64,000 nt of DNA from a virus. The notes under the pieces were generated by a model that had not been told where the DNA came from, ran no database searches, and saw only the letters and a list, made by a program, of their open reading frames with translations. The stretch spans positions 1-64,000 of the IMG/VR virus record IMGVR_UViG_3300013113_000858. One strand, 5' to 3'. Made by a program: the position numbers and the translations under genes. Of the stretch, positions 1 to 64,000 are shown piece after piece (within the stretch, counting starts at the first letter, position 1; each line of letters starts with the position of its first letter).

Positions 1-18
1 CGAATCCCATCATTCGCT
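1..18 (+). tRNA. 3' end of a tRNA, Gly-like (cut by window edge)
   Basis: The first bases read as the end of a T loop (1-5), the 3' strand of a T stem (6-10, CCCAT), the 3' strand of an acceptor stem (11-17, CATTCGC) and a T discriminator base (18). The acceptor end CGC followed by T is what bacterial tRNA-Gly usually shows, but without the anticodon the identity is a guess. No CCA is encoded. The 5' part lies before the window. It ends 11 bases before the tmRNA, so the two probably belong to one tRNA/tmRNA cluster. Confidence 0.5.
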
Positions 19-29
19 CTACTTATTCC

Positions 30-272
30 GGGGGTGAACTGGATTCGACTGGGTGTCGAGATAAAGTTGTGCAAGGGTGTATAAGCAAACACTAAAAGGC
101 TTAAAACAATAAATGCAAATGATAATGTTGCACTTTCTTTAGCGGCTTAAGCTAAACGGGGTTTTTACGGTTTTTCCTTGTAACCCAAACAAACCGTGCA
201 AATCGATTTTAACCTTGTATATCACAACCTATTAAAACATTTAGGACGCGGGTTCGATTCCCGCCACCTCCA
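30..272 (+). ncRNA. ssrA: tmRNA (one-piece, compact)
   Basis: Transfer-messenger RNA, which rescues stalled ribosomes and tags the unfinished peptide for degradation. The 5' strand GGGGGTG (30-36) pairs with CACCTCC (265-271), and the third pair is G32-U269, the G-U wobble that alanyl-tRNA synthetase recognises. The conserved CTGGATTCGAC block follows the 5' strand. The T arm is at 248-264 (GCGGG, loop TTCGATT, CCCGC). The discriminator is A272, and CCA is not encoded. The tag frame runs from 115 to 150: GCA AAT GAT AAT and onward to TAA, giving ANDNVALSLAA. The stop codon sits in a small hairpin (TTTAGC...GCTAAA), as in other tmRNAs. At 243 nt it is much shorter than the roughly 350 nt of typical bacterial tmRNAs, so some pseudoknots must be reduced. 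Neighbours are phage genes and a tRNA fragment, so I read it as phage-borne. Confidence 0.93.
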
Positions 273-819
273 TTTTCCATTTCTGAAATTCTTCTTCATT
301 GAGTCCAATCATTTGATAGATCTTTTTCCTTAACTCTTCTTTATCTTCAATCGAGTTGAACCATACCCATGAAATTGTAGATTGATTGGTTTTGATTCTT
401 TTTTCTGTTTCACTTATTGCCTGTTCGATTAGAGAGTAGTCTTCTTCACTTAAAAACTTCAAGTCTATATCGTTTTGGCTTGCCATTTTTATTATTCCCA
501 CCAAATCATCATTATCACCACATTCTGTTAGTTTTTTAAACTGTTCTTCCGCATCTTCTCTCAAGGATGTGTCCGGGTGTAGTATTTTAGCTAAATTTCT
601 ATAAATTTTTTGCACAAGTGGTGATGAGTGGGGGCTTGACTGAGGTTCACACTTTGGTTGCAATTCCTCTTCATTTTGTAAAGATTTTAGGAAACACATC
701 TCATCGTAAAATTCTTTATCAAATTTTTGTGAATATTTTTTAGATAACTCATCCACTTCCTCGGATTCAAGTTCTAGGTATTCTATTTTAAGAGTTATTT
801 TTTTGAAACGCTTTGACAA
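241..819 (-). CDS. J-domain (DnaJ-like) protein
   Basis: 192 aa. Residues about 68-115 look like a J domain: a helix II with YRNLAK, the HPD signature at 81-83, then a helix III with EEQFKKL. J domains stimulate the ATPase of Hsp70 (DnaK), so the protein probably recruits host DnaK to a phage or host client. The acidic, charged N-terminal 50 residues could be the client-binding part. The start is TTG (819-817); no in-frame ATG lies early enough to keep the domain intact, and no good ribosome site is seen. It starts six bases after the protease gene ends, so both are likely one minus-strand transcript. The stop is inside the tmRNA gene: the last 10 or so codons (MEVAGIEPAS) are the antisense of the tmRNA acceptor/T arm, with 32 bases shared. 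This tail is likely not functional protein sequence. Confidence 0.7.
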   Translation of the reverse strand: MSKRFKKITLKIEYLELESEEVDELSKKYSQKFDKEFYDEMCFLKSLQNEEELQPKCEPQSSPHSSPLVQKIYRNLAKILHPDTSLREDAEEQFKKLTECGDNDDLVGIIKMASQNDIDLKFLSEEDYSLIEQAISETEKRIKTNQSTISWVWFNSIEDKEELRKKIYQMIGLNEEEFQKWKMEVAGIEPAS

Positions 820-825
820 GATATA

Positions 826-1683
826 TTAAGTATTAATGAGGGATATAATAACTTCATATTTATCATAATCTTTGAGTAATTTCCGCATTGATTTTCTATA
901 AACCATCATAATTTGATGATTGGTCGTGGCCATACATAAATTTTCAAAACCTCTATAAGCTGAATGGATAGCCCCAACGACTTCTCCCGCACCGTTTAGT
1001 ATTGGTGATCCCGAAGAACCACCCTTAGTCGGAATGGAAAAGGCATAAGAAATTTGTTGACCTCTGTAAGTTTTCATTTTACCCAAAAAGAAACCTTCAA
1101 ATAACGGAATCATACTGGGAGCCCACAAACCCATAGGGGCGGCAATATTGTAATATTTCTCACCAATTAGTGGATCATTTTTGGCTATAGTTAAAGCTGG
1201 TATTGATATTAGTGTCGTTGCTAATATACATATATCAGCCCGCAAGTTATATTCCATAGGAATTGCGGCATAAGCACGGCCTTTGTAATCGTTTAATATA
1301 AATGCGCTTTTTTCTTTTGTTTTCCAAGCGGGATTCCGAGGATTATAATCTTTTACAAAATAATTTATTTGTTTACCAGACATCATTGTGCATACATGGG
1401 CTGAAGTTGCCACAAGTGATATATCTCGGTCGTGACCCACGATAAATCCTGAAGCAGCAGATTTTAAATCTAACTCATATTCTTCTACAACAGTATCAGT
1501 AGTAGACGATGTTTTTGTAACCACAATATTTTTATAAATATCAATCTTAAGGAAGGAGCGTCTCTTATCCCTAAACAGATCACCTGGACCGAGAAGAAAA
1601 GTACCAGTCGCACATGAGGAACATCCAACAAATGTGATGAATAGTGTTAAAACCAGTAATATCTTTGCAACCGCATCTTTCAT
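826..1683 (-). CDS. Trypsin-like serine protease, predicted lipoprotein
   Basis: 285 aa. The N-terminus is a signal peptide (charged MKDAVAK, hydrophobic 8-19) ending in a lipobox-like FVGC with Cys21. Ser at +2 would favour the outer membrane in a Gram-negative cell. The rest is a chymotrypsin/HtrA-type fold with a complete triad: His96 in TSAHVC, Asp150 in RADICIL and Ser224 in GGSSGSP. There is no PDZ domain, unlike DegP. It would act in the periplasm or on the envelope, perhaps trimming host surface proteins or exposed phage proteins. The start ATG (1683-1681) has a strong ribosome site (AAGGGAGA) just upstream. A TATAAATA octamer lies at 1747-1740. First gene of a two-gene minus-strand unit with the J-domain protein. 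A lipoprotein protease is unusual in a phage genome. Confidence 0.82.
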   Translation of the reverse strand: MKDAVAKILLVLTLFITFVGCSSCATGTFLLGPGDLFRDKRRSFLKIDIYKNIVVTKTSSTTDTVVEEYELDLKSAASGFIVGHDRDISLVATSAHVCTMMSGKQINYFVKDYNPRNPAWKTKEKSAFILNDYKGRAYAAIPMEYNLRADICILATTLISIPALTIAKNDPLIGEKYYNIAAPMGLWAPSMIPLFEGFFLGKMKTYRGQQISYAFSIPTKGGSSGSPILNGAGEVVGAIHSAYRGFENLCMATTNHQIMMVYRKSMRKLLKDYDKYEVIISLINT

Positions 1684-1739
1684 GAGAATCTCCCTTGCTC
1701 TTAAAACTAACTATCGAGTAAAAACTAAAACGACCACCC

Positions 1740-1747
1740 TATTTATA
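1740..1747 (-). promoter_or_regulatory. Possible T4-like late promoter (TATAAATA) between divergent genes
   Basis: The minus strand reads TATAAATA followed by GGG, an exact match to the T4 late -10 octamer, 57 bases before the protease start. The plus strand has TATAAATG at 1744-1751, one base off, facing the PhoH gene. The window carries a gp55-like late sigma factor, which makes such promoters plausible. In DNA this AT-rich the octamer is expected by chance about a dozen times over both strands, so only the position makes it worth listing. The rest of the 105-base gap (1684-1788) shows no other clear element. Confidence 0.35.
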
Positions 1748-1788
1748 AATGAGCCCGATAACACAAGGGCAAAAAGCGATAGGTTTAT

Positions 1789-3111
1789 ATGGCAAAAAAA
1801 TTTTATGTTTTAGACACGAGCGTATATCTTACTGATTCTTCTTCAATTTATTCATACGGAAATAATGATATCATCGTTCCGTTAGTGGTATTGGAAGAGT
1901 TAGATAATAATAAAAAAAGACCAAATGGTGTGGGAATAAATGCTAGAAGCATTATCCGTATTTTAGATAAACTAAGAGAAAAGGGGCAATTCCAAAAAGG
2001 AATTAGGATTCGAAAAGGGGCAGGACTGATATTTACTGTTGCACCCGATTTAAATGATCTCCCAGTTGGATATGACCCAGAAATTCCAGATCACCAAATC
2101 ATCGCGACGGCGCTAACAGTTCAAAGAGAGCATCCAAACAAGAAAGTGGTTGTGGTATCTAATGATATTAATTTAAGGATTAAATGTGATGCTATCGGAG
2201 TAGCAGCAGAGGCTTATGCTACCGAAAATGTAATTGAAAAAGGAAACGAACTTTATAATGGTTTTACAAAAGTTCTAGTAGATGATCAGATAATCGATAG
2301 GTTTTATTCTGGTGAAGATATTATTATCTCTGATGTTTCTGACGAAAAAGTCGATCTTTATCCTAATCAATTTATAATGCTTGTCTCTTCTTCCAACGAC
2401 AAGAAGACTGCAATTACAAGATATATGGATCATATCCGACCATTAAAAAAGATTCCTGAATATAAGGATGGTGGCTGGGGAATAACCCCAAAAAACAAAG
2501 AACAAAATTTTGCTATGGATTTATTATTAGATCCTGATTTACCGGTAATATCACTTATTGGTAAGGCCGGAAGCGGGAAAACTCTGTGTGCAATTGCGGC
2601 AGGGTTAGAGCAGGTGATGGGCCAAGATCCGAAATACAATAGGTTAATTGTTTCTAGGCCAATCCAACCAATGGGTAAAGATATTGGATATTTACCTGGG
2701 ACAATGGAGGAGAAAATGGCACCTTGGCTCGCCCCAATTCAAGATAATTTGAGATTTCTTTTTGGAAATGATAACTTAATGTTGGAATCTTATATGGAAA
2801 AGGGGATTATTGAAGTGGAAGCGATCACATACATTCGAGGAAGATCAATTCAGAAATCATTTATTATTATTGATGAATGTCAAAACCTAACACAACATGA
2901 AATTAAAACTATTTTGACTCGCGTTGGACATGATAGTAAGATTATTTTAACAGGTGATATTGAACAAATTGACAATGTTAATATAGATGAGACTTCCAAT
3001 GGTTTAACATATGTGATTGAAAAATTAAAGCCTTACGATGTGACCGGCCATATTACCTTTTTGAAAGGAGAACGTTCGAAAGTCGCAACATTGTGCGCAA
3101 AAGTTCTTTAA
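1789..3111 (+). CDS. phoH: PhoH-family ATPase with N-terminal PIN domain
   Basis: 440 aa, the usual length of PIN-PhoH (PhoH2-type) proteins. The PIN nuclease domain spans about 1-150, with the first acidic residue in VLDTSVYL (Asp9), a second in VLEELDN, and the typical SNDINLRIKC stretch near 125-135. The PhoH helicase/ATPase domain follows at about 230-440, with Walker A GKAGSGKT near 258-265, Walker B FIIIDECQN near 355-363 and sensor LTGD. PhoH2 proteins are described as RNA-unwinding and RNA-cutting enzymes, and PhoH is one of the commonest auxiliary genes of marine phages. The role in infection is not settled. The ATG at 1789 has only a weak AGG upstream. It faces away from the protease gene and opens the long plus-strand gene run. 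Confidence 0.93.
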   Translation: MAKKFYVLDTSVYLTDSSSIYSYGNNDIIVPLVVLEELDNNKKRPNGVGINARSIIRILDKLREKGQFQKGIRIRKGAGLIFTVAPDLNDLPVGYDPEIPDHQIIATALTVQREHPNKKVVVVSNDINLRIKCDAIGVAAEAYATENVIEKGNELYNGFTKVLVDDQIIDRFYSGEDIIISDVSDEKVDLYPNQFIMLVSSSNDKKTAITRYMDHIRPLKKIPEYKDGGWGITPKNKEQNFAMDLLLDPDLPVISLIGKAGSGKTLCAIAAGLEQVMGQDPKYNRLIVSRPIQPMGKDIGYLPGTMEEKMAPWLAPIQDNLRFLFGNDNLMLESYMEKGIIEVEAITYIRGRSIQKSFIIIDECQNLTQHEIKTILTRVGHDSKIILTGDIEQIDNVNIDETSNGLTYVIEKLKPYDVTGHITFLKGERSKVATLCAKVL

Positions 3112-3112
3112 T

Positions 3113-3141
3113 TTTAAAAGTATTGAAAAGTGTGATATTAT
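3113..3141 (+). promoter_or_regulatory. Putative extended -10 promoter for the metallopeptidase gene
   Basis: TTTAAA (3113-3118), a 17-base spacer, then TATTAT (3136-3141) preceded by TGTGA, giving an extended -10. Transcription would begin near 3148 and leave a leader of about 15 bases with no Shine-Dalgarno sequence before the ATG at 3163. It is the first of five such promoters in the window. Confidence 0.45.
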
Positions 3142-3162
3142 ATTTTCAATATTTATTGATAT

Positions 3163-3855
3163 ATGAAAGATTATTTAAAAAACTCTTTTAACAAAGCTAT
3201 GAAAGAAAGAAAAGAATATTATTTATATGATATTCCTATCTATCTTTTGAATAAATTCCCTGATCATATAAATATTGAAAATATTTTACAAGAGTTGACT
3301 GACTACCTTCCCTATGAACTCATCTCTGATTTAGATTCGATGTATGTGGGTGAATTTAAGGAATTCAAAGAAAGAGACATCCAAGCTTTTTTAAAAGATG
3401 GTGCCATCTACATATCTTCTTTTAAAGGAGCCCAAAATATAACTGAAGAAATTATAGTTGGCAATATAATTCATGAAGTCGGTCATTTGGTCGAAGAAAA
3501 ATTTTATTTTGATTTATTTTCTGACTCTAAAATAGAAAAAGAGTATATTGGCAAGAAAAAGAGGCTCGTTGATCTTTTGAGAGCGAACGGTGTATCGTTC
3601 TTGGAAATGGGGCATATGTTCTTTTCTGAAGATATGGTTGATGAGTTGGATGATTTTCTATATAAAACATTGGGATACGATAACTTAATCATTTTAACTA
3701 CAGGTTTGTTTTTATCTCCGTACTCTGTAACCTCAATTCGTGAATATTTTGCAAATGGCTTCGAAGAATATATATTTGGGGATAGAAACTATTTAAAAGA
3801 GATAAGTCCAACCTTGTATAATAAGTTGGATTCGTTAATGGAAACAATTATATGA
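3163..3855 (+). CDS. Zinc metallopeptidase, ATLF-like (anthrax lethal-factor/PPEP type)
   Basis: 230 aa. The HExxH zinc motif is at 104-108 (HEVGH), and a second motif with Glu194 in REYFANGFEEY follows about 85 residues later. HExxH plus a distant E-[YF]-F-A is the signature of the ATLF-like fold found in anthrax lethal factor and Pro-Pro endopeptidases, in which the later Glu is the third zinc ligand. There is no signal peptide, so it should work in the cytoplasm or be packaged in the virion. Candidate roles are cutting a host protein early in infection or processing a phage protein. It has its own promoter, and its last bases overlap the next ATG by four (ATGA). No close relative comes to mind, so the substrate is unknown. 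Confidence 0.72.
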   Translation: MKDYLKNSFNKAMKERKEYYLYDIPIYLLNKFPDHINIENILQELTDYLPYELISDLDSMYVGEFKEFKERDIQAFLKDGAIYISSFKGAQNITEEIIVGNIIHEVGHLVEEKFYFDLFSDSKIEKEYIGKKKRLVDLLRANGVSFLEMGHMFFSEDMVDELDDFLYKTLGYDNLIILTTGLFLSPYSVTSIREYFANGFEEYIFGDRNYLKEISPTLYNKLDSLMETII

Positions 3856-4187
3856 TTAAATTTAATATTACAAAAGATTTGGAAAACAATACTTTAAAAG
3901 TTGTTGCATCTGTTCCTGACGACAAACATCAATGGTGGGTTTGTGAATTGAAGGATGTAGAGTCTTATCTAAGGGAAAACCATATATCTCACGGGAAATG
4001 TATTCACGATGATTATGCTTGTAATCACATGCCTAAGTGGGAAGGTACTTTTTTGTTTGAATTAAAGGAAAAAGAGTCTATTAAAAAAGAAATTCCCAAG
4101 AAAGTGGTTGACAAAACCACATCTAATGTGATATCATCTAACAAAGCTAAAAGAACTAAAAAGGTTGTAAAAGCTAAAGATGATTAA
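3852..4187 (+). CDS. Small protein of unknown function
   Basis: 111 aa, not recognised. The N-terminal 75 residues look folded, with a HQWWVCEL strand and a Cys/His-rich stretch (HGKCIHDDYACNHMPKW, about 49-65) that might bind a metal. The C-terminal 35 residues are lysine-rich and low in complexity (ending KRTKKVVKAKDD), typical of a disordered nucleic-acid-binding tail. It overlaps the metallopeptidase gene by four bases and ends two bases before the nuclease gene, so the three are probably co-translated. Its function could be tied to either neighbour. Confidence 0.7.
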   Translation: MIKFNITKDLENNTLKVVASVPDDKHQWWVCELKDVESYLRENHISHGKCIHDDYACNHMPKWEGTFLFELKEKESIKKEIPKKVVDKTTSNVISSNKAKRTKKVVKAKDD

Positions 4188-4189
4188 AG

Positions 4190-4957
4190 ATGCCACATAT
4201 TTCCTACAGCGCCATAAAAAATTGGGATTTTTGTCCCTTCTATCATAAGTTAACGTATTTGGATAAAGTTAAACTATTCCAAGGAAACGTTTACACTGCT
4301 TTTGGCACCGCACTTCATGAGGCTTGTGAAAAACTTGCCCTTGATAACAGTGTAGATTATGAAAATGTTTTTAAATCTTCTTTTAAAGAAGAACTACAGA
4401 CTCTAAAAGAAATACCAGAAGAACACGCATCTTTAATTTTAGAGATGAAAGAACAAGGTATCGAATTAGCTTCTATGATCTTGAAAGCCTTGAATATAAA
4501 ATTTCCCGATTTTTCAGTAGTTTCCGCAGAAGAAAAAATCATCCAACCGATTAGTGGCTTGGAGATTGAGTATGATTATAAAGGTTTCTTGGACCTTGTA
4601 ATCAAAACCCCTGATGAGAAGTATCATATTATCGATTGGAAATCTTGTTCTTGGGGTTGGGATATCGAAAAGAAGACAAACGCAATTGTGACATACCAGT
4701 TAACTTATTATAAAAAATTTTTTTGTGATAAACACAAAATTGATCCAAAAATGGTAGAAACTTATTTTGGTCTTCTAAAGAGAACAGCCAAGAAAAACAA
4801 AGTAGAATTCTATAGAGTTTCCAGCGGTCCTAGAAAAATCAAAAATGCATTAAACATTTTAAATAAAGCGGTGTATAATATTAACAATAATAACCACCCC
4901 AAAAACCGTTTAAAATGTACAAAATGCGAGTTTAATAAAACGGAGTGGTGCCAATAG
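4190..4957 (+). CDS. PD-(D/E)XK nuclease, Cas4/RecB-like, with Fe-S cysteines
   Basis: 255 aa. The start MPHISYSAIKNWDFCPFYHKL is the typical opening of RecB/AddB/Cas4-family nucleases. The active-site core is GFLDLV (Asp135) followed by IIDWKSC (Asp149, Lys151). One Cys near the N-terminus (about residue 15) and three at the end (CTKC, then WC, 242-254) match the four cysteines that hold a 4Fe-4S cluster in AddB and Cas4. The family cuts single-stranded DNA ends. In a phage it probably serves recombination, replication or DNA-end processing. No cas genes or CRISPR arrays are near, so a CRISPR role is not implied. The next gene starts seven bases after its stop. Confidence 0.87.
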   Translation: MPHISYSAIKNWDFCPFYHKLTYLDKVKLFQGNVYTAFGTALHEACEKLALDNSVDYENVFKSSFKEELQTLKEIPEEHASLILEMKEQGIELASMILKALNIKFPDFSVVSAEEKIIQPISGLEIEYDYKGFLDLVIKTPDEKYHIIDWKSCSWGWDIEKKTNAIVTYQLTYYKKFFCDKHKIDPKMVETYFGLLKRTAKKNKVEFYRVSSGPRKIKNALNILNKAVYNINNNNHPKNRLKCTKCEFNKTEWCQ

Positions 4958-4964
4958 GAGAATA

Positions 4965-6296
4965 ATGGCAGACAAGAAGATAAAAGTCTTAACAATTTCA
5001 GACCATCCCTTATCACCATCCGGCGTCGGAACACAAACTAAATATTTTATTGTAGAGCTTTTAAAAACTGGCAAATTTTCGTTTGTAAGTCTAGCGGGGG
5101 CCATAAAACACGACTCTTACAATCCAACCAAAACCGAAGAATTTGGCGATGATTGGGAAATCCACCCAGTCGATGGCTACGGAAACCCGGACATTATTAG
5201 ATCATTAATCAGGTTTCATAAACCAGATATTCTATGGTTTATGACTGATCCACGATTTTATGGTTGGTTATGGCAAATGGAAAATGAAATCAGATCATTG
5301 GTTCCAATGGTTTATTATCATGTATGGGATAATTATCCTTACCCTAACTTTAACAAGGTCGCATACGATTCCACAGATGCCGTTGTTACAATTTCTAAAG
5401 TAACCTCTGATATTGTAAAAACTGTATCTCCAGATGTGTATGAAGCTCATATTCCACATTCCTGCCCGCCAAACTTGTTTATCAAAACACCGATAGATAC
5501 TCAAAAAAATATGCGCAAGCATTTGTTTGGTGATGATAATCCAGATCGTTTTTTCGTATTTTGGAATTCAAGAAATGCTCGAAGAAAACAGAGTGGGGCG
5601 TTGATTTGGTGGTTCAACGACTTCTTAAAAGAGATTAAAAAAGAAGACGAAAATGCAACTGCCTCATTGGTTATGCATACTGACCCAAAAGACCCCAACG
5701 GTCAGGATTTGTATGCGATCATAAATGAGCTAGGGCTAAACAACAAAGAAGTTATGATCTCCACAGACAAAATCTCCCCTCAAGATCTTGCAGTTATGTA
5801 TAGTGCAGCAGATGTGACAATGGGAATTTCAGATGCAGAGGGTTTTGGTCTTTCTACGTTTGAATCATTAATGTGTGAAACACCGATCATAGTTACAATG
5901 ACTGGAGGGCTTCAAGAGCAAGTGACACCAATAACAAAAATATCAAAAGATATTATGTTAGAGAGGAACGCAGCCAACCCCGGAGCAACAGTGTATGAAC
6001 ATGGAATTGGTATTGAACCCCGAGCAAAATCAGTAATCGGCTCCCAACCAGTTCCATACATTTATGAAGATAGAATTTCTGGTAGAGATATGGTCGAAGC
6101 TTTAACTACGATGTATAACTTTGGACCCGAGAAAAGGCAGAAGCTTGGCGAAGCGGGCCGTAAACATATTTTAACAAATTATAATTATGACAATTATATT
6201 AAACAGTGGGAAAAGGTTATGACCGAAGTACATGAGATAAACGGTTCATGGGAAAATAGAAAGAATTATAAATCTTGGGAGTTGAAAGCAGTATGA
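4965..6296 (+). CDS. Glycosyltransferase, GT4/GT-B family
   Basis: 443 aa, full length for a GT-B enzyme. The N-terminal half has the first Rossmann domain (VLTISDHPLSPSGVGTQTKYF, with a glycine-rich loop). The C-terminal half has the nucleotide-sugar-binding motif SDAEGFGLSTFES near 290-300 and the following PIIVTMTGG. It transfers a sugar from a nucleotide-sugar donor; donor and acceptor cannot be read from sequence. The start ATG has a clear ribosome site (AGGAGA). It is the first gene of the glycan run and overlaps the next by ATGA. Confidence 0.9.
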   Translation: MADKKIKVLTISDHPLSPSGVGTQTKYFIVELLKTGKFSFVSLAGAIKHDSYNPTKTEEFGDDWEIHPVDGYGNPDIIRSLIRFHKPDILWFMTDPRFYGWLWQMENEIRSLVPMVYYHVWDNYPYPNFNKVAYDSTDAVVTISKVTSDIVKTVSPDVYEAHIPHSCPPNLFIKTPIDTQKNMRKHLFGDDNPDRFFVFWNSRNARRKQSGALIWWFNDFLKEIKKEDENATASLVMHTDPKDPNGQDLYAIINELGLNNKEVMISTDKISPQDLAVMYSAADVTMGISDAEGFGLSTFESLMCETPIIVTMTGGLQEQVTPITKISKDIMLERNAANPGATVYEHGIGIEPRAKSVIGSQPVPYIYEDRISGRDMVEALTTMYNFGPEKRQKLGEAGRKHILTNYNYDNYIKQWEKVMTEVHEINGSWENRKNYKSWELKAV

Positions 6297-8449
6297 ATCC
6301 AAAAAAAGTAGTAGTCAGAGGACCAGCCCTTAGCCAAAGCGGGTATGGAGAGCACACACGCTTTGTTCTTAGATCTCTAAAAAGTAGACCAGATTTGTTT
6401 GAGGTATTTCTGTTGAATGTCAATTGGGGGCAAACAGGTTGGATTTGGGAAAATTCACCAGAGCGTTCTTGGATTGATTCAATACTTCAAAAAACTATTG
6501 CTTTCGGTGAGCAGGGGGGAAGATTTGATCTATCTGTCCAAGTCCAAATCCCCAATGAGTGGGAACGACTCGCTCCGGTTAATATCGGAGTTACAGCAGG
6601 GATCGAATCAACTAAAATATCTTCTGAGTGGGTGCAGGGAACGAAAAACGTTGACAAGATCGTAGTCGTGTCAGAACACTCAAAGTACGGATTTGCAAAC
6701 ACAATCTATGAGGCGACAGATCAAAACACAAACCAGAGAGTGTCACTTAAAACCACTTGTCCCATTGAGGTCGTAGGGTATCCTGTAAAAGACATTAACC
6801 CAGATAAAAGTTTTAAATTAAAGTTAAAACATAAATTTAATTTCTTAACAGTTGGCACCTGGATTGCAAGAAAGAATCTAGAAAATACAATTAAATATTT
6901 TGTGGAAGAATTTAGAGATCAAGATGTTGGCCTGATTGTAAAAACTAGTTTAGTGAAGAACTGTTTAGAAGATAGGCATCACACATATAATAAACTAAAA
7001 GAATTGCTGTCGGAATATGAGGATAGGAAGTGTGAAGTTTATTTGTTGCACGGAGACTTAAGTGAGGCAGAAATGACCTCTTTATATAGGAATCCTAAAG
7101 TTAAATGCCTCCTCAGTCTCACCCACGGCGAGGGCTTTGGATTACCACTCTTTGAGGCTGCTTATAACGGGCTGCCCGTAATTGCACCTAATTGGAGCGG
7201 TCATTGCGACTTCCTGTATATGCCTCTAAAAGCAAAAAACGGGAAAATTAAGAGAACACCAATGTTTACTCCAGTCTCTTATGATATCAAACCAATCCAA
7301 CAATCAGCACATTGGAATGGGGTTTTGCAAAAAGATTCAATGTGGTGTTTTCCGCAAGAATGGAATGCTAAAAAAGCGATGCGCGAGGTGTATAAAAACC
7401 ATACATCCTTAAAATCAAAGGCCAAAAAGCTACAAAAGTATGTAATTAAAGAATTTTCAAAAGAAAACCAATTCAAGAAAATGGTAGACACTGTTTCTCC
7501 AAATAATCAAGAATTAAAACTAGATTATGTTTTTGTTGCAGACGCTTTTGCTAATCAATACCTCGGTGGAGCAGAACTAAGCCTTCAAGCATTAATTGAG
7601 AAAGCACCAGGCAGCAATCTTTTGCTAAACGCTAATGTTGTTGATGTTGATACGGTAGAAAATTATAAAGATAAAAAATGGATTTTTGGCAATTTCTTCA
7701 CCTTATCTAAAGAAGTTTTAAAGCTGTTCGCAGAAAGCGATGTAGAATATTACGTTATTGATTCAGATTACCATTTTTGCGAACATCGATTGAAAGAGTT
7801 GTGTATGATGTATAATTCTTCTGATGATTGTTATTGCCCTGAAAAAACAGAACATGGTAAGATTGTGAGATCCTTTTTAAAGAATTCAAAAGTGACATTC
7901 TTTAGATCCGAGGAACACAAAAATCAATATCTACAAAAGATTGATCTTATGGAAGAGCAAGCAAAAGTTTTGACTTCAAACTTTTCTTCTGATAATTTAA
8001 ATTTAATTTCTCGAATGAGAGAAGATTTTAAGAATCTGAAAGAAGATTTTTGGGTTGTCACTTCGTCCCCGTCATTTGTTAAGGGTGCAACTGCGGCAAA
8101 GGCTTGGTGTGAAGCAAATAATAAAAAATATGTTGAAGTTCACGGAAAGAGTTATATAGAAACCTTACAGATCCTAGCCAGAGCACAAGGTTATTGTACG
8201 ATGCCAGCAGGAGCAGATACTTGCCCGAGAATGGTCATTGAAGCAAAATTGCTTGGTTGTGAACTTCAAATGAATGAAAATGTACTACACTCAAATGAAG
8301 AATGGTTTAATATGGAAAATATTTCTGATATTGAAACATATCTAAAAAGTCAAACAGATTATTTCTGGTCATTTGTAAATGATAATTTAAATATTGAGGT
8401 TATTAGTGGAAATCAATTTCAAAATCGTAGTCACGATGTTCAATGTTGA
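6293..8449 (+). CDS. Double-module GT4-like glycosyltransferase
   Basis: 718 aa from the ATG at 6293, which shares ATGA with the previous stop and has GGGAG upstream. An in-frame TTG at 6275 is less likely. The first module (about 1-400) is a standard GT4, with GPALSQSGYGEHTRF at the front, VGTWIARKN in the hinge and HGEGFGLPLFEAA near 278-290. The second module (about 405-718) looks like another, weaker GT-B fold: GGAELSLQALIE at its front and ADTCPRMVIEAKLLGCE at its C-terminal site. It resembles the single-module enzyme at 9149 in its NVVIDARAAGCE-type motif. Two active sites could add two sugars in turn, or the second could be a binding module. The next gene starts inside its 3' end. Confidence 0.87.
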   Translation: MNPKKVVVRGPALSQSGYGEHTRFVLRSLKSRPDLFEVFLLNVNWGQTGWIWENSPERSWIDSILQKTIAFGEQGGRFDLSVQVQIPNEWERLAPVNIGVTAGIESTKISSEWVQGTKNVDKIVVVSEHSKYGFANTIYEATDQNTNQRVSLKTTCPIEVVGYPVKDINPDKSFKLKLKHKFNFLTVGTWIARKNLENTIKYFVEEFRDQDVGLIVKTSLVKNCLEDRHHTYNKLKELLSEYEDRKCEVYLLHGDLSEAEMTSLYRNPKVKCLLSLTHGEGFGLPLFEAAYNGLPVIAPNWSGHCDFLYMPLKAKNGKIKRTPMFTPVSYDIKPIQQSAHWNGVLQKDSMWCFPQEWNAKKAMREVYKNHTSLKSKAKKLQKYVIKEFSKENQFKKMVDTVSPNNQELKLDYVFVADAFANQYLGGAELSLQALIEKAPGSNLLLNANVVDVDTVENYKDKKWIFGNFFTLSKEVLKLFAESDVEYYVIDSDYHFCEHRLKELCMMYNSSDDCYCPEKTEHGKIVRSFLKNSKVTFFRSEEHKNQYLQKIDLMEEQAKVLTSNFSSDNLNLISRMREDFKNLKEDFWVVTSSPSFVKGATAAKAWCEANNKKYVEVHGKSYIETLQILARAQGYCTMPAGADTCPRMVIEAKLLGCELQMNENVLHSNEEWFNMENISDIETYLKSQTDYFWSFVNDNLNIEVISGNQFQNRSHDVQC

Positions 8450-9152
8450 GAAGTGGGCTGAAAAAACTGTTAAAAGCGTAGTAAATCAAGAGTATAGCAA
8501 CTTTTCTGCTATATTTGTTGATGATATTTCAACTGACAATACAGCTAAAATTGTTTCTGAGATTATTGAGGGAGACGATAGATTTACATTAGTCAAGAAT
8601 ACAGAAAAAAAATATTCTTTAAAAAACATCTACGATGGTATTAATATTTTAAACCCCGACAGTAATGATGTGATTGTTTCGCTCGACGGCGACGATTGGT
8701 TGGCAAACCCACAAGTATTATCTAAGTTAAATAATATATATAACAACAATGACTGTTGGGTTACTTATGGAAGTTATTTAGAGTTCCCGACTGGGAATAT
8801 TGGTATTGAATCCTCTCCATATCCAAGCTCCGTAATTACTAACAATTCTTATAGAAAAGAAAAGTGGAGAGCTTCACACTTAAGAACCTTTAAGTATGGG
8901 CTTTGGGATAAGATTAAGTATGAAGATTTTTTATACCTTGATGACAAGTTCTGTCGCACTTGTATTGATAAAGCATTTATGTATCCTCTGCTAGAAATGG
9001 CCGGACCTCGTGCAAGATATGTTAGCGATATACTTTATATTTACAATCTAGTGAACCCGAATAATGTACACAAGGTTGATAGAACACTCCAATTGAATAC
9101 TGATGCATTTTTACAAGCTAAAACACCCTACTCACGAGTAGACCAGCTATGA
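8406..9152 (+). CDS. Glycosyltransferase, GT2/GT-A family
   Basis: 248 aa from the GTG at 8406. GTG is chosen because GAGG stands six bases upstream and the family normally starts just before the first strand (here FKIVVTMFNVEKW). A TTG at 8394 would add four residues. Family signs are NQEYSNFSAIFVDDISTDNT in the nucleotide-binding half and the metal-binding DGDDW near 93-97. It overlaps the preceding gene by 44 bases in another frame and the next by ATGA. At under 250 aa it is a bare catalytic domain with no membrane helices, so it works in the cytoplasm. Confidence 0.87.
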   Translation: MEINFKIVVTMFNVEKWAEKTVKSVVNQEYSNFSAIFVDDISTDNTAKIVSEIIEGDDRFTLVKNTEKKYSLKNIYDGINILNPDSNDVIVSLDGDDWLANPQVLSKLNNIYNNNDCWVTYGSYLEFPTGNIGIESSPYPSSVITNNSYRKEKWRASHLRTFKYGLWDKIKYEDFLYLDDKFCRTCIDKAFMYPLLEMAGPRARYVSDILYIYNLVNPNNVHKVDRTLQLNTDAFLQAKTPYSRVDQL

Positions 9153-10081
9153 AAATTTTTTTAGAAAATGTTAATATAAATTCCTCTAGTGGGCCAAACC
9201 ATTTTGGGAGAAAATTAAAAAAATTTTTAGAAAGAACAGACAACACTTGTGTTTTAACCCCCCAAGTTTGTGATTCTCACTTGTGCTTTATACAATCAAA
9301 TTGTTCAATTCAAAATACTCCACTGGTTTTGAGACTTGATAGCATCTATTTTGATCCAGCCCAAAATATAGATTTTTTAAATTCACCAATTAGAAAGACA
9401 TACGAGAGAGCAGATGGGGTGATTTTCCAATCAGAGTTTTCAAAAAATCTTGTTTTTAATTACTTCGGAAAGCATGATGATTGCAAGGTCATCAGAAATG
9501 GAGCAGATCAAGAATTTATTGATGCAATCGAGCCACTAAACTCAAAACAAATTGATAAATTTGATAAAGTGTGGTCTTGCGCCGCAAGTTGGTATTATGA
9601 CCAGCAGTTGACCCAACCCCGGACAAGAAAGAGGTTAAAAGAAAATATTGCATATTTCTTAGAGTTTTCAGGCGAAAATGACTGCCTCATCATTGCTGGA
9701 GATGTGCCGCCACGTGACAGGTCAAATAGTAATAAAATATTTTACACTGGGAACCTCAACACACCTACTTTGTTTTCGTTATACAAAAGATCAGATTATT
9801 TCATACACTTATCTAGTTATGAATCTTGTCCAAATGTTGTTATAGACGCGAGAGCCGCAGGTTGTGAAATTATTTGTTCTTCTCTGGGAGGTACAGCTGA
9901 GATTGCCGGAGCGGGCGCGACTGTGGTTCAAGATTTTGAATGGGACTTCACTTCAAAAAATTTAAAAATTGAAAACAATATTAACTTTTCTAAAATATAT
10001 AAAAATGAATTCAATTCTGAATATGATATGGTAGAAGTATCTAAAAAATATGAAGATTATATGTTAAAATTCAATATATGA
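9149..10081 (+). CDS. Glycosyltransferase, GT4-like
   Basis: 310 aa, short for GT-B. The N-terminal domain is trimmed but has the usual order: GPNHFGRKLKKF at the front, VLRLDSIYFD, ADGVIFQSEFSKN and VIRNGAD. The C-terminal site is SSYESCPNVVIDARAAGCE near 225-245 followed by GGTAEIAG. It is related in layout to the enzyme at 16100 (FADGVVYQSNWSK, then NDTCSNSLIESMSCGLP), so the two are probably paralogues or share an acceptor type. The gene overlaps both neighbours by four bases. Confidence 0.85.
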   Translation: MKIFLENVNINSSSGPNHFGRKLKKFLERTDNTCVLTPQVCDSHLCFIQSNCSIQNTPLVLRLDSIYFDPAQNIDFLNSPIRKTYERADGVIFQSEFSKNLVFNYFGKHDDCKVIRNGADQEFIDAIEPLNSKQIDKFDKVWSCAASWYYDQQLTQPRTRKRLKENIAYFLEFSGENDCLIIAGDVPPRDRSNSNKIFYTGNLNTPTLFSLYKRSDYFIHLSSYESCPNVVIDARAAGCEIICSSLGGTAEIAGAGATVVQDFEWDFTSKNLKIENNINFSKIYKNEFNSEYDMVEVSKKYEDYMLKFNI

Positions 10082-10785
10082 TTAAAAAGGTGTTCATTAA
10101 GGATTATTTCAAAGAAACTGGTTATGATTGGGAAAAGGATTTGAAAGACCTTTCAACAATTTGCCATTTTACCAAAACCAGAGTAGATTCAAAAAGAGCG
10201 GAAGGTGAATTAACTTTTGGTCATGAACAAACTTTCCTATTAAAGTCTATAGCTCACAATATTAAAGCTAAATCTTTTTTTGAGATTGGAACAGGGAGGG
10301 GTACTGCTTGTTATGCCACTTCACTTGAACCTACAATGGAAAAAATAGTTACAGTTGATATCCTATCTCTATATGACAAGATGAGTACGGCAATTGGATA
10401 TAAGCCAGCTACGGCATCAAACTATGATATTTTTCAAATGATTCCATTTGAACAAAAAGAAAAAATTTCCTTCAAACACAGGTCAGAACTTACATACATC
10501 TTAGACGATTTAGAAGATGAACAATTTGAGTTGGCGTTTATAGATGGAGAGCACGATGATATTTCTATTATCAAAGAAGATTATGAAATATGCAAAAAAG
10601 TGGTGAAACCTGGCTGCCCGATTATTTTTGATGATTATCACCCAGAAAAATTTTCTGTTAAAAAAGTGGTCGATGAGATTATTGAAAATGATCCATCACT
10701 CGAAGCCACCTTGTTTATTTTTTCAGGTCATCTTTTCGATGAATCCCGAAAAGCAGAAGATTATGGCGTTGTAATGTTGAAATGA
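10078..10785 (+). CDS. Class I SAM-dependent methyltransferase
   Basis: 235 aa. The SAM-binding glycine motif FFEIGTGRGTA is near 62-72, the acidic end of strand 2 is in TVDIL, and IDGEHDDISIIKEDYE followed by GCPIIFDDYH matches the Methyltransf_24 group (class I). These enzymes methylate small molecules or sugar hydroxyls. Its place between a glycosyltransferase and an oxygenase suggests O-methylation of a glycan or sugar nucleotide. Overlaps both neighbours by ATGA. Confidence 0.82.
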   Translation: MIKKVFIKDYFKETGYDWEKDLKDLSTICHFTKTRVDSKRAEGELTFGHEQTFLLKSIAHNIKAKSFFEIGTGRGTACYATSLEPTMEKIVTVDILSLYDKMSTAIGYKPATASNYDIFQMIPFEQKEKISFKHRSELTYILDDLEDEQFELAFIDGEHDDISIIKEDYEICKKVVKPGCPIIFDDYHPEKFSVKKVVDEIIENDPSLEATLFIFSGHLFDESRKAEDYGVVMLK

Positions 10786-11495
10786 TTTTAGATAAGAAGC
10801 AACAACTATATCATTATGGGTTCATAATGGGTCAATTTAAAGAAACAGAAAATCTTTCAAACCTTATGAGGCTTTGTGAGGAGATCCGCAATAAAGAGAC
10901 TAAACCCGATTATAATCTTATAGAAAAATACCAAAATACCTTAGATCTTAAACCAAGCCCCATTGATTATGATGAATGCTTTTTAAGTGTCCTAAAAGAG
11001 AATAATATTGATAAAATATTTGAAGAGTGTACTGGGAATGACTTTTGTTTAAGTAATTTACAAGTCCGAACAGCATACCCAAATAAAGATGGCAAAGAAT
11101 ATAATTATATGCCCTGGCACAGAGATAACTATATCTATAAAGAACAGTCAGAAAAGCCCATTGGCCCGATGCCACCTGGTTTTAAGTTAAATTTTTATCC
11201 TGATTTAGACAATAAAGAGGATGAAGTTGTGGGATTGATACCAGGAAGCCACCTTCAGATTAGGTTTTCAAAAGAGGAAGATTACTCACAAAAATTCTCT
11301 TACACACCAATCAGTTTTAAGAGTTCTAAAAATACATACATTATTTTTAATACATCCTTAATGCATGGTACACTACCCACAAAAAACAAGAGAGGAAATT
11401 TGAGAATATTATATAATTTTGTACAAAAAATTCATCTCCAATCAAAAGAAGCCGAAGAAATAAATAAAAAATACAAGGATTTTATAAATGAGTGA
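10782..11495 (+). CDS. Phytanoyl-CoA dioxygenase-like 2-oxoglutarate/Fe(II) oxygenase
   Basis: 237 aa. The iron ligands are visible: His113 and Asp115 in PWHRDN and His195 in MHGTLP, with an Arg in RGNLRILYNF ten or so residues later to hold 2-oxoglutarate. GLIPGSHLQIRF is a family hallmark. These enzymes hydroxylate, epimerise or desaturate a small substrate. In this cluster the likely substrate is a sugar, a sugar nucleotide or a lipid carrier. The first gene half is less conserved. It overlaps the upstream gene by four and the downstream gene by eight bases. Confidence 0.82.
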   Translation: MILDKKQQLYHYGFIMGQFKETENLSNLMRLCEEIRNKETKPDYNLIEKYQNTLDLKPSPIDYDECFLSVLKENNIDKIFEECTGNDFCLSNLQVRTAYPNKDGKEYNYMPWHRDNYIYKEQSEKPIGPMPPGFKLNFYPDLDNKEDEVVGLIPGSHLQIRFSKEEDYSQKFSYTPISFKSSKNTYIIFNTSLMHGTLPTKNKRGNLRILYNFVQKIHLQSKEAEEINKKYKDFINE

Positions 11496-12324
11496 AGCCA
11501 TAGACGCCATCAATGAAGAAAGGTTAAAGAAAATCGAAGAAGAGATTCAAAGATTAGAGGGGGTGAAAAGTAGCAATAATTGGCTGGATGTTAGGAACAT
11601 TGAAAACTACGAACTTCAAAATAATAATTACCCCTGGAATGGCGCAGACTCCCTAAAGATCCCAGAAGATAAATATCAATTGTATGTGGACCTTCAAGCA
11701 TCAAGAGGATTAAGCACGGAGATATGCTCTAAGAATTCTATGAAGAGTTTCCTAGATCAGTACGTATCAGATATCAAGGAAGAGTTTGCAAAGGATGTAA
11801 ATAACCCAGACTTTGAAAGAGCTATTGAATTGTATAAAGTTTGCAATTGGAACAGGTTAGAAAACTTTGTTGAATTAGGGTTTAGAATCCCCAAGCTTTT
11901 AGAATATTATGCCAACGCTCATAAATTAAACCCTATTGGTTATGATGTGGTTGACTTAAACGTGATGCTTGGAAGTTATTTTGGATATGACACTAGAAAG
12001 TATGATCTAAATAAATGCGAGAATATGAAGTTGGATATACCACCGAATAGTTTAGTGGTTTCTTACCATAACTTGGAACACTTAACCAATCCCCTGAAGG
12101 CAATCCAAGCTGTCTACAATTCTTTAGAATCTGGCGGCTTGTTTCATGTGGAGGTTCCAATCGAAGCCGCCAACGAAACACCTGCATTGGAATTCGGACA
12201 TCTATATTCTTTCAGAAACTATGAATTGTTAAACATGCTTAAAACGGTTGGCTTTAAGCTGATAAATATAACTATAAGAGGAAACCCGAGCGAATCGTTC
12301 GAAAGGTATTTGGTGGAAAGATGA
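11488..12324 (+). CDS. SAM-dependent methyltransferase-like protein
   Basis: 278 aa. Residues 1-110 are a charged helical region (EERLKKIEEEIQRLEG looks like a short coiled coil). The methyltransferase core lies at about 125-278: FVELGFRIPKLLEYYA in place of the usual DxGxGxG loop, GYDVVDLN, SYHNLEHLTNPLKAI, and SGGLFHVEVPIE. The LEH and GG motifs match the Methyltransf_11/23 type, but the glycine-rich SAM loop is worn (ELGFRIP), so catalysis should not be assumed. It is placed inside the glycan run, before the Gfo/Idh oxidoreductase, with a four-base overlap. Confidence 0.68.
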   Translation: MSEAIDAINEERLKKIEEEIQRLEGVKSSNNWLDVRNIENYELQNNNYPWNGADSLKIPEDKYQLYVDLQASRGLSTEICSKNSMKSFLDQYVSDIKEEFAKDVNNPDFERAIELYKVCNWNRLENFVELGFRIPKLLEYYANAHKLNPIGYDVVDLNVMLGSYFGYDTRKYDLNKCENMKLDIPPNSLVVSYHNLEHLTNPLKAIQAVYNSLESGGLFHVEVPIEAANETPALEFGHLYSFRNYELLNMLKTVGFKLINITIRGNPSESFERYLVER

Positions 12325-13361
12325 TTAAAATAGGATTAATTGGTATTGGTAACAGGGCTTTAAATTTTAACCTTCCTGTTATTTCTAGTATGGAAGATAA
12401 ATTTTCCGTCGCTGGATATACATCTAAAAGCGGAAGAGTCAATCTCGAATTAGAAGAAAAAACTGGAGCAAAAAATTTCTCTTCAATTGACACTTTGGCA
12501 GCTGAAGTGGATCTTTTGGTGGTATCCGTACCCGCTGAGGTAAGTCAGTTGCCCATTGATCAGGCAATTGAAACTAAAAAACCACTTCTTCTTGAAACAC
12601 CGTTACATTTAGATCCAAATATTGCTTACGCACATTATCAAAAAATCAAAAAATACGGACAACCTGTGGGTATTATTGAACAATGGCCAGAGCTGCCCCT
12701 GGAACAATTCAAAAAAAAGTTTGTAAATTCTGAATTGTTTGGAAACCTCATTAGTGTTGAGAATGACTATCGAACATACGACTTTCATGGAACAGCACAA
12801 ATTAGATCTTATTTGCGAGATTCTGAGGAGTTGGAGAGTGTCTACTCCCATTCAGCTCTTTCAAATAGTCCAAATTATTTAAATTTTGAAAACGAGATGA
12901 AGAATGGCCAAAATGATTTTTGGAGACACACAATAGCTAAATCCGAAAGTGGGGTATTGCTGATCAACAAATACACATCCCATTTTAAAAAGATGCAGTT
13001 TAGAGCGCCAAAAGCAATCCGACTATATGGAACAAGAGCCTCAGTGTTTGGAGGTTGCCTTTTGTCAGAAGACTGTGCCATCAAAGTATTGAATGAGGTG
13101 GGTGAGTCTAACGAGCTAGAGGTGAACAAAGAGTATGTGGATGGCGAAATTAAAAGCGTTTCAACCTCTATGGGTGATATGAAAATTTCTTGGGAAAACG
13201 AATACTTCGGCCATAACCTTAATGAACACCAGATTGGTGTTGCTCGACACTTTACTTCTATGTATGACAACTTAACAAACAATAAAAACATCATCTATGA
13301 TGCAAATGATTTTATGGTTGATTTAATGTTTTGTTATGGTGTAAAAATGCCATCTAATTGA
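12321..13361 (+). CDS. Gfo/Idh/MocA-family oxidoreductase
   Basis: 346 aa, normal for the family. The Rossmann dinucleotide motif is KIGLIGIGNRA (3-13). VDLLVVSVPAEVS and KPLLLETPLHLD match the conserved loops, the second usually reading EKP with the catalytic Lys; here it reads ETP, so the usual lysine is replaced. The C-terminal part forms the substrate-binding sheet. Family members oxidise or reduce a sugar or sugar nucleotide hydroxyl with NAD(P). The missing Lys means the reaction could be altered or lost. One base separates it from the next gene. Confidence 0.82.
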   Translation: MIKIGLIGIGNRALNFNLPVISSMEDKFSVAGYTSKSGRVNLELEEKTGAKNFSSIDTLAAEVDLLVVSVPAEVSQLPIDQAIETKKPLLLETPLHLDPNIAYAHYQKIKKYGQPVGIIEQWPELPLEQFKKKFVNSELFGNLISVENDYRTYDFHGTAQIRSYLRDSEELESVYSHSALSNSPNYLNFENEMKNGQNDFWRHTIAKSESGVLLINKYTSHFKKMQFRAPKAIRLYGTRASVFGGCLLSEDCAIKVLNEVGESNELEVNKEYVDGEIKSVSTSMGDMKISWENEYFGHNLNEHQIGVARHFTSMYDNLTNNKNIIYDANDFMVDLMFCYGVKMPSN

Positions 13362-13362
13362 T

Positions 13363-13749
13363 ATGATTAAGGTTTGGGCAAATGGATGCTTTGATGTTCT
13401 ACATCGAGGCCACATTGAACTCTTCAGGTATGCAAAAAGCCTGGGAGATAAATTGGTAGTGGGAATAGACACTGATGAGAAAGTAAAAACAGACAAGGGG
13501 CCAACAAGACCATTTAATTGTTTAGAAGATCGAGTTTATTTGCTTGAGTCAATAAAATATATTGATGAAGTTCAAGTTTTCGGCAATAAAGAAGGGCTAG
13601 AATCATTGATTAGTTCATATAATCCAGATATCTTGGTAGTTGGTTCAGACTGGCGTGGAAAAGAAGTGGTTGGGCAACAATATGCAAAAACAGTAAAGTT
13701 TTTTGATAGGTTAGAAAAGTATTCTACAACAAAAATTTTGGATGGGTAA
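13363..13749 (+). CDS. hldE-like (C-domain): HldE C-terminal-type nucleotidyltransferase (ADP-heptose synthase domain)
   Basis: 128 aa. WANGCFDVLHRGH contains the HxGH motif (14-17) of the cytidylyltransferase-like superfamily. GDKLVVGIDTDEKVKTDKGPTRPFN and the closing STTKIL match the adenylyltransferase half of HldE (RfaE), which makes ADP-heptose from heptose-1-phosphate. Glycerol-3-phosphate cytidylyltransferase (TagD) has a similar fold, and GSDWRGKE here has some TagD flavour. The adjacent HldE-type kinase and HldD favour the heptose role. In bacteria the kinase and transferase are one protein or the kinase comes first; here they are two genes in reverse order. Confidence 0.82.
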   Translation: MIKVWANGCFDVLHRGHIELFRYAKSLGDKLVVGIDTDEKVKTDKGPTRPFNCLEDRVYLLESIKYIDEVQVFGNKEGLESLISSYNPDILVVGSDWRGKEVVGQQYAKTVKFFDRLEKYSTTKILDG

Positions 13750-13752
13750 GAA

Positions 13753-14490
13753 ATGAAATTTTTAGTAATTGGAGACAGTTGTACAGATCGTTTTGTTTAT
13801 GGTAGTTGTGACCGACTATGCCCCGAAGCACCAGTCCCAGTATTGAACCCAACACATGAGACAAAGAATGGTGGTATGGCGAAGAATGTTCAAAGAAACA
13901 TAATTTCTCTTGGTGAGGATTGTCAAATTTTAACAAACCACAATGATATCATCAAAACTCGATATGTTGATAACAAAACTAACCAAATCTTATTAAGAGT
14001 TGATGAAAATGACAAGTGTGATAGTTTAAATAAGTTAGAATTATCTAAGCTCAAAAATTACGACGCGATTATAATTTCTGATTATAACAAGGGATATCTC
14101 TCAGAAGACACTATTAAGCACATCTGCGAAACTTATGAGAATGTTTTTATAGACACTAAGAAAAGAATGGGGGAGTGGATTAATTCTGCCTCTTTCATCA
14201 AGATAAACCAATATGAATACGAAAATAATAAAACTTATGTTGAGCAGAATTTAAATTTATTGAGTGATAAACTTATCATTACCTACGGAGACAAGGGGTG
14301 TTATTACAAGGGTAAAATGTACCCCCCACACAAGCACGTAGAGGTAAAAGATTTATCTGGAGCAGGAGATACATTCCTGGCATCTTTTGTGGTACAATAT
14401 ATGAAAGAAAAGAAGACATTGGAAGCTATAGATTTTGCTCAAAAATGTTCTTCTGAAGTCGTTGGTAAAAAAGGGGTTGCAACAGTATAA
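13753..14490 (+). CDS. hldE-like (N-domain): PfkB-family kinase, HldE N-terminal type (heptose-7-phosphate kinase)
   Basis: 245 aa. RLCPEAPVPV at 21-30 is diagnostic of the HldE/RfaE kinase (E. coli has RISPEAPVPV). The ribokinase signature DLSGAGDTF near 200-208 holds the catalytic Asp. It would phosphorylate D-glycero-D-manno-heptose-7-phosphate at C1. At 245 aa it is about 60 shorter than the bacterial domain; the middle lid/substrate region is trimmed, while ends are intact. A ribosome site (AAG A) is weak, and the start lies three bases after the preceding stop. It is followed by the heptosyltransferase-like gene with a one-base TAATG overlap. Confidence 0.85.
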   Translation: MKFLVIGDSCTDRFVYGSCDRLCPEAPVPVLNPTHETKNGGMAKNVQRNIISLGEDCQILTNHNDIIKTRYVDNKTNQILLRVDENDKCDSLNKLELSKLKNYDAIIISDYNKGYLSEDTIKHICETYENVFIDTKKRMGEWINSASFIKINQYEYENNKTYVEQNLNLLSDKLIITYGDKGCYYKGKMYPPHKHVEVKDLSGAGDTFLASFVVQYMKEKKTLEAIDFAQKCSSEVVGKKGVATV

Positions 14491-15353
14491 TGGGTTTGGG
14501 TGGTCATATGATGTGGACAGCAGTCGCAAGAGAGATTGTTGAAACATATAAAGAGCAGCATGGTGATTTTAAAATTTTACCAGTTTCTAATAATACGCTT
14601 GTAAGGAGTGAAATATTCAAAAACAATCCTTATTTTACTTACAATCAAAAAGAGCCCCACTTTATAATGGATTTGTCAAACCCAGATACAAATTATTGTA
14701 TTAGAGAAGAGCCATACAGGGCAATTCATAGAAATGATAAACATGTTATAGAACAAGTATGTGAGTTTTATAAAATAGCAAACCCATCTCTAAAGTGTGA
14801 ATTATACCTAACAGATGAAGAGAATGCAAAGGTCGATAATATATTGGAAGGTATTGGGGATTTTATAGCAATTGAACCACACGCTAAGAATAGCTATACC
14901 GTAAATAAGGAATATTCATTCGAAAAATGGCAATCCGTAGTTGATTCACTAAAAGACGAAGTACAGTTTGTCCAAATCGGCGTTCCATCTAAGAAAACTT
15001 TAAAAAATGTAATAGATTTTACGGGAAAAACCTCGTACCGCGAGACTTACCGGGTAATTGAAAAGAGTTTATTATTTGTAGGAATTGAAGGAGGATTGAT
15101 GCACGTTGCAAATTCGTGCGGTAAGAAATCGGTGATCGTTGTCCCTGGATTTTTACATCCTGACACCTTTTGTTACCCAGAAAATATTAATATCCAGGTC
15201 TGCTCGTATTGTGAAAAAAATGGACCTTGCGGATACACTAGTAAAGTTTGCGACGATGGAAAAAATGAAGTAAAAAAACATAATGAAGATATCATTGTTT
15301 CTTCTATAAGGGAGGTAATGAAAGAGAATGAAGGCATTAGTAACGGGTCATAA
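14490..15353 (+). CDS. Glycosyltransferase family 9-like (heptosyltransferase type)
   Basis: 287 aa. IAIEPHAKNSYTVNKEYSFEKWQ and FVGIEGGLMHVANSCGKKSVIVVPG match the C-terminal donor site of GT9 heptosyltransferases (usual form G.DSGLMHLA). The donor is probably the ADP-heptose made by its neighbours. The N-terminus begins directly at the loop GLGGHMMWTAVARE; the usual first beta strand before that loop is absent, and the upstream frame is closed by a stop at 14466-14468, so the protein really does start late. A four-cysteine stretch (CSYCEKNGPCGY...C) near the end could bind metal. It overlaps the epimerase gene by 26 bases. Confidence 0.8.
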   Translation: MGLGGHMMWTAVAREIVETYKEQHGDFKILPVSNNTLVRSEIFKNNPYFTYNQKEPHFIMDLSNPDTNYCIREEPYRAIHRNDKHVIEQVCEFYKIANPSLKCELYLTDEENAKVDNILEGIGDFIAIEPHAKNSYTVNKEYSFEKWQSVVDSLKDEVQFVQIGVPSKKTLKNVIDFTGKTSYRETYRVIEKSLLFVGIEGGLMHVANSCGKKSVIVVPGFLHPDTFCYPENINIQVCSYCEKNGPCGYTSKVCDDGKNEVKKHNEDIIVSSIREVMKENEGISNGS

Positions 15354-16119
15354 AGGTTTCATTGGCAGCAATGTTGTCAGTCGTTTAAGGGAATTGCAAC
15401 ATGAGTGTGTATGTTTTGACCAAGAAATATTAGAAGACGAGAGTCTTTTAGAAAAAGCAGTTAGCGAAGTCGATGTTGTCCTTCATATAGGAGCGATATC
15501 TGACACTTCTTTACAAGATGAAGAACAGATGTTAAAACACAATTACCTTTTTAGTAAAAACTTGTTTAAGCTGTGTAAACAATATGATAAGAAGGTTATA
15601 TATTCTTCATCAGCAGCAACATATGGCTCAACCGGAACACCTTCTAATATATATGGTTGGTCTAAACTCTTAGCAGAGGACATTGGGGCAGCAATTTGTG
15701 ATAAGTTTGTTTCTTTGAGGTATTTTAATGTTTATGGCCCCGGCGAAGAACATAAAGGAAAAATGGCTTCTGTAGCGTATCAATCTTGGAAGTCGAATGA
15801 AGTATTTAAGCTGTTTCCAAAAAAACCAAAAAGAGACTTTGTGTATGTAAAAGACATAGTTAGTGCCAACATCTCTGCAATTAATGCCCCTCCCGGTATT
15901 TATGAGGTCGGCAGTGGCGAGGCAAGAACATTTGAAGACGTTTTGGAAAATATGAAACTGGAGTATGAATACCACCCGGAGTCCAAGATACCTGATTGGT
16001 ATCAGTTTTATACAATGTCAAGTGAGAAAAATTGGATTCCATTTTGGAAACCGCAATATAATCTTGAGGCTGGAACAAAAGATTATTTGGAGTATTTAAA
16101 TGAAAAATCCCAAAGTTAG
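15328..16119 (+). CDS. hldD: ADP-L-glycero-D-manno-heptose-6-epimerase-like (extended SDR)
   Basis: 263 aa. The Rossmann motif [10 protein letters not shown] (6-15), SSSAATYG and the catalytic YGWSK are present. [20 protein letters not shown] and [10 protein letters not shown] copy the most specific stretches of HldD/RfaD (E. coli [20 protein letters not shown]). It converts ADP-D,D-heptose to ADP-L,D-heptose, the sugar of the LPS inner core. It is about 45 aa shorter than E. coli HldD. The start has GGGAGGT eight or so bases upstream. Together with the kinase, transferase and GT9 genes it makes an ADP-heptose module; GmhA and GmhB are not in this window. Confidence 0.87.
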   Translation: [263 protein letters not shown]

Positions 16120-17020
16120 TATTTTATCAAATTTTGTCAATGGACCATGGGGTGGTGGAAACCAATTCTTAAAAGCCTTGGCAACCCATTTACACAATAA
16201 GGGAGTTTATACTCCGAATCTATTAGAAGCAGATATTGTAGTTGTTAACAGTAAAGATGAATTACAATATGTTGAAAGCCTTAAAAAAGAACATAACAAA
16301 ACTATTATTCACAGGGTTGATGGGGTGTTTAGTATTTATCGTGGACCAGAATGGTTGCACTTAGATCAACAAGTGTATTATTTTCTTAAAAACTTTGCTG
16401 ATGGTGTGGTATATCAATCTAACTGGTCCAAAGTTCGACATAGGGATAACGGCTCGCCAAAGCACCCCAATGAATCTGTCATCTATAATGCTCCCGATTC
16501 GAGTATTTTTAATACAACCGATAAATCTCCAAGAAAAAACGGTGCAAAAACCAGATTAATAACAACCAGTTGGTCCCCAAATATGCGAAAAGGCTTTTCC
16601 ACTATGCAATTTTTAGATGAAAACTTAGACTTTGATAGATATGAGTATGTTTTTGTAGGTCAAAGTCCTGTTAAATTTAAGAATATAGAGATGATTGATG
16701 CGGTTCCATCAGAAAAGTTGGCAGAAATTATTAAAACGTGTGATATTTTTATAACCGCTTCTGAAAATGACACCTGCTCGAATTCTCTAATAGAATCTAT
16801 GAGTTGCGGACTGCCAGCAGTTGGATTGAATAGTGGTGGAACCCCAGAAATTATTAAAGAGGGCGGCAAAACTTTTACAGGGTGTGATGACATCTTGCAG
16901 GTAATTGATGATGTGTCAGAGAATTTACAAACTTACATAGATAAGATTTCAATTGAAACTTTTTCGGATATAGGAAAGCGATACTATAACTTTATGAGGA
17001 AGGTTCATGGGGAAAAATAA
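16100..17020 (+). CDS. Glycosyltransferase, GT4-like
   Basis: 306 aa. NFVNGPWGGGNQFLKALATHL is the N-terminal acceptor-side loop. FADGVVYQSNWSK and VIYNAPD follow, and the donor site ENDTCSNSLIESMSCGLP then GGTPEII lies near 220-250. It is close in size and layout to the enzyme at 9149. It begins 20 bases inside the HldD gene and overlaps the deacetylase gene by 14, so it is translationally coupled to both. Confidence 0.86.
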   Translation: MKNPKVSILSNFVNGPWGGGNQFLKALATHLHNKGVYTPNLLEADIVVVNSKDELQYVESLKKEHNKTIIHRVDGVFSIYRGPEWLHLDQQVYYFLKNFADGVVYQSNWSKVRHRDNGSPKHPNESVIYNAPDSSIFNTTDKSPRKNGAKTRLITTSWSPNMRKGFSTMQFLDENLDFDRYEYVFVGQSPVKFKNIEMIDAVPSEKLAEIIKTCDIFITASENDTCSNSLIESMSCGLPAVGLNSGGTPEIIKEGGKTFTGCDDILQVIDDVSENLQTYIDKISIETFSDIGKRYYNFMRKVHGEK

Positions 17021-17729
17021 AATAAATATTAGTATAGATGATGTTTCTCCTCACCCACTTTCTTCTGTAAAGGTGTTGGATAGATGTTTTGAGCTTATTG
17101 AAGAATTTCCAGAAATAAAATTCACATTATTTATTCCATTTGCATACTGGAGAACATCATATGTTCCCGGCAGAGCCGATACAAGAAGCGAGAGACCATT
17201 CGCACTACACAATTTCCCTGATTTTTGTAACACAATAAAGAGTTTACCTGCTAAAAACTTCGAGCTGGGTTATCACGGACTGTTCCATGGAATCCCAGGC
17301 CATTCAAACAATGATGAGTTTAAGCACTTGTCTTATGAAGATGCAGTAGAAACGCTAAAGAGAGTGAGAGAGGTCGAATCGAAATCAGGATTAGTGGGTA
17401 AATTTGCACCAATCTTTAGACCTCCGGCTTGGAAATTGTCTCCTGGTTCTTTTAAGGCTTGTAGTCAATTTGGAATTGAAATATTTGCTTTGTCTGAAGA
17501 AAAATATGCTTTGGATGTTTACAGTGGTGAACACCTGAATCACAAACATTTGTTTTTTGATTGTAGCCCCCCCAATTTTCCATTGCAGGTTAAAAAAACT
17601 AATGAAATCGTGTATCATGCATGTGAGTGGGACGTTAATTATTTAAACAAAGAAAAAACAAAAGATTTAAAAGACTTCATCTTATCACAAGGTGAGGTAA
17701 ATTTTTGTTTTATGGAAGAGATGCTATAA
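17007..17729 (+). CDS. Polysaccharide deacetylase-like protein
   Basis: 240 aa. INISIDDVSPHP (5-16) carries the paired Asp of the NodB fold. FELGYHGLFHG holds the metal-binding His pair, and FRPPAWKLSPGSF the arginine/proline motif. The layout fits the polysaccharide deacetylase/DUF2334 group, which remove N- or O-acetyl groups from sugars. There is no signal peptide, so it works inside the cell on a precursor rather than on finished surface glycan. The start has GAGGAAGG a few bases upstream. Next gene follows with no spacer. Confidence 0.78.
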   Translation: MGKNKINISIDDVSPHPLSSVKVLDRCFELIEEFPEIKFTLFIPFAYWRTSYVPGRADTRSERPFALHNFPDFCNTIKSLPAKNFELGYHGLFHGIPGHSNNDEFKHLSYEDAVETLKRVREVESKSGLVGKFAPIFRPPAWKLSPGSFKACSQFGIEIFALSEEKYALDVYSGEHLNHKHLFFDCSPPNFPLQVKKTNEIVYHACEWDVNYLNKEKTKDLKDFILSQGEVNFCFMEEML

Positions 17730-18635
17730 ATGAATCATTTAGTAAAAACAGACATTTTTTTTGATCCTGATGTCTTGTATTTTTTAAAAAGTATAAGAGA
17801 ATCAAGTGGGGAAAATTATTGGGAGGTCATTCAAGATGAGGAGAGTGGCCTGTGCTTTCTTTACGACCAAAGAAGGGGCTTGTATACCAATTATTATAAT
17901 TCACATCTAGTGGAAATGAGTGAATATGAAAAGATAAAAGATTTAAAAGAACGTATCATATCACTTAATCCTGCTGCGCAGGTCCAATTTCGAGTGTCAT
18001 CAAATATTTTAGAAGAAGAGATAGATAAAGAACTAAAAGATAGCAGAAGAGAACTTGATTGGAGCAAAGAAGAAGATCCCGTGAACGTCATTGTGGGACT
18101 GGAAAACTTTTCATTAAAATCAATTAAGTCATCCAACCATAGGAAGAACATAAAAAAAGCCCAAAAGCTCGGCGTAAAATCAAAGTGCTATTACAGGGAA
18201 CAAATTCCAGATCACATATTAAAAGAGTTTTATGACTGCTGTGTTACATCCCGGAAAAATATTGGAAAGAATTTTACACATAACCTTTCGTCTTTTTTAA
18301 TCCGAGCCCAACTTTCTTTTATGGGTAAGGCAATCTTATGTAGGACAGAATACGAGGGTAAAGTATCTTATGTTTATGCCCTAGTCAGCGAAAACAATGC
18401 TCTTTATTATGATTCCGGTTATAATAAGAAAGAAGATATCTTTACCGGACACTTCGCACAGTACAAGATTATGCAAAAAATTAAGTCACTTGGCGGGAAG
18501 TTTTATTCAATGGGGATTTTACCAGATAAGAAAAAGTATGAAATCGAGACCTTGGGTTCTGGAAAAACCACAGGTATGGAATACTATAAATATGGATTTA
18601 GTAAACACTCCATTAAAGAATATATTGTGAGATAA
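17730..18635 (+). CDS. FemAB/GNAT-like acyltransferase
   Basis: 301 aa. The pattern resembles the Acetyltransf_6/FemAB group: LKSIKSSNHRKNIKKAQKLG is the conserved Ser-Asn-Arg-Lys helix before the second GNAT domain, and ALYYDSGYNKKE then HFAQYKIMQKIKSLGGKFYSMG is the standard second-domain core. Such enzymes put an acyl or aminoacyl group on a sugar amine or peptide. Coming right after a deacetylase, it could re-acylate the amine that enzyme frees. Confidence is moderate, since no single catalytic residue defines the family. Confidence 0.72.
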   Translation: MNHLVKTDIFFDPDVLYFLKSIRESSGENYWEVIQDEESGLCFLYDQRRGLYTNYYNSHLVEMSEYEKIKDLKERIISLNPAAQVQFRVSSNILEEEIDKELKDSRRELDWSKEEDPVNVIVGLENFSLKSIKSSNHRKNIKKAQKLGVKSKCYYREQIPDHILKEFYDCCVTSRKNIGKNFTHNLSSFLIRAQLSFMGKAILCRTEYEGKVSYVYALVSENNALYYDSGYNKKEDIFTGHFAQYKIMQKIKSLGGKFYSMGILPDKKKYEIETLGSGKTTGMEYYKYGFSKHSIKEYIVR

Positions 18636-18639
18636 GATT

Positions 18640-19260
18640 ATGGGTAGTTCCAATAGGGTATTGTATGATAGTTTGTATTACCCAAACATAAAACCAGAAG
18701 GCGAAACCGCGCTGTTGGGTTTTCCAGATAATTCGGCTTTTAATGGTGATACTTTCGACCTATCTCTAGGTAATTGGGAGATTAATTCTGATTGGTCGTT
18801 AGGTAAAAAATATGATACCATCATATGTTTAAGAACAGCCTATTTCGCCAAAAACCCAGCCAAGTTTTTACAAAAATGTAGCGATCACTTAAATCCAAAT
18901 GGGGTTGTGTATATTGATTGGGGTTTGGGAAATCACTGGAGGTATGATAATTATAAAATAGGCTGGGTCAAAGACGGGGAACATGAAGCAGCATATTCAG
19001 ATGATAATTATTTGTGGTCAACGGTTTGGGATTCGTCTTTAAAGAGTGATGGCTCCTTCCAAGCATTTGTTTTTATGTCTTCCAGGTTTGGGTATGATAT
19101 GGAAAATATTTTACAAGTTATTTACAAAGAAGTTCCTAGTGTGTTAAACTTTGCACAAGTTAAAAAAATTTTTGATGTTGAGATGTCTGATGCTATAACA
19201 TTAGAGCTTCCCCAAGGCCCATCTTATTATTTGTTTTTGAAATTGAGGAAAAAAAACTAG
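18640..19260 (+). CDS. SAM-methyltransferase-like protein
   Basis: 206 aa. YDTIICLRTAYFAKNPAKFLQKCSDHLNPNGVVYIDWGLG is the C-terminal half of a class I methyltransferase sheet (motif post I to motif III). The part before it (GFPDNSAFNGDTFDLSLGNWEINSDW) takes the place of the SAM-binding loop but lacks a clear GxGxG. It is probably a methyltransferase or a relative that lost SAM binding. The start four bases after the previous stop has GAGATAAG upstream. Confidence 0.6.
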   Translation: MGSSNRVLYDSLYYPNIKPEGETALLGFPDNSAFNGDTFDLSLGNWEINSDWSLGKKYDTIICLRTAYFAKNPAKFLQKCSDHLNPNGVVYIDWGLGNHWRYDNYKIGWVKDGEHEAAYSDDNYLWSTVWDSSLKSDGSFQAFVFMSSRFGYDMENILQVIYKEVPSVLNFAQVKKIFDVEMSDAITLELPQGPSYYLFLKLRKKN

Positions 19261-19261
19261 T

Positions 19262-20311
19262 ATGTCCAAGAAAATCGGTTTTCTGGTGGACACTATGACG
19301 GATTTCCGTTATTTTACTCCGCTAATAATGCAAATCAACTCTTTAAATGAGGGTCATGAATTCTTTCTAGATCTTTCTGCAAATCGTAGAAAGTATAATG
19401 GCCTAGAAACAAACTCAAATATTAAAAATTGGATTATAGAGAATTTTTTAAATTATTGTACCGTTACTGATTCGAAAGTAGATTGCGATATTATGTTCTC
19501 AATTGAAGCAGTTCAATCAGTTTATGAACGAACCAACTCAAATGATGGGCATAGTTTTAATTATAAAAAGCATTATGCTATTCAACATGGTTTTGACTGG
19601 ATTAGAAGTAAATGGAATCTGGGTTATGCTTCTCCCGAATATAAAAAAGGTAGAGATTATAGCAAGACTTGTTATATGGCACATGATGAATTATATGCAA
19701 ATAGTATTAGAGAGTATGGAACTCCTACGGTTTGCCCACCAATCCCAGTAACTTCTTGGAATCTTTTACAACAATTGGATTATGCAAAGAGTTTATCAAA
19801 TTATAACCCTGAACTCCTAAAACCTTCATATTTTAATGATGATAAATTAGCCGTTGTCTTCTGGCCAGAAGCAAATTCTGACCAAAATGCCGCCGCAGAG
19901 CAGATAATAGATTGTCTATTTCAAAATGGATACAGAGTAGTCATTAAACAAAGGCGAAAACACCAAAATATACCTGCAAAATATAAAGAAATTGGATTTT
20001 ATGATGACGTTTGGTTCCCATCAGAATCAATCTTTTTTCCTCACTTAGCCAACGTTTGTATAGGGTTTGACACATCTGCATATGTTGATTTAGTTCCTGT
20101 AGGGGTAAATTTTATAGATAACTGTAAAACAGATATTGCCAAAACATATATCCGCCCAATCGAAAGAGAAAATTTCTACTTGATAGAGCATAGCTGGAAG
20201 GAAAACACAATAAACCTTATTAATACTAAAAAGTTTGAAAAACCTAAATTTAACGATCAGGATTACCTTTTTCGAATTAACAGTTTCCTAAAGACAATTT
20301 TAGAAGTTTAG
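19262..20311 (+). CDS. GT-B-fold transferase, CDP-glycerol transferase-like
   Basis: 349 aa, recognised only at fold level. The N-terminal half has KKIGFLVDTMTDFRYFTPLIMQI and then HYAIQHGFDW, like the acceptor-side QHG of TagF/capsule-type transferases. The C-terminal half has VVFWPEANSDQNAA, YRVVIKQRRKHQN and IGFDTSAYVDLVPVG, in the place of the DySS nucleotide-binding site. Polyol-phosphate or sugar transfer is likely. It closes the 17-gene run; after it comes a 40-base gap with a promoter. Confidence 0.6.
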   Translation: MSKKIGFLVDTMTDFRYFTPLIMQINSLNEGHEFFLDLSANRRKYNGLETNSNIKNWIIENFLNYCTVTDSKVDCDIMFSIEAVQSVYERTNSNDGHSFNYKKHYAIQHGFDWIRSKWNLGYASPEYKKGRDYSKTCYMAHDELYANSIREYGTPTVCPPIPVTSWNLLQQLDYAKSLSNYNPELLKPSYFNDDKLAVVFWPEANSDQNAAAEQIIDCLFQNGYRVVIKQRRKHQNIPAKYKEIGFYDDVWFPSESIFFPHLANVCIGFDTSAYVDLVPVGVNFIDNCKTDIAKTYIRPIERENFYLIEHSWKENTINLINTKKFEKPKFNDQDYLFRINSFLKTILEV

Positions 20312-20313
20312 AC

Positions 20314-20342
20314 TTGATTCTTATTTTTGACTATGTTATAAT
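20314..20342 (+). promoter_or_regulatory. Extended -10 promoter for the radical-SAM gene
   Basis: TTGATT (20314-20319), 17-base spacer, TATAAT (20337-20342) preceded by TATGT, which supplies the extended -10 TG. This is the best sigma-70-type promoter in the window. Predicted start near 20349, only about three bases before the TTG start codon at 20352, so the message would be leaderless. Confidence 0.65.
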
Positions 20343-20351
20343 TGCTATAAT

Positions 20352-22064
20352 TTGAAAATTTTAAATAACAAACCGAAATTACCGGTTCCAAGTGAAATTA
20401 TTAAGAGTTTCAAAAAAGATTCTTTAAAGGGTGTAAAGATAACCTTTATTAATATGCCGTTGAGGGAAGCAGCAAAGCCAAATGTGCCACCCGAAGGTCC
20501 ATCAATTTTAGCTGCTATTTGTAGAGAGCATGGTGCATCTCCGCATATCATTGACTTAAATGCTTATCGTATGAAGGATAAAGACTCCATTCTACGCGAC
20601 TTACCCAATGGTCGGCATTTAACCTATGCTGAAGCTGAGAATATGTTCTTGAGACACCTAGAGACTGCTGGAGATCAAGACGTTATAGCATTTTCGGGAA
20701 AAATTACAACTCTGCGGTGGCAAGAGCAAATGGCAAAAATAGTCAAAAAACACCAACCTGACTGTTTTCTAGTATCTGGAAATGGTCTTGCCACAGAAAT
20801 GAAGTCGGGATTATTTAATTGGATACCAGAACTTGATGCGATTGGTAGATCTGAAGGTGATGACATTATCTTAATAATGTGTCATGACTCTAAAATGATT
20901 AAACAATATGGATTAACTAGAGCAATTAACGGCGGCCATTTAAGCCCATATCACGTTGGCGAAGTCAATGGAAAATCTCGATTTATTTACCAAGGAGACA
21001 GACCAAAGAACCTTGATTCTTTACCTTACCCCGCATTTGACCTATTAGAAAGTGACCCATATGGGCATAATGTTTTAGAAGATTACATAAAAGTACCAGT
21101 ATGGGGGCTTGCAGCTAACAACAGCTCAGCGACCCCATTTACAATGGAAAGAAGCTTGACAACTGTTAGTAGCAGAGGATGTCCATATGCTTGCGCCTTT
21201 TGTTATCGCGGAGCCCAGGGTGAAAGAAATTATGGTATGCGTAGCAGTGAACATATTGCCCAACAAATTCGCAACTATGTAGATAAATATAATTTAGATT
21301 TTATTGGTTTTCCAGATGATAATTTCGCAGTAGATAAACGTAGAATCAAACGAATGATTCCTGTTTTTAAGAAGTACGGTCTTGATAAGGTTCGGTGGGG
21401 AACACATACGAGAATGGATGAGGCAGATGATCGTGCTTATGATATGGCAGAATCAGGATGCGTTTATATCGGTTTCGGAGCAGAATCAGCAGATGCAGAA
21501 ACTTTAACAAATATGAAAAAAGGCGGCTTCATCCTCAAAAATGGTATGGAATCAGTTTCAGTAAATGGTTCTGTTTATGAATTCCCGGTTACGATGATGA
21601 ACGCTATAAAAAATTGTAAAAAAGCTGGCATTCACCCCAACTGTACTTGGATTATGGCTTATCCAGAGGAAAAACTACATAATTTGAAAACCTCTGTTGC
21701 CTTTATTTTGTGGCAACAAGAGTTCTGGTCACAAGGTCTAAACCCCACCACCACAGAATACCAATTAGCCCAAGACGCAGTTAACTCAAAAATGTTTACC
21801 GCAACAGCATATCCTGGAACAGAAATGTGGAAAGTTGTTCGTTCCGATTTAAAAAAACATTTTGATATCAATTTTGATGCAGATGGTAATCCAATTTGCG
21901 ATGATAATCTTCACAATTATGTTTTAGAGTTGGATGATGCAACAAAAATTTTAAATGATAAAGATGGCAATCCAGTTAATTTTGGTTCTATGAAAATGGA
22001 TGATTTCTTGCAAGCTCGCGAACATATCGACAATAATCAGATTGAAAAAATACTTGACATGTGA
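20352..22064 (+). CDS. B12-binding-type radical SAM enzyme
   Basis: 570 aa. The N-terminal ~200 residues resemble a cobalamin-binding Rossmann domain (GVKITFINMPLREAAKPNVPPEGPSILAAICREHG; no plain DxHxxG is seen). The radical SAM cluster motif CxxxCxxC is at Cys277, Cys281 and Cys284 (CPYACAFC), followed by GFPDDNFAVD and FGAESADAETL, typical for this group. Class B enzymes methylate unreactive carbons or rearrange substrates. Near glycan genes a C-methylation or ring change of a sugar is possible. The start must be TTG at 20352: no ATG lies upstream before a stop, and the next ATG would cut off the B12-type domain. There is no ribosome site. Confidence 0.83.
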   Translation: MKILNNKPKLPVPSEIIKSFKKDSLKGVKITFINMPLREAAKPNVPPEGPSILAAICREHGASPHIIDLNAYRMKDKDSILRDLPNGRHLTYAEAENMFLRHLETAGDQDVIAFSGKITTLRWQEQMAKIVKKHQPDCFLVSGNGLATEMKSGLFNWIPELDAIGRSEGDDIILIMCHDSKMIKQYGLTRAINGGHLSPYHVGEVNGKSRFIYQGDRPKNLDSLPYPAFDLLESDPYGHNVLEDYIKVPVWGLAANNSSATPFTMERSLTTVSSRGCPYACAFCYRGAQGERNYGMRSSEHIAQQIRNYVDKYNLDFIGFPDDNFAVDKRRIKRMIPVFKKYGLDKVRWGTHTRMDEADDRAYDMAESGCVYIGFGAESADAETLTNMKKGGFILKNGMESVSVNGSVYEFPVTMMNAIKNCKKAGIHPNCTWIMAYPEEKLHNLKTSVAFILWQQEFWSQGLNPTTTEYQLAQDAVNSKMFTATAYPGTEMWKVVRSDLKKHFDINFDADGNPICDDNLHNYVLELDDATKILNDKDGNPVNFGSMKMDDFLQAREHIDNNQIEKILDM

Positions 22065-22070
22065 TAAAAT
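22042..22070 (+). promoter_or_regulatory. Extended -10 promoter overlapping the radical-SAM stop codon
   Basis: TTGAAA (22042-22047), 17-base spacer, TAAAAT (22065-22070) preceded by TGTGA. The TG of the extended -10 belongs to the TGA stop of the radical-SAM gene (22062-22064). Predicted start near 22077, two bases before the ATG at 22079, so leaderless. A second TTGACA at 22054-22059 is too close to serve as -35. Confidence 0.5.
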
Positions 22071-22078
22071 ATTATCAT

Positions 22079-22852
22079 ATGAAAAAAGGTGTTTTTATAT
22101 CTGTTCGTACAACTTCAACTAGATTACCCAACAAAGCCCTGATGAAAATTGGGAATCTTTCTACGATAGAGCATTTGATAAAAAGGGTAAAGAAATCCAC
22201 TAAAGCAGATCAAATAGTTTTATGCACAAGCGATCAACCAGAAGATAACACCTTGTCTGAATTGGCAAAAAAATGGGAGATAGGATGTTTCAGGGGAAGT
22301 TTAAAGGATAAACTTGATCGGTGGTACAAAGCAGCCGTCGCCTTTGACGTTGATTATTTTGTTAATGTAGATGGTGATGATATCTTTTGTGACCCCGAGC
22401 TTATTGATTTGGCGTTTGATCAATTTGAAAAAGAGGGGCATGATTTTGTAAAGTGCGATGAAGAGAATTTAGTTGTTGGTGCATTCACTTTTGGTGCAAC
22501 AAGAAATACGCTAGAAAAAATTTGCGATATGAAAGATACAGATGACACGGAAGCCGCTTGGCTTTCATTTTCAGAACTAGACTTGTTTGATACAAGAATT
22601 TTGTCAAATGTTCCCAAAAAACTACAAAGACCAGACATTCGAGCAACGCTTGATTATCAAGAAGATTTTGAGTTTTTTAAAGCCGTTATAGAACATTTTG
22701 AAGGTAATAATATAGAGGAATACTCATTGGGAGATATAGTTGAATACCTGGATTCAAATCCAGATATTATTGAAAGTAACCGATTATGTCAAGCAGCTTA
22801 TTTACAGAATCAAAAAAAATTAACCAAACTTGTGTTAAAGGAAGAAGGATAA
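22079..22852 (+). CDS. SpsF/CMP-sugar synthetase-like cytidylyltransferase
   Basis: 257 aa from the ATG at 22079. A GTG at 22061 is in frame but lies upstream of the predicted transcript start. SVRTTSTRLPNKALMKIG is the nucleotide-binding loop of the CMP-Kdo/CMP-NeuAc synthetase fold, and FRGSLKDKLDRWYKAA then FVNVDGDDIFCDPELID match the SpsF subgroup, with the metal-binding acidic pair in DGDD. It activates an acidic sugar with CTP, here probably the product of the NeuB-type synthase four genes on. It ends four bases before the aminotransferase gene. Confidence 0.85.
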   Translation: MKKGVFISVRTTSTRLPNKALMKIGNLSTIEHLIKRVKKSTKADQIVLCTSDQPEDNTLSELAKKWEIGCFRGSLKDKLDRWYKAAVAFDVDYFVNVDGDDIFCDPELIDLAFDQFEKEGHDFVKCDEENLVVGAFTFGATRNTLEKICDMKDTDDTEAAWLSFSELDLFDTRILSNVPKKLQRPDIRATLDYQEDFEFFKAVIEHFEGNNIEEYSLGDIVEYLDSNPDIIESNRLCQAAYLQNQKKLTKLVLKEEG

Positions 22853-22856
22853 AATA

Positions 22857-24071
22857 ATGAAAAACCCAACCAAATATTACGGAAAAGAGCTTGAATATTT
22901 AAAGAAGGTTCTTGAGTCGGAAAACTGGACATCTACATCTGGAACTTGGAACCAGCTTTTGGAGTCAGAATTTTCAAAGAAGTTTGAATCTGATTATGCA
23001 ATCGCAATGAATTCAGGAACTTCCACCCTACACGCAGCACTGGTCGCGGTTGGTGTCAAACCAGGCGACGAAGTTATCTCACCGGCTCTAACGGTAATTA
23101 TGGATACTTCCGCAACAATCCACGCTGGCGCAGTTCCAGTATATGCTGATATTGACCCCGAAACATTCAACATAGACCCAGATGATATAGAGAGAAAAAT
23201 AACTTCAAAAACCAAAGCTATTATTATTGTACCGCTTTATGGTTTGCCTTGTAATATGGACAGGATTATGGAAATTTCTGAAAAATATAATATTCCAGTT
23301 ATAGAGGATAATGCACAATGCTTTTTAAGTACCTATAAGGGTAAAAAGATCGGAACCTTTGGCGCACTTGCAAGCTATAGTTTTGAAAATTCAAAACATA
23401 TGTCCTGTGGAGAGGGTGGAATTCTTATAACCAACAATGAGGAATACGCCACAACAGCTCGAAAAGTTAGCAACCATGGGTTCAAAAACTCAACCGCTGT
23501 AAATGGTAGAATTAAATTAAACCTAAGTGATTATCAAAATCCAGATTATAAAAGACACGATGAAATTGGGTGGAATTATCGACTATCTGAATTCGGTGCA
23601 GCGATTGCTACAGCTCAATTAGAGAATCTTGAAAATATGGTAGACACCAGAATTGAAGCTTCGCTTCTATTTTTAAATGTGATTTCAGAAACCGAGTGTG
23701 AATATCTGATTCCTCAAAAAATAGATGAAGATGCAATAAATTCATTTTGGACATTCACAGTTGTTTATGAAGGCGAGGAGAAATTGGGAGTATCTTGGAA
23801 AGACTTCCGCGAAAAGTATGTTGAATTCGGTGGTGATGGAATATATTCAGCCTGGAGTGTTCCCTACTTGGAGCCTGTAATGGCCACTGGTGCTTTTGTC
23901 AAAACAAATCCTAAAATTTATAAGAAAACAAGATATGAGAAGGGGCTTTGTCCTGTCGCAGAAGAAATCCAACCAAAGATTATGCAATTTAAGAACAACT
24001 ACCGAGATCTTGAGCTTGCACAAACTAAAGCTGAAGCTCTAAGGAAAACAATTGAATTCTTTCGGAAATAA
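22857..24071 (+). CDS. DegT/DnrJ/EryC1/StrS-family sugar aminotransferase
   Basis: 404 aa, full length for the family. Lys180 in SFENSKHMSCGEGG is the PLP Schiff-base lysine. MNSGTSTLHAALVAVGVKPGDEVISPALTVIMD and VIEDNAQCFLSTYKGKKIGTFG are the standard cofactor and substrate loops. It puts an amino group on a keto-sugar nucleotide. In nonulosonate pathways such an enzyme (PseC/LegC-like) makes the aminated hexose precursor. The usual NDP-sugar 4,6-dehydratase partner is not in this window. The start has a strong ribosome site (AAGAAGGA). Confidence 0.92.
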   Translation: MKNPTKYYGKELEYLKKVLESENWTSTSGTWNQLLESEFSKKFESDYAIAMNSGTSTLHAALVAVGVKPGDEVISPALTVIMDTSATIHAGAVPVYADIDPETFNIDPDDIERKITSKTKAIIIVPLYGLPCNMDRIMEISEKYNIPVIEDNAQCFLSTYKGKKIGTFGALASYSFENSKHMSCGEGGILITNNEEYATTARKVSNHGFKNSTAVNGRIKLNLSDYQNPDYKRHDEIGWNYRLSEFGAAIATAQLENLENMVDTRIEASLLFLNVISETECEYLIPQKIDEDAINSFWTFTVVYEGEEKLGVSWKDFREKYVEFGGDGIYSAWSVPYLEPVMATGAFVKTNPKIYKKTRYEKGLCPVAEEIQPKIMQFKNNYRDLELAQTKAEALRKTIEFFRK

Positions 24072-24074
24072 TCT

Positions 24075-24767
24075 ATGAAAAAAATTATTATAACAGGCTC
24101 TCGTGGCTTATTGGGAACTGAGATATCTTCTTTTTTGCGTTCAAAAAACTATGAGATCATAGAATGTGATTTGCAACTAGGTCATGATTTGACAGATGAA
24201 AATTTTGTCAAAGAATTTTTTAAAAACAATCCGGCAGATGGATTGATTAATTTATATGCGTTAAACCCTCACGTTGATAAAAATGACGAGTCTACGAATT
24301 TGTTTGACATTACACTAGAATCGTTGAATGCTTATTTGGAGGTAAATCTGTTGAGCCTATTTTCAGTATGTAGGGAATACGCTAGAAACAATAAGCAAGG
24401 ATCAATTGTTAATTTTTCTTCAACCTATGGAATTGTTTCACCAAATCCTGCTTTATACGAAGAAAACAAAGAAAAGCACATTGGCTATTGCGTTTCAAAA
24501 TCAGGTGTGGTACAATTAAGCAGATATTTGGCAGTGCATTTAGCACCAAATATTAGGGTTAATTGTGTGGCTCCGGGTGGAGTTACCTTTAAGCCAACAA
24601 CTGAGCATAGTAAAAAGTTTATAAAACTATATGAAGAAAAAACCCCAATGAAAAGAATGATGAAGGTGGATGAGTTGAACGGTATGGTTAAGTTTCTGTG
24701 CTCTGACGAATCATCCTATGCAACAGGTGGTGTTTTCAACATAGACGGAGGATGGACCATATGGTAG
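24075..24767 (+). CDS. Short-chain dehydrogenase/reductase
   Basis: 230 aa, classical SDR. The NAD(P) motif is TGSRGLLG (7-14), the catalytic Ser is in VNFSSTYG, and YCVSK supplies Tyr and Lys. The ending NIDGGWTIW is the usual SDR C-terminus. It reduces or oxidises a small molecule, most likely a sugar or sugar nucleotide intermediate between the aminotransferase and the synthase. Its 3' end carries the ribosome site (GGAGG, 24747-24751) of the next gene. Confidence 0.9.
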   Translation: MKKIIITGSRGLLGTEISSFLRSKNYEIIECDLQLGHDLTDENFVKEFFKNNPADGLINLYALNPHVDKNDESTNLFDITLESLNAYLEVNLLSLFSVCREYARNNKQGSIVNFSSTYGIVSPNPALYEENKEKHIGYCVSKSGVVQLSRYLAVHLAPNIRVNCVAPGGVTFKPTTEHSKKFIKLYEEKTPMKRMMKVDELNGMVKFLCSDESSYATGGVFNIDGGWTIW

Positions 24768-25609
24768 ATTTTAACAATTTAGAAGAAGTATATTTCATTG
24801 GTGAGATTGGTATCAATCACAATGGAGATTTGCAGGTCGCAAAAAAATTAATTGATGCGGTGAATGCTTGCAATTGGGATTGTGCCAAATTTCAAAAACG
24901 CAATCCAGATGTTTGTGTTCCTGAACATCAAAAAGGGGTTATGAGGGAGACTCCCTGGGGCACAATGACCTATCTCGACTATAAATATAAGATTGAGTTT
25001 GGCCAAGATGAATTTGATAACATTCAAGAATATTGTGAATCCAAGCCATTAGATTGGACAGCTTCCGTTTGGGATTTAGATAGTTTGGAATTCTTAAAAG
25101 ATTATAGGGTGCCTTTTATTAAAATCCCATCAGCTTTGATCACTAAAACAGAATTAGTCGAAGAATCAGCAAAATCCGGGGTTCAGGTAATAATGTCAAC
25201 CGGTATGTCCACTCTTGAAGAAATCGATCAAGCAGTGAATATCATAATGAAGAACGGAAAAGATCCTATTATTATGCATACCAATTCTAGTTATCCAACA
25301 CCACGAGATGAACTGAATCTAAACTTAATTCCGTTTTACAAGGAACGATATAACTGTACAATCGGTTATTCTGGGCATGAAGAAGATTTGGAGCCAACTG
25401 TCATCGCCGTAGCATTGGGTGCGAAAGTTGTAGAGAGACATATTACTTTATCTCACGAGATGTGGGGGACCGATCAAAAGGCAAGCCTAGAGGTGATGGG
25501 GATGGATGCTTTGAAAAAACGATGCACAGACATTAATAAAATTTTAGGTTCCTCCGACAAAAAAGTTACAGAAAGTGAACTTCCAATTAGAAAAAAATTA
25601 AGAAGTTGA
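24761..25609 (+). CDS. neuB-like: NeuB-type nonulosonic acid synthase (sialic/legionaminic/pseudaminic family)
   Basis: 282 aa. The ATG at 24761 is chosen because GGAGG sits nine bases upstream, whereas the ATG at 24752 directly abuts it. EIGINHNGDLQVAKKLIDA, KFQKRNPDVC, STGMSTLEEIDQA, HTNSSYPTPRDELNLN, GYSGHEED and KVVERHITLS are the ordered motifs of the NeuB/PseI/LegI barrel, which condenses phosphoenolpyruvate with an aminated hexose to a nine-carbon acidic sugar. About 60 residues shorter than NeuB: the C-terminal antifreeze-like (SAF) domain is missing, which in NeuB helps to close the partner subunit active site. Which sugar it makes cannot be told. Confidence 0.88.
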   Translation: MVDFNNLEEVYFIGEIGINHNGDLQVAKKLIDAVNACNWDCAKFQKRNPDVCVPEHQKGVMRETPWGTMTYLDYKYKIEFGQDEFDNIQEYCESKPLDWTASVWDLDSLEFLKDYRVPFIKIPSALITKTELVEESAKSGVQVIMSTGMSTLEEIDQAVNIIMKNGKDPIIMHTNSSYPTPRDELNLNLIPFYKERYNCTIGYSGHEEDLEPTVIAVALGAKVVERHITLSHEMWGTDQKASLEVMGMDALKKRCTDINKILGSSDKKVTESELPIRKKLRS

Positions 25610-25626
25610 TAAATCTATGATAAAAT
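25598..25626 (+). promoter_or_regulatory. Extended -10 promoter for the cupin gene
   Basis: TTAAGA (25598-25603, weak), 17-base spacer, TAAAAT (25621-25626) preceded by TATGA. Predicted start near 25633, two bases before the ATG at 25635. AGGG at 25627-25630 looks like a ribosome site but would be excluded from a message starting at 25633, so either reading is possible. Confidence 0.42.
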
Positions 25627-25634
25627 AGGGAAAA

Positions 25635-25988
25635 ATGGATAACACTATAAAATATGTAGAAAAAGGTTGGGGGTTCGAAAAATGGATTGTTAACAAGCCT
25701 GCATATTGTGGAAAACTTTTATTCTTCCAAAGCGGTAAACGATGTTCATGGCATTTTCATAAGTTAAAAGACGAAGTATTTTACTTGCAATCTGGCCAAA
25801 TCCTTGTGAAATATTCAGATGAAGACGAATATTGGCAAGCAAAAGAGATCATTTTAAATCCGGGAGACAATTTCCACGTTTATACAGGATTAAGACATCA
25901 AATGATAGCATTAGAAGATTCCGAGTTGTTTGAGTTTTCAACTCAACACTTTGATAGTGATAGCTATAGATTAATGAAGGGTGATTAA
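25635..25988 (+). CDS. Single-domain cupin protein
   Basis: 117 aa. CSWHFHKLKDEVFYLQSGQ is cupin motif 1 with two metal-binding His and a Glu. PGDNFHVYTGLRHQM is motif 2 with a His. The size and layout resemble the mannose-6-phosphate isomerase-like or WxcM/sugar-isomerase cupins in surface-glycan clusters. It may isomerise or bind a sugar nucleotide. It starts its own possible transcript and runs without a gap into the HAD gene. Confidence 0.78.
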   Translation: MDNTIKYVEKGWGFEKWIVNKPAYCGKLLFFQSGKRCSWHFHKLKDEVFYLQSGQILVKYSDEDEYWQAKEIILNPGDNFHVYTGLRHQMIALEDSELFEFSTQHFDSDSYRLMKGD

Positions 25989-26321
25989 ATGATTATATAT
26001 GTTGATATTGATGAAACAATTTGCGAACATCCAAACACAGACCCTAGCGTTGCTAGAGATTATGAGAAGGCAATTCCAATATTTGAAAACATTAATAAAA
26101 TTAACAACCTATTTGATAACGGTGATACAATAATCTATTGGACAGCGCGTGGTGCAAATAGTGGTTTAAACTGGGGCGAAACAACAAAGAATCAATTACA
26201 AAAGTGGGGAGCCAAACACACAGAGCTAAAGATGGGCAAGCCACACTACGATTTGTTCATTTGCGACAAGGCTATAAACACAGAGAGATATTTTCAGGAG
26301 AAGAATGATGAAGTTCGATAA
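25989..26321 (+). CDS. Small HAD-superfamily phosphatase
   Basis: 110 aa. VDIDETI holds the nucleophile and acid/base pair (Asp6, Asp8). YWTARGANSG is motif II and KPHYDLFICDKAIN motif III-IV. Short HAD proteins of this kind recur in surface-glycan gene clusters next to nucleotidyltransferases and are sometimes mislabelled phosphoheptose isomerase. Likely it dephosphorylates a sugar phosphate, either the NeuB product or heptose bisphosphate (the GmhB step missing from the ADP-heptose module); the second is speculation. It overlaps the FkbM gene by 17 bases. Confidence 0.78.
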   Translation: MIIYVDIDETICEHPNTDPSVARDYEKAIPIFENINKINNLFDNGDTIIYWTARGANSGLNWGETTKNQLQKWGAKHTELKMGKPHYDLFICDKAINTERYFQEKNDEVR

Positions 26322-27003
26322 ATCTTGTATAAAAGAGTATTCTAAAACCGATGAAACTATTATTGAAGAAGTTCTTACACAAGACGTGTATGACTTTCAA
26401 AACTGGTCTCCCGTCCGACAACCTAAATTCATTGTAGATGTTGGTAGTCAAATTGGGTGCTTTTCCTTCATGGCTGCTCAATTGTACCCCGATGCTGAGG
26501 TTATCTCATACGAGTTAGACGGCGAAAATTATAATAAATCTATAACAAATTTAGAAGAATTTAAAAATGTTAAGGTTCGCAACAAAGCGGTAATAGGAAG
26601 AACCAAACCAGACGGCATTTGGGAATCTAATAGCACATATAATAGTAAGCCACTATTTAACACGGGTCATCCTTCAATAAATACAAATAATCCATATGGA
26701 AAACCGGGCGCACCAAAGCCACTAACTGTTGATTGTATAAATTTTGTTGAAATTTTTGATAAATTTAACATAGATTACATTGACTACCTCAAGATAGACT
26801 GTGAGGGTAGTGAGTATGAAATTATACCATTTATGGAAGAAAACCTGTTATTGGAACGAGTTTTAACGATTGGTATGGAAATTCACGGTCCAACTGGGCA
26901 AGAAAAACTTACCAACACCTTAAAAAACAATTTTACGAACTTTAAACAAAACGGAAGTATTCTTTTATTTTCGAAGCAAGGAGAAAAATATGCAAACTTA
27001 TAA
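26305..27003 (+). CDS. FkbM-family methyltransferase
   Basis: 232 aa. VDVGSQIGCFSFMAAQLYPDAEVISYELD is the SAM-binding motif I and the acidic end of strand 2. IDYLKIDCEGSEYEIIPF is the FkbM hallmark. These enzymes O-methylate sugars or other polyols. Last gene of the glycan cluster, with AGGAGAAG before its start. Its 3' end overlaps the next small gene by 14 bases, so the glycan and late-regulator regions abut directly. Confidence 0.88.
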   Translation: MMKFDKSCIKEYSKTDETIIEEVLTQDVYDFQNWSPVRQPKFIVDVGSQIGCFSFMAAQLYPDAEVISYELDGENYNKSITNLEEFKNVKVRNKAVIGRTKPDGIWESNSTYNSKPLFNTGHPSINTNNPYGKPGAPKPLTVDCINFVEIFDKFNIDYIDYLKIDCEGSEYEIIPFMEENLLLERVLTIGMEIHGPTGQEKLTNTLKNNFTNFKQNGSILLFSKQGEKYANL

Positions 27004-27184
27004 ACTATCAAATCAAGCTATTGGTTCAATCATGTTGACACTACAAAAAGGAATTCTAGAGCAAGTAGATATTACCGAGGTCTTACAGAGTTTTGAACTT
27101 GTAGCCGCAGAGGACGAAATCATCGTTCAAAATCCACCAACTTTTCAAGTAGATAAGCCAGAGGATAAAAAACCAGTTGCCTAA
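26990..27184 (+). CDS. Small protein of unknown function
   Basis: 64 aa, not recognised. The first 45 residues could form two helices (AIGSIMLTLQKGILEQVDITEVLQSFEL), followed by a short acidic tail with DKPEDKKPVA. AAGGAGAA stands a few bases before the ATG, the best ribosome site in this area. It is co-transcribed with the next gene, whose TTG start lies within its last codons. Similar small helical proteins are common next to late genes in T4-like phages, but I cannot assign a role. Confidence 0.65.
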   Translation: MQTYKLSNQAIGSIMLTLQKGILEQVDITEVLQSFELVAAEDEIIVQNPPTFQVDKPEDKKPVA

Positions 27185-27443
27185 ATATTTGTACTATTGC
27201 ACTGGGTGCGAAAAAGAATTTCAAGCATCCCACTCTATCCACAAAAAGCTGGAGGAGTGTGCAATTTGCAATTCTGAAAACAGTCTGATCCGAAAACCAT
27301 CAACTGTTTTCATAGGTAAAAAAATAGACACTTCAAGACCCTCTCAAGTTGGAAATATCGTAAAGCAATCTATAGAAGAATCGAGAGATGAGCTTAGGCA
27401 AGAAAAAGAGAGATTAAAGAAAAGGGAATATAAGAATGACTGA
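27177..27443 (+). CDS. Zinc-ribbon protein, FmdB-like
   Basis: 88 aa. Two CxxC pairs at 8-11 and 28-31 (CTGC, CAIC) in a short ribbon, as in FmdB/CxxC regulatory-type zinc ribbons. The remainder is a charged helix (ESRDELRQEKERLKKREYKND). It probably binds protein or nucleic acid. TTG (27177) is the likely start because it gives the normal ribbon opening MPKYLYYC, with GAGG upstream. Its 3' end overlaps the membrane protein gene by eight bases. Confidence 0.68.
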   Translation: MPKYLYYCTGCEKEFQASHSIHKKLEECAICNSENSLIRKPSTVFIGKKIDTSRPSQVGNIVKQSIEESRDELRQEKERLKKREYKND

Positions 27444-27807
27444 AATAGATTTTTTATACGTTATCATTTTTGGAATAGTATTATTCCTATCAATTTCAGT
27501 CAATCTGGTCCTTTTGCTGTATATAAAGAATGTTTTATTAAGGGTATATACAGCTTCCAATCAACTGTCTGAAATATTTACAGTTATGGATGGCTATAGA
27601 GAGCACTTGAAGTCGATCTATGAACTACCCACTTTTTACGGTGATGATACGTTAACGGGACTACTGAGCCACACAAAAGCAGTTTTTAGTTATTTGGAAA
27701 AATATGAAGAAGTTTATTCTTTTACAAATCCAGATTTGTTAGAGCAATTAGACGCTGCTTCTATGGAACTAGAAAAAAATTATGAAGACCAAGAAGAAGC
27801 GAGCTAA
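27436..27807 (+). CDS. Small single-pass membrane protein
   Basis: 123 aa. A single transmembrane helix at about 5-31 (IDFLYVIIFGIVLFLSI...LLLYI) and a soluble acidic C-terminal domain of 90 residues. No signal cleavage motif is seen. The position just before the gp55-like sigma factor could hint at holin-, spanin- or regulatory-like function, but nothing in the sequence decides it. Overlaps the next gene by 26 bases. Confidence 0.6.
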   Translation: MTEIDFLYVIIFGIVLFLSISVNLVLLLYIKNVLLRVYTASNQLSEIFTVMDGYREHLKSIYELPTFYGDDTLTGLLSHTKAVFSYLEKYEEVYSFTNPDLLEQLDAASMELEKNYEDQEEAS

Positions 27808-28471
27808 AAAAAAGAAAAATATTTATTTTACCAAGATGCATGAAGAAGCCATCTTGAAATACATTGATTGCCCAGACCGTGAAGAAAGGAATGTGATATA
27901 CAGAGATGTTATCCGCCCCGTCTTTGTGGAGATGATCAATAAAATTGTTTTTACGTATAAATTTACTAACTTACCAAATGTTGACAGCCTTAAAGATGAG
28001 TGTGAGATTCATCTAATAACAATTCTTAGTAATTTCGACCCATCAAAAGGCTCAAAAGCTTTTTCTTATTTTAGTGTGATTACAAAAAACTGGTTCATCG
28101 CTAAGGTTAAAAAGACTGCAATCCAATTAAGGCGTGAAGCACATTACGATGAAATCTCTAAAAGAGTAGAGATGGACCATCTTGCGATTTATAATCAGTA
28201 TGATGAACAGCGTACAAAGCGTGAATTTATGGAGCATTTGTGGAAAGAGATTGAAAAGTGGGAAAAAGCAAACTTAAAAGAAAATGAAAGAAAAATTCTC
28301 GAAGCCATTAAAATACTTCTTTCTGATGCTGAAACAATCGAAATTTTTAATAAAAAAGCTATTTATCTTTACATTAGAGAGATCACAAACTTAAACACTA
28401 AGCAGGTTTTAAACAACCTAAAAAGGTTCAGGCTTGAATATTCTAATTTTAAAACAAAATGGAACGAATAA
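27782..28471 (+). CDS. 55-like: gp55-like late sigma factor
   Basis: 229 aa (T4 gp55 is 185). The central motif FDPSKGSKAFSYFSVITKNWFIAKVKK fits gp55 region 2 (T4: [27 protein letters not shown]). The preceding KIVFTYKFTNLP and DECEIHLITILSNFD match the helices that hold RNA polymerase. The very basic start (KTKKKRAKKKK) and an extra C-terminal domain (150-229) are not in T4. gp55 directs host RNA polymerase to TATAAATA late promoters, with the sliding clamp as activator. The gene is just ahead of the virion module, which it probably switches on. The overlap with both neighbours indicates a shared transcript. Confidence 0.72.
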   Translation: MKTKKKRAKKKKNIYFTKMHEEAILKYIDCPDREERNVIYRDVIRPVFVEMINKIVFTYKFTNLPNVDSLKDECEIHLITILSNFDPSKGSKAFSYFSVITKNWFIAKVKKTAIQLRREAHYDEISKRVEMDHLAIYNQYDEQRTKREFMEHLWKEIEKWEKANLKENERKILEAIKILLSDAETIEIFNKKAIYLYIREITNLNTKQVLNNLKRFRLEYSNFKTKWNE

Positions 28472-28764
28472 AGAAAGATTTTGAATCACTCACTGAAGAA
28501 GCTCTGGAAAATATCAGAAAAGATCGCGCACAGACTCAAGAGCTTCTTAAAGACTTAGTTAAATATATATCTGGTGATGATCATCGACATAAGGAAGTCG
28601 GCATAACTGCCGCCAAGTATGTTGAAACCTTACAGCGTTCAAATGAACAGCTTGTAAAGATTGTAACAATCAAAGGAAAGCAGGAAACAGGTAAACAAGG
28701 ATTATCCGATGAGGATAGAGCAGAAATCTTCAATCAGTTGAATGAGGCCAATATCGATGAGTGA
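28459..28764 (+). CDS. Small helical protein, possibly terminase small subunit-like
   Basis: 101 aa, all helical with many charges. ENIRKDRAQTQELLKDLVKYI and AAKYVETLQRSNEQLVKIVTIK resemble, by memory of T4-like gp16 small-terminase proteins of marine phages, their DRxQT and KYxExxQRSNEQL segments. No large terminase is next to it, so this is uncertain. The start overlaps the gp55-like gene, and its stop TGA overlaps the ATG of the peptidase gene. Confidence 0.6.
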   Translation: MERIKKDFESLTEEALENIRKDRAQTQELLKDLVKYISGDDHRHKEVGITAAKYVETLQRSNEQLVKIVTIKGKQETGKQGLSDEDRAEIFNQLNEANIDE

Positions 28765-29920
28765 TGGCAATAAAAATAAATTGATTAATGGCAGCGCAAA
28801 CCTGTTTAAATATTCTGAAAATCAATTCCCTCAACCGTCACGAGGGCAAGAAGATAAGTTTTCCAATAAATTAGGGCAACTGATTGCTGAACAGAATGAG
28901 CCTGAAGGGATGTCCTTAAAGCAGCCGATCCCCGCTCTCGTATTAAAAGTTGAAGAGAAGGCAATCCCAACCCTTGGCGGGTTTCGTGATAAGACAAACA
29001 TGTATTCACAAACACCCCAAAAAACTTGCTTGAAGATTTGGTGTCACACCTATTTTGATTCGGGATTAAGTATCCCAAAAAACCTATTAACACCAGGAAA
29101 ACAGATTGGGCTAATATATGAGCACTTTACCTATGAGGCGTTAAATTCAGAATTAGATTTGGTAGTGCCAAAAGCTGGTGATTTTGTGAACGTCACACAT
29201 CCATACGCATATGGATATAAAAACAAGGTCGGAGTTTACTTAGGGCCATTGGTTAAAGCGATACCTAATGCGTTCTCCCCAGCTTCAGCAAACTTTGTTA
29301 AGCCGTCTAAAAGGAGAAAATATATTCCTGAAACACTAAGAAAGTTACAGTGTGAATCTCCGAAAGCAACTACTCGCAACCCTACGTCATCCCCAACGAT
29401 TAATCAAAAGATTGCATCACTTCATCCAAAGTTTCGTTCCAAGGCAATAGCTTTCTTCAATAAAGCCGAAGATATGGGTTATCAAGTTGATATGGTTTAT
29501 GGTTTTCGCAGTGTAGAATTACAGAATAATTTATATGCTCAAGGAAGAACATTCTCTGGCCCTAAAGATACAAAAGGGCGCATAGTAAACAGATCAGCAG
29601 TATGCACTTTTTCTCGTGGTGGCTCAAGTTATCACAACTATGGCCTTGCTTTTGATTTTAAAATACTTGGCTATAAAACTTGTAAGAAAAAAGCATCAGT
29701 TGCGAACCTTGGTGTAAGAGCCCGATGGGAAGGTGGTATGGAAGAATTAGGTAAAATGGGAGAATCCTTGGGGCTAACTTGGGGTGGACGATGGACCAAA
29801 ATGAAAGACAGGCCACATTTTCAATATCGTGGAACCTCATGGAAAACTTGCCGAAGTAAGTTGGAGAAAGGCGATGTCTTCCTTGATGCAGAAAGTAATC
29901 AAACATTTGTAAATGTTTAA
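28757..29920 (+). CDS. Baseplate-associated peptidoglycan endopeptidase (M15 family)
   Basis: 387 aa from the ATG at 28757 (GAGG nine bases upstream; an ATG at 28742 lacks a site). Residues about 220-387 are an M15 (VanY/L-Ala-D-Glu endopeptidase) domain: GFRSVELQNNLYAQGRT, then His293 and Asp300 in SYHNYGLAFDF, and His354 in RPHFQY, the zinc ligands. The N-terminal 200 residues are a separate domain, likely OB-like (DFVNVTHPYAYGYKNKVGVYLG), for docking. Location before the spike and wedge genes suggests a hub lysin that opens the cell wall during infection, the job gp5 lysozyme has in T4. It cuts peptide links rather than glycan strands. Confidence 0.82.
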   Translation: MSDGNKNKLINGSANLFKYSENQFPQPSRGQEDKFSNKLGQLIAEQNEPEGMSLKQPIPALVLKVEEKAIPTLGGFRDKTNMYSQTPQKTCLKIWCHTYFDSGLSIPKNLLTPGKQIGLIYEHFTYEALNSELDLVVPKAGDFVNVTHPYAYGYKNKVGVYLGPLVKAIPNAFSPASANFVKPSKRRKYIPETLRKLQCESPKATTRNPTSSPTINQKIASLHPKFRSKAIAFFNKAEDMGYQVDMVYGFRSVELQNNLYAQGRTFSGPKDTKGRIVNRSAVCTFSRGGSSYHNYGLAFDFKILGYKTCKKKASVANLGVRARWEGGMEELGKMGESLGLTWGGRWTKMKDRPHFQYRGTSWKTCRSKLEKGDVFLDAESNQTFVNV

Positions 29921-29935
29921 TATTTAGGTTAATAA

Positions 29936-30919
29936 ATGGCAAAAATTATTAAAAAAGCGTTTGATAATGTTGGGATATCTAAATCTGCTCAAACACAGTT
30001 TAGGAATATAGACAAGTCCGATCAGGCTAGAATAAAAGGGATCTGTGGAGATCCTATGATCGAACCAGTACCAGAGTTTATATCAACTAAATCAGAGAAG
30101 ATAATTAAAAACTCTAACAACTCTTGGATTGTCCTTGGTAGAGATAGATGGGGGATGAGATGCTCTGGCTACGGTGGTCGCGGCGACACACAGGCAGGAT
30201 CAATTGATATTGTTGTAGGCAGAATGTCAGCTAACGCTGTTGAAGAGAACTCTGAGGGTGAAAAGATATGGGTCGATCCAAACTTTAGAACAGACGCTGC
30301 AAGAATCTATATAAGCCAAAAAACAGATGTGGATTTAAATTTTGGCCTCGCTGCGGGTTCTATCGGAAGTCCCGGCTTGGCACCCCCAGACTCTTTACCA
30401 AATCCAGATTTAACAAAAAAATCACCCCGCTCCGCAATAGCACTTAAGGCAGATGGTCTACGATTCATTGCCCGTGAAGGGATAAAATTGATAACCAGAA
30501 CAGATGGTTTTAACTCCCAAGGAGGCAGTATTGAGAGTATTGCAGGGGTGGATATCATTGCCGGAAATGACGATTCGGATTTACAACCAATGGTAAAAGG
30601 GAAAAACTTATTAGAAGCATTTCGCAGAGTCGTTGCACATATAGATGATCTAAATGGTATTGTAGATTCTCTTCTAGCACATCAAACTACTTTCAATGAA
30701 CAGTTGGCAAATCATTTTCATTTCAGTCCTTTTTGGGGCATCGCCACAACCCCATCACCAGCAGCAGCTAATGCAGGAATCAAGACAGGTATTGATCATT
30801 TTAGTCAGACCAAGCGATCTTTGTCCTTGCAGAAAGCTAATTTAGCGAATTTCCGTTTAACATATTTAGAACAAGCTGGTGACAAATATATAAACAGTAG
30901 GTATAACAACTCCAATTAA
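29936..30919 (+). CDS. Predicted baseplate spike/hub protein
   Basis: 327 aa, not recognised to a named family. Residues about 60-210 are rich in short beta strands and Gly turns (CSGYGGRGDTQAGSIDIVVGR, SAIALKADGLRFIAREGIKLITRTDGFNSQGG), the look of a gp5/VgrG-like beta-prism or spike. The last 110 residues are helical (HIDDLNGIVDSLLAHQTTFNEQLANHFHF). Between the lysin and a giant baseplate gene the best guess is a tail spike or hub part. AGGTTAATAA stands just before the start. Confidence 0.55.
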   Translation: MAKIIKKAFDNVGISKSAQTQFRNIDKSDQARIKGICGDPMIEPVPEFISTKSEKIIKNSNNSWIVLGRDRWGMRCSGYGGRGDTQAGSIDIVVGRMSANAVEENSEGEKIWVDPNFRTDAARIYISQKTDVDLNFGLAAGSIGSPGLAPPDSLPNPDLTKKSPRSAIALKADGLRFIAREGIKLITRTDGFNSQGGSIESIAGVDIIAGNDDSDLQPMVKGKNLLEAFRRVVAHIDDLNGIVDSLLAHQTTFNEQLANHFHFSPFWGIATTPSPAAANAGIKTGIDHFSQTKRSLSLQKANLANFRLTYLEQAGDKYINSRYNNSN

Positions 30920-30920
30920 T

Positions 30921-33900
30921 ATGGCAACCATCGACAAAAATAAAGATGTTAAACCTCTGGTTAGGATTGATTGGACACGCTCAAGTGTAGATGAACCGTT
31001 TTTCCAAGAAACTGAAACCAAAAAAGTTTTAAACCTAGATACAACTCTTCCAAATCGTTATTCCATAAGGGTTGATACCGAATTCACAGATACTGGTGGC
31101 GAAGATTTAGCTGCAAGAATGGAAAGTGCTAAATATATTGGTGTTTCCAAAATACTGGAGTTTTATAATAAAAAACCTGGCGAAGCAGACATTGGCATAG
31201 CTGAGGATTGGTATCTACCAGAAAGACCAGGGTCGAAATTAAGAGTATTGGTATCCATATCAGAAGATAATGTGGATAAAAGGGAAGCCTTGCCGATCCC
31301 TACAATATCTGAACTGCCAGCTCCTTGGGAAGAAATACAGTTTAGTACATTCAATTTAGATAAGAAGATAAAAAACATATCTGAACTTTTAAATAAATAC
31401 AAAAAAGAACTGGATGATCTTCGCGGAAAAGCCATTGGAATAGATATAACCTTAGAATATAATAATTTACTTAATTTTACCCCATCTTTGACATCACTCA
31501 TGAGTTCTAACGGCTATGTTTACGACTCATCAAACTCAAACCTTCTAACGATGGGGATTGACAAAGACTATAATGTTCTTTATACAATGTTGAATGATGG
31601 TAATGGGTATAACAATTTATATAACAAGTTTAACTTGTTTAAGAAAGCCCCCGCAATCAAAAATGATAGAACCATCTACTTTTTATCAAAATTAGATGAA
31701 TTAAACAAACTATCAAAAACAGATGATTATCCCTCGTTATCATCATTTTTTGATGAATATGTTTTAAATCCACCGATAATTGACTTCTCAAAGCCACCAC
31801 CACAAAGTTATGTTCCAGATGAAGAAGTTGACAGGATACACCAAGAGTGGTTAAAAGCAAGATTCCCTGGCCCAAAAACTCAAAAAGAACTAGAAGAGCA
31901 AAACAAAAAATTAGAGTCACAAAAAATGAAAGCAGAGCTTCAAAAACTGCTTGATAGTAAATCGGAATTTGTGAATGATTATTTAATCGGGTCGATTGGT
32001 TCTTTGTCAGATGGAATGGCTTGGGTTGATGGAAAAATTGATTATGTTTTTGACAACCTATTAAACAAATTTCCAATCCAAAATCTTATAACGTCAGCAC
32101 TTGAGTGTCTAGGGTTCAGAGGAACAGAATTTTGGGCCATTTCTAAACAGTTTTTAAACAATGCAGAGATGTTTTTAAAGGACTCCAACAGATTATTTGA
32201 TTTACCATTACAAAACTTCCCAGATGATTTTCCAATTGTAAATTATATGAAAGATATTGGAATTAAAATTTTAAACGGTATGCTGGAAGCCATCGTACAA
32301 ACATTAATTAAGATGGTTATGATGGTTTTGGAAGCTCTTTTAGACTTTTGTTCCGGTTGTGTTGGTCCCGGTGGCTCAAATTTTGCATTCGGCAAGCTAA
32401 ACCTAGGAGATTTAACCGCCAAACTCGGAGCAGAATTTGCCATGGGTGTTGTTGGTGCTGTGGATAATGGCCTACAACAATCAGGAGTAAAACAATTAAG
32501 TGCAGAGGTTGTAGAGCAAACAAACCAATGGGCAAAAAATCCAGTTTTACTACCAGGCGAAAAGAATGCAGTTAGTTTAATAACGAAAGAATCGGGAGAA
32601 TCAGAAGAGTTAAACAAAGAAGATTTACAGCAACAAGCATCCCAGATGAAGGTAATATCTGCCAAAAAAGAAATGAGTAAGTTTTTGGATGCAGCATCAG
32701 CAGTTTTAACACCTGGTGAAGCTGGCAACCTCTTGCTTGGGTGTAACGTCGGTAATGAACCGGTCAATGCAATTAGAAATTTGTTAGATAATTTTCCAGC
32801 AATTAAAGCTGTGATGGCCCCCAATGACATAAAAGACAGTGATATCAAGTCTTGGTTTAAAACTTTTGGAGATTTAGTTTCCGCACCAGCAATTTTATCT
32901 ACAATTGCAGACGTTAACGACTCTCTTCCTGAACAATTTCGGTGTCTGTGTGATGAAGATGAATCAAATCTGAGAGCAGATCTGTTAAATAATCGAGCAA
33001 CTCGCTCACAGATTGAAGAACAATTAGAAAAGTCAAAAGACAGAAGGGAAAAAGAGTTAAAAGACTTGGCAGACTTGTTAAATAAAGGAAACTTTATGGA
33101 CAATGTTCTTCCATCAATTTACTGCTCTAAGAATCCTGATGGAACAATTAAGCCAGGATTGATTGAGAATGATCACCCAAGCATGTCTTTTATGATGGAT
33201 AGCGTTCTCGATACGGTTTATGACAACATAGCTTTATCTTACAATCAGGATGTTGCGGGATTAATTCCGTCCATGATGGTGACTTCGCTTGGAGAAGAAG
33301 AGGTACAGAGAACAAACCGAGTAAATGTTCCAAATATTGGCTGGACACGAGTTTTAAATCCGAGATTTGTTGAATTGGTAAACCAAGGCGTTTATTCATA
33401 TGGTTCAGTTTCACACGATGCAATAAACCCAGGATTTTCTGGAAACCAAAATAAAGTATTTCCAGATGGTAGAACAGTGGATCAAAGAGGTCATCGCGGC
33501 TGGGCACAAGAAGAAGGTAAGTGGTTTGGGCTCGGCGGTGGTACTCCTGCCGACGCTGAACTTCAATACCCACACAACGCAGGACAATGGGATGCAGGCC
33601 AAACAAGACCAACCGGAGAACAAGAATACCAATGGGAAATCGCTCAATTAGCTGATGCTGCAATAAACAACACTCAAGCAGGTAGATATTCGTTAGACTT
33701 CAGATACAATGGTTCAAGATTCCCGACTAATGGAGAAATGACCGCGAAGTTTGGATATTCCCCAGTTCCAGTAAAAGCTTCTAAAAATTTAGGTAAAGAG
33801 TTCATTCCTGGTCTCAAAGATTCGTTTGAGAATTTTTGTAGCGGAAATAATTTAGAAATTTTTGATCGAGAGCAGTTTCATATTTACGGTTTCAATATTC

Positions 33901-36900
33901 CGAATAAAATACTAGAGCAAACTGGTATGAGTGTTGACCAGATTAAAAAATTATCTGATAATCAAGTTCAAAGCGCAGGATCAGTGGTAGGATTATCAAA
34001 TCAGCAAATGGGAGACGCCTTTACTGCAATATCTAAAGTGGCTTCTGCTATTCAAAAATCCAAATTTGAAATTGATTATATAGTTCCGTTTGGAAGTTCG
34101 CTCAATACGGCTGGGAAGCAATTAGATTCATTTGCACTCAGCGTGGTACTATCACCCATGGAAGATGGTCAAAGCAGCCCATATATGTTCCCCTTGTCTT
34201 TCCAGAGAAGCGACAAGACAATCGATGAAAAAGCAAATTATGTAATTTCTCTAAAAGGGTTGGATATTGCTACCGAAGCTGGCCCTCACATACCTCAAGA
34301 GAAATACTTTGTTAAATTATTAAAAGATTCTTGGAATAATGGCGGCTCTGTATGGAACAACAACGAACGTGTAACAGATAAGCCAATTTATGGGAGTGGA
34401 ATAGATAAAGTACCACAACCATCATCATTGCAATCTGATCCTATAAAGGATGAATATTATGATTCTGATGCCTATGATCAGATATTCAAGGAGTTATATT
34501 GCAGCTTTACTAATCAAATTGCAAAGTCTCCATATTTAGATGGCGCTAATATAAATAAATTAAACTTTCACCCAATGAGACAAATTGGTGGTCCAAATTG
34601 TAACCCCCACTTGCTAGATCTTGAGGCAATAAAAGATCGAATAAAGAAAGAATATACAGTCATACAATGCATAGAAGCTTCATACCCTAGCGTTGATGGG
34701 TTGGGTAGTAACAAAGATAATCCATTTGAACAAGCAAACTTCAGTGGTGCAGTCCTAACAGCAATTAGGACTTATACGATGGAAGTTTTATTGAGATCTG
34801 TTTTTTCCTTTTATTGGTTCCGATATCAGACAGCAGCAGATGTGGACCAATTGTTAGTAAGTTATATAGCAAATATAATAACTGGTGATATTAGTGCTAG
34901 AAGTAATCCCCCGAATACTGACGGTAACTATATTGTTATCTTTAAAGAGCAGGTCTTGAAACTTTACAACAGAAATCGTCCACCTGCTGAAAAACTGTCT
35001 AACTACAAAAAAGCACTTGAATATTTGGTTCGCCAACAAATTTTTTCTTGCACTCAAAGGCTATCAAATGTCGTCGGGTCTGTTGGAGAAACATCGATAG
35101 ATACGATCCTGTTAGAAGAGTGGCTTCCAACTTATAATGTCCCTAACGTGGATGGAAAGTCTTTAAATGCTTATGGTGAGTGGGCAAATAGATTTGAACA
35201 ACAACCTGAAAGTTTTTCAAATGCATCTGGCAAACAATTTGTTGAACCACAAGAAGCGTTATCTTTGGCTCCATATGGCGAACTAAGTGATGAAAAACTA
35301 GTTAATGGTCGTTTAGGTTTCGGATTAGCAAGAACACCAGAGATTCAAGTCCGAGGACCAGGAACCGGATTCTTTCATTTCTATCCTGTCGGCTCATTTT
35401 TTAGAGAATTTTATTCTGATCCTGTAAACCGTTCGACTGCTCAAGAGATGCCAAACGGTTCGCTGATCGGTCCTGGGCTGCCCAAAAATATTTGGTCATA
35501 TGAGGAGAGTACAACCTCAGAACCAGCCCCCAATTTAACATGGATTAGGGGAGACGCAAATTATCTATCCCGAAGCAAAGAGAACGCAGATAGGGAAAAG
35601 ATGATTTTGTGGAACTCTGCGCTTCTTCAATTAAACCAAAATAAAGATCCCACCATAAAACAAAACCCAGTTTATAAGTTTGGTGTTTCTGATTCTGAAA
35701 AACAAGGGATGGAAATAATAAACAATTTTATGTTTGCCTCAACGAAGTGGACGCCGCAGCGAAGGCAGGAAATCGCTGATGTTCGCGATATTAGCGAAGC
35801 AGATAGAAGAAGCGCAGCAGCCAAACCAGGATACCAGCCAGAAGATATACACTATTATCCTGGTTCATGGTTGAGAGTACACTCTAAGCAAGTCCGTCGA
35901 ACAGAAACAGTTGGGGTTGAACTTAAAGGCAATGATATATGGAGAAGAGTTTTTCCTGTTGGTAAAAACGGAAGTTCAATCCAAGATGTTCAAACCAGGC
36001 ACGTCGAAGAATCCGAAGAAGTAGGCTCAGTTCAGCGCAGGACTTATTCAGGAGTTGTATCCCCACCAGTTGGTGACGGAGACAATTTTAGTGAATTCGG
36101 TGAAGATTATGTTGTAGCAAGCAGGACAAGAAGCCAAAATGCAAGGATTACGGTCCAAACCCCAGTAAGGTGGGTGGAGATAGGTGGCGTTAGAACTGGC
36201 CCTTGGGTGTTTGACGGTAACTCTGAGGAATGGATTAATGAAGGTGGCCCCCTCCAAACACAGGATACTTTAACTAATACATTCCTTGGAACTAAAAATT
36301 CGTCCGGCGCTTATTCAGGCGGCGTTTTGACCCCAACAAGAGGTCGCCAAAGCACAAATCATCTAGCATATTTCCAACGAACTATTAATTTATTAAATTT
36401 AGGTAAAATACCTTATATGAGTTTGTTGGATTTCGATCTAAAAGATGGATTACTCATACTACAGTGGGAGCTTGAACACTGGAAATCTGTTCAGAGAGAT
36501 GACAATACATCTCCAGAATGGTTACAAGAATTAATAAACAAATATGAAAATATTTGGATCCCTAAATGGATCGAGGCTCATGATTTATTGCAGTCTGCTG
36601 CAAGTGAAAGAATGTTAATGCGCTCGTCGGTTGAGGAAAGGTTAAGAAATTACCCAGTTGCCCGTCGCGAAATGGCGACACCATTGACATTTGATATGTC
36701 GAATGGGAATATAATACAGGAAATCTATTTAAGAATCGAGGAGTTAGACGCTTCACCAGACCAAAAAGTGTTTGTAAATTATGATGACTTAGTAATGAAT
36801 CATCAGTTTGTGGATGATAGGGATGATTCTTTGAGAGGCGTGGTCAATATCGACGCCTTCCAGGACTATATCACTAATAAGTTCAAAAATGTTCCTGACC

Positions 36901-38639
36901 TAAACACACTAAAGAAGATTATTCAAGGTTTTGATCCGTTAAACGTGGAAGAATGCGGTGAAGATTTAAAGAAGCTGAAGTTTATTCCATTAGAAGATGA
37001 ACATCAAGAGTTGGAGTTAAGGGATTTCTTTTCCAAAATTAGTGTTGGTGTAAGAATTTCTTACATATCGCCACTGGAGGATTTCCAAGAAGTAAGCCAA
37101 CAACCAGCCCAGGGAACAGCAGTGGCTAATAATCCATTAGGCGGCGCACTTGAGACTGCTCAATCAGGTGTCGGAGATCGATTTTCGTCGGTAAGAACTC
37201 GAAATCCAAATTGGAGGAATGTAGCTCATAAAGAAAAAGCATATTTTGTTAAAGAAACTTCTGATGATAATACTCTTGAGAGAAGGGTGAATACGGTCCC
37301 AATTATTTCCTTTGAGTACCCGATCAATATGGAGGCAAATCTTGATATAAATCCTGGAAATGTCTTACATATTTCTGAAGAAACCCGTAAAAGACCTATT
37401 AGAAACATCCAAAACAGACCAACTGGTGTTATGGAAGAATATGTTTATGGATTGGGATTTTTTAGAAAACAATATGAAAATCATGTTAATCGGTATGACA
37501 AGAATCTGTTAAAGGGTCTGCAAGCAACACCAGAGTATAAGTTACTGTTTAAATATCTGTTTCCTCTAGATAGGATGTTAGCGATAACAAATGTATATTC
37601 CCACACATATGTTTCTGGTCTTAGAGAGATTGATGGTGTTTTTGATACTACGAAGGAAAATATAAAACAACTTTTCTTTATCCTCGACGGTTCAGGGAAC
37701 CCGTATTGCCCAACATATCCAAGCAACATGGACTTGATGGACGCTCTTTTGAACGGCTTGGATGTCCCTGGTATGGCTGGACAAATTGCAATGATGATAG
37801 CCAAAACTTCTCTGCTAATTTTTAAAGGCTTTATGGAAACAGCAGATCCAAACATAGCGATGACTCGTAAAGTAATTGATATTATTCACCTTTCCAATCG
37901 TGCAATTGCTCAAGGTCTATCACTTGCAAACCAAGCACAAGAAATAGGCACTTCAATTGGAGACTTGTTTTCAACTTGTGAGGGAAGTGCTGAAGATGCA
38001 AAAGAAAGGATTGTTGATGAAGCAAACCAAATGATTGGGTGGGCAAGAGAGATTCGAGAAACATCCCAAAGAGAACCCGAGTGGACTAAGGATAAGATAA
38101 TTTTAGAGGTTGGGATAAATTCTAAAAAAGTTAATGGAACATTTAAACTGCTTAACCTTATCGACCAAAATCCAAGTTGGACAGGGGAAAAAATATTTGA
38201 AGAGGCTCAGAAACAAAACCCCAACACTATCAATTTAACTAAGATAGCAGAGCAACAGTGTGATCTTGAAGGTTGCTCCTCCACAAACACTAGACCTCCA
38301 GGTGTTCCACCAGATGCTTGGTTCGACCCAATTGATCAAAATTTTATACCAGAACCACAAGCTTGGATGATTTCTTTGGCACTTTTCCCTGGTCTATTAT
38401 TTCCACCCCTCAACGGCATTCCGATGACACCCTTTGGTTTTGTTTACTGGGCACTTGATTACAAACCTGATCCCAACTGGTTACATGGGCCAGCTTCCGA
38501 AGATTTCTTGCACAAACTATTTAGTAAAGAAGCTGACGACGCAACCAGGGAATTGCTCGGCGCACCCCCTGCAAGTTGTGCAGTTGATTTAGGTTTGCCT
38601 CCACCTGGGGTGCCTGGACTAAGCGAAGGAGAGGAATAG
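30921..38639 (+). CDS. Giant virion protein (2572 aa), probably baseplate
   Basis: No homologue recognised. Residues 1-130 look like a folded domain; 140-170 and 320-350 are charged helices. About 450-530 is a hydrophobic helical stretch (NGMLEAIVQTLIKMVMMVLEALLDF), unusual for a tail protein, with a CxxC just after it. The middle (900-1900) is mixed alpha/beta, rich in Asn, Ser and aromatic residues. A C-terminal hydrophobic segment (AWMISLALFPGLLFPPLNGIP, about 2475-2495) is followed by a Pro/Gly-rich end. The place between the spike and gp25 argues for the baseplate. The hydrophobic parts could contact the host membrane or be buried in a hub. No sign of a frameshift over 7.7 kb. Confidence 0.72.
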   Translation: MATIDKNKDVKPLVRIDWTRSSVDEPFFQETETKKVLNLDTTLPNRYSIRVDTEFTDTGGEDLAARMESAKYIGVSKILEFYNKKPGEADIGIAEDWYLPERPGSKLRVLVSISEDNVDKREALPIPTISELPAPWEEIQFSTFNLDKKIKNISELLNKYKKELDDLRGKAIGIDITLEYNNLLNFTPSLTSLMSSNGYVYDSSNSNLLTMGIDKDYNVLYTMLNDGNGYNNLYNKFNLFKKAPAIKNDRTIYFLSKLDELNKLSKTDDYPSLSSFFDEYVLNPPIIDFSKPPPQSYVPDEEVDRIHQEWLKARFPGPKTQKELEEQNKKLESQKMKAELQKLLDSKSEFVNDYLIGSIGSLSDGMAWVDGKIDYVFDNLLNKFPIQNLITSALECLGFRGTEFWAISKQFLNNAEMFLKDSNRLFDLPLQNFPDDFPIVNYMKDIGIKILNGMLEAIVQTLIKMVMMVLEALLDFCSGCVGPGGSNFAFGKLNLGDLTAKLGAEFAMGVVGAVDNGLQQSGVKQLSAEVVEQTNQWAKNPVLLPGEKNAVSLITKESGESEELNKEDLQQQASQMKVISAKKEMSKFLDAASAVLTPGEAGNLLLGCNVGNEPVNAIRNLLDNFPAIKAVMAPNDIKDSDIKSWFKTFGDLVSAPAILSTIADVNDSLPEQFRCLCDEDESNLRADLLNNRATRSQIEEQLEKSKDRREKELKDLADLLNKGNFMDNVLPSIYCSKNPDGTIKPGLIENDHPSMSFMMDSVLDTVYDNIALSYNQDVAGLIPSMMVTSLGEEEVQRTNRVNVPNIGWTRVLNPRFVELVNQGVYSYGSVSHDAINPGFSGNQNKVFPDGRTVDQRGHRGWAQEEGKWFGLGGGTPADAELQYPHNAGQWDAGQTRPTGEQEYQWEIAQLADAAINNTQAGRYSLDFRYNGSRFPTNGEMTAKFGYSPVPVKASKNLGKEFIPGLKDSFENFCSGNNLEIFDREQFHIYGFNIPNKILEQTGMSVDQIKKLSDNQVQSAGSVVGLSNQQMGDAFTAISKVASAIQKSKFEIDYIVPFGSSLNTAGKQLDSFALSVVLSPMEDGQSSPYMFPLSFQRSDKTIDEKANYVISLKGLDIATEAGPHIPQEKYFVKLLKDSWNNGGSVWNNNERVTDKPIYGSGIDKVPQPSSLQSDPIKDEYYDSDAYDQIFKELYCSFTNQIAKSPYLDGANINKLNFHPMRQIGGPNCNPHLLDLEAIKDRIKKEYTVIQCIEASYPSVDGLGSNKDNPFEQANFSGAVLTAIRTYTMEVLLRSVFSFYWFRYQTAADVDQLLVSYIANIITGDISARSNPPNTDGNYIVIFKEQVLKLYNRNRPPAEKLSNYKKALEYLVRQQIFSCTQRLSNVVGSVGETSIDTILLEEWLPTYNVPNVDGKSLNAYGEWANRFEQQPESFSNASGKQFVEPQEALSLAPYGELSDEKLVNGRLGFGLARTPEIQVRGPGTGFFHFYPVGSFFREFYSDPVNRSTAQEMPNGSLIGPGLPKNIWSYEESTTSEPAPNLTWIRGDANYLSRSKENADREKMILWNSALLQLNQNKDPTIKQNPVYKFGVSDSEKQGMEIINNFMFASTKWTPQRRQEIADVRDISEADRRSAAAKPGYQPEDIHYYPGSWLRVHSKQVRRTETVGVELKGNDIWRRVFPVGKNGSSIQDVQTRHVEESEEVGSVQRRTYSGVVSPPVGDGDNFSEFGEDYVVASRTRSQNARITVQTPVRWVEIGGVRTGPWVFDGNSEEWINEGGPLQTQDTLTNTFLGTKNSSGAYSGGVLTPTRGRQSTNHLAYFQRTINLLNLGKIPYMSLLDFDLKDGLLILQWELEHWKSVQRDDNTSPEWLQELINKYENIWIPKWIEAHDLLQSAASERMLMRSSVEERLRNYPVARREMATPLTFDMSNGNIIQEIYLRIEELDASPDQKVFVNYDDLVMNHQFVDDRDDSLRGVVNIDAFQDYITNKFKNVPDLNTLKKIIQGFDPLNVEECGEDLKKLKFIPLEDEHQELELRDFFSKISVGVRISYISPLEDFQEVSQQPAQGTAVANNPLGGALETAQSGVGDRFSSVRTRNPNWRNVAHKEKAYFVKETSDDNTLERRVNTVPIISFEYPINMEANLDINPGNVLHISEETRKRPIRNIQNRPTGVMEEYVYGLGFFRKQYENHVNRYDKNLLKGLQATPEYKLLFKYLFPLDRMLAITNVYSHTYVSGLREIDGVFDTTKENIKQLFFILDGSGNPYCPTYPSNMDLMDALLNGLDVPGMAGQIAMMIAKTSLLIFKGFMETADPNIAMTRKVIDIIHLSNRAIAQGLSLANQAQEIGTSIGDLFSTCEGSAEDAKERIVDEANQMIGWAREIRETSQREPEWTKDKIILEVGINSKKVNGTFKLLNLIDQNPSWTGEKIFEEAQKQNPNTINLTKIAEQQCDLEGCSSTNTRPPGVPPDAWFDPIDQNFIPEPQAWMISLALFPGLLFPPLNGIPMTPFGFVYWALDYKPDPNWLHGPASEDFLHKLFSKEADDATRELLGAPPASCAVDLGLPPPGVPGLSEGEE

Positions 38640-38642
38640 CAA

Positions 38643-39038
38643 GTGGCGAACTCATTAACCCCAAAATTACCATTACACAAAAACACAGAGGAAGACTATA
38701 CCTCAATAAAAGAATATCGAGAGCTGGTAAAACAAAACTTTAAAAACTTGATGCTAACCGTCCCTGGTGAAAGAATTATGGATTTAGATTTTGGTATAGG
38801 CTTGAGGAGGTTCTTGTTTGAATTGGATACCCCAATTCTATATGGAAAAATTTCAGCAAGAGTTTCAGAGCAAGTCAAAAGATATTTGCCTTATGTTGAG
38901 ATATTAAATTTTCAATTTAGTTCGGGTCAAACCCCAAACTCTGGTGTTCCGATTAACGTTTTGCAGGTAAGTGTAGACTATTTAATAAAGCCATTGGAAT
39001 CAGTGGACAAACTAGAAATAACTTTACCAGGAAACTAA
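38643..39038 (+). CDS. 25-like: gp25-like baseplate wedge protein
   Basis: 131 aa, the normal size. EYRELVKQNFKNLMLTVPGERIMDLDFGIGLRRFLFE is the GPW/gp25 signature (the wedge lysozyme-like fold of T4 and type VI TssE), followed by the two helices and RYLPYVEILNFQF. It starts the sheath and holds the wedge core together with gp6. The start GTG (38643) has AAGGAGAGGA eight bases before it and lies three bases after the giant gene stop. Confidence 0.9.
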   Translation: MANSLTPKLPLHKNTEEDYTSIKEYRELVKQNFKNLMLTVPGERIMDLDFGIGLRRFLFELDTPILYGKISARVSEQVKRYLPYVEILNFQFSSGQTPNSGVPINVLQVSVDYLIKPLESVDKLEITLPGN

Positions 39039-39059
39039 TTATTCGATGAGGAAAGTCTA

Positions 39060-40862
39060 ATGCCATCTAATAAAAAATATCCAGCCATTAATTATACATC
39101 GAGAGACTTTAATTCCATCAAGTCCGATTTAGTAAATTACGCTAAGAGATATTATTCAAATACATATAAGGATTTTAGTGAATCTGGCTTCGGTTCCTTG
39201 ATGCTTGATACTTCTGCATATATTGGCGATATTTTATCATTTTATTTGGACTATAGCGTTAATGAATCTTTCCTTGATACTGCTCTAGAGTATGAAAATA
39301 TATTAAAATTAGGCAAACAAATGGGGTATAAATTCAACCCCAATCCATCATCCTATGGGACTGCGGATTTTTTTGTTATTGTGCCATCAAATACAAACGG
39401 GACTGGCCCTGACGAAACCTATATGCCGATTTTACAAAGAGGAAGTTCTTTGTCGTCAGTAGACGGAATAGGATTCATTCTGAACGAAGATGTGAACTTT
39501 TCTAATCCTAATAATGAAATTATTGTAGCTCGCGTAAACGAAGACACTGGTGCCCCTTCTTCGTATGCTATAAAAGCCTCTGGTCAAGTTGCTTCTGGTA
39601 GAACAGAAACCGAAGAAATTTCGGTGGGTGCGTTTAAAAAGTTCCCAAAATTTAAATTAAATGGAACAAACATAACAGAAATTATCTCAGTTGTTGATTC
39701 TACTGGTCATTCTTACTATGAGGTGGATTATCTTTCTCAAGATGTGGTTTATCGTTCGACTATAAACAGGGGTTCAGACAACAAAGTAACCCAAGAAACA
39801 ATTCGTCCATTCGCAGTACCTCGTAGATTTGTAATTGATAGAACAAGAAATGATGTCTTTTTACAGTTTGGCTTTGGTTCAGAAATCGACGACTCTAACA
39901 TCGACCCTGCTATCGACCCAAGCCGAGTTGTCATACATCAACATGCCAAAGATTATACAACTGATATAAACTTTGATCCAAGTAATTTCTTGGGGACCGA
40001 TAAGCTTGGCATTGCTCCAGCCAACACTGTATTAACAGTCACTTACAGAACCAACGACAAAAATAACGTAAACATCGGGTCAGATTCTTTGGCGAATGTT
40101 GATGCTCCAATAATCGATTTTGATGATCTTTCTGCTTTAGACACAGCAAAAGTTAATGAAGTGATCTCATCACTTGAATGCTCCAACACAGAGCCAATTG
40201 TGGGTGACGTAACATTGCCGACTGGTGATGAATTAAAGAAAAGGATATATAACGTCTTTGCTTCTCAAAACCGCGCAGTAACAGTTCAAGATTATAAATC
40301 TCTATGCTATTCTATGCCTCCTCAATTTGGCGCAGTAAAGCGTGTTAACGTGGTCAAGGATCCAGGGTCATTCAAAAGGAATTTGAATTTATACGTAATT
40401 TCAGAAGATGACGTAGGATTTTTAGAAAAAACTAACGATGCTATAAAAAACAATTTAAAAACTTGGCTAGATCAAGGTAGAATGATTAATGATACAATTG
40501 ATATAATGGATGCCAAAGTTATAAACATTGGCATAGAGTTTACTGCAATTGCAACCCTAGAAGCAAACAAGTATGATGTTTTAAGTAATGCTATTTCTCT
40601 TTTAGCTTCATCTTATGAAAAAAAATATGAAATAGGAGAACCATTTTACTTGACAAATATTTACAATGAACTGAATGGGATGGATGGTATCGTTGATGTT
40701 TCTCAGGTTAAAATAGTTAGAAAAGAGGGTGCAGGATATTCTGATCATTTTTATGACATTGATGCAAACTTTTCCGATGATGGGAGATATATTAAGTGTC
40801 CACAAAATGTAATTTTTGAAGTAAAATTTTCTGACACTGATATCAAAGGAACTATTAAATAA
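39060..40862 (+). CDS. 6-like: gp6-like baseplate wedge protein (baseplate J family)
   Basis: 600 aa. ESGFGSLMLDTSAYIGDILSFYLDYSVNESFLDTALEYENILKLGKQMGYKF near residues 40-90 is the N-terminal signature of gp6/gpJ wedge proteins. EELKKRIYNVFASQNRAVTVQDYKSL (about 395-420) and GEPFYLTNIYNELNGMDGIVDV (about 525-545) are the conserved C-terminal segments. It forms the dimer ring of the baseplate with gp25 and gp7. The start has GAGGAAAG a few bases upstream, and the stop TAA overlaps the ATG of the next gene. Confidence 0.87.
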   Translation: MPSNKKYPAINYTSRDFNSIKSDLVNYAKRYYSNTYKDFSESGFGSLMLDTSAYIGDILSFYLDYSVNESFLDTALEYENILKLGKQMGYKFNPNPSSYGTADFFVIVPSNTNGTGPDETYMPILQRGSSLSSVDGIGFILNEDVNFSNPNNEIIVARVNEDTGAPSSYAIKASGQVASGRTETEEISVGAFKKFPKFKLNGTNITEIISVVDSTGHSYYEVDYLSQDVVYRSTINRGSDNKVTQETIRPFAVPRRFVIDRTRNDVFLQFGFGSEIDDSNIDPAIDPSRVVIHQHAKDYTTDINFDPSNFLGTDKLGIAPANTVLTVTYRTNDKNNVNIGSDSLANVDAPIIDFDDLSALDTAKVNEVISSLECSNTEPIVGDVTLPTGDELKKRIYNVFASQNRAVTVQDYKSLCYSMPPQFGAVKRVNVVKDPGSFKRNLNLYVISEDDVGFLEKTNDAIKNNLKTWLDQGRMINDTIDIMDAKVINIGIEFTAIATLEANKYDVLSNAISLLASSYEKKYEIGEPFYLTNIYNELNGMDGIVDVSQVKIVRKEGAGYSDHFYDIDANFSDDGRYIKCPQNVIFEVKFSDTDIKGTIK

Positions 40863-42403
40863 TGGCACTTAAAAGATATCTTGCTACCAAAGACAACACC
40901 ATAACCAATGCTTTCCGTCAAGGATTACAGTTCCGTGGCACTGGTAGTAATATGGGTCGTGCCGACTCTTTGGAGTTTTTTTCTATCTTTGCCCAAGCTT
41001 CAAGCGGCTCAAACGAACAAGCAAAGGTATTAGTTCAGTTCCCGGTTTTAACTTCTGACAATACATCAAGCATTCAGGGGGATAGAAATGATAACACAAT
41101 TCCTGCAAGTGGAAGTGTCGATTTTTATCTTCGACTTTTTAATGTTCAACATGATCAAACTATTCCTAGAAATTTTACGACTATCGTAACTCCTGTTTCC
41201 CAATCTTGGGAAGAAGGATCTGGTCTAGACATGGATGAATACCGCGACCTCACTTATGATGGAACCGGTTCAAATTGGACTAACGCAGCAGCACATACTC
41301 CCTGGCAAGATTACTACGGCGTGTCTATTGAGGGCGGCTCATTCCTGACAAGCTCCGAAGAGGGTTCCCCGATAACAGCTTATGATGAATTTAACTATAG
41401 GCAAAATTTTGTAGAAGGAACAGAAGATTTAGAACTTAACATAACTGGGTTGGTTGAGAAATGGTTATCTGGTGACTTCTCAAATTATGGAGTTGGTGTT
41501 TACTTGACCCCATCCCAACTAAGTGGCGCAAACAAATCATATTATACAAAGAAATTTTCTGGTCGTGGCAGCGAGTTTGCTCTAAAAAGACCAGTAATTG
41601 AAGCGAGATGGAACAGTACCAATAAAGATTCTCGTGGTAATTTTTATGCTTCAAGCTCGGCCTTAACCTCTGCTGATAATCTGCAAACTCTTTATTTGTA
41701 CAATTACGTTCGTGGTGAGCTAAAAGATATAAAGTTTGAAGGCACGGATACAAAGTCCGTATATGTTTCCGTTTGGACATCAGCATCCAATGGAGATCAA
41801 GTAACTACATCCCCCAACAATCCAGTAACAGGTGGGTGGGTTGAAACTGGAATTTATACTGCTTCTTTTGCCTTGAACACAACCAGGTCCGTTGTGTACG
41901 ACAGGTGGTATAGTGGCTCCTCAGAGGATGGTGGAGTCCGTCCGTCCCCAACTGGGCTAGGAGACACAGGATACTTAACAGGAACGCTGAACATAAAGCA
42001 GTTTAGTTCCCAGGCAACATATTCTATTCCTCGTTTTGTTACTAAAATTACTAACTTACAGTCTTCTTATAGCAAGCAAGATCAGGTTAGATTAAGAACA
42101 TTCACCAGATTAAAAGATTGGAGCCCAACTATTTACACTGTAGCTTCAAAGAAAATAGAAAATTATTTTGTAGAAGATGCATATTATAAAGTTTATAGGG
42201 TTGTTGACAATTATGAAGTGATAAGATATGGAACTGGCAGTCTGAAACACACACAACTTTCATATGATGCAAGTGGGAGCTATTTTGATTTAGATATGTC
42301 CTTATTTGAGCCTGGTTATGAATACGCTATTAAACTAAATTATTATTTTGATAATTCTTACAAGGAACAACCAGAAACTTATAAATTTAGAGTAATAGAG
42401 TAG
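40862..42403 (+). CDS. Tail protein with DNRLRE-like carbohydrate-binding domain
   Basis: 513 aa. Residues about 30-260 follow the DNRLRE/CBM96 plan: beta-sandwich strands, SWEEGSGLDM, SNWTNAAAHTPW, the motif LELNITGLVEKWLSGDFSNYGVGVYL, and RPVIEARWN at the end. The rest (260-513) is beta-rich with many aromatic residues. Such domains bind polysaccharide or pack as fibres. In its place after gp6 this protein is likely an adhesin or a baseplate decoration contacting host glycan. It ends six bases before the 3216-aa gene. Confidence 0.7.
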   Translation: MALKRYLATKDNTITNAFRQGLQFRGTGSNMGRADSLEFFSIFAQASSGSNEQAKVLVQFPVLTSDNTSSIQGDRNDNTIPASGSVDFYLRLFNVQHDQTIPRNFTTIVTPVSQSWEEGSGLDMDEYRDLTYDGTGSNWTNAAAHTPWQDYYGVSIEGGSFLTSSEEGSPITAYDEFNYRQNFVEGTEDLELNITGLVEKWLSGDFSNYGVGVYLTPSQLSGANKSYYTKKFSGRGSEFALKRPVIEARWNSTNKDSRGNFYASSSALTSADNLQTLYLYNYVRGELKDIKFEGTDTKSVYVSVWTSASNGDQVTTSPNNPVTGGWVETGIYTASFALNTTRSVVYDRWYSGSSEDGGVRPSPTGLGDTGYLTGTLNIKQFSSQATYSIPRFVTKITNLQSSYSKQDQVRLRTFTRLKDWSPTIYTVASKKIENYFVEDAYYKVYRVVDNYEVIRYGTGSLKHTQLSYDASGSYFDLDMSLFEPGYEYAIKLNYYFDNSYKEQPETYKFRVIE

Positions 42404-42409
42404 AAAGAA

Positions 42410-45400
42410 ATGTCAGATATAAAAGATCTTTTTAAAAGGAAAACTTCGACCAAACTCCTCTCTAACTCGTCATTGAGTTCAGTTGGTCGTGAAGTGGAAT
42501 CACCAGATTATGTAATATCTGATGTTAAAGACAAAAACAGATTCATACCTCAAGTAGATTTTACATCAGCATCGAATTTTGCTTTTTACGGTTCAGCCGA
42601 AAAATATTACGAAGATTCAATAAATTACATTATAAATGAATACCCTTATGATGGTTCGGGTAAAGAGAAGATAAACTGGAATTTATCTGGTACTTATTTA
42701 GATCGATATATATTCGAAAATGAATATCCGAGAACAAACGGGTTTGTGGTTATGGGATATAACTATGGCTCGAATTCAGACTCCCCAACACATGGATATT
42801 ATGCTCCGGTATCCCAAGAGTATATATATTTTAAGGGCGGCCCAAATACAGGCTCACTTACAAGTGGAACGTTAGCAACTCAATTTTACGACTCAAATCT
42901 TTATAATACGGGAACTTTAGGTAAAAACAATCTTGAACTAGATGGAGACAAGGGTTTAACTTTAGAATTTTGGCTTCACAAAACTGCCTGGAATTCTTCG
43001 GCAGAATCCCGCCGCCAGGTTATTTTTGATTTGTGGAACAGCGCATCTTTTGCTGGTCATGATTATGGTAGGTTTAGGGTAGAAATCGAAGGAAACCCAG
43101 AAGAATCAAACCAACTCCAACCCTATTTTAACGTTGAGTTATACTCTGGTTCACATGCAGCTGGCAACGGTGCTGGTTGGTCGTATAGCTCCTTAAGCTC
43201 TAATACAACATTAGCCTTATCATCAAGCGCACAATTTACTGGCTCTTGGAATCACTTCGCCCTATCTTTCGCTAATTCTGGAAGCCAGATGGTTGGCAGG
43301 CTATACAGAAACGGAATCCTGGAAAATTCAGTTGTAACTGGAAGTTCTATGGGCAATATTTCTGGACCCATGATTGGGTACATCGGTGCCCTAGCAACTT
43401 CAGTCAGTGGCGGAATCGCAACTTCAGGGTCCGCAAAGCTTTCGGCCTCTCTAGATGAGGTTAGGTATTGGAAAAATGAAAGAAATAGCAAAAACATTGG
43501 CCAATATTGGTGGACTCAGGTTAACGGTGGCACAAATTCTGATTATGCGTTTTTATCACAATCTTCTACAAAATACAACTTCTCGTTCCCTGCGGACTTA
43601 GGGGTTTATTATAAGTTTAATGAAGGTATAACAGAAGTACAGAGCATAGATTCAACTTTATTGGATTATGCGGGCCGTACTACCAACGGTAAATGGATTG
43701 GGTACTCAACAGCTTATCCGTCTAGAAATACCGGCTCTGCTATTATAAACGCTGGTGCATCAAATACAGAGTTTAAAGATCCTATTTTATATCTTCGCCA
43801 CCCAGCAGTGGCGTCTTACAGAGACGACAAATTAAGCCAAGGAAAGCTATATGATGTAGGTAACAATTCTTCTATCTACGGTTCGATACCAGAATGGATA
43901 ACGTCCGATGATGAAAACAAGGGAAGCGCAGATCTAAAGAAATTAACGCAAATAATTTCAAGTTATTTCGACACCTTACAGTTGCAAATACAGGCAGTTC
44001 CAGAAATAAAAAACAAAGAATATACAAACCTCAGCGCCAGCAATCGCCCTCTCCCTTTCGCAGATCGCCTTTTGGATAACTCTGGTTTTGTAACTCCTGA
44101 AATTTTTTCTAAGGCCACAGAACTAGAATACCTGGCATCAAGAAATAACCATGAAAGCTTCTCAGAAAAATTAAATGAGACAAAAAATCTAATTTATGAA
44201 AACATTTACAATAATCTAGATTATATTTATAAATCGAAAGGGACAGAAAAAGCATTTAGAAACCTTATAAGGTGCTTCGGTGTCGGTGAAGAATTAGTAA
44301 AAATTAATTTATATGCGGATAACAATGATTTCATATTAAGAGACAATGTTGACTACACTGTTGCGCGTAAGAAGTACGTTGATTTTTATAGTGGGACCGG
44401 AAAAGATGCAGTTGTTTTTCAAAATTCCTCTAGCATAGATACGGCGGGTAACACGAGATCCTTTATAAGTTCAGATGCGGGGGTTCGCAATCGAGGAAAC
44501 ACATATGAATTAGAGGCACTTTTTCCGAAAGATTATGAGAAAAGTGATTCTTATTATGTGGCAGCAAATTTTCAGAGTGCTTCACTATTTGGCTGTCACA
44601 CCTCCGGCTCTGACTTAGCTTATGGCGGAAACGGGTGGGGAGATCCTGATGAGGGAAATTTCCAAGTTCACTCGATTCGAAAAGATATATCAACTCCACA
44701 TGCCTATTTTCAATTAACGAGCAGCGCACCGTACAATATTCCTGAATTGACAAGTAGTGTTTTCAAGGATGTTTACAGCGACTCTAAATGGAATTTTGCA
44801 GTCAGAGTAAAACCAGGCTCATATGCCTGGACAGACGGGGTAAGCGGAAGCACAACAGGCAGTTATGATGTTGAATTTCTTGGATATAATTACGTATTAG
44901 ATTCTCTGGTAAATAGCTTTAAGGTTACTGCAAGTGTTGATTCTTCTTTGGCCGCCTCCTTTTTACAAGCAAATAAAAGATTTTATGTTGGAGCCCACCG
45001 CAACTCTTTTACGGGAACGGTTTTGCAGTCTACCAATATTCGTGCGTCTTCTTGTAGGGTGTGGATTGATTACCTAGACGACGCCACTATAAAAGCTCAT
45101 GCAAGAGATGTAGAAAATTTTGGTGTAAAAAATCCTTACGGTAACGCCTATATGACTGTCTCAGGCTCGGCATTTGGCGGAAAATACAGGGAACTTGATG
45201 GTGGAATCACGCCGATCCCTCAAATGGAGACCTTGGCTTTAAATTGGGATTTTGCTACCCTAACAAGTTCAAATGCTTCAGGCCAATTTATCGTTCCTGA
45301 TGCCTCTTCTGGGTCTGCTGCTTTAACTCCTAGCAACGCTCAAGGCAGACTCACTTCGAGATGGAATTGGCTTGGCCCAATTACGAACTATCAACATACT

Positions 45401-48400
45401 GGATTAGGCTACGGCTTTGCAAGCAACGCAACTGGATCTATCAGTAAGGAGTATATAAACAACGCTAAAGCGATGTTACCAGAAACCTTAAACAGTTCAG
45501 AGATGGTCTCAATTGTAACTGAGAATGAAGATAAATTATTTACCCGAGAATCAAGACCAGTTGAGTATTATTTTGCTTTTGAAAAAAGCATGTATAATGT
45601 AGTTTCACAAGAAATACTTAAAATATTTGCAACGATTGTAGACTTTAACAACCTCATCGGTGAACCCGTTAACAGATATCGCCAAGGATACAAACAAATG
45701 GAAAAACTGAGGTCTCTTTATTTTGAAAGATTTCAGGAAACACCAAATTTAGAAAAGTTTGTAGAGTTCTATAAATGGATAGATGCATCAATATCATCAA
45801 TGCTTTACCAGCTAACACCAGCGAGTTCAAAGTTTTCTGACAACCTGCGAACTTTGGTCGAAAGCCATATCCTTGAGAGGAATAAATATTGGACAAAATT
45901 CCCAACATTAGAGGCGAAAACATCTGATATCGAAGGCGGCGTTACTGGCATTAATGAGTTGCTGTATTCCGGCAAACGCGGTTTGGCTCCTGTACCAACA
46001 AATGCTACTGGCACTAATTGTGAGTGGTGGTATGAGCGAACAGAGCGAGATAATCCGAACATAACTTCTGATGACGCAACGGTTGATAGTCAAAGAAACA
46101 CTTTTAGGTCTGCAAACGATTTTAGAAGCGGTAGCGGCGTAACACTTGCAGTATCTCGGGCGTCTACATCCACAACCACAACATATGAAGGAAGAACTTT
46201 TGCTGTAAGAAACTTTACAAAACCTTATAGATTTGCAGTCCAAGAAATGCCTACAATCCATGGCGGAAACAATTATCCAAAAGGAAAGAAGCTTGAGTTT
46301 GCACACACTGAATTAAAGCCAGCCAAATTTGGTGTGGCAGACATAAAGTTGAGAGTTACTGCATCGAGTGTTAATTTTGAAAAAGATTGCACGGATATTG
46401 TTAATCCAAATAAGAAAAATAGGCTTGAGGCTACCTTTGCAGCTTCAAATGCACAACCTGCGGACGTTAGTGCAAAGGTATCTTATATATATGAGGGTGG
46501 AAAAACTTCAATTTTTGCGCCTTTTTCTCTTTTCAGTTCATCCATTTCGCCATCCCAAATGTCTAATTTTAGGAGTAACACTCAGATAGGCAATTATCAT
46601 GATGATTCCTATGGAGAGAATAATGAAACTCCGATACAGGGTCCATTCACTGATGCACACGTTGGTGGTTGGCAGTATAGACACCAAAACATTAATACCG
46701 GAGCCAATGATACAACCCTAACACGCCAAGAGGCTTGGGAAATTGATGTAGACTCTACTGGGTATATACAATTAGTTTCAAGAAATGCTAACACATCTCG
46801 CCCACTTGCAAGACCAAACGGAAATCTGCGTCGTAACACTTTCGCAAAACGCCCTGTTAATATTCGTAACATTAAGTGGGGCACATCATCTGCCGTAGCC
46901 GGTAACTATCGTTTTGATTATGAGGCTGTCCAAACTTCTGGTAGAAAACTAAACAACAGATATCTTATTAAATCTGATGGAGACTTTCCAGTAACAGCAT
47001 CGACTTATGTTAGTGGAATTGTCGATTTCGGGCTTCCAAGATTTGATTTAACGGGGACAAACAAATATATTTTTGTTGAAAGGTTCAGCGCACCTGGCGG
47101 TCCAGAAATTAATTCTCTAGGCTCCTTGGACGTTTACAGCCAACAATATTCAGTATACAATTCTTTAAACTTTAGAAATGCAATTGTTAGAAATTCTTTA
47201 GACGGGTGGTTGACTGAGCATTGCGGACCATATGGAATAGATCCAACTGGTGTTGTTGGCGACGGCACAACCGTGGCAGAACACGAGGTAAACCCTCTTT
47301 CTTATGACGGTGTGATTGCTGCATACCACAAGGTAAACAGAAACCCAGTAAAAGTAAATTCTTTAGTAGGAACATCTTCATTCGAGTTAACAACTAGTGT
47401 AAACTATGATAACTGGTTTATCCAACACGCAATCCCTCAGAGTGCTATACAATATAAATGGATAAACGACTCTTACGAGAGAATACACAACCAACCATTT
47501 GGGTACATATCCAATTTTACACAATTAACTGGTACATCAACCCAAACTGCATCGATGGTCGCTTTTGTAACCGAGAGTGATTATGAAACCCCAGGATATC
47601 CAGCAGGCGCTTCAATACCTGTAAATTATTCCAATATGATTTCTTTGATACCAAAAGAATCTTCTGGAGATTTAAATGCTTCTGGGTATAAGTATCAATT
47701 AGAGGACACCACTGTTGAATGGTATAAATATAATGGGGTTACTGCATCCAGTGACTTAAGAACCTTGCATGTTGGAGATGACATGCCAACAGGCTGGAAC
47801 ACTTCAGTAGCATCTCGAACACCTTTATTAACAGACCAGTATCTTGAATTTGAAATTGGTAGATCAAATAGCGAAACAAGATATGTTGTAGGGCTTAACG
47901 ATGATCCGCCATTAATTTCTGCTGGTGCTTCTGGTCCCGCAGCATTTGGGGATATGGAATATTATATGTATATCGGGCCGAATGGCGCATTATCATATCA
48001 ACGAGGAACACACGTTTCAAATGAATTTACAATGGGAAGGGAATTAAAAAATCCTGGTATTATTAACGTGGGGGATAAATTTAGGATAAATCATAGGGGA
48101 AATAAGGTAGCATATTCATATCAAAAATATGGTGTCGGCCCGTTTAGAGAGTTCTATGCATATTCTGGCTCCAACACTACAATTAGTGGAACTCTATATC
48201 CTGACTTAGCTTTTTACTGGACTGGCATTGGCCAATCGCCATTGCTGAAAAATATTCATATCGGAAGCGAAAATACAGTTGCGGCAGGTTATGGATATTA
48301 CAGCGGTTCATCAATTTTGACCGGAGGTCTTAACTCCTATCTCCTAACTCTTAATGGGCCATACCAAGCCGCATCGTGGAAGGATATTCGCGGAGATCAG

Positions 48401-51400
48401 AAGCCAATTCCAAGACTTCACCGAAAAAAGAACATATACTCAGTTGCCAAACCATCTGGAACATTTTTAAATGAAGTCTTTCTACCAAACCCGGATGGAA
48501 CGGGCTTCGGAAGAGCATACTACAATACAAGACCAGATAAGAACAAAAGATTCATAGAGCCAGCAGTATCTTTTAACAAACCAATTGACACTGAGTTCGA
48601 TGTTGATGGCCATTCAGTTACTTTAAGAAATACCTATGCTAATAATAAGTGTTTGTTTTCTCAAGGAGGTCTTGGCGAAGAATCTCTCGGATCTTTCCTC
48701 GGTATAGGAGATAACAACAATAATCCACAATTCTATGATGCGATTAGGGATAGTGAAAATTATAATAATTTAACAAACTTAACATCGCGTGAAATAATTT
48801 TTCCGAGAGAAGCAAACACAACACTTGCAAAATCGCGAGGAAGGCTGTATTATTCTGAATTTGCTGCACTTTCTGGCACTTATGGTTCGGCATCATTTTC
48901 TCTTGGTCATGATGGAATTGATCGACCAGTTTTAAACCGTCGTACTTTCTGGCGCGATGAAGAAAAAGATAGAAATCGTGTGTCTGCAAAACACCGCGCT
49001 GCGTCTGGAGACTCAAGAGCGTATGTATCAGGAACACTCATAAACTCTATGGGATTTGCAAATGGGTATTCAACAAGTTTATACAATTTTGGCCGTACAC
49101 CAGTAATTTTTTCAAGAGCTTCTACAGCCTATCAAGCAACTGACTTTATATCTGGTAATAACATTTTTGATTATCCAGATATGGGAGAATTAAACTGCGC
49201 AAACTTTGTTCAAATTGCTGGCCTTGTTGGTTACGCTACTGGAAATGTAAGCGACTTTGCATTGTCTGAATCAGCAAACTTTCCAACCGCTTCAGCTTTT
49301 TACTATCATAGAGAGCTTGGCAAGACCAATCTGGGATTCTCTTCTTACGGGGTATTACCTTGGCGCACAGCGGAATTATCAGGTAAGAATCCTTGGTATG
49401 ACTCTTATGAAGAATATTCCGAGGATATCAGGAGGATTGGTAAAAATTATTCAATAGTTCCTGAGTTTAATATCTCGGAGCATATGGAATATTATTCTAA
49501 AAAATCATTCCAGTTTAGAACTAAAAATGATAAGTTCTTGTCACTAGAAGGCTCTAACATAACCTCCAGCGCCCCCCAACAATCGGGCTCAAGTAACAGA
49601 GGGTTTGACGAGGAATTTTTTAAAGAATACTCACACTCTGATTTCCAAAAATATTTTGCAAGTTTTGAGAATGACTTATATTGCAAAAAGATAAAATTAA
49701 AATGTAATGGTATTAAAAAATTGCTACCTTATAATGGATTTTATCCTTCCCAAAGAAGCTTACAGTTAGCTCAACTTCTTTCACAATCAGTAGCGCCATA
49801 TATTGGCGGAGCTGATAGAAATGTTTGGAGAAGAGGAAAAGTGAGTGGATCAGTTCCCTATGCGCAGTATTCCGGCGCACTAGCAACACAGGCGTTAATA
49901 CAACCATTTTATGCTCCGGGGATTATGTATAACACAATTAAATCGGGTATTGCGGTTGATTGGGGTGCATATACCGGTTCCATTTATCAAGACTATGGAC
50001 CTACTACAGACCAGCCCGAAGATGATGCTCAGTTCTTCTTAACGCAGCCACCAAATTATAGGATTCCATTCGAGACCATTTTAGATCCAATTGGCGACAT
50101 CGGTCTACCAATCAGTTCTTCAGACGGCGAAGGTAGAGTTAGTTTACTTTACCCTTCATATAGAGAGTTGTTTAATGAAAATGAGGGTGACGGAACAGCA
50201 GAGTCAACAAATTATGATAGAAAACCATATTTTGACTTAGAGCCTGAAATGAAATCGGTAATAGATGGGAGCCCTGAATATAGTTTATACAAACTAGCCG
50301 CGAGTAATTTTTTCGCAGAAATACCAAACTTCTTTTTAAAAGGTAATGAATTAAAATCAATTGTATCAAAACCCGCATCTGATGTTAGTTTGGTTAGCGG
50401 CACCACATATTTTATGGACATTTATTTGTCTAAGGACGATAACCTTTTAATGATTGAGGATTGGTTAAATGGCTCAAGAGTCGGCAATCCACGTGGCAGT
50501 TCTGCATATTGGTCAGATAACCCACCTTATCCGTCAACCGGTTCATCAAATAAAAATCGTAGTTGGAATGGTAGATTTTTCGGCCCACCTTCAAGAGCTG
50601 GTCGAGGGCCAAACGACGACTCAACCACGAGCACATATACATGGATGGCTCAGGGAGATCCTGCTTATGCGCCGTATACGCCTCCATATTTTTATGGTGA
50701 TTGTCAATTAACAATTGCTTACGAGGCTGACGCCGATGATCGAACAAATTTTAATTATAAAAAACTATTTGAACGAGCAACAATTACCCAAGCAAACCCA
50801 ACTCTTGATACTATGTTTAATTTGTTGGGTGGAGCAACATCTTCAGCAGCTCAGGGCCAAATGCCACTCACTGCATCTTTAAATATTTATGGTATTTTTA
50901 ATGAAAAAGAAACTCGATTCGATCAGAATGGTAATGTGGTGGAAGTGGTAGATACCGTAAGTTCTGATAGATCTAAGTGGGTTATTAGTTCGAGGATGGA
51001 AACTCCCGTGCTAGACTTCTCTAGCCAGCCTGACCTTACGGTCCCGCAAGGCACCGGCAAAGGTATGTGGTCTGGTTATGGGACTATACCTTCAAATTCA
51101 GGTATACGTTTTGGTATCCGATCTTCTGGCCCAGACCCTCAGCACAAAAATCTGGATCTCAACTCTAGAGTTAAAGAATCTCTTCTTGAACAGTGTTTTG
51201 ACCGTCCACAGGAAAGAAAAGTTGGTGAAATAGCATTTGAAAAAGAAATCTCCGAAGCCATAATTGCGATACCTTTTTCTCCGAACGCTCAATCAGATTC
51301 ACAACGAAATCCGTTTGCACCTACTACCCAAATAATGGACAAGCATTTCTATAAAATCCGACGAAATGTCTTCAATGATGTGTATGAAAATTATTTAAAC

Positions 51401-52060
51401 AATAAAGCCGCCGAAGTACCAACCACATTAACGGACTCTTTATCGATACAAAAGATGCTTAAATTATCGGAGAAGTATGTTTTACCACCAGAACTAGATT
51501 TCTTATCAGCAGCTTACAGAAGAACCCGAAGGAATCCCTCACGAACAGATGTTACGACGGTTCTTCCGATCAAGCCTTTTGTTATGTATATGTTTGAGTT
51601 TAAACACAACTTAACTGACACCGAGTTGTCGGATATCTGGCAGGGCGTAATGCCAGATATTTCTAGGGTTGCTCAAAAATCAAGAGGAACCACCGAAGGT
51701 GGTATAGATAATAATGTTTTCGAGCATTTAACAGGCCCTAAAGAATTTTTCCATGGCAAAAGGCTGCATCCAAAAACTCGATGGATGATATTTAAAGTTA
51801 AGCGAAAGGCTAATTTTAACTATTTTGATGTAACTGCGGACACTACCGATGATGCTAAATTTAAAACACAGTTTTCTGTGGGAGATTTTGGAAACAAGTT
51901 TAGTTATAATTGGCCATATGATTATTGTTCGCTAGTTGAATTAGCCCAAGTTGAGGTTGAAGGTGAGTTTGATAAAGACCCAGCTCCCGGAACTACGTCT
52001 AGGAATACATCATATGCAGAAGAGCAACTAAGGATTAGTGGGGAGATTGCTGAAGAATGA
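42410..52060 (+). CDS. Giant virion protein (3216 aa) with LamG-like domains
   Basis: The longest gene here. A LamG/concanavalin-like domain lies at about 180-355 (LTLEFWLHKTAW ... SWNHFALSFANSG ... LDEVRYWKNERN). LDYIYKSKGTEKAFRNLIRCFGVG, near 605-620, is a stretch found in baseplate/tail proteins next to gp6-like proteins. A second, divergent LamG-like domain is at about 695-905 (WNFAVRVKPG ... RFYVGAHRNSF ... CRVWIDYL). From 1300 to 2900 it is beta-rich with Ser/Gly/Asn turns. The end (3000-3216) is again compact. It likely takes the gp7-gp10 place in the wedge/fibre network, with LamG parts binding sugars. No stop or frame break. Confidence 0.77.
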   Translation: MSDIKDLFKRKTSTKLLSNSSLSSVGREVESPDYVISDVKDKNRFIPQVDFTSASNFAFYGSAEKYYEDSINYIINEYPYDGSGKEKINWNLSGTYLDRYIFENEYPRTNGFVVMGYNYGSNSDSPTHGYYAPVSQEYIYFKGGPNTGSLTSGTLATQFYDSNLYNTGTLGKNNLELDGDKGLTLEFWLHKTAWNSSAESRRQVIFDLWNSASFAGHDYGRFRVEIEGNPEESNQLQPYFNVELYSGSHAAGNGAGWSYSSLSSNTTLALSSSAQFTGSWNHFALSFANSGSQMVGRLYRNGILENSVVTGSSMGNISGPMIGYIGALATSVSGGIATSGSAKLSASLDEVRYWKNERNSKNIGQYWWTQVNGGTNSDYAFLSQSSTKYNFSFPADLGVYYKFNEGITEVQSIDSTLLDYAGRTTNGKWIGYSTAYPSRNTGSAIINAGASNTEFKDPILYLRHPAVASYRDDKLSQGKLYDVGNNSSIYGSIPEWITSDDENKGSADLKKLTQIISSYFDTLQLQIQAVPEIKNKEYTNLSASNRPLPFADRLLDNSGFVTPEIFSKATELEYLASRNNHESFSEKLNETKNLIYENIYNNLDYIYKSKGTEKAFRNLIRCFGVGEELVKINLYADNNDFILRDNVDYTVARKKYVDFYSGTGKDAVVFQNSSSIDTAGNTRSFISSDAGVRNRGNTYELEALFPKDYEKSDSYYVAANFQSASLFGCHTSGSDLAYGGNGWGDPDEGNFQVHSIRKDISTPHAYFQLTSSAPYNIPELTSSVFKDVYSDSKWNFAVRVKPGSYAWTDGVSGSTTGSYDVEFLGYNYVLDSLVNSFKVTASVDSSLAASFLQANKRFYVGAHRNSFTGTVLQSTNIRASSCRVWIDYLDDATIKAHARDVENFGVKNPYGNAYMTVSGSAFGGKYRELDGGITPIPQMETLALNWDFATLTSSNASGQFIVPDASSGSAALTPSNAQGRLTSRWNWLGPITNYQHTGLGYGFASNATGSISKEYINNAKAMLPETLNSSEMVSIVTENEDKLFTRESRPVEYYFAFEKSMYNVVSQEILKIFATIVDFNNLIGEPVNRYRQGYKQMEKLRSLYFERFQETPNLEKFVEFYKWIDASISSMLYQLTPASSKFSDNLRTLVESHILERNKYWTKFPTLEAKTSDIEGGVTGINELLYSGKRGLAPVPTNATGTNCEWWYERTERDNPNITSDDATVDSQRNTFRSANDFRSGSGVTLAVSRASTSTTTTYEGRTFAVRNFTKPYRFAVQEMPTIHGGNNYPKGKKLEFAHTELKPAKFGVADIKLRVTASSVNFEKDCTDIVNPNKKNRLEATFAASNAQPADVSAKVSYIYEGGKTSIFAPFSLFSSSISPSQMSNFRSNTQIGNYHDDSYGENNETPIQGPFTDAHVGGWQYRHQNINTGANDTTLTRQEAWEIDVDSTGYIQLVSRNANTSRPLARPNGNLRRNTFAKRPVNIRNIKWGTSSAVAGNYRFDYEAVQTSGRKLNNRYLIKSDGDFPVTASTYVSGIVDFGLPRFDLTGTNKYIFVERFSAPGGPEINSLGSLDVYSQQYSVYNSLNFRNAIVRNSLDGWLTEHCGPYGIDPTGVVGDGTTVAEHEVNPLSYDGVIAAYHKVNRNPVKVNSLVGTSSFELTTSVNYDNWFIQHAIPQSAIQYKWINDSYERIHNQPFGYISNFTQLTGTSTQTASMVAFVTESDYETPGYPAGASIPVNYSNMISLIPKESSGDLNASGYKYQLEDTTVEWYKYNGVTASSDLRTLHVGDDMPTGWNTSVASRTPLLTDQYLEFEIGRSNSETRYVVGLNDDPPLISAGASGPAAFGDMEYYMYIGPNGALSYQRGTHVSNEFTMGRELKNPGIINVGDKFRINHRGNKVAYSYQKYGVGPFREFYAYSGSNTTISGTLYPDLAFYWTGIGQSPLLKNIHIGSENTVAAGYGYYSGSSILTGGLNSYLLTLNGPYQAASWKDIRGDQKPIPRLHRKKNIYSVAKPSGTFLNEVFLPNPDGTGFGRAYYNTRPDKNKRFIEPAVSFNKPIDTEFDVDGHSVTLRNTYANNKCLFSQGGLGEESLGSFLGIGDNNNNPQFYDAIRDSENYNNLTNLTSREIIFPREANTTLAKSRGRLYYSEFAALSGTYGSASFSLGHDGIDRPVLNRRTFWRDEEKDRNRVSAKHRAASGDSRAYVSGTLINSMGFANGYSTSLYNFGRTPVIFSRASTAYQATDFISGNNIFDYPDMGELNCANFVQIAGLVGYATGNVSDFALSESANFPTASAFYYHRELGKTNLGFSSYGVLPWRTAELSGKNPWYDSYEEYSEDIRRIGKNYSIVPEFNISEHMEYYSKKSFQFRTKNDKFLSLEGSNITSSAPQQSGSSNRGFDEEFFKEYSHSDFQKYFASFENDLYCKKIKLKCNGIKKLLPYNGFYPSQRSLQLAQLLSQSVAPYIGGADRNVWRRGKVSGSVPYAQYSGALATQALIQPFYAPGIMYNTIKSGIAVDWGAYTGSIYQDYGPTTDQPEDDAQFFLTQPPNYRIPFETILDPIGDIGLPISSSDGEGRVSLLYPSYRELFNENEGDGTAESTNYDRKPYFDLEPEMKSVIDGSPEYSLYKLAASNFFAEIPNFFLKGNELKSIVSKPASDVSLVSGTTYFMDIYLSKDDNLLMIEDWLNGSRVGNPRGSSAYWSDNPPYPSTGSSNKNRSWNGRFFGPPSRAGRGPNDDSTTSTYTWMAQGDPAYAPYTPPYFYGDCQLTIAYEADADDRTNFNYKKLFERATITQANPTLDTMFNLLGGATSSAAQGQMPLTASLNIYGIFNEKETRFDQNGNVVEVVDTVSSDRSKWVISSRMETPVLDFSSQPDLTVPQGTGKGMWSGYGTIPSNSGIRFGIRSSGPDPQHKNLDLNSRVKESLLEQCFDRPQERKVGEIAFEKEISEAIIAIPFSPNAQSDSQRNPFAPTTQIMDKHFYKIRRNVFNDVYENYLNNKAAEVPTTLTDSLSIQKMLKLSEKYVLPPELDFLSAAYRRTRRNPSRTDVTTVLPIKPFVMYMFEFKHNLTDTELSDIWQGVMPDISRVAQKSRGTTEGGIDNNVFEHLTGPKEFFHGKRLHPKTRWMIFKVKRKANFNYFDVTADTTDDAKFKTQFSVGDFGNKFSYNWPYDYCSLVELAQVEVEGEFDKDPAPGTTSRNTSYAEEQLRISGEIAEE

Positions 52061-53124
52061 AATTCTTAAATAAAAAAGAACAAGTAATTGACCTACAGCT
52101 TACCCAATATGGTAAACACTTACTTTCCAAGGGAAAGCTCAAGCCAACATATTATGCTTTTTTTGATGATAATATTCTATATGATGGGCGATATGGTGGT
52201 GTAACTGGATCCCAAAATAGTATCCAAAATAGAATTATAACAGATACTCCCCAACTTGAAGCACAATATGTCTTTAGGGGTATTGAGACCGAAGTTAAAA
52301 AATCAATAAGTCAAACAAGATCATCAGAAGAGTATCAAAATCTAGTACATAATCCCGATTTACCACCACCCATAATGAGCCAGCCAGTGGGAGATAAGTT
52401 GTATGGGCTTCAATATCCAATCGGAACTTCCGACTCAAACACAGAAAAAGTCCCAGCTTGGAAGATAACATTTTTAAATGGAGTTATCAGTAGTTCTGCT
52501 AACTTGCTTACTGGTGCTTATTCTCCAATTAATATCCCGCAACTCAATGCCAAAGATATAGAATATAAGACAATAGTAAAACAAACTCAAGAAGGTGAAA
52601 TTCCTTCAAGCGATGTAACTCTATTTGAGGATACCTATCTCGACATCATCTCAGGAGAAAACTCTGTAATCTTGCAAATAGAAGAACTAAACACCTTCTT
52701 TGGTCATGATAATTATGAAGTAGAAATATATGAAATTCAACAAGAACAGATAGTTTCCGGTACAGTCGGCCCAACAAACAAAAGAACCCTTCAGAAAGAG
52801 GTGTATGTGCCCCTGTACTTTACAAAGCCAAAAGACAGTTTTACTGGAGACATACTCCCAGACCAGGAAAGTTTCGATGAGATTGAGCCATATGAAGATA
52901 GTACAACAGAAATAGATCCGTCCTATGTAGAGTATTTTTTAGAGGTGAATGTTGACAATGAAATTGATCAAGACGTACTATGTAACTATATTGTGGACGA
53001 ATCACAAGGCATTTTCTCTTCCAAAGTTATCGAGTGTCAAAAGGCAAAAAGACAAAAGGGGATAGACACCCAAAATGTGTTTGATACAGATGTTTCAGAA
53101 GAAGACTTAGGAGGGTGCGAATGA
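52057..53124 (+). CDS. Virion protein with shared N-terminal tail module
   Basis: 355 aa. The N-terminus (KFLNKKEQVIDLQLTQYGKHLLSKGK ... YYAFFDDNILYDGRYG) matches that of the 322-aa protein at 59684 (FLDNSGDIILDAVLTDTGRYRLAKGD ... KFALGDDEINYGSYN), so both carry the same roughly 50-residue module. The remaining part is acidic and beta-rich with a Pro-rich linker (PDLPPPIMSQP); the end (ESQGIFSSKVIECQKAKRQKG) is unlike its paralogue. The position within wedge genes suggests a tail fibre or attachment part. Overlaps both neighbours by ATGA. Confidence 0.7.
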   Translation: MKFLNKKEQVIDLQLTQYGKHLLSKGKLKPTYYAFFDDNILYDGRYGGVTGSQNSIQNRIITDTPQLEAQYVFRGIETEVKKSISQTRSSEEYQNLVHNPDLPPPIMSQPVGDKLYGLQYPIGTSDSNTEKVPAWKITFLNGVISSSANLLTGAYSPINIPQLNAKDIEYKTIVKQTQEGEIPSSDVTLFEDTYLDIISGENSVILQIEELNTFFGHDNYEVEIYEIQQEQIVSGTVGPTNKRTLQKEVYVPLYFTKPKDSFTGDILPDQESFDEIEPYEDSTTEIDPSYVEYFLEVNVDNEIDQDVLCNYIVDESQGIFSSKVIECQKAKRQKGIDTQNVFDTDVSEEDLGGCE

Positions 53125-56100
53125 CAACCCCATCAATAAATACAGAGGTATTTTTAGACCCTAAACAAACAATTGGAAATATTTTACCAACTATTTTTAT
53201 TGACAAGATAACACTTGAATCAAGTGTTGGTTCTCCTCCTATTGAGAGAAACCCGCATATTGATTGGGATCAAAGTCAATTACCAGGCAGAACTGAAGAC
53301 CGCGACCCTCAAGCTCAAAATGTTCAAACTTTTATAGCCAATCAGGAACCTGAATCTTTAAAAGTCACAGTAAATCTTGTTGCAAAAGATCGCATTATAA
53401 ATCAACGTTCAAGCTGGTTTGGAAATTTTGACATTGATTTAAAGGATTATATCCATATCCATTTCGTACAAACCACTACTCAAGCCGCCACTAATTTCTG
53501 GGCAAACCAATTTAATTCCATATCCAATTTCCCAACTTCGGAAGTAAACCAGGCTTGGCAAGGCACAACAATCCAGAGCTTCTCTCTTAAAGATTTCGGT
53601 GGCAATAATGATCCAACAAGCACAGAAAGTGTTGGGCTCGAAGAATCACCCAGCCTTAGAACAAAGTATGTTGAGACAGACAGTCAAGGTAACAGGATTT
53701 TAAATATGACCCATGTCCTTGATGGTAACAGCGGTAAAGCTTTTGGAAATCGCACGAAGCCAGAAATAAATGGAAACACAAACCACTTGTCATATTTTGT
53801 TTGGGCAACTTTTGCCACTACAAAATTGGCACTAGACTTTGGAATAGATCCCAACACCTTAAATGAATTAGCGACCCGCAATAATTTAAACTTTATGAGT
53901 AAAGTTTCTTCTGATACCGCAATCAGAGATGGCAAAACAGTCACTGAGGCTTTTGTCTTTCTAAGGAGAGACAACAACCAATTATGGACAGGCCCAGTAC
54001 ATTATCACGACGAGACAAATCCAGCAGACACCACTGGTGATGGTGTTAGGGATTATATCGGGTATATGGCTGGTGGTACTCACATAGCAGGATTGCCGCC
54101 TTTAATAAAAAAGAATGTAAAAAATAACACTGTTAATGATTTACGAGCCGCGAAAAGAGTAAGTAAATTAAATTTAGATTTCTCAATACTTGAAAAAGAG
54201 TTGCTTACGAACATAACCAAGAATCCTAAAATAGACACTTCGTTTGTTAGGAGTTCTGATTCTTATTTCACTGAAATGTCTTTATCGCGAGATTCCGGCG
54301 GAAATGCTAGTTTCATTTTTGGTGTCGATATGAGAAAAATTGTAAGAGATAATTCAACATATGGAAAACTTTTTGCCGAAAAGTCTGCCCACTTAAATGA
54401 TATTATGAATTATATCCAAGTGTTATCTATGAAAATTTATAGAGTCAGGCTTGAAGGAAGTTCCGCCCAAGGCGGCGACATTGCAGAGAAATCTGCGAAA
54501 AACCAGTTTCTCACAAAAAGCAAGTCCCGAAAATTTGGTGAATATGGTATAGCCCAAAATCCCCCAATGGTGGGAGATTACGACTGGCGCACCAACTCAT
54601 CGTTCATCAGAAACGAATCTGATGAATTAGTGGTTTCCTATTCTAATATAGGTGGTTCTGAAAAATCAACCCCGGCACACGAGTTTCAGCATCAAGTTGG
54701 TTCCCCCAACACATTAAGGGAGGTTAATAATATATACTCTGGTATCGATAGTCCAAATGGGGTAAAGTATTATAGTGGTCTTGACTTTAGCATCGCCGGA
54801 AAGACTGATGGATATTATGTTTATCGAGTAGAGATGGAAGTACACGATGGTACAGTAGATTTCTTGAAATCTAAATTAACATCTCTTACAAAAGCGAAAG
54901 AGCAGTTGTTGGAATATTATAATATAGGAACTCAAATCGGCATTACTGGTTTGGCTCAACCAAAAAGAAATGAGACAATTGAACAAAATATGCAAACCAA
55001 TGCAATGGGTTCAGCCACATACTTTGATCCTATTGCAAATAGATTCACTGAGGACTTCATTAGATATTGCGCCGACCATTACCCAACAGCTGAACGGGCA
55101 CCTTGGAATAAGGCAACATCCACATACATAAACACTATAAAGCTTTTTACTAATTTTAATACCGAGCAGATCAACGAATTGACAACAGCTTTCACAAACT
55201 ATATTAATCCAATTTCAGGAAACCCACAAGGGATAACAAGAGTCTTAGAGTTGATGTCAAATTTAGAAGATAGAATTGGTTCGGCTCTGACCACTAACGA
55301 CAACTATACAGCAAAAAAGCAAGAAACACAAGGAAAGCCCTTCACAACAGATCCTGCGACACAAGGAAAAAACTATAAATCTATTAAAGTACAGTTTCAG
55401 TTTGATGAAAGCTTTAACTCTAATGTCCCGAAAAGAGTGGGTTATAATTTTCTTCTTGGGCGGTCTTTTAGGTTGGACCCATCAAGAACCATCTCTTCGG
55501 AAGACTTCCAGAGAAACGTCTCTCATGAAACACATAGGTTGTGGTCGGGATCACCCGATGTGACATTGGAGAGTATAAATGTTCCATTTGCAAGCATAGA
55601 GCAAACAGACTTCTCCTATTTCACACCAACTAGAGTACAGTATGGGGCGAATAGAGTCTTTGATAACCTGCTTGAAAGGGGATCCGCAAACAATCCTGAT
55701 TTAAATGATTATGAAAATGCAGACTTGACAGCTTTATTTTTATCCTCCCAAAATCCAGAATATGGGTTATCAAAATCATCAAGACAACCAGAGCCATCTG
55801 AAGGGTATGGTCAAACTTCTGTCTTAAACCCGAATGCTGATATATTATCAGACTTTGTATCTCAAAATTTGAGTGTGTCCACTGTTCTTGATAATGAAGT
55901 TTCCTTGCCAAATGTTTTACCTTCTGATGTATCAACACATGAGCCATACAGCGACCCCGATCCATTGTTTAATTATAACACGGACAGCTTGAACAAAACG
56001 AAAGTTGATGGAACAGCTTACCCAATTTTACAAGAAATAACTTTTAAGTTTGTGGGAAGTCAAGCCAAACACGGAGAGTTGACCATCCCAGTATCAGCGC

Positions 56101-56948
56101 CCACAACCAAGGGTTTGACATTTTATGATCCATCTAGCCCAACTGGTTTTATGAATGGCCTTGAAGATGCTACTACACAAATAAGAAACTTGCCAAACCA
56201 AATAAAAGCATTGTTAAAATGGAATGATAATTCTGGTAAAAATGTTAATGCACCAACATCCACCTTCACACAAGAAGTCCGAGATTTTCTACAACTTGAT
56301 CCATTTACCAGTCGCGAGAATAGTTCAAAAGCAAGATACATGTTTAAACTGATATATAAATTAGAAGTCTTAACGGGGTATGAAAAAGTAAAATATCAAA
56401 ACTCACAAGAATCTTCTTTGAGAAGACCAGTTTGGAGAACACTAACTAGGCAAATATTTGAACAAGCACGGGATGGATTATTGTTATGCAGGCTTAGACC
56501 CTATGAGAACAAACAGTTTGGCATCTATTCTACACCAAATTTAAACTTACCCACTTTAAATGAGTGTTTTTTCATCCAGGGCGATGGAGCTTTTGTGAAC
56601 AATCTTCAAGAATCTATTGATGTCGAGGTGCCAATGCCAGAACTCTCTTTGGCGGATAACCAACCGTCTTATCAATATACGATAGAGCCAGCTGTGTCTA
56701 CGTCACCATTGGTCGGAGAGACAGTTACAGCAGCCCCAGCGACCACTTCAGCAACTTCGGCATCCCCAGGCGCAGTGGGTGGTAGGATTACTGCCAATAG
56801 TTTCAGGCCAGCACCGGAGCAAACTGCACCCACAAACACTAATATCTCTGGTCCGAGTGATGGTACAACTTCTACTTCTGCTGGAAATGTTTCCTTTGGT
56901 CAAGGTTCGTCAGGTAATTCATCTGGCGGCGGGTTTGGAGGTTATTAA
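53121..56948 (+). CDS. Large virion protein (1276 aa)
   Basis: 1276 aa from the ATG at 53121 (GGAGGG six bases upstream, ATGA overlap; a GTG at 53115 is too close to the ribosome site). No family recognised. Residues 1-500 are mixed alpha/beta, with a region about 260-330 of NNLNFMSKVSSDTAIRDGKTVTEAF type that could bind a partner. The last 110 residues are Ala/Thr/Ser/Pro-rich then Gly/Ser-rich, ending SGGGFGGY, a disordered tail. It is probably a baseplate or fibre-joining component. Confidence 0.68.
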   Translation: MTTPSINTEVFLDPKQTIGNILPTIFIDKITLESSVGSPPIERNPHIDWDQSQLPGRTEDRDPQAQNVQTFIANQEPESLKVTVNLVAKDRIINQRSSWFGNFDIDLKDYIHIHFVQTTTQAATNFWANQFNSISNFPTSEVNQAWQGTTIQSFSLKDFGGNNDPTSTESVGLEESPSLRTKYVETDSQGNRILNMTHVLDGNSGKAFGNRTKPEINGNTNHLSYFVWATFATTKLALDFGIDPNTLNELATRNNLNFMSKVSSDTAIRDGKTVTEAFVFLRRDNNQLWTGPVHYHDETNPADTTGDGVRDYIGYMAGGTHIAGLPPLIKKNVKNNTVNDLRAAKRVSKLNLDFSILEKELLTNITKNPKIDTSFVRSSDSYFTEMSLSRDSGGNASFIFGVDMRKIVRDNSTYGKLFAEKSAHLNDIMNYIQVLSMKIYRVRLEGSSAQGGDIAEKSAKNQFLTKSKSRKFGEYGIAQNPPMVGDYDWRTNSSFIRNESDELVVSYSNIGGSEKSTPAHEFQHQVGSPNTLREVNNIYSGIDSPNGVKYYSGLDFSIAGKTDGYYVYRVEMEVHDGTVDFLKSKLTSLTKAKEQLLEYYNIGTQIGITGLAQPKRNETIEQNMQTNAMGSATYFDPIANRFTEDFIRYCADHYPTAERAPWNKATSTYINTIKLFTNFNTEQINELTTAFTNYINPISGNPQGITRVLELMSNLEDRIGSALTTNDNYTAKKQETQGKPFTTDPATQGKNYKSIKVQFQFDESFNSNVPKRVGYNFLLGRSFRLDPSRTISSEDFQRNVSHETHRLWSGSPDVTLESINVPFASIEQTDFSYFTPTRVQYGANRVFDNLLERGSANNPDLNDYENADLTALFLSSQNPEYGLSKSSRQPEPSEGYGQTSVLNPNADILSDFVSQNLSVSTVLDNEVSLPNVLPSDVSTHEPYSDPDPLFNYNTDSLNKTKVDGTAYPILQEITFKFVGSQAKHGELTIPVSAPTTKGLTFYDPSSPTGFMNGLEDATTQIRNLPNQIKALLKWNDNSGKNVNAPTSTFTQEVRDFLQLDPFTSRENSSKARYMFKLIYKLEVLTGYEKVKYQNSQESSLRRPVWRTLTRQIFEQARDGLLLCRLRPYENKQFGIYSTPNLNLPTLNECFFIQGDGAFVNNLQESIDVEVPMPELSLADNQPSYQYTIEPAVSTSPLVGETVTAAPATTSATSASPGAVGGRITANSFRPAPEQTAPTNTNISGPSDGTTSTSAGNVSFGQGSSGNSSGGGFGGY

Positions 56949-56950
56949 TA

Positions 56951-59641
56951 ATGGCATATAAATCATTTACAAAGTTTTTAAATCAATCAGCTCCACAACC
57001 GAGAAAATTAAATGTTGTTGATGCTACCTTGTTTACCGGCTCAATTTCACAGCTAACGACAGTGCCACCAGATGGTAGAAAGTTTGCAGAATATTCACCT
57101 GAAAATATTGATCTTTTTCGATACAGGGGTGGTAAATATTGGTCTTTAAACACTGAAAGAAACATTAAATATGCTGATCAGAGGCAACAATTTAATTTGA
57201 GCTTTGGTTCTCCGACCGATACTACAGAAACAAATATATGGGGAATATCTACGAAAGACAAGATAACCATAAAACTAACAGACACAACATTACTGGAAAC
57301 AGCGGGTTCCCAAGAACAGTCGGTTATTAACAAGTGGATAAATTATGTCGATGCTCGCTACACAACTGATTCCACAAACGGAATTGTTCCCATGTTTTCA
57401 AAACTATTGGAAGCTAATGGAAACGGAGCCCCAATAGATTTTTATGATCATGCATTTAATTTAGAAATTCCACTAGATAGAAAAATATTGGAAAACTCTT
57501 TTGCTGGAACAATAAGAAATGTGGAAGCAGAGATAAAACCAGTTTATAATTACTACGTTCAGTCTTACGAAACCGCGATGGAAAAATATGAAATCCCAGA
57601 AGTATTGCTGCCAAATTTTTATGCGTTTCTAACTGTATTGACCAGTAACGAACCTGGCATAACAGATAACGTAAATGATCGAGGCTTTAATCCAACCATT
57701 GATACGACAATTGAGAAGCAAATTACTTTGGCCGGAGCAATCCCAGATACATTAGTTGCAATCGAGAAAGAAGTATTAAATACTAAGGGTGAGAGAGTTA
57801 AATCTTCAAGCAACAAAGTAAGCAAGGGTCAGTATTTCGAAAAATATGCACATAACTATAATAGGTCGGTTGTTGATTCAACACGTCGTGAATTTGAACT
57901 TAATAGGTTAAGTAGGGAATTCTCTAATCAAATCGCCCCTATGTCAAATTTAAATCTTTTTACAGATTATAATGATATGGCAAGACAGTTCCCGATGTAT
58001 GTCGATTTGAGCTTCTCAACTGATATTACAACAAATGTTGCTGACATATTAAAGAAAACAAATTTAAGCTCAATCTTAATTAAAGATGTGATTGCAAGCA
58101 GAATTCCAGGCTTTGCACCCGAAGAGGTGGATATGAATCTGGTTTCATCAAACGGAATGCCGTTTAATCCCACCCCCGGAGCTGACTCCTCCAAACTAAA
58201 GTGTTGGGATGTTGGCTCATGGTTTAATTTTATTTCCAACAACCCAGTTGAATCTTTTCGAACATTTGGCGAAGCTTTGCCGCTAGTATTTCTTGGACCT
58301 TACAACGAAGAAATGAAACTAGCCTCGGCTTATGGTTCCGATGCAACCATTTATGATTTTTTTAAAAATTTAATGGTCTTAGCTTTTGGCGGAAAATTGA
58401 CAGATCTTGTTAAAGAAAAGATAAGAACCTTCGAAGAAATATTGAATGGCAAAGAGGCTTACAATGAAACGGTTTTTTACAAGATTGAAAAACATTCTAC
58501 AATAGAAAACGAAAACGGCAACTTAATACCAGATCAATTATTGCAAACAACTTACTTGCCCAATTCTAGCGATATCGACGTTCATAGATTTATTGATACA
58601 CAAATAAAGTATGGTAAAAAGTACATCTACAGAATTTATTCTTATGAGATGGTCATCGGGACTAAATATTATTATTCAATAGACAGTATTCCCAATCATG
58701 ATGGCTCCCAAACCCCAACCAGGGATGTGGCGAATGACGAAGCAAGGGTTTGCTCAATTAACGAGCCATCAGTAAAACTAATTGAAGTTCCATATTTTCA
58801 AAAATCTGTTGTTATGATGGACAAACCACCAGTTCATCCCGAAGTAAATGTCGTGCCATACAGGGATGTTAAAGATAAGTTACTGTTTTTATTTCAAGGA
58901 AACACCGGAGATTATAAACTAAAACCCATATTTTTGCAAGATACCGATGAGCAAAAAATGAATGATATTCGATTATCACAAGATTTGACCTCTGATGAAT
59001 TGGTACGGTTTTCAAACGACGATCCACCTCAGAGATTTGAGGTTTTCCGCACAACCAAAAAACCAACTAAATATGAGGATTTTATAGGTAAAAAAATAGC
59101 TGATATTAAAACAGATCAGTTTAACATACCTTGTAAGATAGCGAGTGCTGGTGCTTTTAGGGAGACAATTGATCCAAACATTAAACATTATTATACGTTT
59201 AGAACAATAGACAATCATGGAAATTTCTCAAATCCATCACCAGTTTATGAAATCGAGATCGTATACGATGCTGGTAGTCCGTTTTTATCCTTAAATATTA
59301 TAGACATGTCACCAGAAAAAAATCCTCCTCAAATGGCATCTAAAAAAGTGAGGAAATATATTGAGATCAAACCGTCGCAACAACAGATAACTTTTAACAA
59401 AGTGGCGTCTGGTGTTGAAGATCAGGATGGTAACAAAATTGTCAACAATTTGATAACAGATACAAATCTTGATGAGGAGGGCGGCAACGTTCATCTTGGC
59501 ACAAGCGGCCAAAATCTTTGGGGTAAAACATTAAAAGTTAGGATTATCTCAAGAAAAACTGGAAAAAGGGTTGATGTTAATATAAAATTTACACACAAAC
59601 CCGAAATTATAAGAGGCCAAACGGACAATAAATTATGTTAG
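56951..59641 (+). CDS. Virion protein with fibronectin type III-like domains
   Basis: 896 aa. Two segments have the Fn3 pattern: about 510-585 (FYKIEKHS ... YLPNSSDIDVHRFIDTQIKYGKKYIYRIYSY) and about 690-780 (RFEVFRTTK ... HYYTFRTIDNHGNFSNPSPVYEIE). Residues 1-500 are alpha/beta without a recognised family. Fn3 repeats in phages sit on tail tubes and fibres and may bind carbohydrate. It starts two bases after the 1276-aa gene. A 42-base gap follows it, containing AGGAGA before the next start and no other clear signal. Confidence 0.68.
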   Translation: MAYKSFTKFLNQSAPQPRKLNVVDATLFTGSISQLTTVPPDGRKFAEYSPENIDLFRYRGGKYWSLNTERNIKYADQRQQFNLSFGSPTDTTETNIWGISTKDKITIKLTDTTLLETAGSQEQSVINKWINYVDARYTTDSTNGIVPMFSKLLEANGNGAPIDFYDHAFNLEIPLDRKILENSFAGTIRNVEAEIKPVYNYYVQSYETAMEKYEIPEVLLPNFYAFLTVLTSNEPGITDNVNDRGFNPTIDTTIEKQITLAGAIPDTLVAIEKEVLNTKGERVKSSSNKVSKGQYFEKYAHNYNRSVVDSTRREFELNRLSREFSNQIAPMSNLNLFTDYNDMARQFPMYVDLSFSTDITTNVADILKKTNLSSILIKDVIASRIPGFAPEEVDMNLVSSNGMPFNPTPGADSSKLKCWDVGSWFNFISNNPVESFRTFGEALPLVFLGPYNEEMKLASAYGSDATIYDFFKNLMVLAFGGKLTDLVKEKIRTFEEILNGKEAYNETVFYKIEKHSTIENENGNLIPDQLLQTTYLPNSSDIDVHRFIDTQIKYGKKYIYRIYSYEMVIGTKYYYSIDSIPNHDGSQTPTRDVANDEARVCSINEPSVKLIEVPYFQKSVVMMDKPPVHPEVNVVPYRDVKDKLLFLFQGNTGDYKLKPIFLQDTDEQKMNDIRLSQDLTSDELVRFSNDDPPQRFEVFRTTKKPTKYEDFIGKKIADIKTDQFNIPCKIASAGAFRETIDPNIKHYYTFRTIDNHGNFSNPSPVYEIEIVYDAGSPFLSLNIIDMSPEKNPPQMASKKVRKYIEIKPSQQQITFNKVASGVEDQDGNKIVNNLITDTNLDEEGGNVHLGTSGQNLWGKTLKVRIISRKTGKRVDVNIKFTHKPEIIRGQTDNKLC

Positions 59642-59683
59642 AACTAAAAAAACAAACTATTTATATGGAGATAGGAGAAATAT

Positions 59684-60652
59684 ATGGCATTTTTAGATAA
59701 TAGTGGAGACATTATTCTTGATGCAGTATTGACAGATACTGGTAGATACAGACTCGCAAAAGGAGATGGATCGTTTAAGATTGTAAAATTCGCTCTTGGA
59801 GATGACGAGATTAATTATGGTTCATATAATAAGAACCACGCTTCCGGCAGCGCGTACTATGATTTGGAAATATTACAAACACCAATCCTAGAAGCATTTA
59901 CCAATAACACTTCTACAATGAAATCAAAACTGATTTCTGTCCCAAGAACAAACTTATTGTATCTTCCAATGTTAAAGTTGGCAAATCAGGATCAGGGTGA
60001 TTTCGGCAAACACTCAAGCAACGTTTTCGTAGTCGCAGTTGATTCTAACACAGTTGGTAACAATGGAAACGCTGGACTTTTATTTAGCTCTAACGCTGGC
60101 GATGCCGGTAGTGTCCAAGGAATACTTAATGGATTCAATCCTAATGGCAACAGCGGCGGGAAGATAAGAGTCGATCAAGGTTTGGACACGACTGAAATTC
60201 CTCCAAATTACACCATTGATGCAGATCTTAATGAGACACAATATATTGTTGAGATGGATAACAGGTTCGGAAGTATTGTAACGATCAACGGAACGTCAAC
60301 GAATGTTTCTTTCATTGATGATGACAATATCGCAAGCTATTACTATTCTAGAGCCACAGATGCTAAAGACAGTGCAGGTGGCAACGGCCTTGTTGGTGAA
60401 CTCGGCACAACTGTTACAGATTCGTCAATCCGTGGCCCAAGGGGAACGTTCTTGGAGTTTAAGATTCGTTCTTCAACCGAGTTAACCACCAGTACGTATA
60501 TGTTCGAACAATTAGGAGACTCAGGTTTGACGGTTGCAGGTAAGGCGACTCTTTCTGCAAATTGCAGATACATCGATACAACTATCAAAGTTACTGGCGC
60601 AACAACAGGATATAGAATTGATATTCCGGTACGATTTGTCAAAAAGCAATAA
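59684..60652 (+). CDS. Tail/fibre protein with shared N-terminal module
   Basis: 322 aa, paralogue at its N-terminus of the 355-aa protein at 52057. The N-terminal module (about 1-50) is followed by a Gly/Asn/Ser-rich beta region (LLFSSNAGDAGSVQGILNGFNPNGNSGG) and a compact C-terminal beta domain (STYMFEQLGDSGLTVAGKATLSANCRYIDTTIKV). It is probably a structural appendage protein. It has the strongest ribosome site in this region (GGAGATAGGAGA), which suggests high production. Confidence 0.72.
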   Translation: MAFLDNSGDIILDAVLTDTGRYRLAKGDGSFKIVKFALGDDEINYGSYNKNHASGSAYYDLEILQTPILEAFTNNTSTMKSKLISVPRTNLLYLPMLKLANQDQGDFGKHSSNVFVVAVDSNTVGNNGNAGLLFSSNAGDAGSVQGILNGFNPNGNSGGKIRVDQGLDTTEIPPNYTIDADLNETQYIVEMDNRFGSIVTINGTSTNVSFIDDDNIASYYYSRATDAKDSAGGNGLVGELGTTVTDSSIRGPRGTFLEFKIRSSTELTTSTYMFEQLGDSGLTVAGKATLSANCRYIDTTIKVTGATTGYRIDIPVRFVKKQ

Positions 60653-60673
60653 ACTAAAATAGGATAAAACAAA

Positions 60674-61861
60674 ATGGCAACAACTTTTAAAACATTTCTA
60701 AACAATGACATCACTTCGACAAGAACATTGTTACACGAATCAATCCCAGTAACTGGCTCGATTGTATCGGGAACATATGGCACCGTCGCGACTGCATTAA
60801 ATGATGCGCCCAATATTAAAAACTATGCACATGGAATGTTCCAAAGCGTTTATGATTATCCATACCTTAGTTCTTCTGCAAATCACATTTTTGATCTTAC
60901 AGTTGGTTATGCAAATCAATCTCACCTTTCGGGCACAGGTCACGGAACTCCCGGTGGTGTTGTTCAACAAGCAAAAAAGATAAATATCTATAATCAGTTT
61001 GCTCAAATCCTTGCTGGTCATGATGCTACTGGTGGAATTCTTCAATTGACCACAGGCTCAGTTACAGACGCCAATGGTAATAATAGTGCTGAGGGAACCG
61101 GATCTGGTAAGTTAAAAGAAGCGATTTTCATCAATTTTTCTAGGTTGTTGGCGAAAGATGAGATTAAGAAAGGTTCTTTCTCCATCCAGATTGGAACAGG
61201 TTCGTTCGGCTTAAGTGATGACGGGAGTGCAAGCCCTTTCAATCACAAGACTAACGGAGACACAGTTGTAACCATTGATGATGCTGGTGCGGAAAATGAT
61301 TACCGTGTAAATTCTCCCGCTGGTGAGTATGCTATTTTATCTATGTCGGCAGGTGCAGCCTCGGGGAAGGAAAACAATCCGTGCGGCCTGATTTATTATC
61401 AGGCAGGCATAGTAGTGTTGTCTGGCTCTATATTTACAAGCGGAAGCGGCGGAATGCTCGGAACAAACAATCTCGGCTTCGCAGGCCCAGTCGATACCTT
61501 CGGTGGCGAAAAAGAAACCAATTTCAATGCGGTTCTGTCTGGCTCATCTATAACGGGTTCATGTGATTATTTTAGACACAGAATTAAAAACATTTCTTTC
61601 AATAACACAACTGAGTTGAATTCTACAATCCACTTTTGTAGAGTTAATCATAATGATTTTAATTATAGTGCAAACCCAACTTACTTATCTGAGAGTAAAA
61701 TTCGCGTTAAAAATAATTCATTAGATTCCCCGGTTTCATACATAACTACAGTTGGTCTGTATTCAGCAGATAATGAGCTTTTGGCAGTCGCTAAATTGTC
61801 AGAACCGTTGAAGAAAGATCCAACGAATGAAATGACCTTAAGAGTAAGACTTGATTATTAA
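60674..61861 (+). CDS. Tail protein, paralogue of the next gene
   Basis: 395 aa. The first 40 residues (FKTFLNNDITSTRTLLHESIPVTGS) are compact, followed by beta-rich Ser/Gly segments. The C-terminus (YITTVGLYSADNELLAVAKLSEPLKK ... RVRLDY) matches that of the 391-aa protein at 61885 (VFISQIGIYDEYRNLIGVAKLANPVRK ... KLKLDF), so the two share the last 80 or so residues (NDFNYSANPT / NNFTTNPTAI). Repeated tail paralogues often form rings or fibres. Its start has AGGATAA upstream. Confidence 0.72.
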   Translation: MATTFKTFLNNDITSTRTLLHESIPVTGSIVSGTYGTVATALNDAPNIKNYAHGMFQSVYDYPYLSSSANHIFDLTVGYANQSHLSGTGHGTPGGVVQQAKKINIYNQFAQILAGHDATGGILQLTTGSVTDANGNNSAEGTGSGKLKEAIFINFSRLLAKDEIKKGSFSIQIGTGSFGLSDDGSASPFNHKTNGDTVVTIDDAGAENDYRVNSPAGEYAILSMSAGAASGKENNPCGLIYYQAGIVVLSGSIFTSGSGGMLGTNNLGFAGPVDTFGGEKETNFNAVLSGSSITGSCDYFRHRIKNISFNNTTELNSTIHFCRVNHNDFNYSANPTYLSESKIRVKNNSLDSPVSYITTVGLYSADNELLAVAKLSEPLKKDPTNEMTLRVRLDY

Positions 61862-61884
61862 TATTGAACTAATTACTGTTAGTT

Positions 61885-63060
61885 ATGCCATTATATAAAT
61901 TTGGGCCGGACGATCTATTTCATAATAGAATAAAAACACGTCCGCAAATAAATTTTAAAATATATGATCGAACGGCTTACTATAATAATAAGCCATTCGT
62001 TTCTGGCGCACATACCTACAATACAACAACACCTGCGGGTGAAAGAAAGTCTGGATATATTAGTTTATATGAATTAAATGTAGACCGACCAGCTGGAAAT
62101 TTAATATACCCTTTTGTAACTAAAGGTGGCAGTCTTGATTCGTTCAGAACTATTTCAACAACAGCATTCAACAGCGACTTTTTGTTTGGTGATCAAATAA
62201 CTGGTAGTTATCCTCTTTCTGCTGGAATTTCTTCTGATAGGTATGCTCAAGGCCATTCTACTCATTATATAACAGCACTCAGAACAGCATTAGAATCAAA
62301 TAAAATTTTGTCAAACGCTTATTCTTACAGTTCAAGTTTGGGCGACAAAAGTGATCAAGAATTACGATTGATTAGCATTCCGTCAATTTTTTATGGCTCA
62401 TCAATTGACAAAGGATCAGTCTCATTAAAATTTTATATAACTGGCACACTCTTGGCAGAGTTACGTGATGACAAGAAGAACGGCGAGTTGCGGCAAGCCG
62501 TTTCCGCATCCACCGCAGATTCTGGCTCGGTTGGCGGCGTGGTTCTATACGATGAAGGTTTTATTATTTTAACTGGGTCATGGGATCTCCGTCCTGCCGG
62601 GACTGATATTTATATCCCCGGCGAATCTGCCGCTGCCCCACGGTGGATTGATTTTGGCTCAACTGGTTCATCCGGCACAAATGAAAATATGCCTTCATCA
62701 AGCTATGAAATCAGCTTTAGTGGTACAAATTATGTACCCACGATGACTATGTTTGCACATGCCCGCGAAGGCGAAAACAATTTTACCACGAACCCAACTG
62801 CAATTATGCACTCCCATTCTTTAGGTTCTGATGTTGCCACGAATTCAACACAGTATATGGAACCATCTGACAACGCTATTTTCAATGTCGGCTCTAGTTC
62901 TTTCACGGATACAATCCCTCCTTTTGAGAAAACAGTTTTTATAAGCCAGATTGGTATCTATGACGAGTACCGAAACCTTATCGGTGTAGCTAAGTTGGCA
63001 AATCCAGTCAGGAAAAGAGACCAAGATGATTTTACATTTAAATTAAAACTAGATTTTTGA
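61885..63060 (+). CDS. Tail protein, paralogue of the previous gene
   Basis: 391 aa. Shares its C-terminal domain with the 395-aa neighbour; the first halves differ (YKFGPDDLFHNRIKTRPQINFKIYD here), so only the end module is duplicated. LYDEGFIILTGSWDLRP is echoed by IYYQAGIVVLSGSIFTSG in the paralogue, which extends the match. It lies 23 bases downstream of its partner with only a weak ribosome site. Its TGA stop supplies the TG of the next promoter. Confidence 0.72.
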   Translation: MPLYKFGPDDLFHNRIKTRPQINFKIYDRTAYYNNKPFVSGAHTYNTTTPAGERKSGYISLYELNVDRPAGNLIYPFVTKGGSLDSFRTISTTAFNSDFLFGDQITGSYPLSAGISSDRYAQGHSTHYITALRTALESNKILSNAYSYSSSLGDKSDQELRLISIPSIFYGSSIDKGSVSLKFYITGTLLAELRDDKKNGELRQAVSASTADSGSVGGVVLYDEGFIILTGSWDLRPAGTDIYIPGESAAAPRWIDFGSTGSSGTNENMPSSSYEISFSGTNYVPTMTMFAHAREGENNFTTNPTAIMHSHSLGSDVATNSTQYMEPSDNAIFNVGSSSFTDTIPPFEKTVFISQIGIYDEYRNLIGVAKLANPVRKRDQDDFTFKLKLDF

Positions 63061-63066
63061 TATAAT
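63037..63066 (+). promoter_or_regulatory. Extended -10 promoter overlapping the tail-gene stop codon
   Basis: TTTAAA (63037-63042), 18-base spacer, TATAAT (63061-63066) preceded by TTGA. The TG belongs to the TGA stop of the upstream gene (63058-63060). Predicted start about 63073, six bases before the ATG at 63079. GAGAG at 63067-63071 would be upstream of that start, so the leader would hold no ribosome site. Confidence 0.5.
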
Positions 63067-63078
63067 GAGAGTCTATTT

Positions 63079-63435
63079 ATGGTAATGAAGAAACAACTTG
63101 AAAAGTGGAAGAAATATCTTTCTGAAGAAAACAAGCCTAGCCAAGAACGCTACGAAGCAAAATTCTACTTAAATCTCGAACAATCGAAAGACGTTGACAG
63201 AACTGAACTTATGAATTTCATGAGAGCAATCCCAAATGTAACAACAGTCTATAGAGAGGAAGAGATCTCAACCAGCAAAGAATCTTTTGTTGGGGAATAC
63301 AAATTCAGATTTGTTTTACCTGTTGGAGCCGATTCTAAATATTATTATGATCAAGTTTTAAAAACTAACCTAAGAAGAATAAGAGGTCTATCAATCCAGA
63401 GAGATTTGGGTTATGAAAAAATCGAAAAATATTAA
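63079..63435 (+). CDS. Small protein of unknown function
   Basis: 118 aa. KKQLEKWKKYLSEENKPSQERYEAKFYLNLEQSKDVD starts with a helix, followed by an alpha/beta fold with FRFVLPVGADSKYYYDQVLKTNLRRIRG. Layout strand-helix-strand-strand-helix suggests a ferredoxin-like or small RNA-binding fold. Not recognised. It is driven by the promoter just before it and is immediately followed by the RuvC-like gene, so the role may be in DNA metabolism. Confidence 0.62.
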   Translation: MVMKKQLEKWKKYLSEENKPSQERYEAKFYLNLEQSKDVDRTELMNFMRAIPNVTTVYREEEISTSKESFVGEYKFRFVLPVGADSKYYYDQVLKTNLRRIRGLSIQRDLGYEKIEKY

Positions 63436-63963
63436 ATGATTCTTGGCCTAGATATATCCACTTCCATCACAGGTTATGCAATCCTTGATTTGTCTGGCAA
63501 GATTCAGGAAATCGGCAGTTGGGATATGCGAAATAAAAACTTGTTTCCTGATCTATTTTCAAAATCATTATTTATTAAGAAACAACTTCTTTCAATTGAT
63601 AGTCGAATTGACCATATCTTCATTGAGCCTGCGCTCAATATGTTTATGATGGGGAAGTCATCTTCGCACACAATTTCAACATTAATTAAATTTAATGGTA
63701 TTACCGCTTGGATGTGTTTTGAAGAATTCGGAATCCAACCTCAATTTATCCCAGCAATTTCAGCTAGAAAGAAATGCGGGATTACCATTAAACGCGGCCA
63801 AAAAGCTAAAGAAATTGTTATGAAGTATTTCCTTGACAACGAGCCCGACTTTCGTGTAGAATACACAAAGCATGGAAACCCAAAACCTAAGTATTACGAT
63901 CAAGCAGATGCACTTGTTATGGCCCGAGCAGGTTTAACTTGTCTGACCGAAAACTCAAAATAG
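63436..63963 (+). CDS. RuvC-like Holliday-junction resolvase
   Basis: 175 aa. ILGLDISTSITGYAILD has the first catalytic Asp5 (RuvC opening). IDHIFIEPALNMFMMGKSS supplies the second acidic residue (Glu near 60). DQADALVMARAGL holds the closing acidic pair near 155-158. These match the RuvC fold with three or four metal-binding acids, and size is normal. It resolves four-way junctions formed by recombination or before packaging; T4 uses endonuclease VII instead. It starts directly after the preceding stop. Confidence 0.85.
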   Translation: MILGLDISTSITGYAILDLSGKIQEIGSWDMRNKNLFPDLFSKSLFIKKQLLSIDSRIDHIFIEPALNMFMMGKSSSHTISTLIKFNGITAWMCFEEFGIQPQFIPAISARKKCGITIKRGQKAKEIVMKYFLDNEPDFRVEYTKHGNPKPKYYDQADALVMARAGLTCLTENSK

Positions 63964-64000
63964 TTAAAGAATTCCTCGGATCCTTTTATAAATCAAAAGA
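63939..64000 (+). CDS. Possible start of a primase-like gene (cut by window edge)
   Basis: A TTG at 63939 opens a frame reading MSDRKLKIVKEFLGSFYKSK up to the window end, with AGG about seven bases upstream and no stop. It overlaps the end of the RuvC gene. This resembles, from memory, the opening of phage primase zinc-binding domains (KIVKEFLG followed by FYKSK); too short for proof. Confidence 0.3.
   Translation, partial: MSDRKLKIVKEFLGSFYKSK

Follow-up and report, generated by a model that had tools for sequence, protein, structure and literature searches.

A compact phage tmRNA and the probable empty site of a gene nested in its sister tmRNAs

When a tmRNA gene of reduced size is encountered in a phage genome, the question is whether so small an RNA can still work, and what takes the place of the parts that it lacks. 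To our knowledge, the purpose of phage tmRNAs has not been established. The gene considered here comes from a 64,795-base viral contig, the first 64,000 bases of which form the stretch of DNA analyzed (hereinafter, the window). Hence, the tmRNA sits at the very edge of the contig, and its own promoter would lie outside, the upstream half of the locus being cut off by the contig start. In keeping with a T4-like marine myovirus, the window has genes for a PhoH protein bearing a PIN domain, for a trypsin-like protease and glycosyltransferases, for an endolysin, and for baseplate wedge proteins and a late sigma factor.

Phage tmRNAs are already known: they have been found in 402 of 18,146 phages (PMC9004378), so that the window gene belongs to a known class, and one-piece ssrA genes have been described in Bacillus phage G and in the mycobacteriophages Bxz1 and Wildcat (PMC4131195). 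A tmRNA database of 2025, with 97,179 sequences, distinguishes standard, T-loop intron, permuted and tag-less forms (PMC11915505).

The window tmRNA and its conservation

The original prediction placed at 30-272 a compact alanine tmRNA with the tag ANDNVALSLAA. ARAGORN calls one tmRNA in the window, with exactly these bounds and this tag (Table 1), and the covariance-model search that had been proposed as a check yielded a strong match: cmscan aligned positions 30-275 to the Rfam family RF00023 with 110.1 bits (E 3.8e-42), far above the cut-off (gathering score) of 47 bits and over model positions 1-374, with both ends complete. The RNA is a one-piece molecule of 243 nt in the standard order, its acceptor half being located downstream, at 213-272, and this strand folds better than shuffled sequences (z -2.6). 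CCA is not encoded; the discriminator is A272. The predicted G·U wobble, of the G3·U70 type used for alanine charging, is in place and is retained in 23 of 23 relatives, the T loop is a UUCRA loop, and H2, a conserved and covarying helix of 23 pairs, joins both halves of the molecule. The tRNA end noted 11 nt before the tmRNA is that of a tRNA-Gly: in the near-twin contig L112, the tRNA-Gly is whole at the same place (4084-4157) and the tmRNA starts from 4168, which shows the spacing to be right.

The expectation of complete pseudoknots was borne out in part. PK1 and a single downstream pseudoknot are present, that is, two instead of the typical four, and a sequence-by-sequence pseudoknot scan found neither PK3 nor PK4 in the window tmRNA. 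None of 60 shuffled sequences scored as high as the downstream, PK2-like element. Its stem S2 covaries, from ACGG/CCGU to CCGG/CCGG; stem S1 is less certain, the scan favoring an alternative, GCGGGG/CCUUGU, for most of the relatives, and GGGUU/AACCC for the window. Such a two-pseudoknot architecture is compatible with function, since the last three pseudoknots of the Escherichia coli tmRNA are dispensable in vitro and since the coding piece of two-piece tmRNAs typically carries PK1 and PK2 only (PMC3985003). As to size, the RNA is indeed small compared to bacterial tmRNAs, but the existence of a 273-nt tmRNA in Streptomyces phage Tomas implies that compactness alone is not new. On the opposite strand, the end of a small ORF (241-819, minus strand), which has a DnaJ-like match just under the Pfam cut-off, overlaps the final 32 bases of the tmRNA.

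Relatives were gathered via the neighboring protease and PhoH genes, via tag and tmRNA core patterns, and by searches of whole viral records. Eleven contigs of the clade, the window included, have the compact form, and a twelfth was seen in part. In an alignment of 23 distinct tmRNAs, the 44 pairs of H1, H2, PK1 and the T arm are paired in 98.5% of the cells; when the partners are slid, a control that keeps the relatedness of the sequences, pairing drops to 40-51%. Two-sided changes are seen at 9 pairs against a shuffled mean of 4.0, with 0 of 500 shuffles as high, a comparison that is inflated by changes common by descent, many of the two-sided changes not being independent. The PK1 stems show one-sided as well as two-sided changes among the 23 sequences. 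Because the alignment columns of PK2 and H5 are unreliable, these elements were checked one sequence at a time. The tag, which could have turned out to be a pseudogene in the relatives, is intact in each of its versions (ANDNVALSLAA, ANDNVALTLAA, ANDNVAISLAA and ANDNVALPMAA). Since the tRNA-like domain, H2, PK1 and the tag are all retained among the relatives, with compensatory changes, the window gene, as far as can be judged from sequence, very probably is a functional phage tmRNA of the alanine type, in line with the original prediction.

Table 1. Features of the tmRNA locus, in window coordinates
Feature	Position	Strand	Evidence or remark
3' end of tRNA-Gly(UCC), cut by contig start	1..18	+	same sequence ends the complete tRNA-Gly of L112
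Compact one-piece tmRNA gene (ssrA)	30..272	+	ARAGORN; RF00023, 110 bits, full model
Acceptor stem, 5' strand GGGGGUG	30..36	+	pairs with 265-271; G32 = G3, partner U269
Long helix H2, 5' strand	49..76	+	covaries with 213-244
Pseudoknot PK1, upstream of tag	77..103	+	both stems paired in all cells counted, 23 sequences
Tag frame ANDNVALSLAA, resume codon GCA, stop TAA	115..150	+	ARAGORN; intact in relatives
Hairpin H5 around tag stop codon	138..156	+	hairpin folds in each relative examined
Single downstream pseudoknot, PK2-like	159..197	+	S2 ACGGUUU/AAACCGU; CCGG/CCGG in relatives
Short linker from PK2 to H2 3' strand (empty site)	198..212	+	alignment with nested relatives
Long helix H2, 3' strand	213..244	+	covariation with 49-76
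T arm, loop UUCGAUU	248..264	+	3 of 5 stem pairs with two-sided changes among relatives
Acceptor stem, 3' strand CACCUCC	265..271	+	pairs with 30-36

A gene nested in sister tmRNAs

The newness of the locus rests on its relatives, not on the window alone. In 20 viral contigs from many metagenomes, some of them near-duplicates of one another, the tmRNA houses a complete gene for a protein of 63-69 aa, which follows PK2, precedes the 3' strand of H2 and is headed by a (CA)n leader with a strong Shine-Dalgarno sequence; these contigs include L002-L004, L007, L012, L015, L016, L019, L155 and L159, with tmRNA sequence on both sides of the ORF. In 18 of the 20, the tmRNA is complete from the acceptor stem to the T arm, and in the other two its 5' side is lost at the contig end. 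In L002, L003 and L004, the closest relatives of the window (PhoH ~95% identical), the tmRNA measures ~470 nt, and the ORF, preceded by the (CA)n leader and AAGGAGG, codes for MSENNN...GYEIRQGLLQQAQRIVEQ...FVQKKD. Misled by this complete ORF, which separates PK2 from the 3' strand of H2, ARAGORN assigns to L002-L004 a false tag made of out-of-frame codons of the nested ORF, an example of how nested tmRNAs are mis-annotated by gene finders.

The nested forms are matched by RF00023 end to end, with 89.6-113 bits, and no Rfam intron family was found inside them. The true tag frame is intact (ANDNVALTLAA or ANNDVALPLAA). The strands of H2 flank the ORF and yet stay paired: UA is changed to AU at one position in seven nested sequences, and a two-sided change at H2 columns 21/516 is found in nested sequences only. 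Folding predicts the inner helix of H2 at ~0.8-0.99 despite the insert; the acceptor-stem probabilities for L002n and L140n are not meaningful because each of these two sequences was cut one to five bases off at an end. As for the nested ORF, dN/dS is 0.03-0.32 in 9 of 10 compared pairs, and the tenth pair differs by six synonymous and zero nonsynonymous changes. Judging from these substitutions, both layers, the tmRNA and the nested gene, are constrained in the sister phages.

The window represents the empty-site form of the locus. On the PhoH tree, the nested and the empty state interchange at least four times, on well-supported branches, which may reflect gains, losses or recombination; the linker TTATTATACCA, common to the compact L017, L030 and L235, is only a hint of a deletion scar. 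In L153, a promoter with 12 of 12 matches to the sigma-70 consensus (TTGACA-18-TATAAT; 1922-1951, plus strand) is located in the insert just before the leader and ORF, within a CCATCCA/TGGATGG inverted repeat, and a near-duplicate contig has this promoter too; in L134, a promoter with 11 of 12 matches immediately precedes the tmRNA itself. Both are consensus matches rather than proof of transcription. Three nested copies from different metagenomes (L138, L140 and L143) have the T loop AGUCGGUG in place of UUCGAUU, on a stem that is still paired (GAGGG/CCCUC and GCGGG/CCCGC). This loop may make the RNA unchargeable or may be a mere variant; accordingly, not every nested copy need be chargeable.

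The nested protein is modeled as two helices (pLDDT 83.5). Neither PHROG, Pfam and PDB-sequence searches nor Foldseek gave a significant match, and named phages offered no counterpart; the best viral fold match was to an unnamed protein, at E 0.03. In particular, no homing endonuclease was matched in Pfam or PHROGs. Numerous other marine phages encode the same family as an ordinary gene, which a CA-rich leader and a Shine-Dalgarno sequence nearly always precede, so the (CA)n leader accompanies the gene even where it stands alone. In L145, L161-L209 and L146, these are two-helix proteins of ~59-76 aa with the pattern GYxLRxxLL...EAEKLYAFVQKK and a strikingly constant ACACACACA-AGGAG leader. In the contigs whose gene context was inspected, the gene follows that of SSB in L145 and L165, precedes UvsX in L165, lies near a head maturation protease and tRNAs in L146 and after a major head protein in L202, and in L200 is found ~100 nt downstream of a normal tmRNA. 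Comparison with gp33, the late-transcription coactivator of T4, gave no significant match in sequence or fold, the position beside SSB and UvsX being the only lead. Among the viral records searched, the small protein occurs once in each of five nested ones and was not found in the others, including a 156-kb record with the window's tag, although, most of these records being fragments, the absence of the small ORF is not final.

Possible working of the locus

Structure, conservation, the tag, the nested gene of the relatives and the selection on both layers are read directly from the sequences. From these we infer that the tmRNA is expressed, charged and active in tagging, that it relies on host SmpB, and that the nested gene and the tmRNA are both used, which can be envisaged as follows. 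The tRNA-Gly and the tmRNA would probably be made as a single transcript, from which host RNase P and 3' processing would trim the tmRNA, with the CCA-adding enzyme completing its end. Host AlaRS would charge it via G3·U70, and host SmpB (no SmpB was found in ten phage records, an absence that is not final in fragmentary records) would, together with EF-Tu, deliver it to ribosomes that have stalled on a broken mRNA. On these, the tmRNA would add ANDNVALSLAA, a ClpXP-type ...LAA tag for the host protease, and free the ribosome. The compactness would result from the loss of PK3 and PK4, after which PK1, the tag and H5 remain along with a lone downstream pseudoknot, and the linker that leads from PK2 to the 3' strand of H2 would be a site where the RNA tolerates insertions and which, in the sisters, holds the small protein gene; the location of the nested ORF at the place of the gap in natural two-piece tmRNAs would explain this tolerance. 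The phage might gain extra rescue capacity during mRNA degradation, or amino-acid recycling; similar roles have been proposed for the tmRNA of phage Melnitz (PMC9004378).

Thus, we are fairly confident that positions 30-272 hold a working phage tmRNA, the linker of which is the unoccupied counterpart of the place taken by the nested gene in the sisters. For the sisters, we lean toward a complete protein gene, equipped with a ribosome-binding site and, in one lineage, a promoter of its own, that replaces PK3-PK4 within a one-piece tmRNA which still functions, and that alternates with the empty site between close relatives; a single RNA would then serve as both tmRNA and mRNA, or would be split into two pieces.

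An alternative that we deem possible, albeit rather unlikely, is that the nested ORF has split the tmRNA, the insert being cut out and the non-permuted halves being joined by H2 into a two-piece RNA. The insert does fall after PK2 and before the 3' strand of H2, which matches the makeup of two-piece tmRNAs, where PK1 and PK2 belong to a 5' coding piece and the acceptor piece is separate (PMC3985003), and the pairing of H2 is predicted even with the insert in place; however, because H2 can form in the uncut RNA, excision is not required, no processing site was identified, and the splitting would concern the relatives, not the window. It is improbable that the ORF is an accidental insertion which destroyed the tmRNA, so that only the ORF is used there. 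The strong Shine-Dalgarno sequence, the perfect promoter of L153 and the three odd T loops are what might be expected in this case, but the nested copies have kept the tag frame, G3·U70, H2 across the ORF and the T-arm stem, the two-sided change at columns 21/516 of H2 is specific to them, and the repeated changes of state on the PhoH tree have occurred without decay.

Turning back to the window and its working tmRNA, there is very little likelihood that the gene is a piece of host DNA or a pseudogene in decay, passively carried by the phage. Its position at the extreme contig edge and the altered T loops of some relatives would agree with such an origin, and prophages with an attachment site in ssrA can carry ssrA fragments (PMC9004378). 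However, all parts of the window tmRNA are intact, compensatory changes maintain the pairing, the tmRNA has the same near neighbors, a trypsin-like and a PhoH gene, in numerous independent phage contigs, and no integrase was seen among the proteins scanned. Nor was a host tmRNA with the window's tag found, except for a single alphaproteobacterial one: in a collection of genomes from 84,980 species, the tag pattern occurs in one record, a Sphingomonadales MAG with a permuted tmRNA. As this sole genome match is to a permuted tmRNA, naming the host from the tag was rejected. The DNA similarity to named phages is confined mainly to the T-arm region. Finally, although all data come from metagenome assemblies, an assembly artefact as the source of the nested gene is hardly credible given twenty contigs of up to 111 kb from many separate metagenomes, with common junctions and independent substitutions.

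Relation to known tmRNAs and minor features of the window

With the standard one-piece phage tmRNAs, the window gene shares the tRNA-like domain with G3·U70, H2, PK1, the resume codon, the LAA-type tag, H5 and a downstream pseudoknot; it differs in its length of 243 nt, in having one downstream pseudoknot rather than three, in its location 11 nt behind a tRNA-Gly and in that its close relatives carry a nested protein gene. The permuted two-piece tmRNAs (RF01849, RF01850, RF01851 and RF04321; phage Melnitz, PMC9004378) resemble it in that their coding part has PK1 and PK2 only, and their discontinuity corresponds to the insertion site of the nested relatives. In Melnitz, ssrA lies directly upstream of a small transcription-coactivator gene (PMC9004378). 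Unlike in the permuted forms, the gene order here is standard; a permuted identity based on RF04321 was rejected, as this match is 5'-truncated and covers the shared 5' half only, and upstream there is no tmRNA acceptor half. The known group I introns of tmRNAs reside in the T loop and self-splice, some of them carrying a homing endonuclease gene (PMC11915505), so that here, too, extra sequence within a tmRNA gene can carry an ORF. The nested ORF, in contrast, is located between PK2 and H2, has no Rfam intron match and codes for a short two-helix protein; specifically, the T arm is uninterrupted, and no group I intron family was matched in the window or in the nested relatives.

No published case of a protein gene nested in the mRNA-like half of a tmRNA was found in the open-licence literature, and the nested form would be an architecture outside the standard, intron, permuted and tag-less forms (PMC11915505). 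Being placed at a break point equivalent to that of two-piece tmRNAs, the nested gene bears on how the latter could arise. In addition, the clade provides a large set of natural variants of a single phage tmRNA on which selection is visible.

The suggestion that the tmRNA may be tuned to phage mRNAs which are partly leaderless found no support: a Shine-Dalgarno-like match of at least 4 bases is found at 21 of 41 sampled gene starts of the window, as against 23% of random positions, and the remaining starts lie in packed operons, so that "SD-poor" is the most that can be maintained. A match of this length is lacking for about half of the genes at these 41 main starts, whereas the Shine-Dalgarno sequence of the nested ORF in the relatives is strong. 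Elsewhere in the window, two giant ORFs without a PHROG match, of 2572 and 3216 aa, occupy the tail/baseplate region (30921-38639 and 42410-52060), and a run of glycosyltransferase genes (4965-10081) makes up, together with a radical-SAM/B12-binding protein near a DegT-type aminotransferase (20352-24071), a large sugar-modification cassette.
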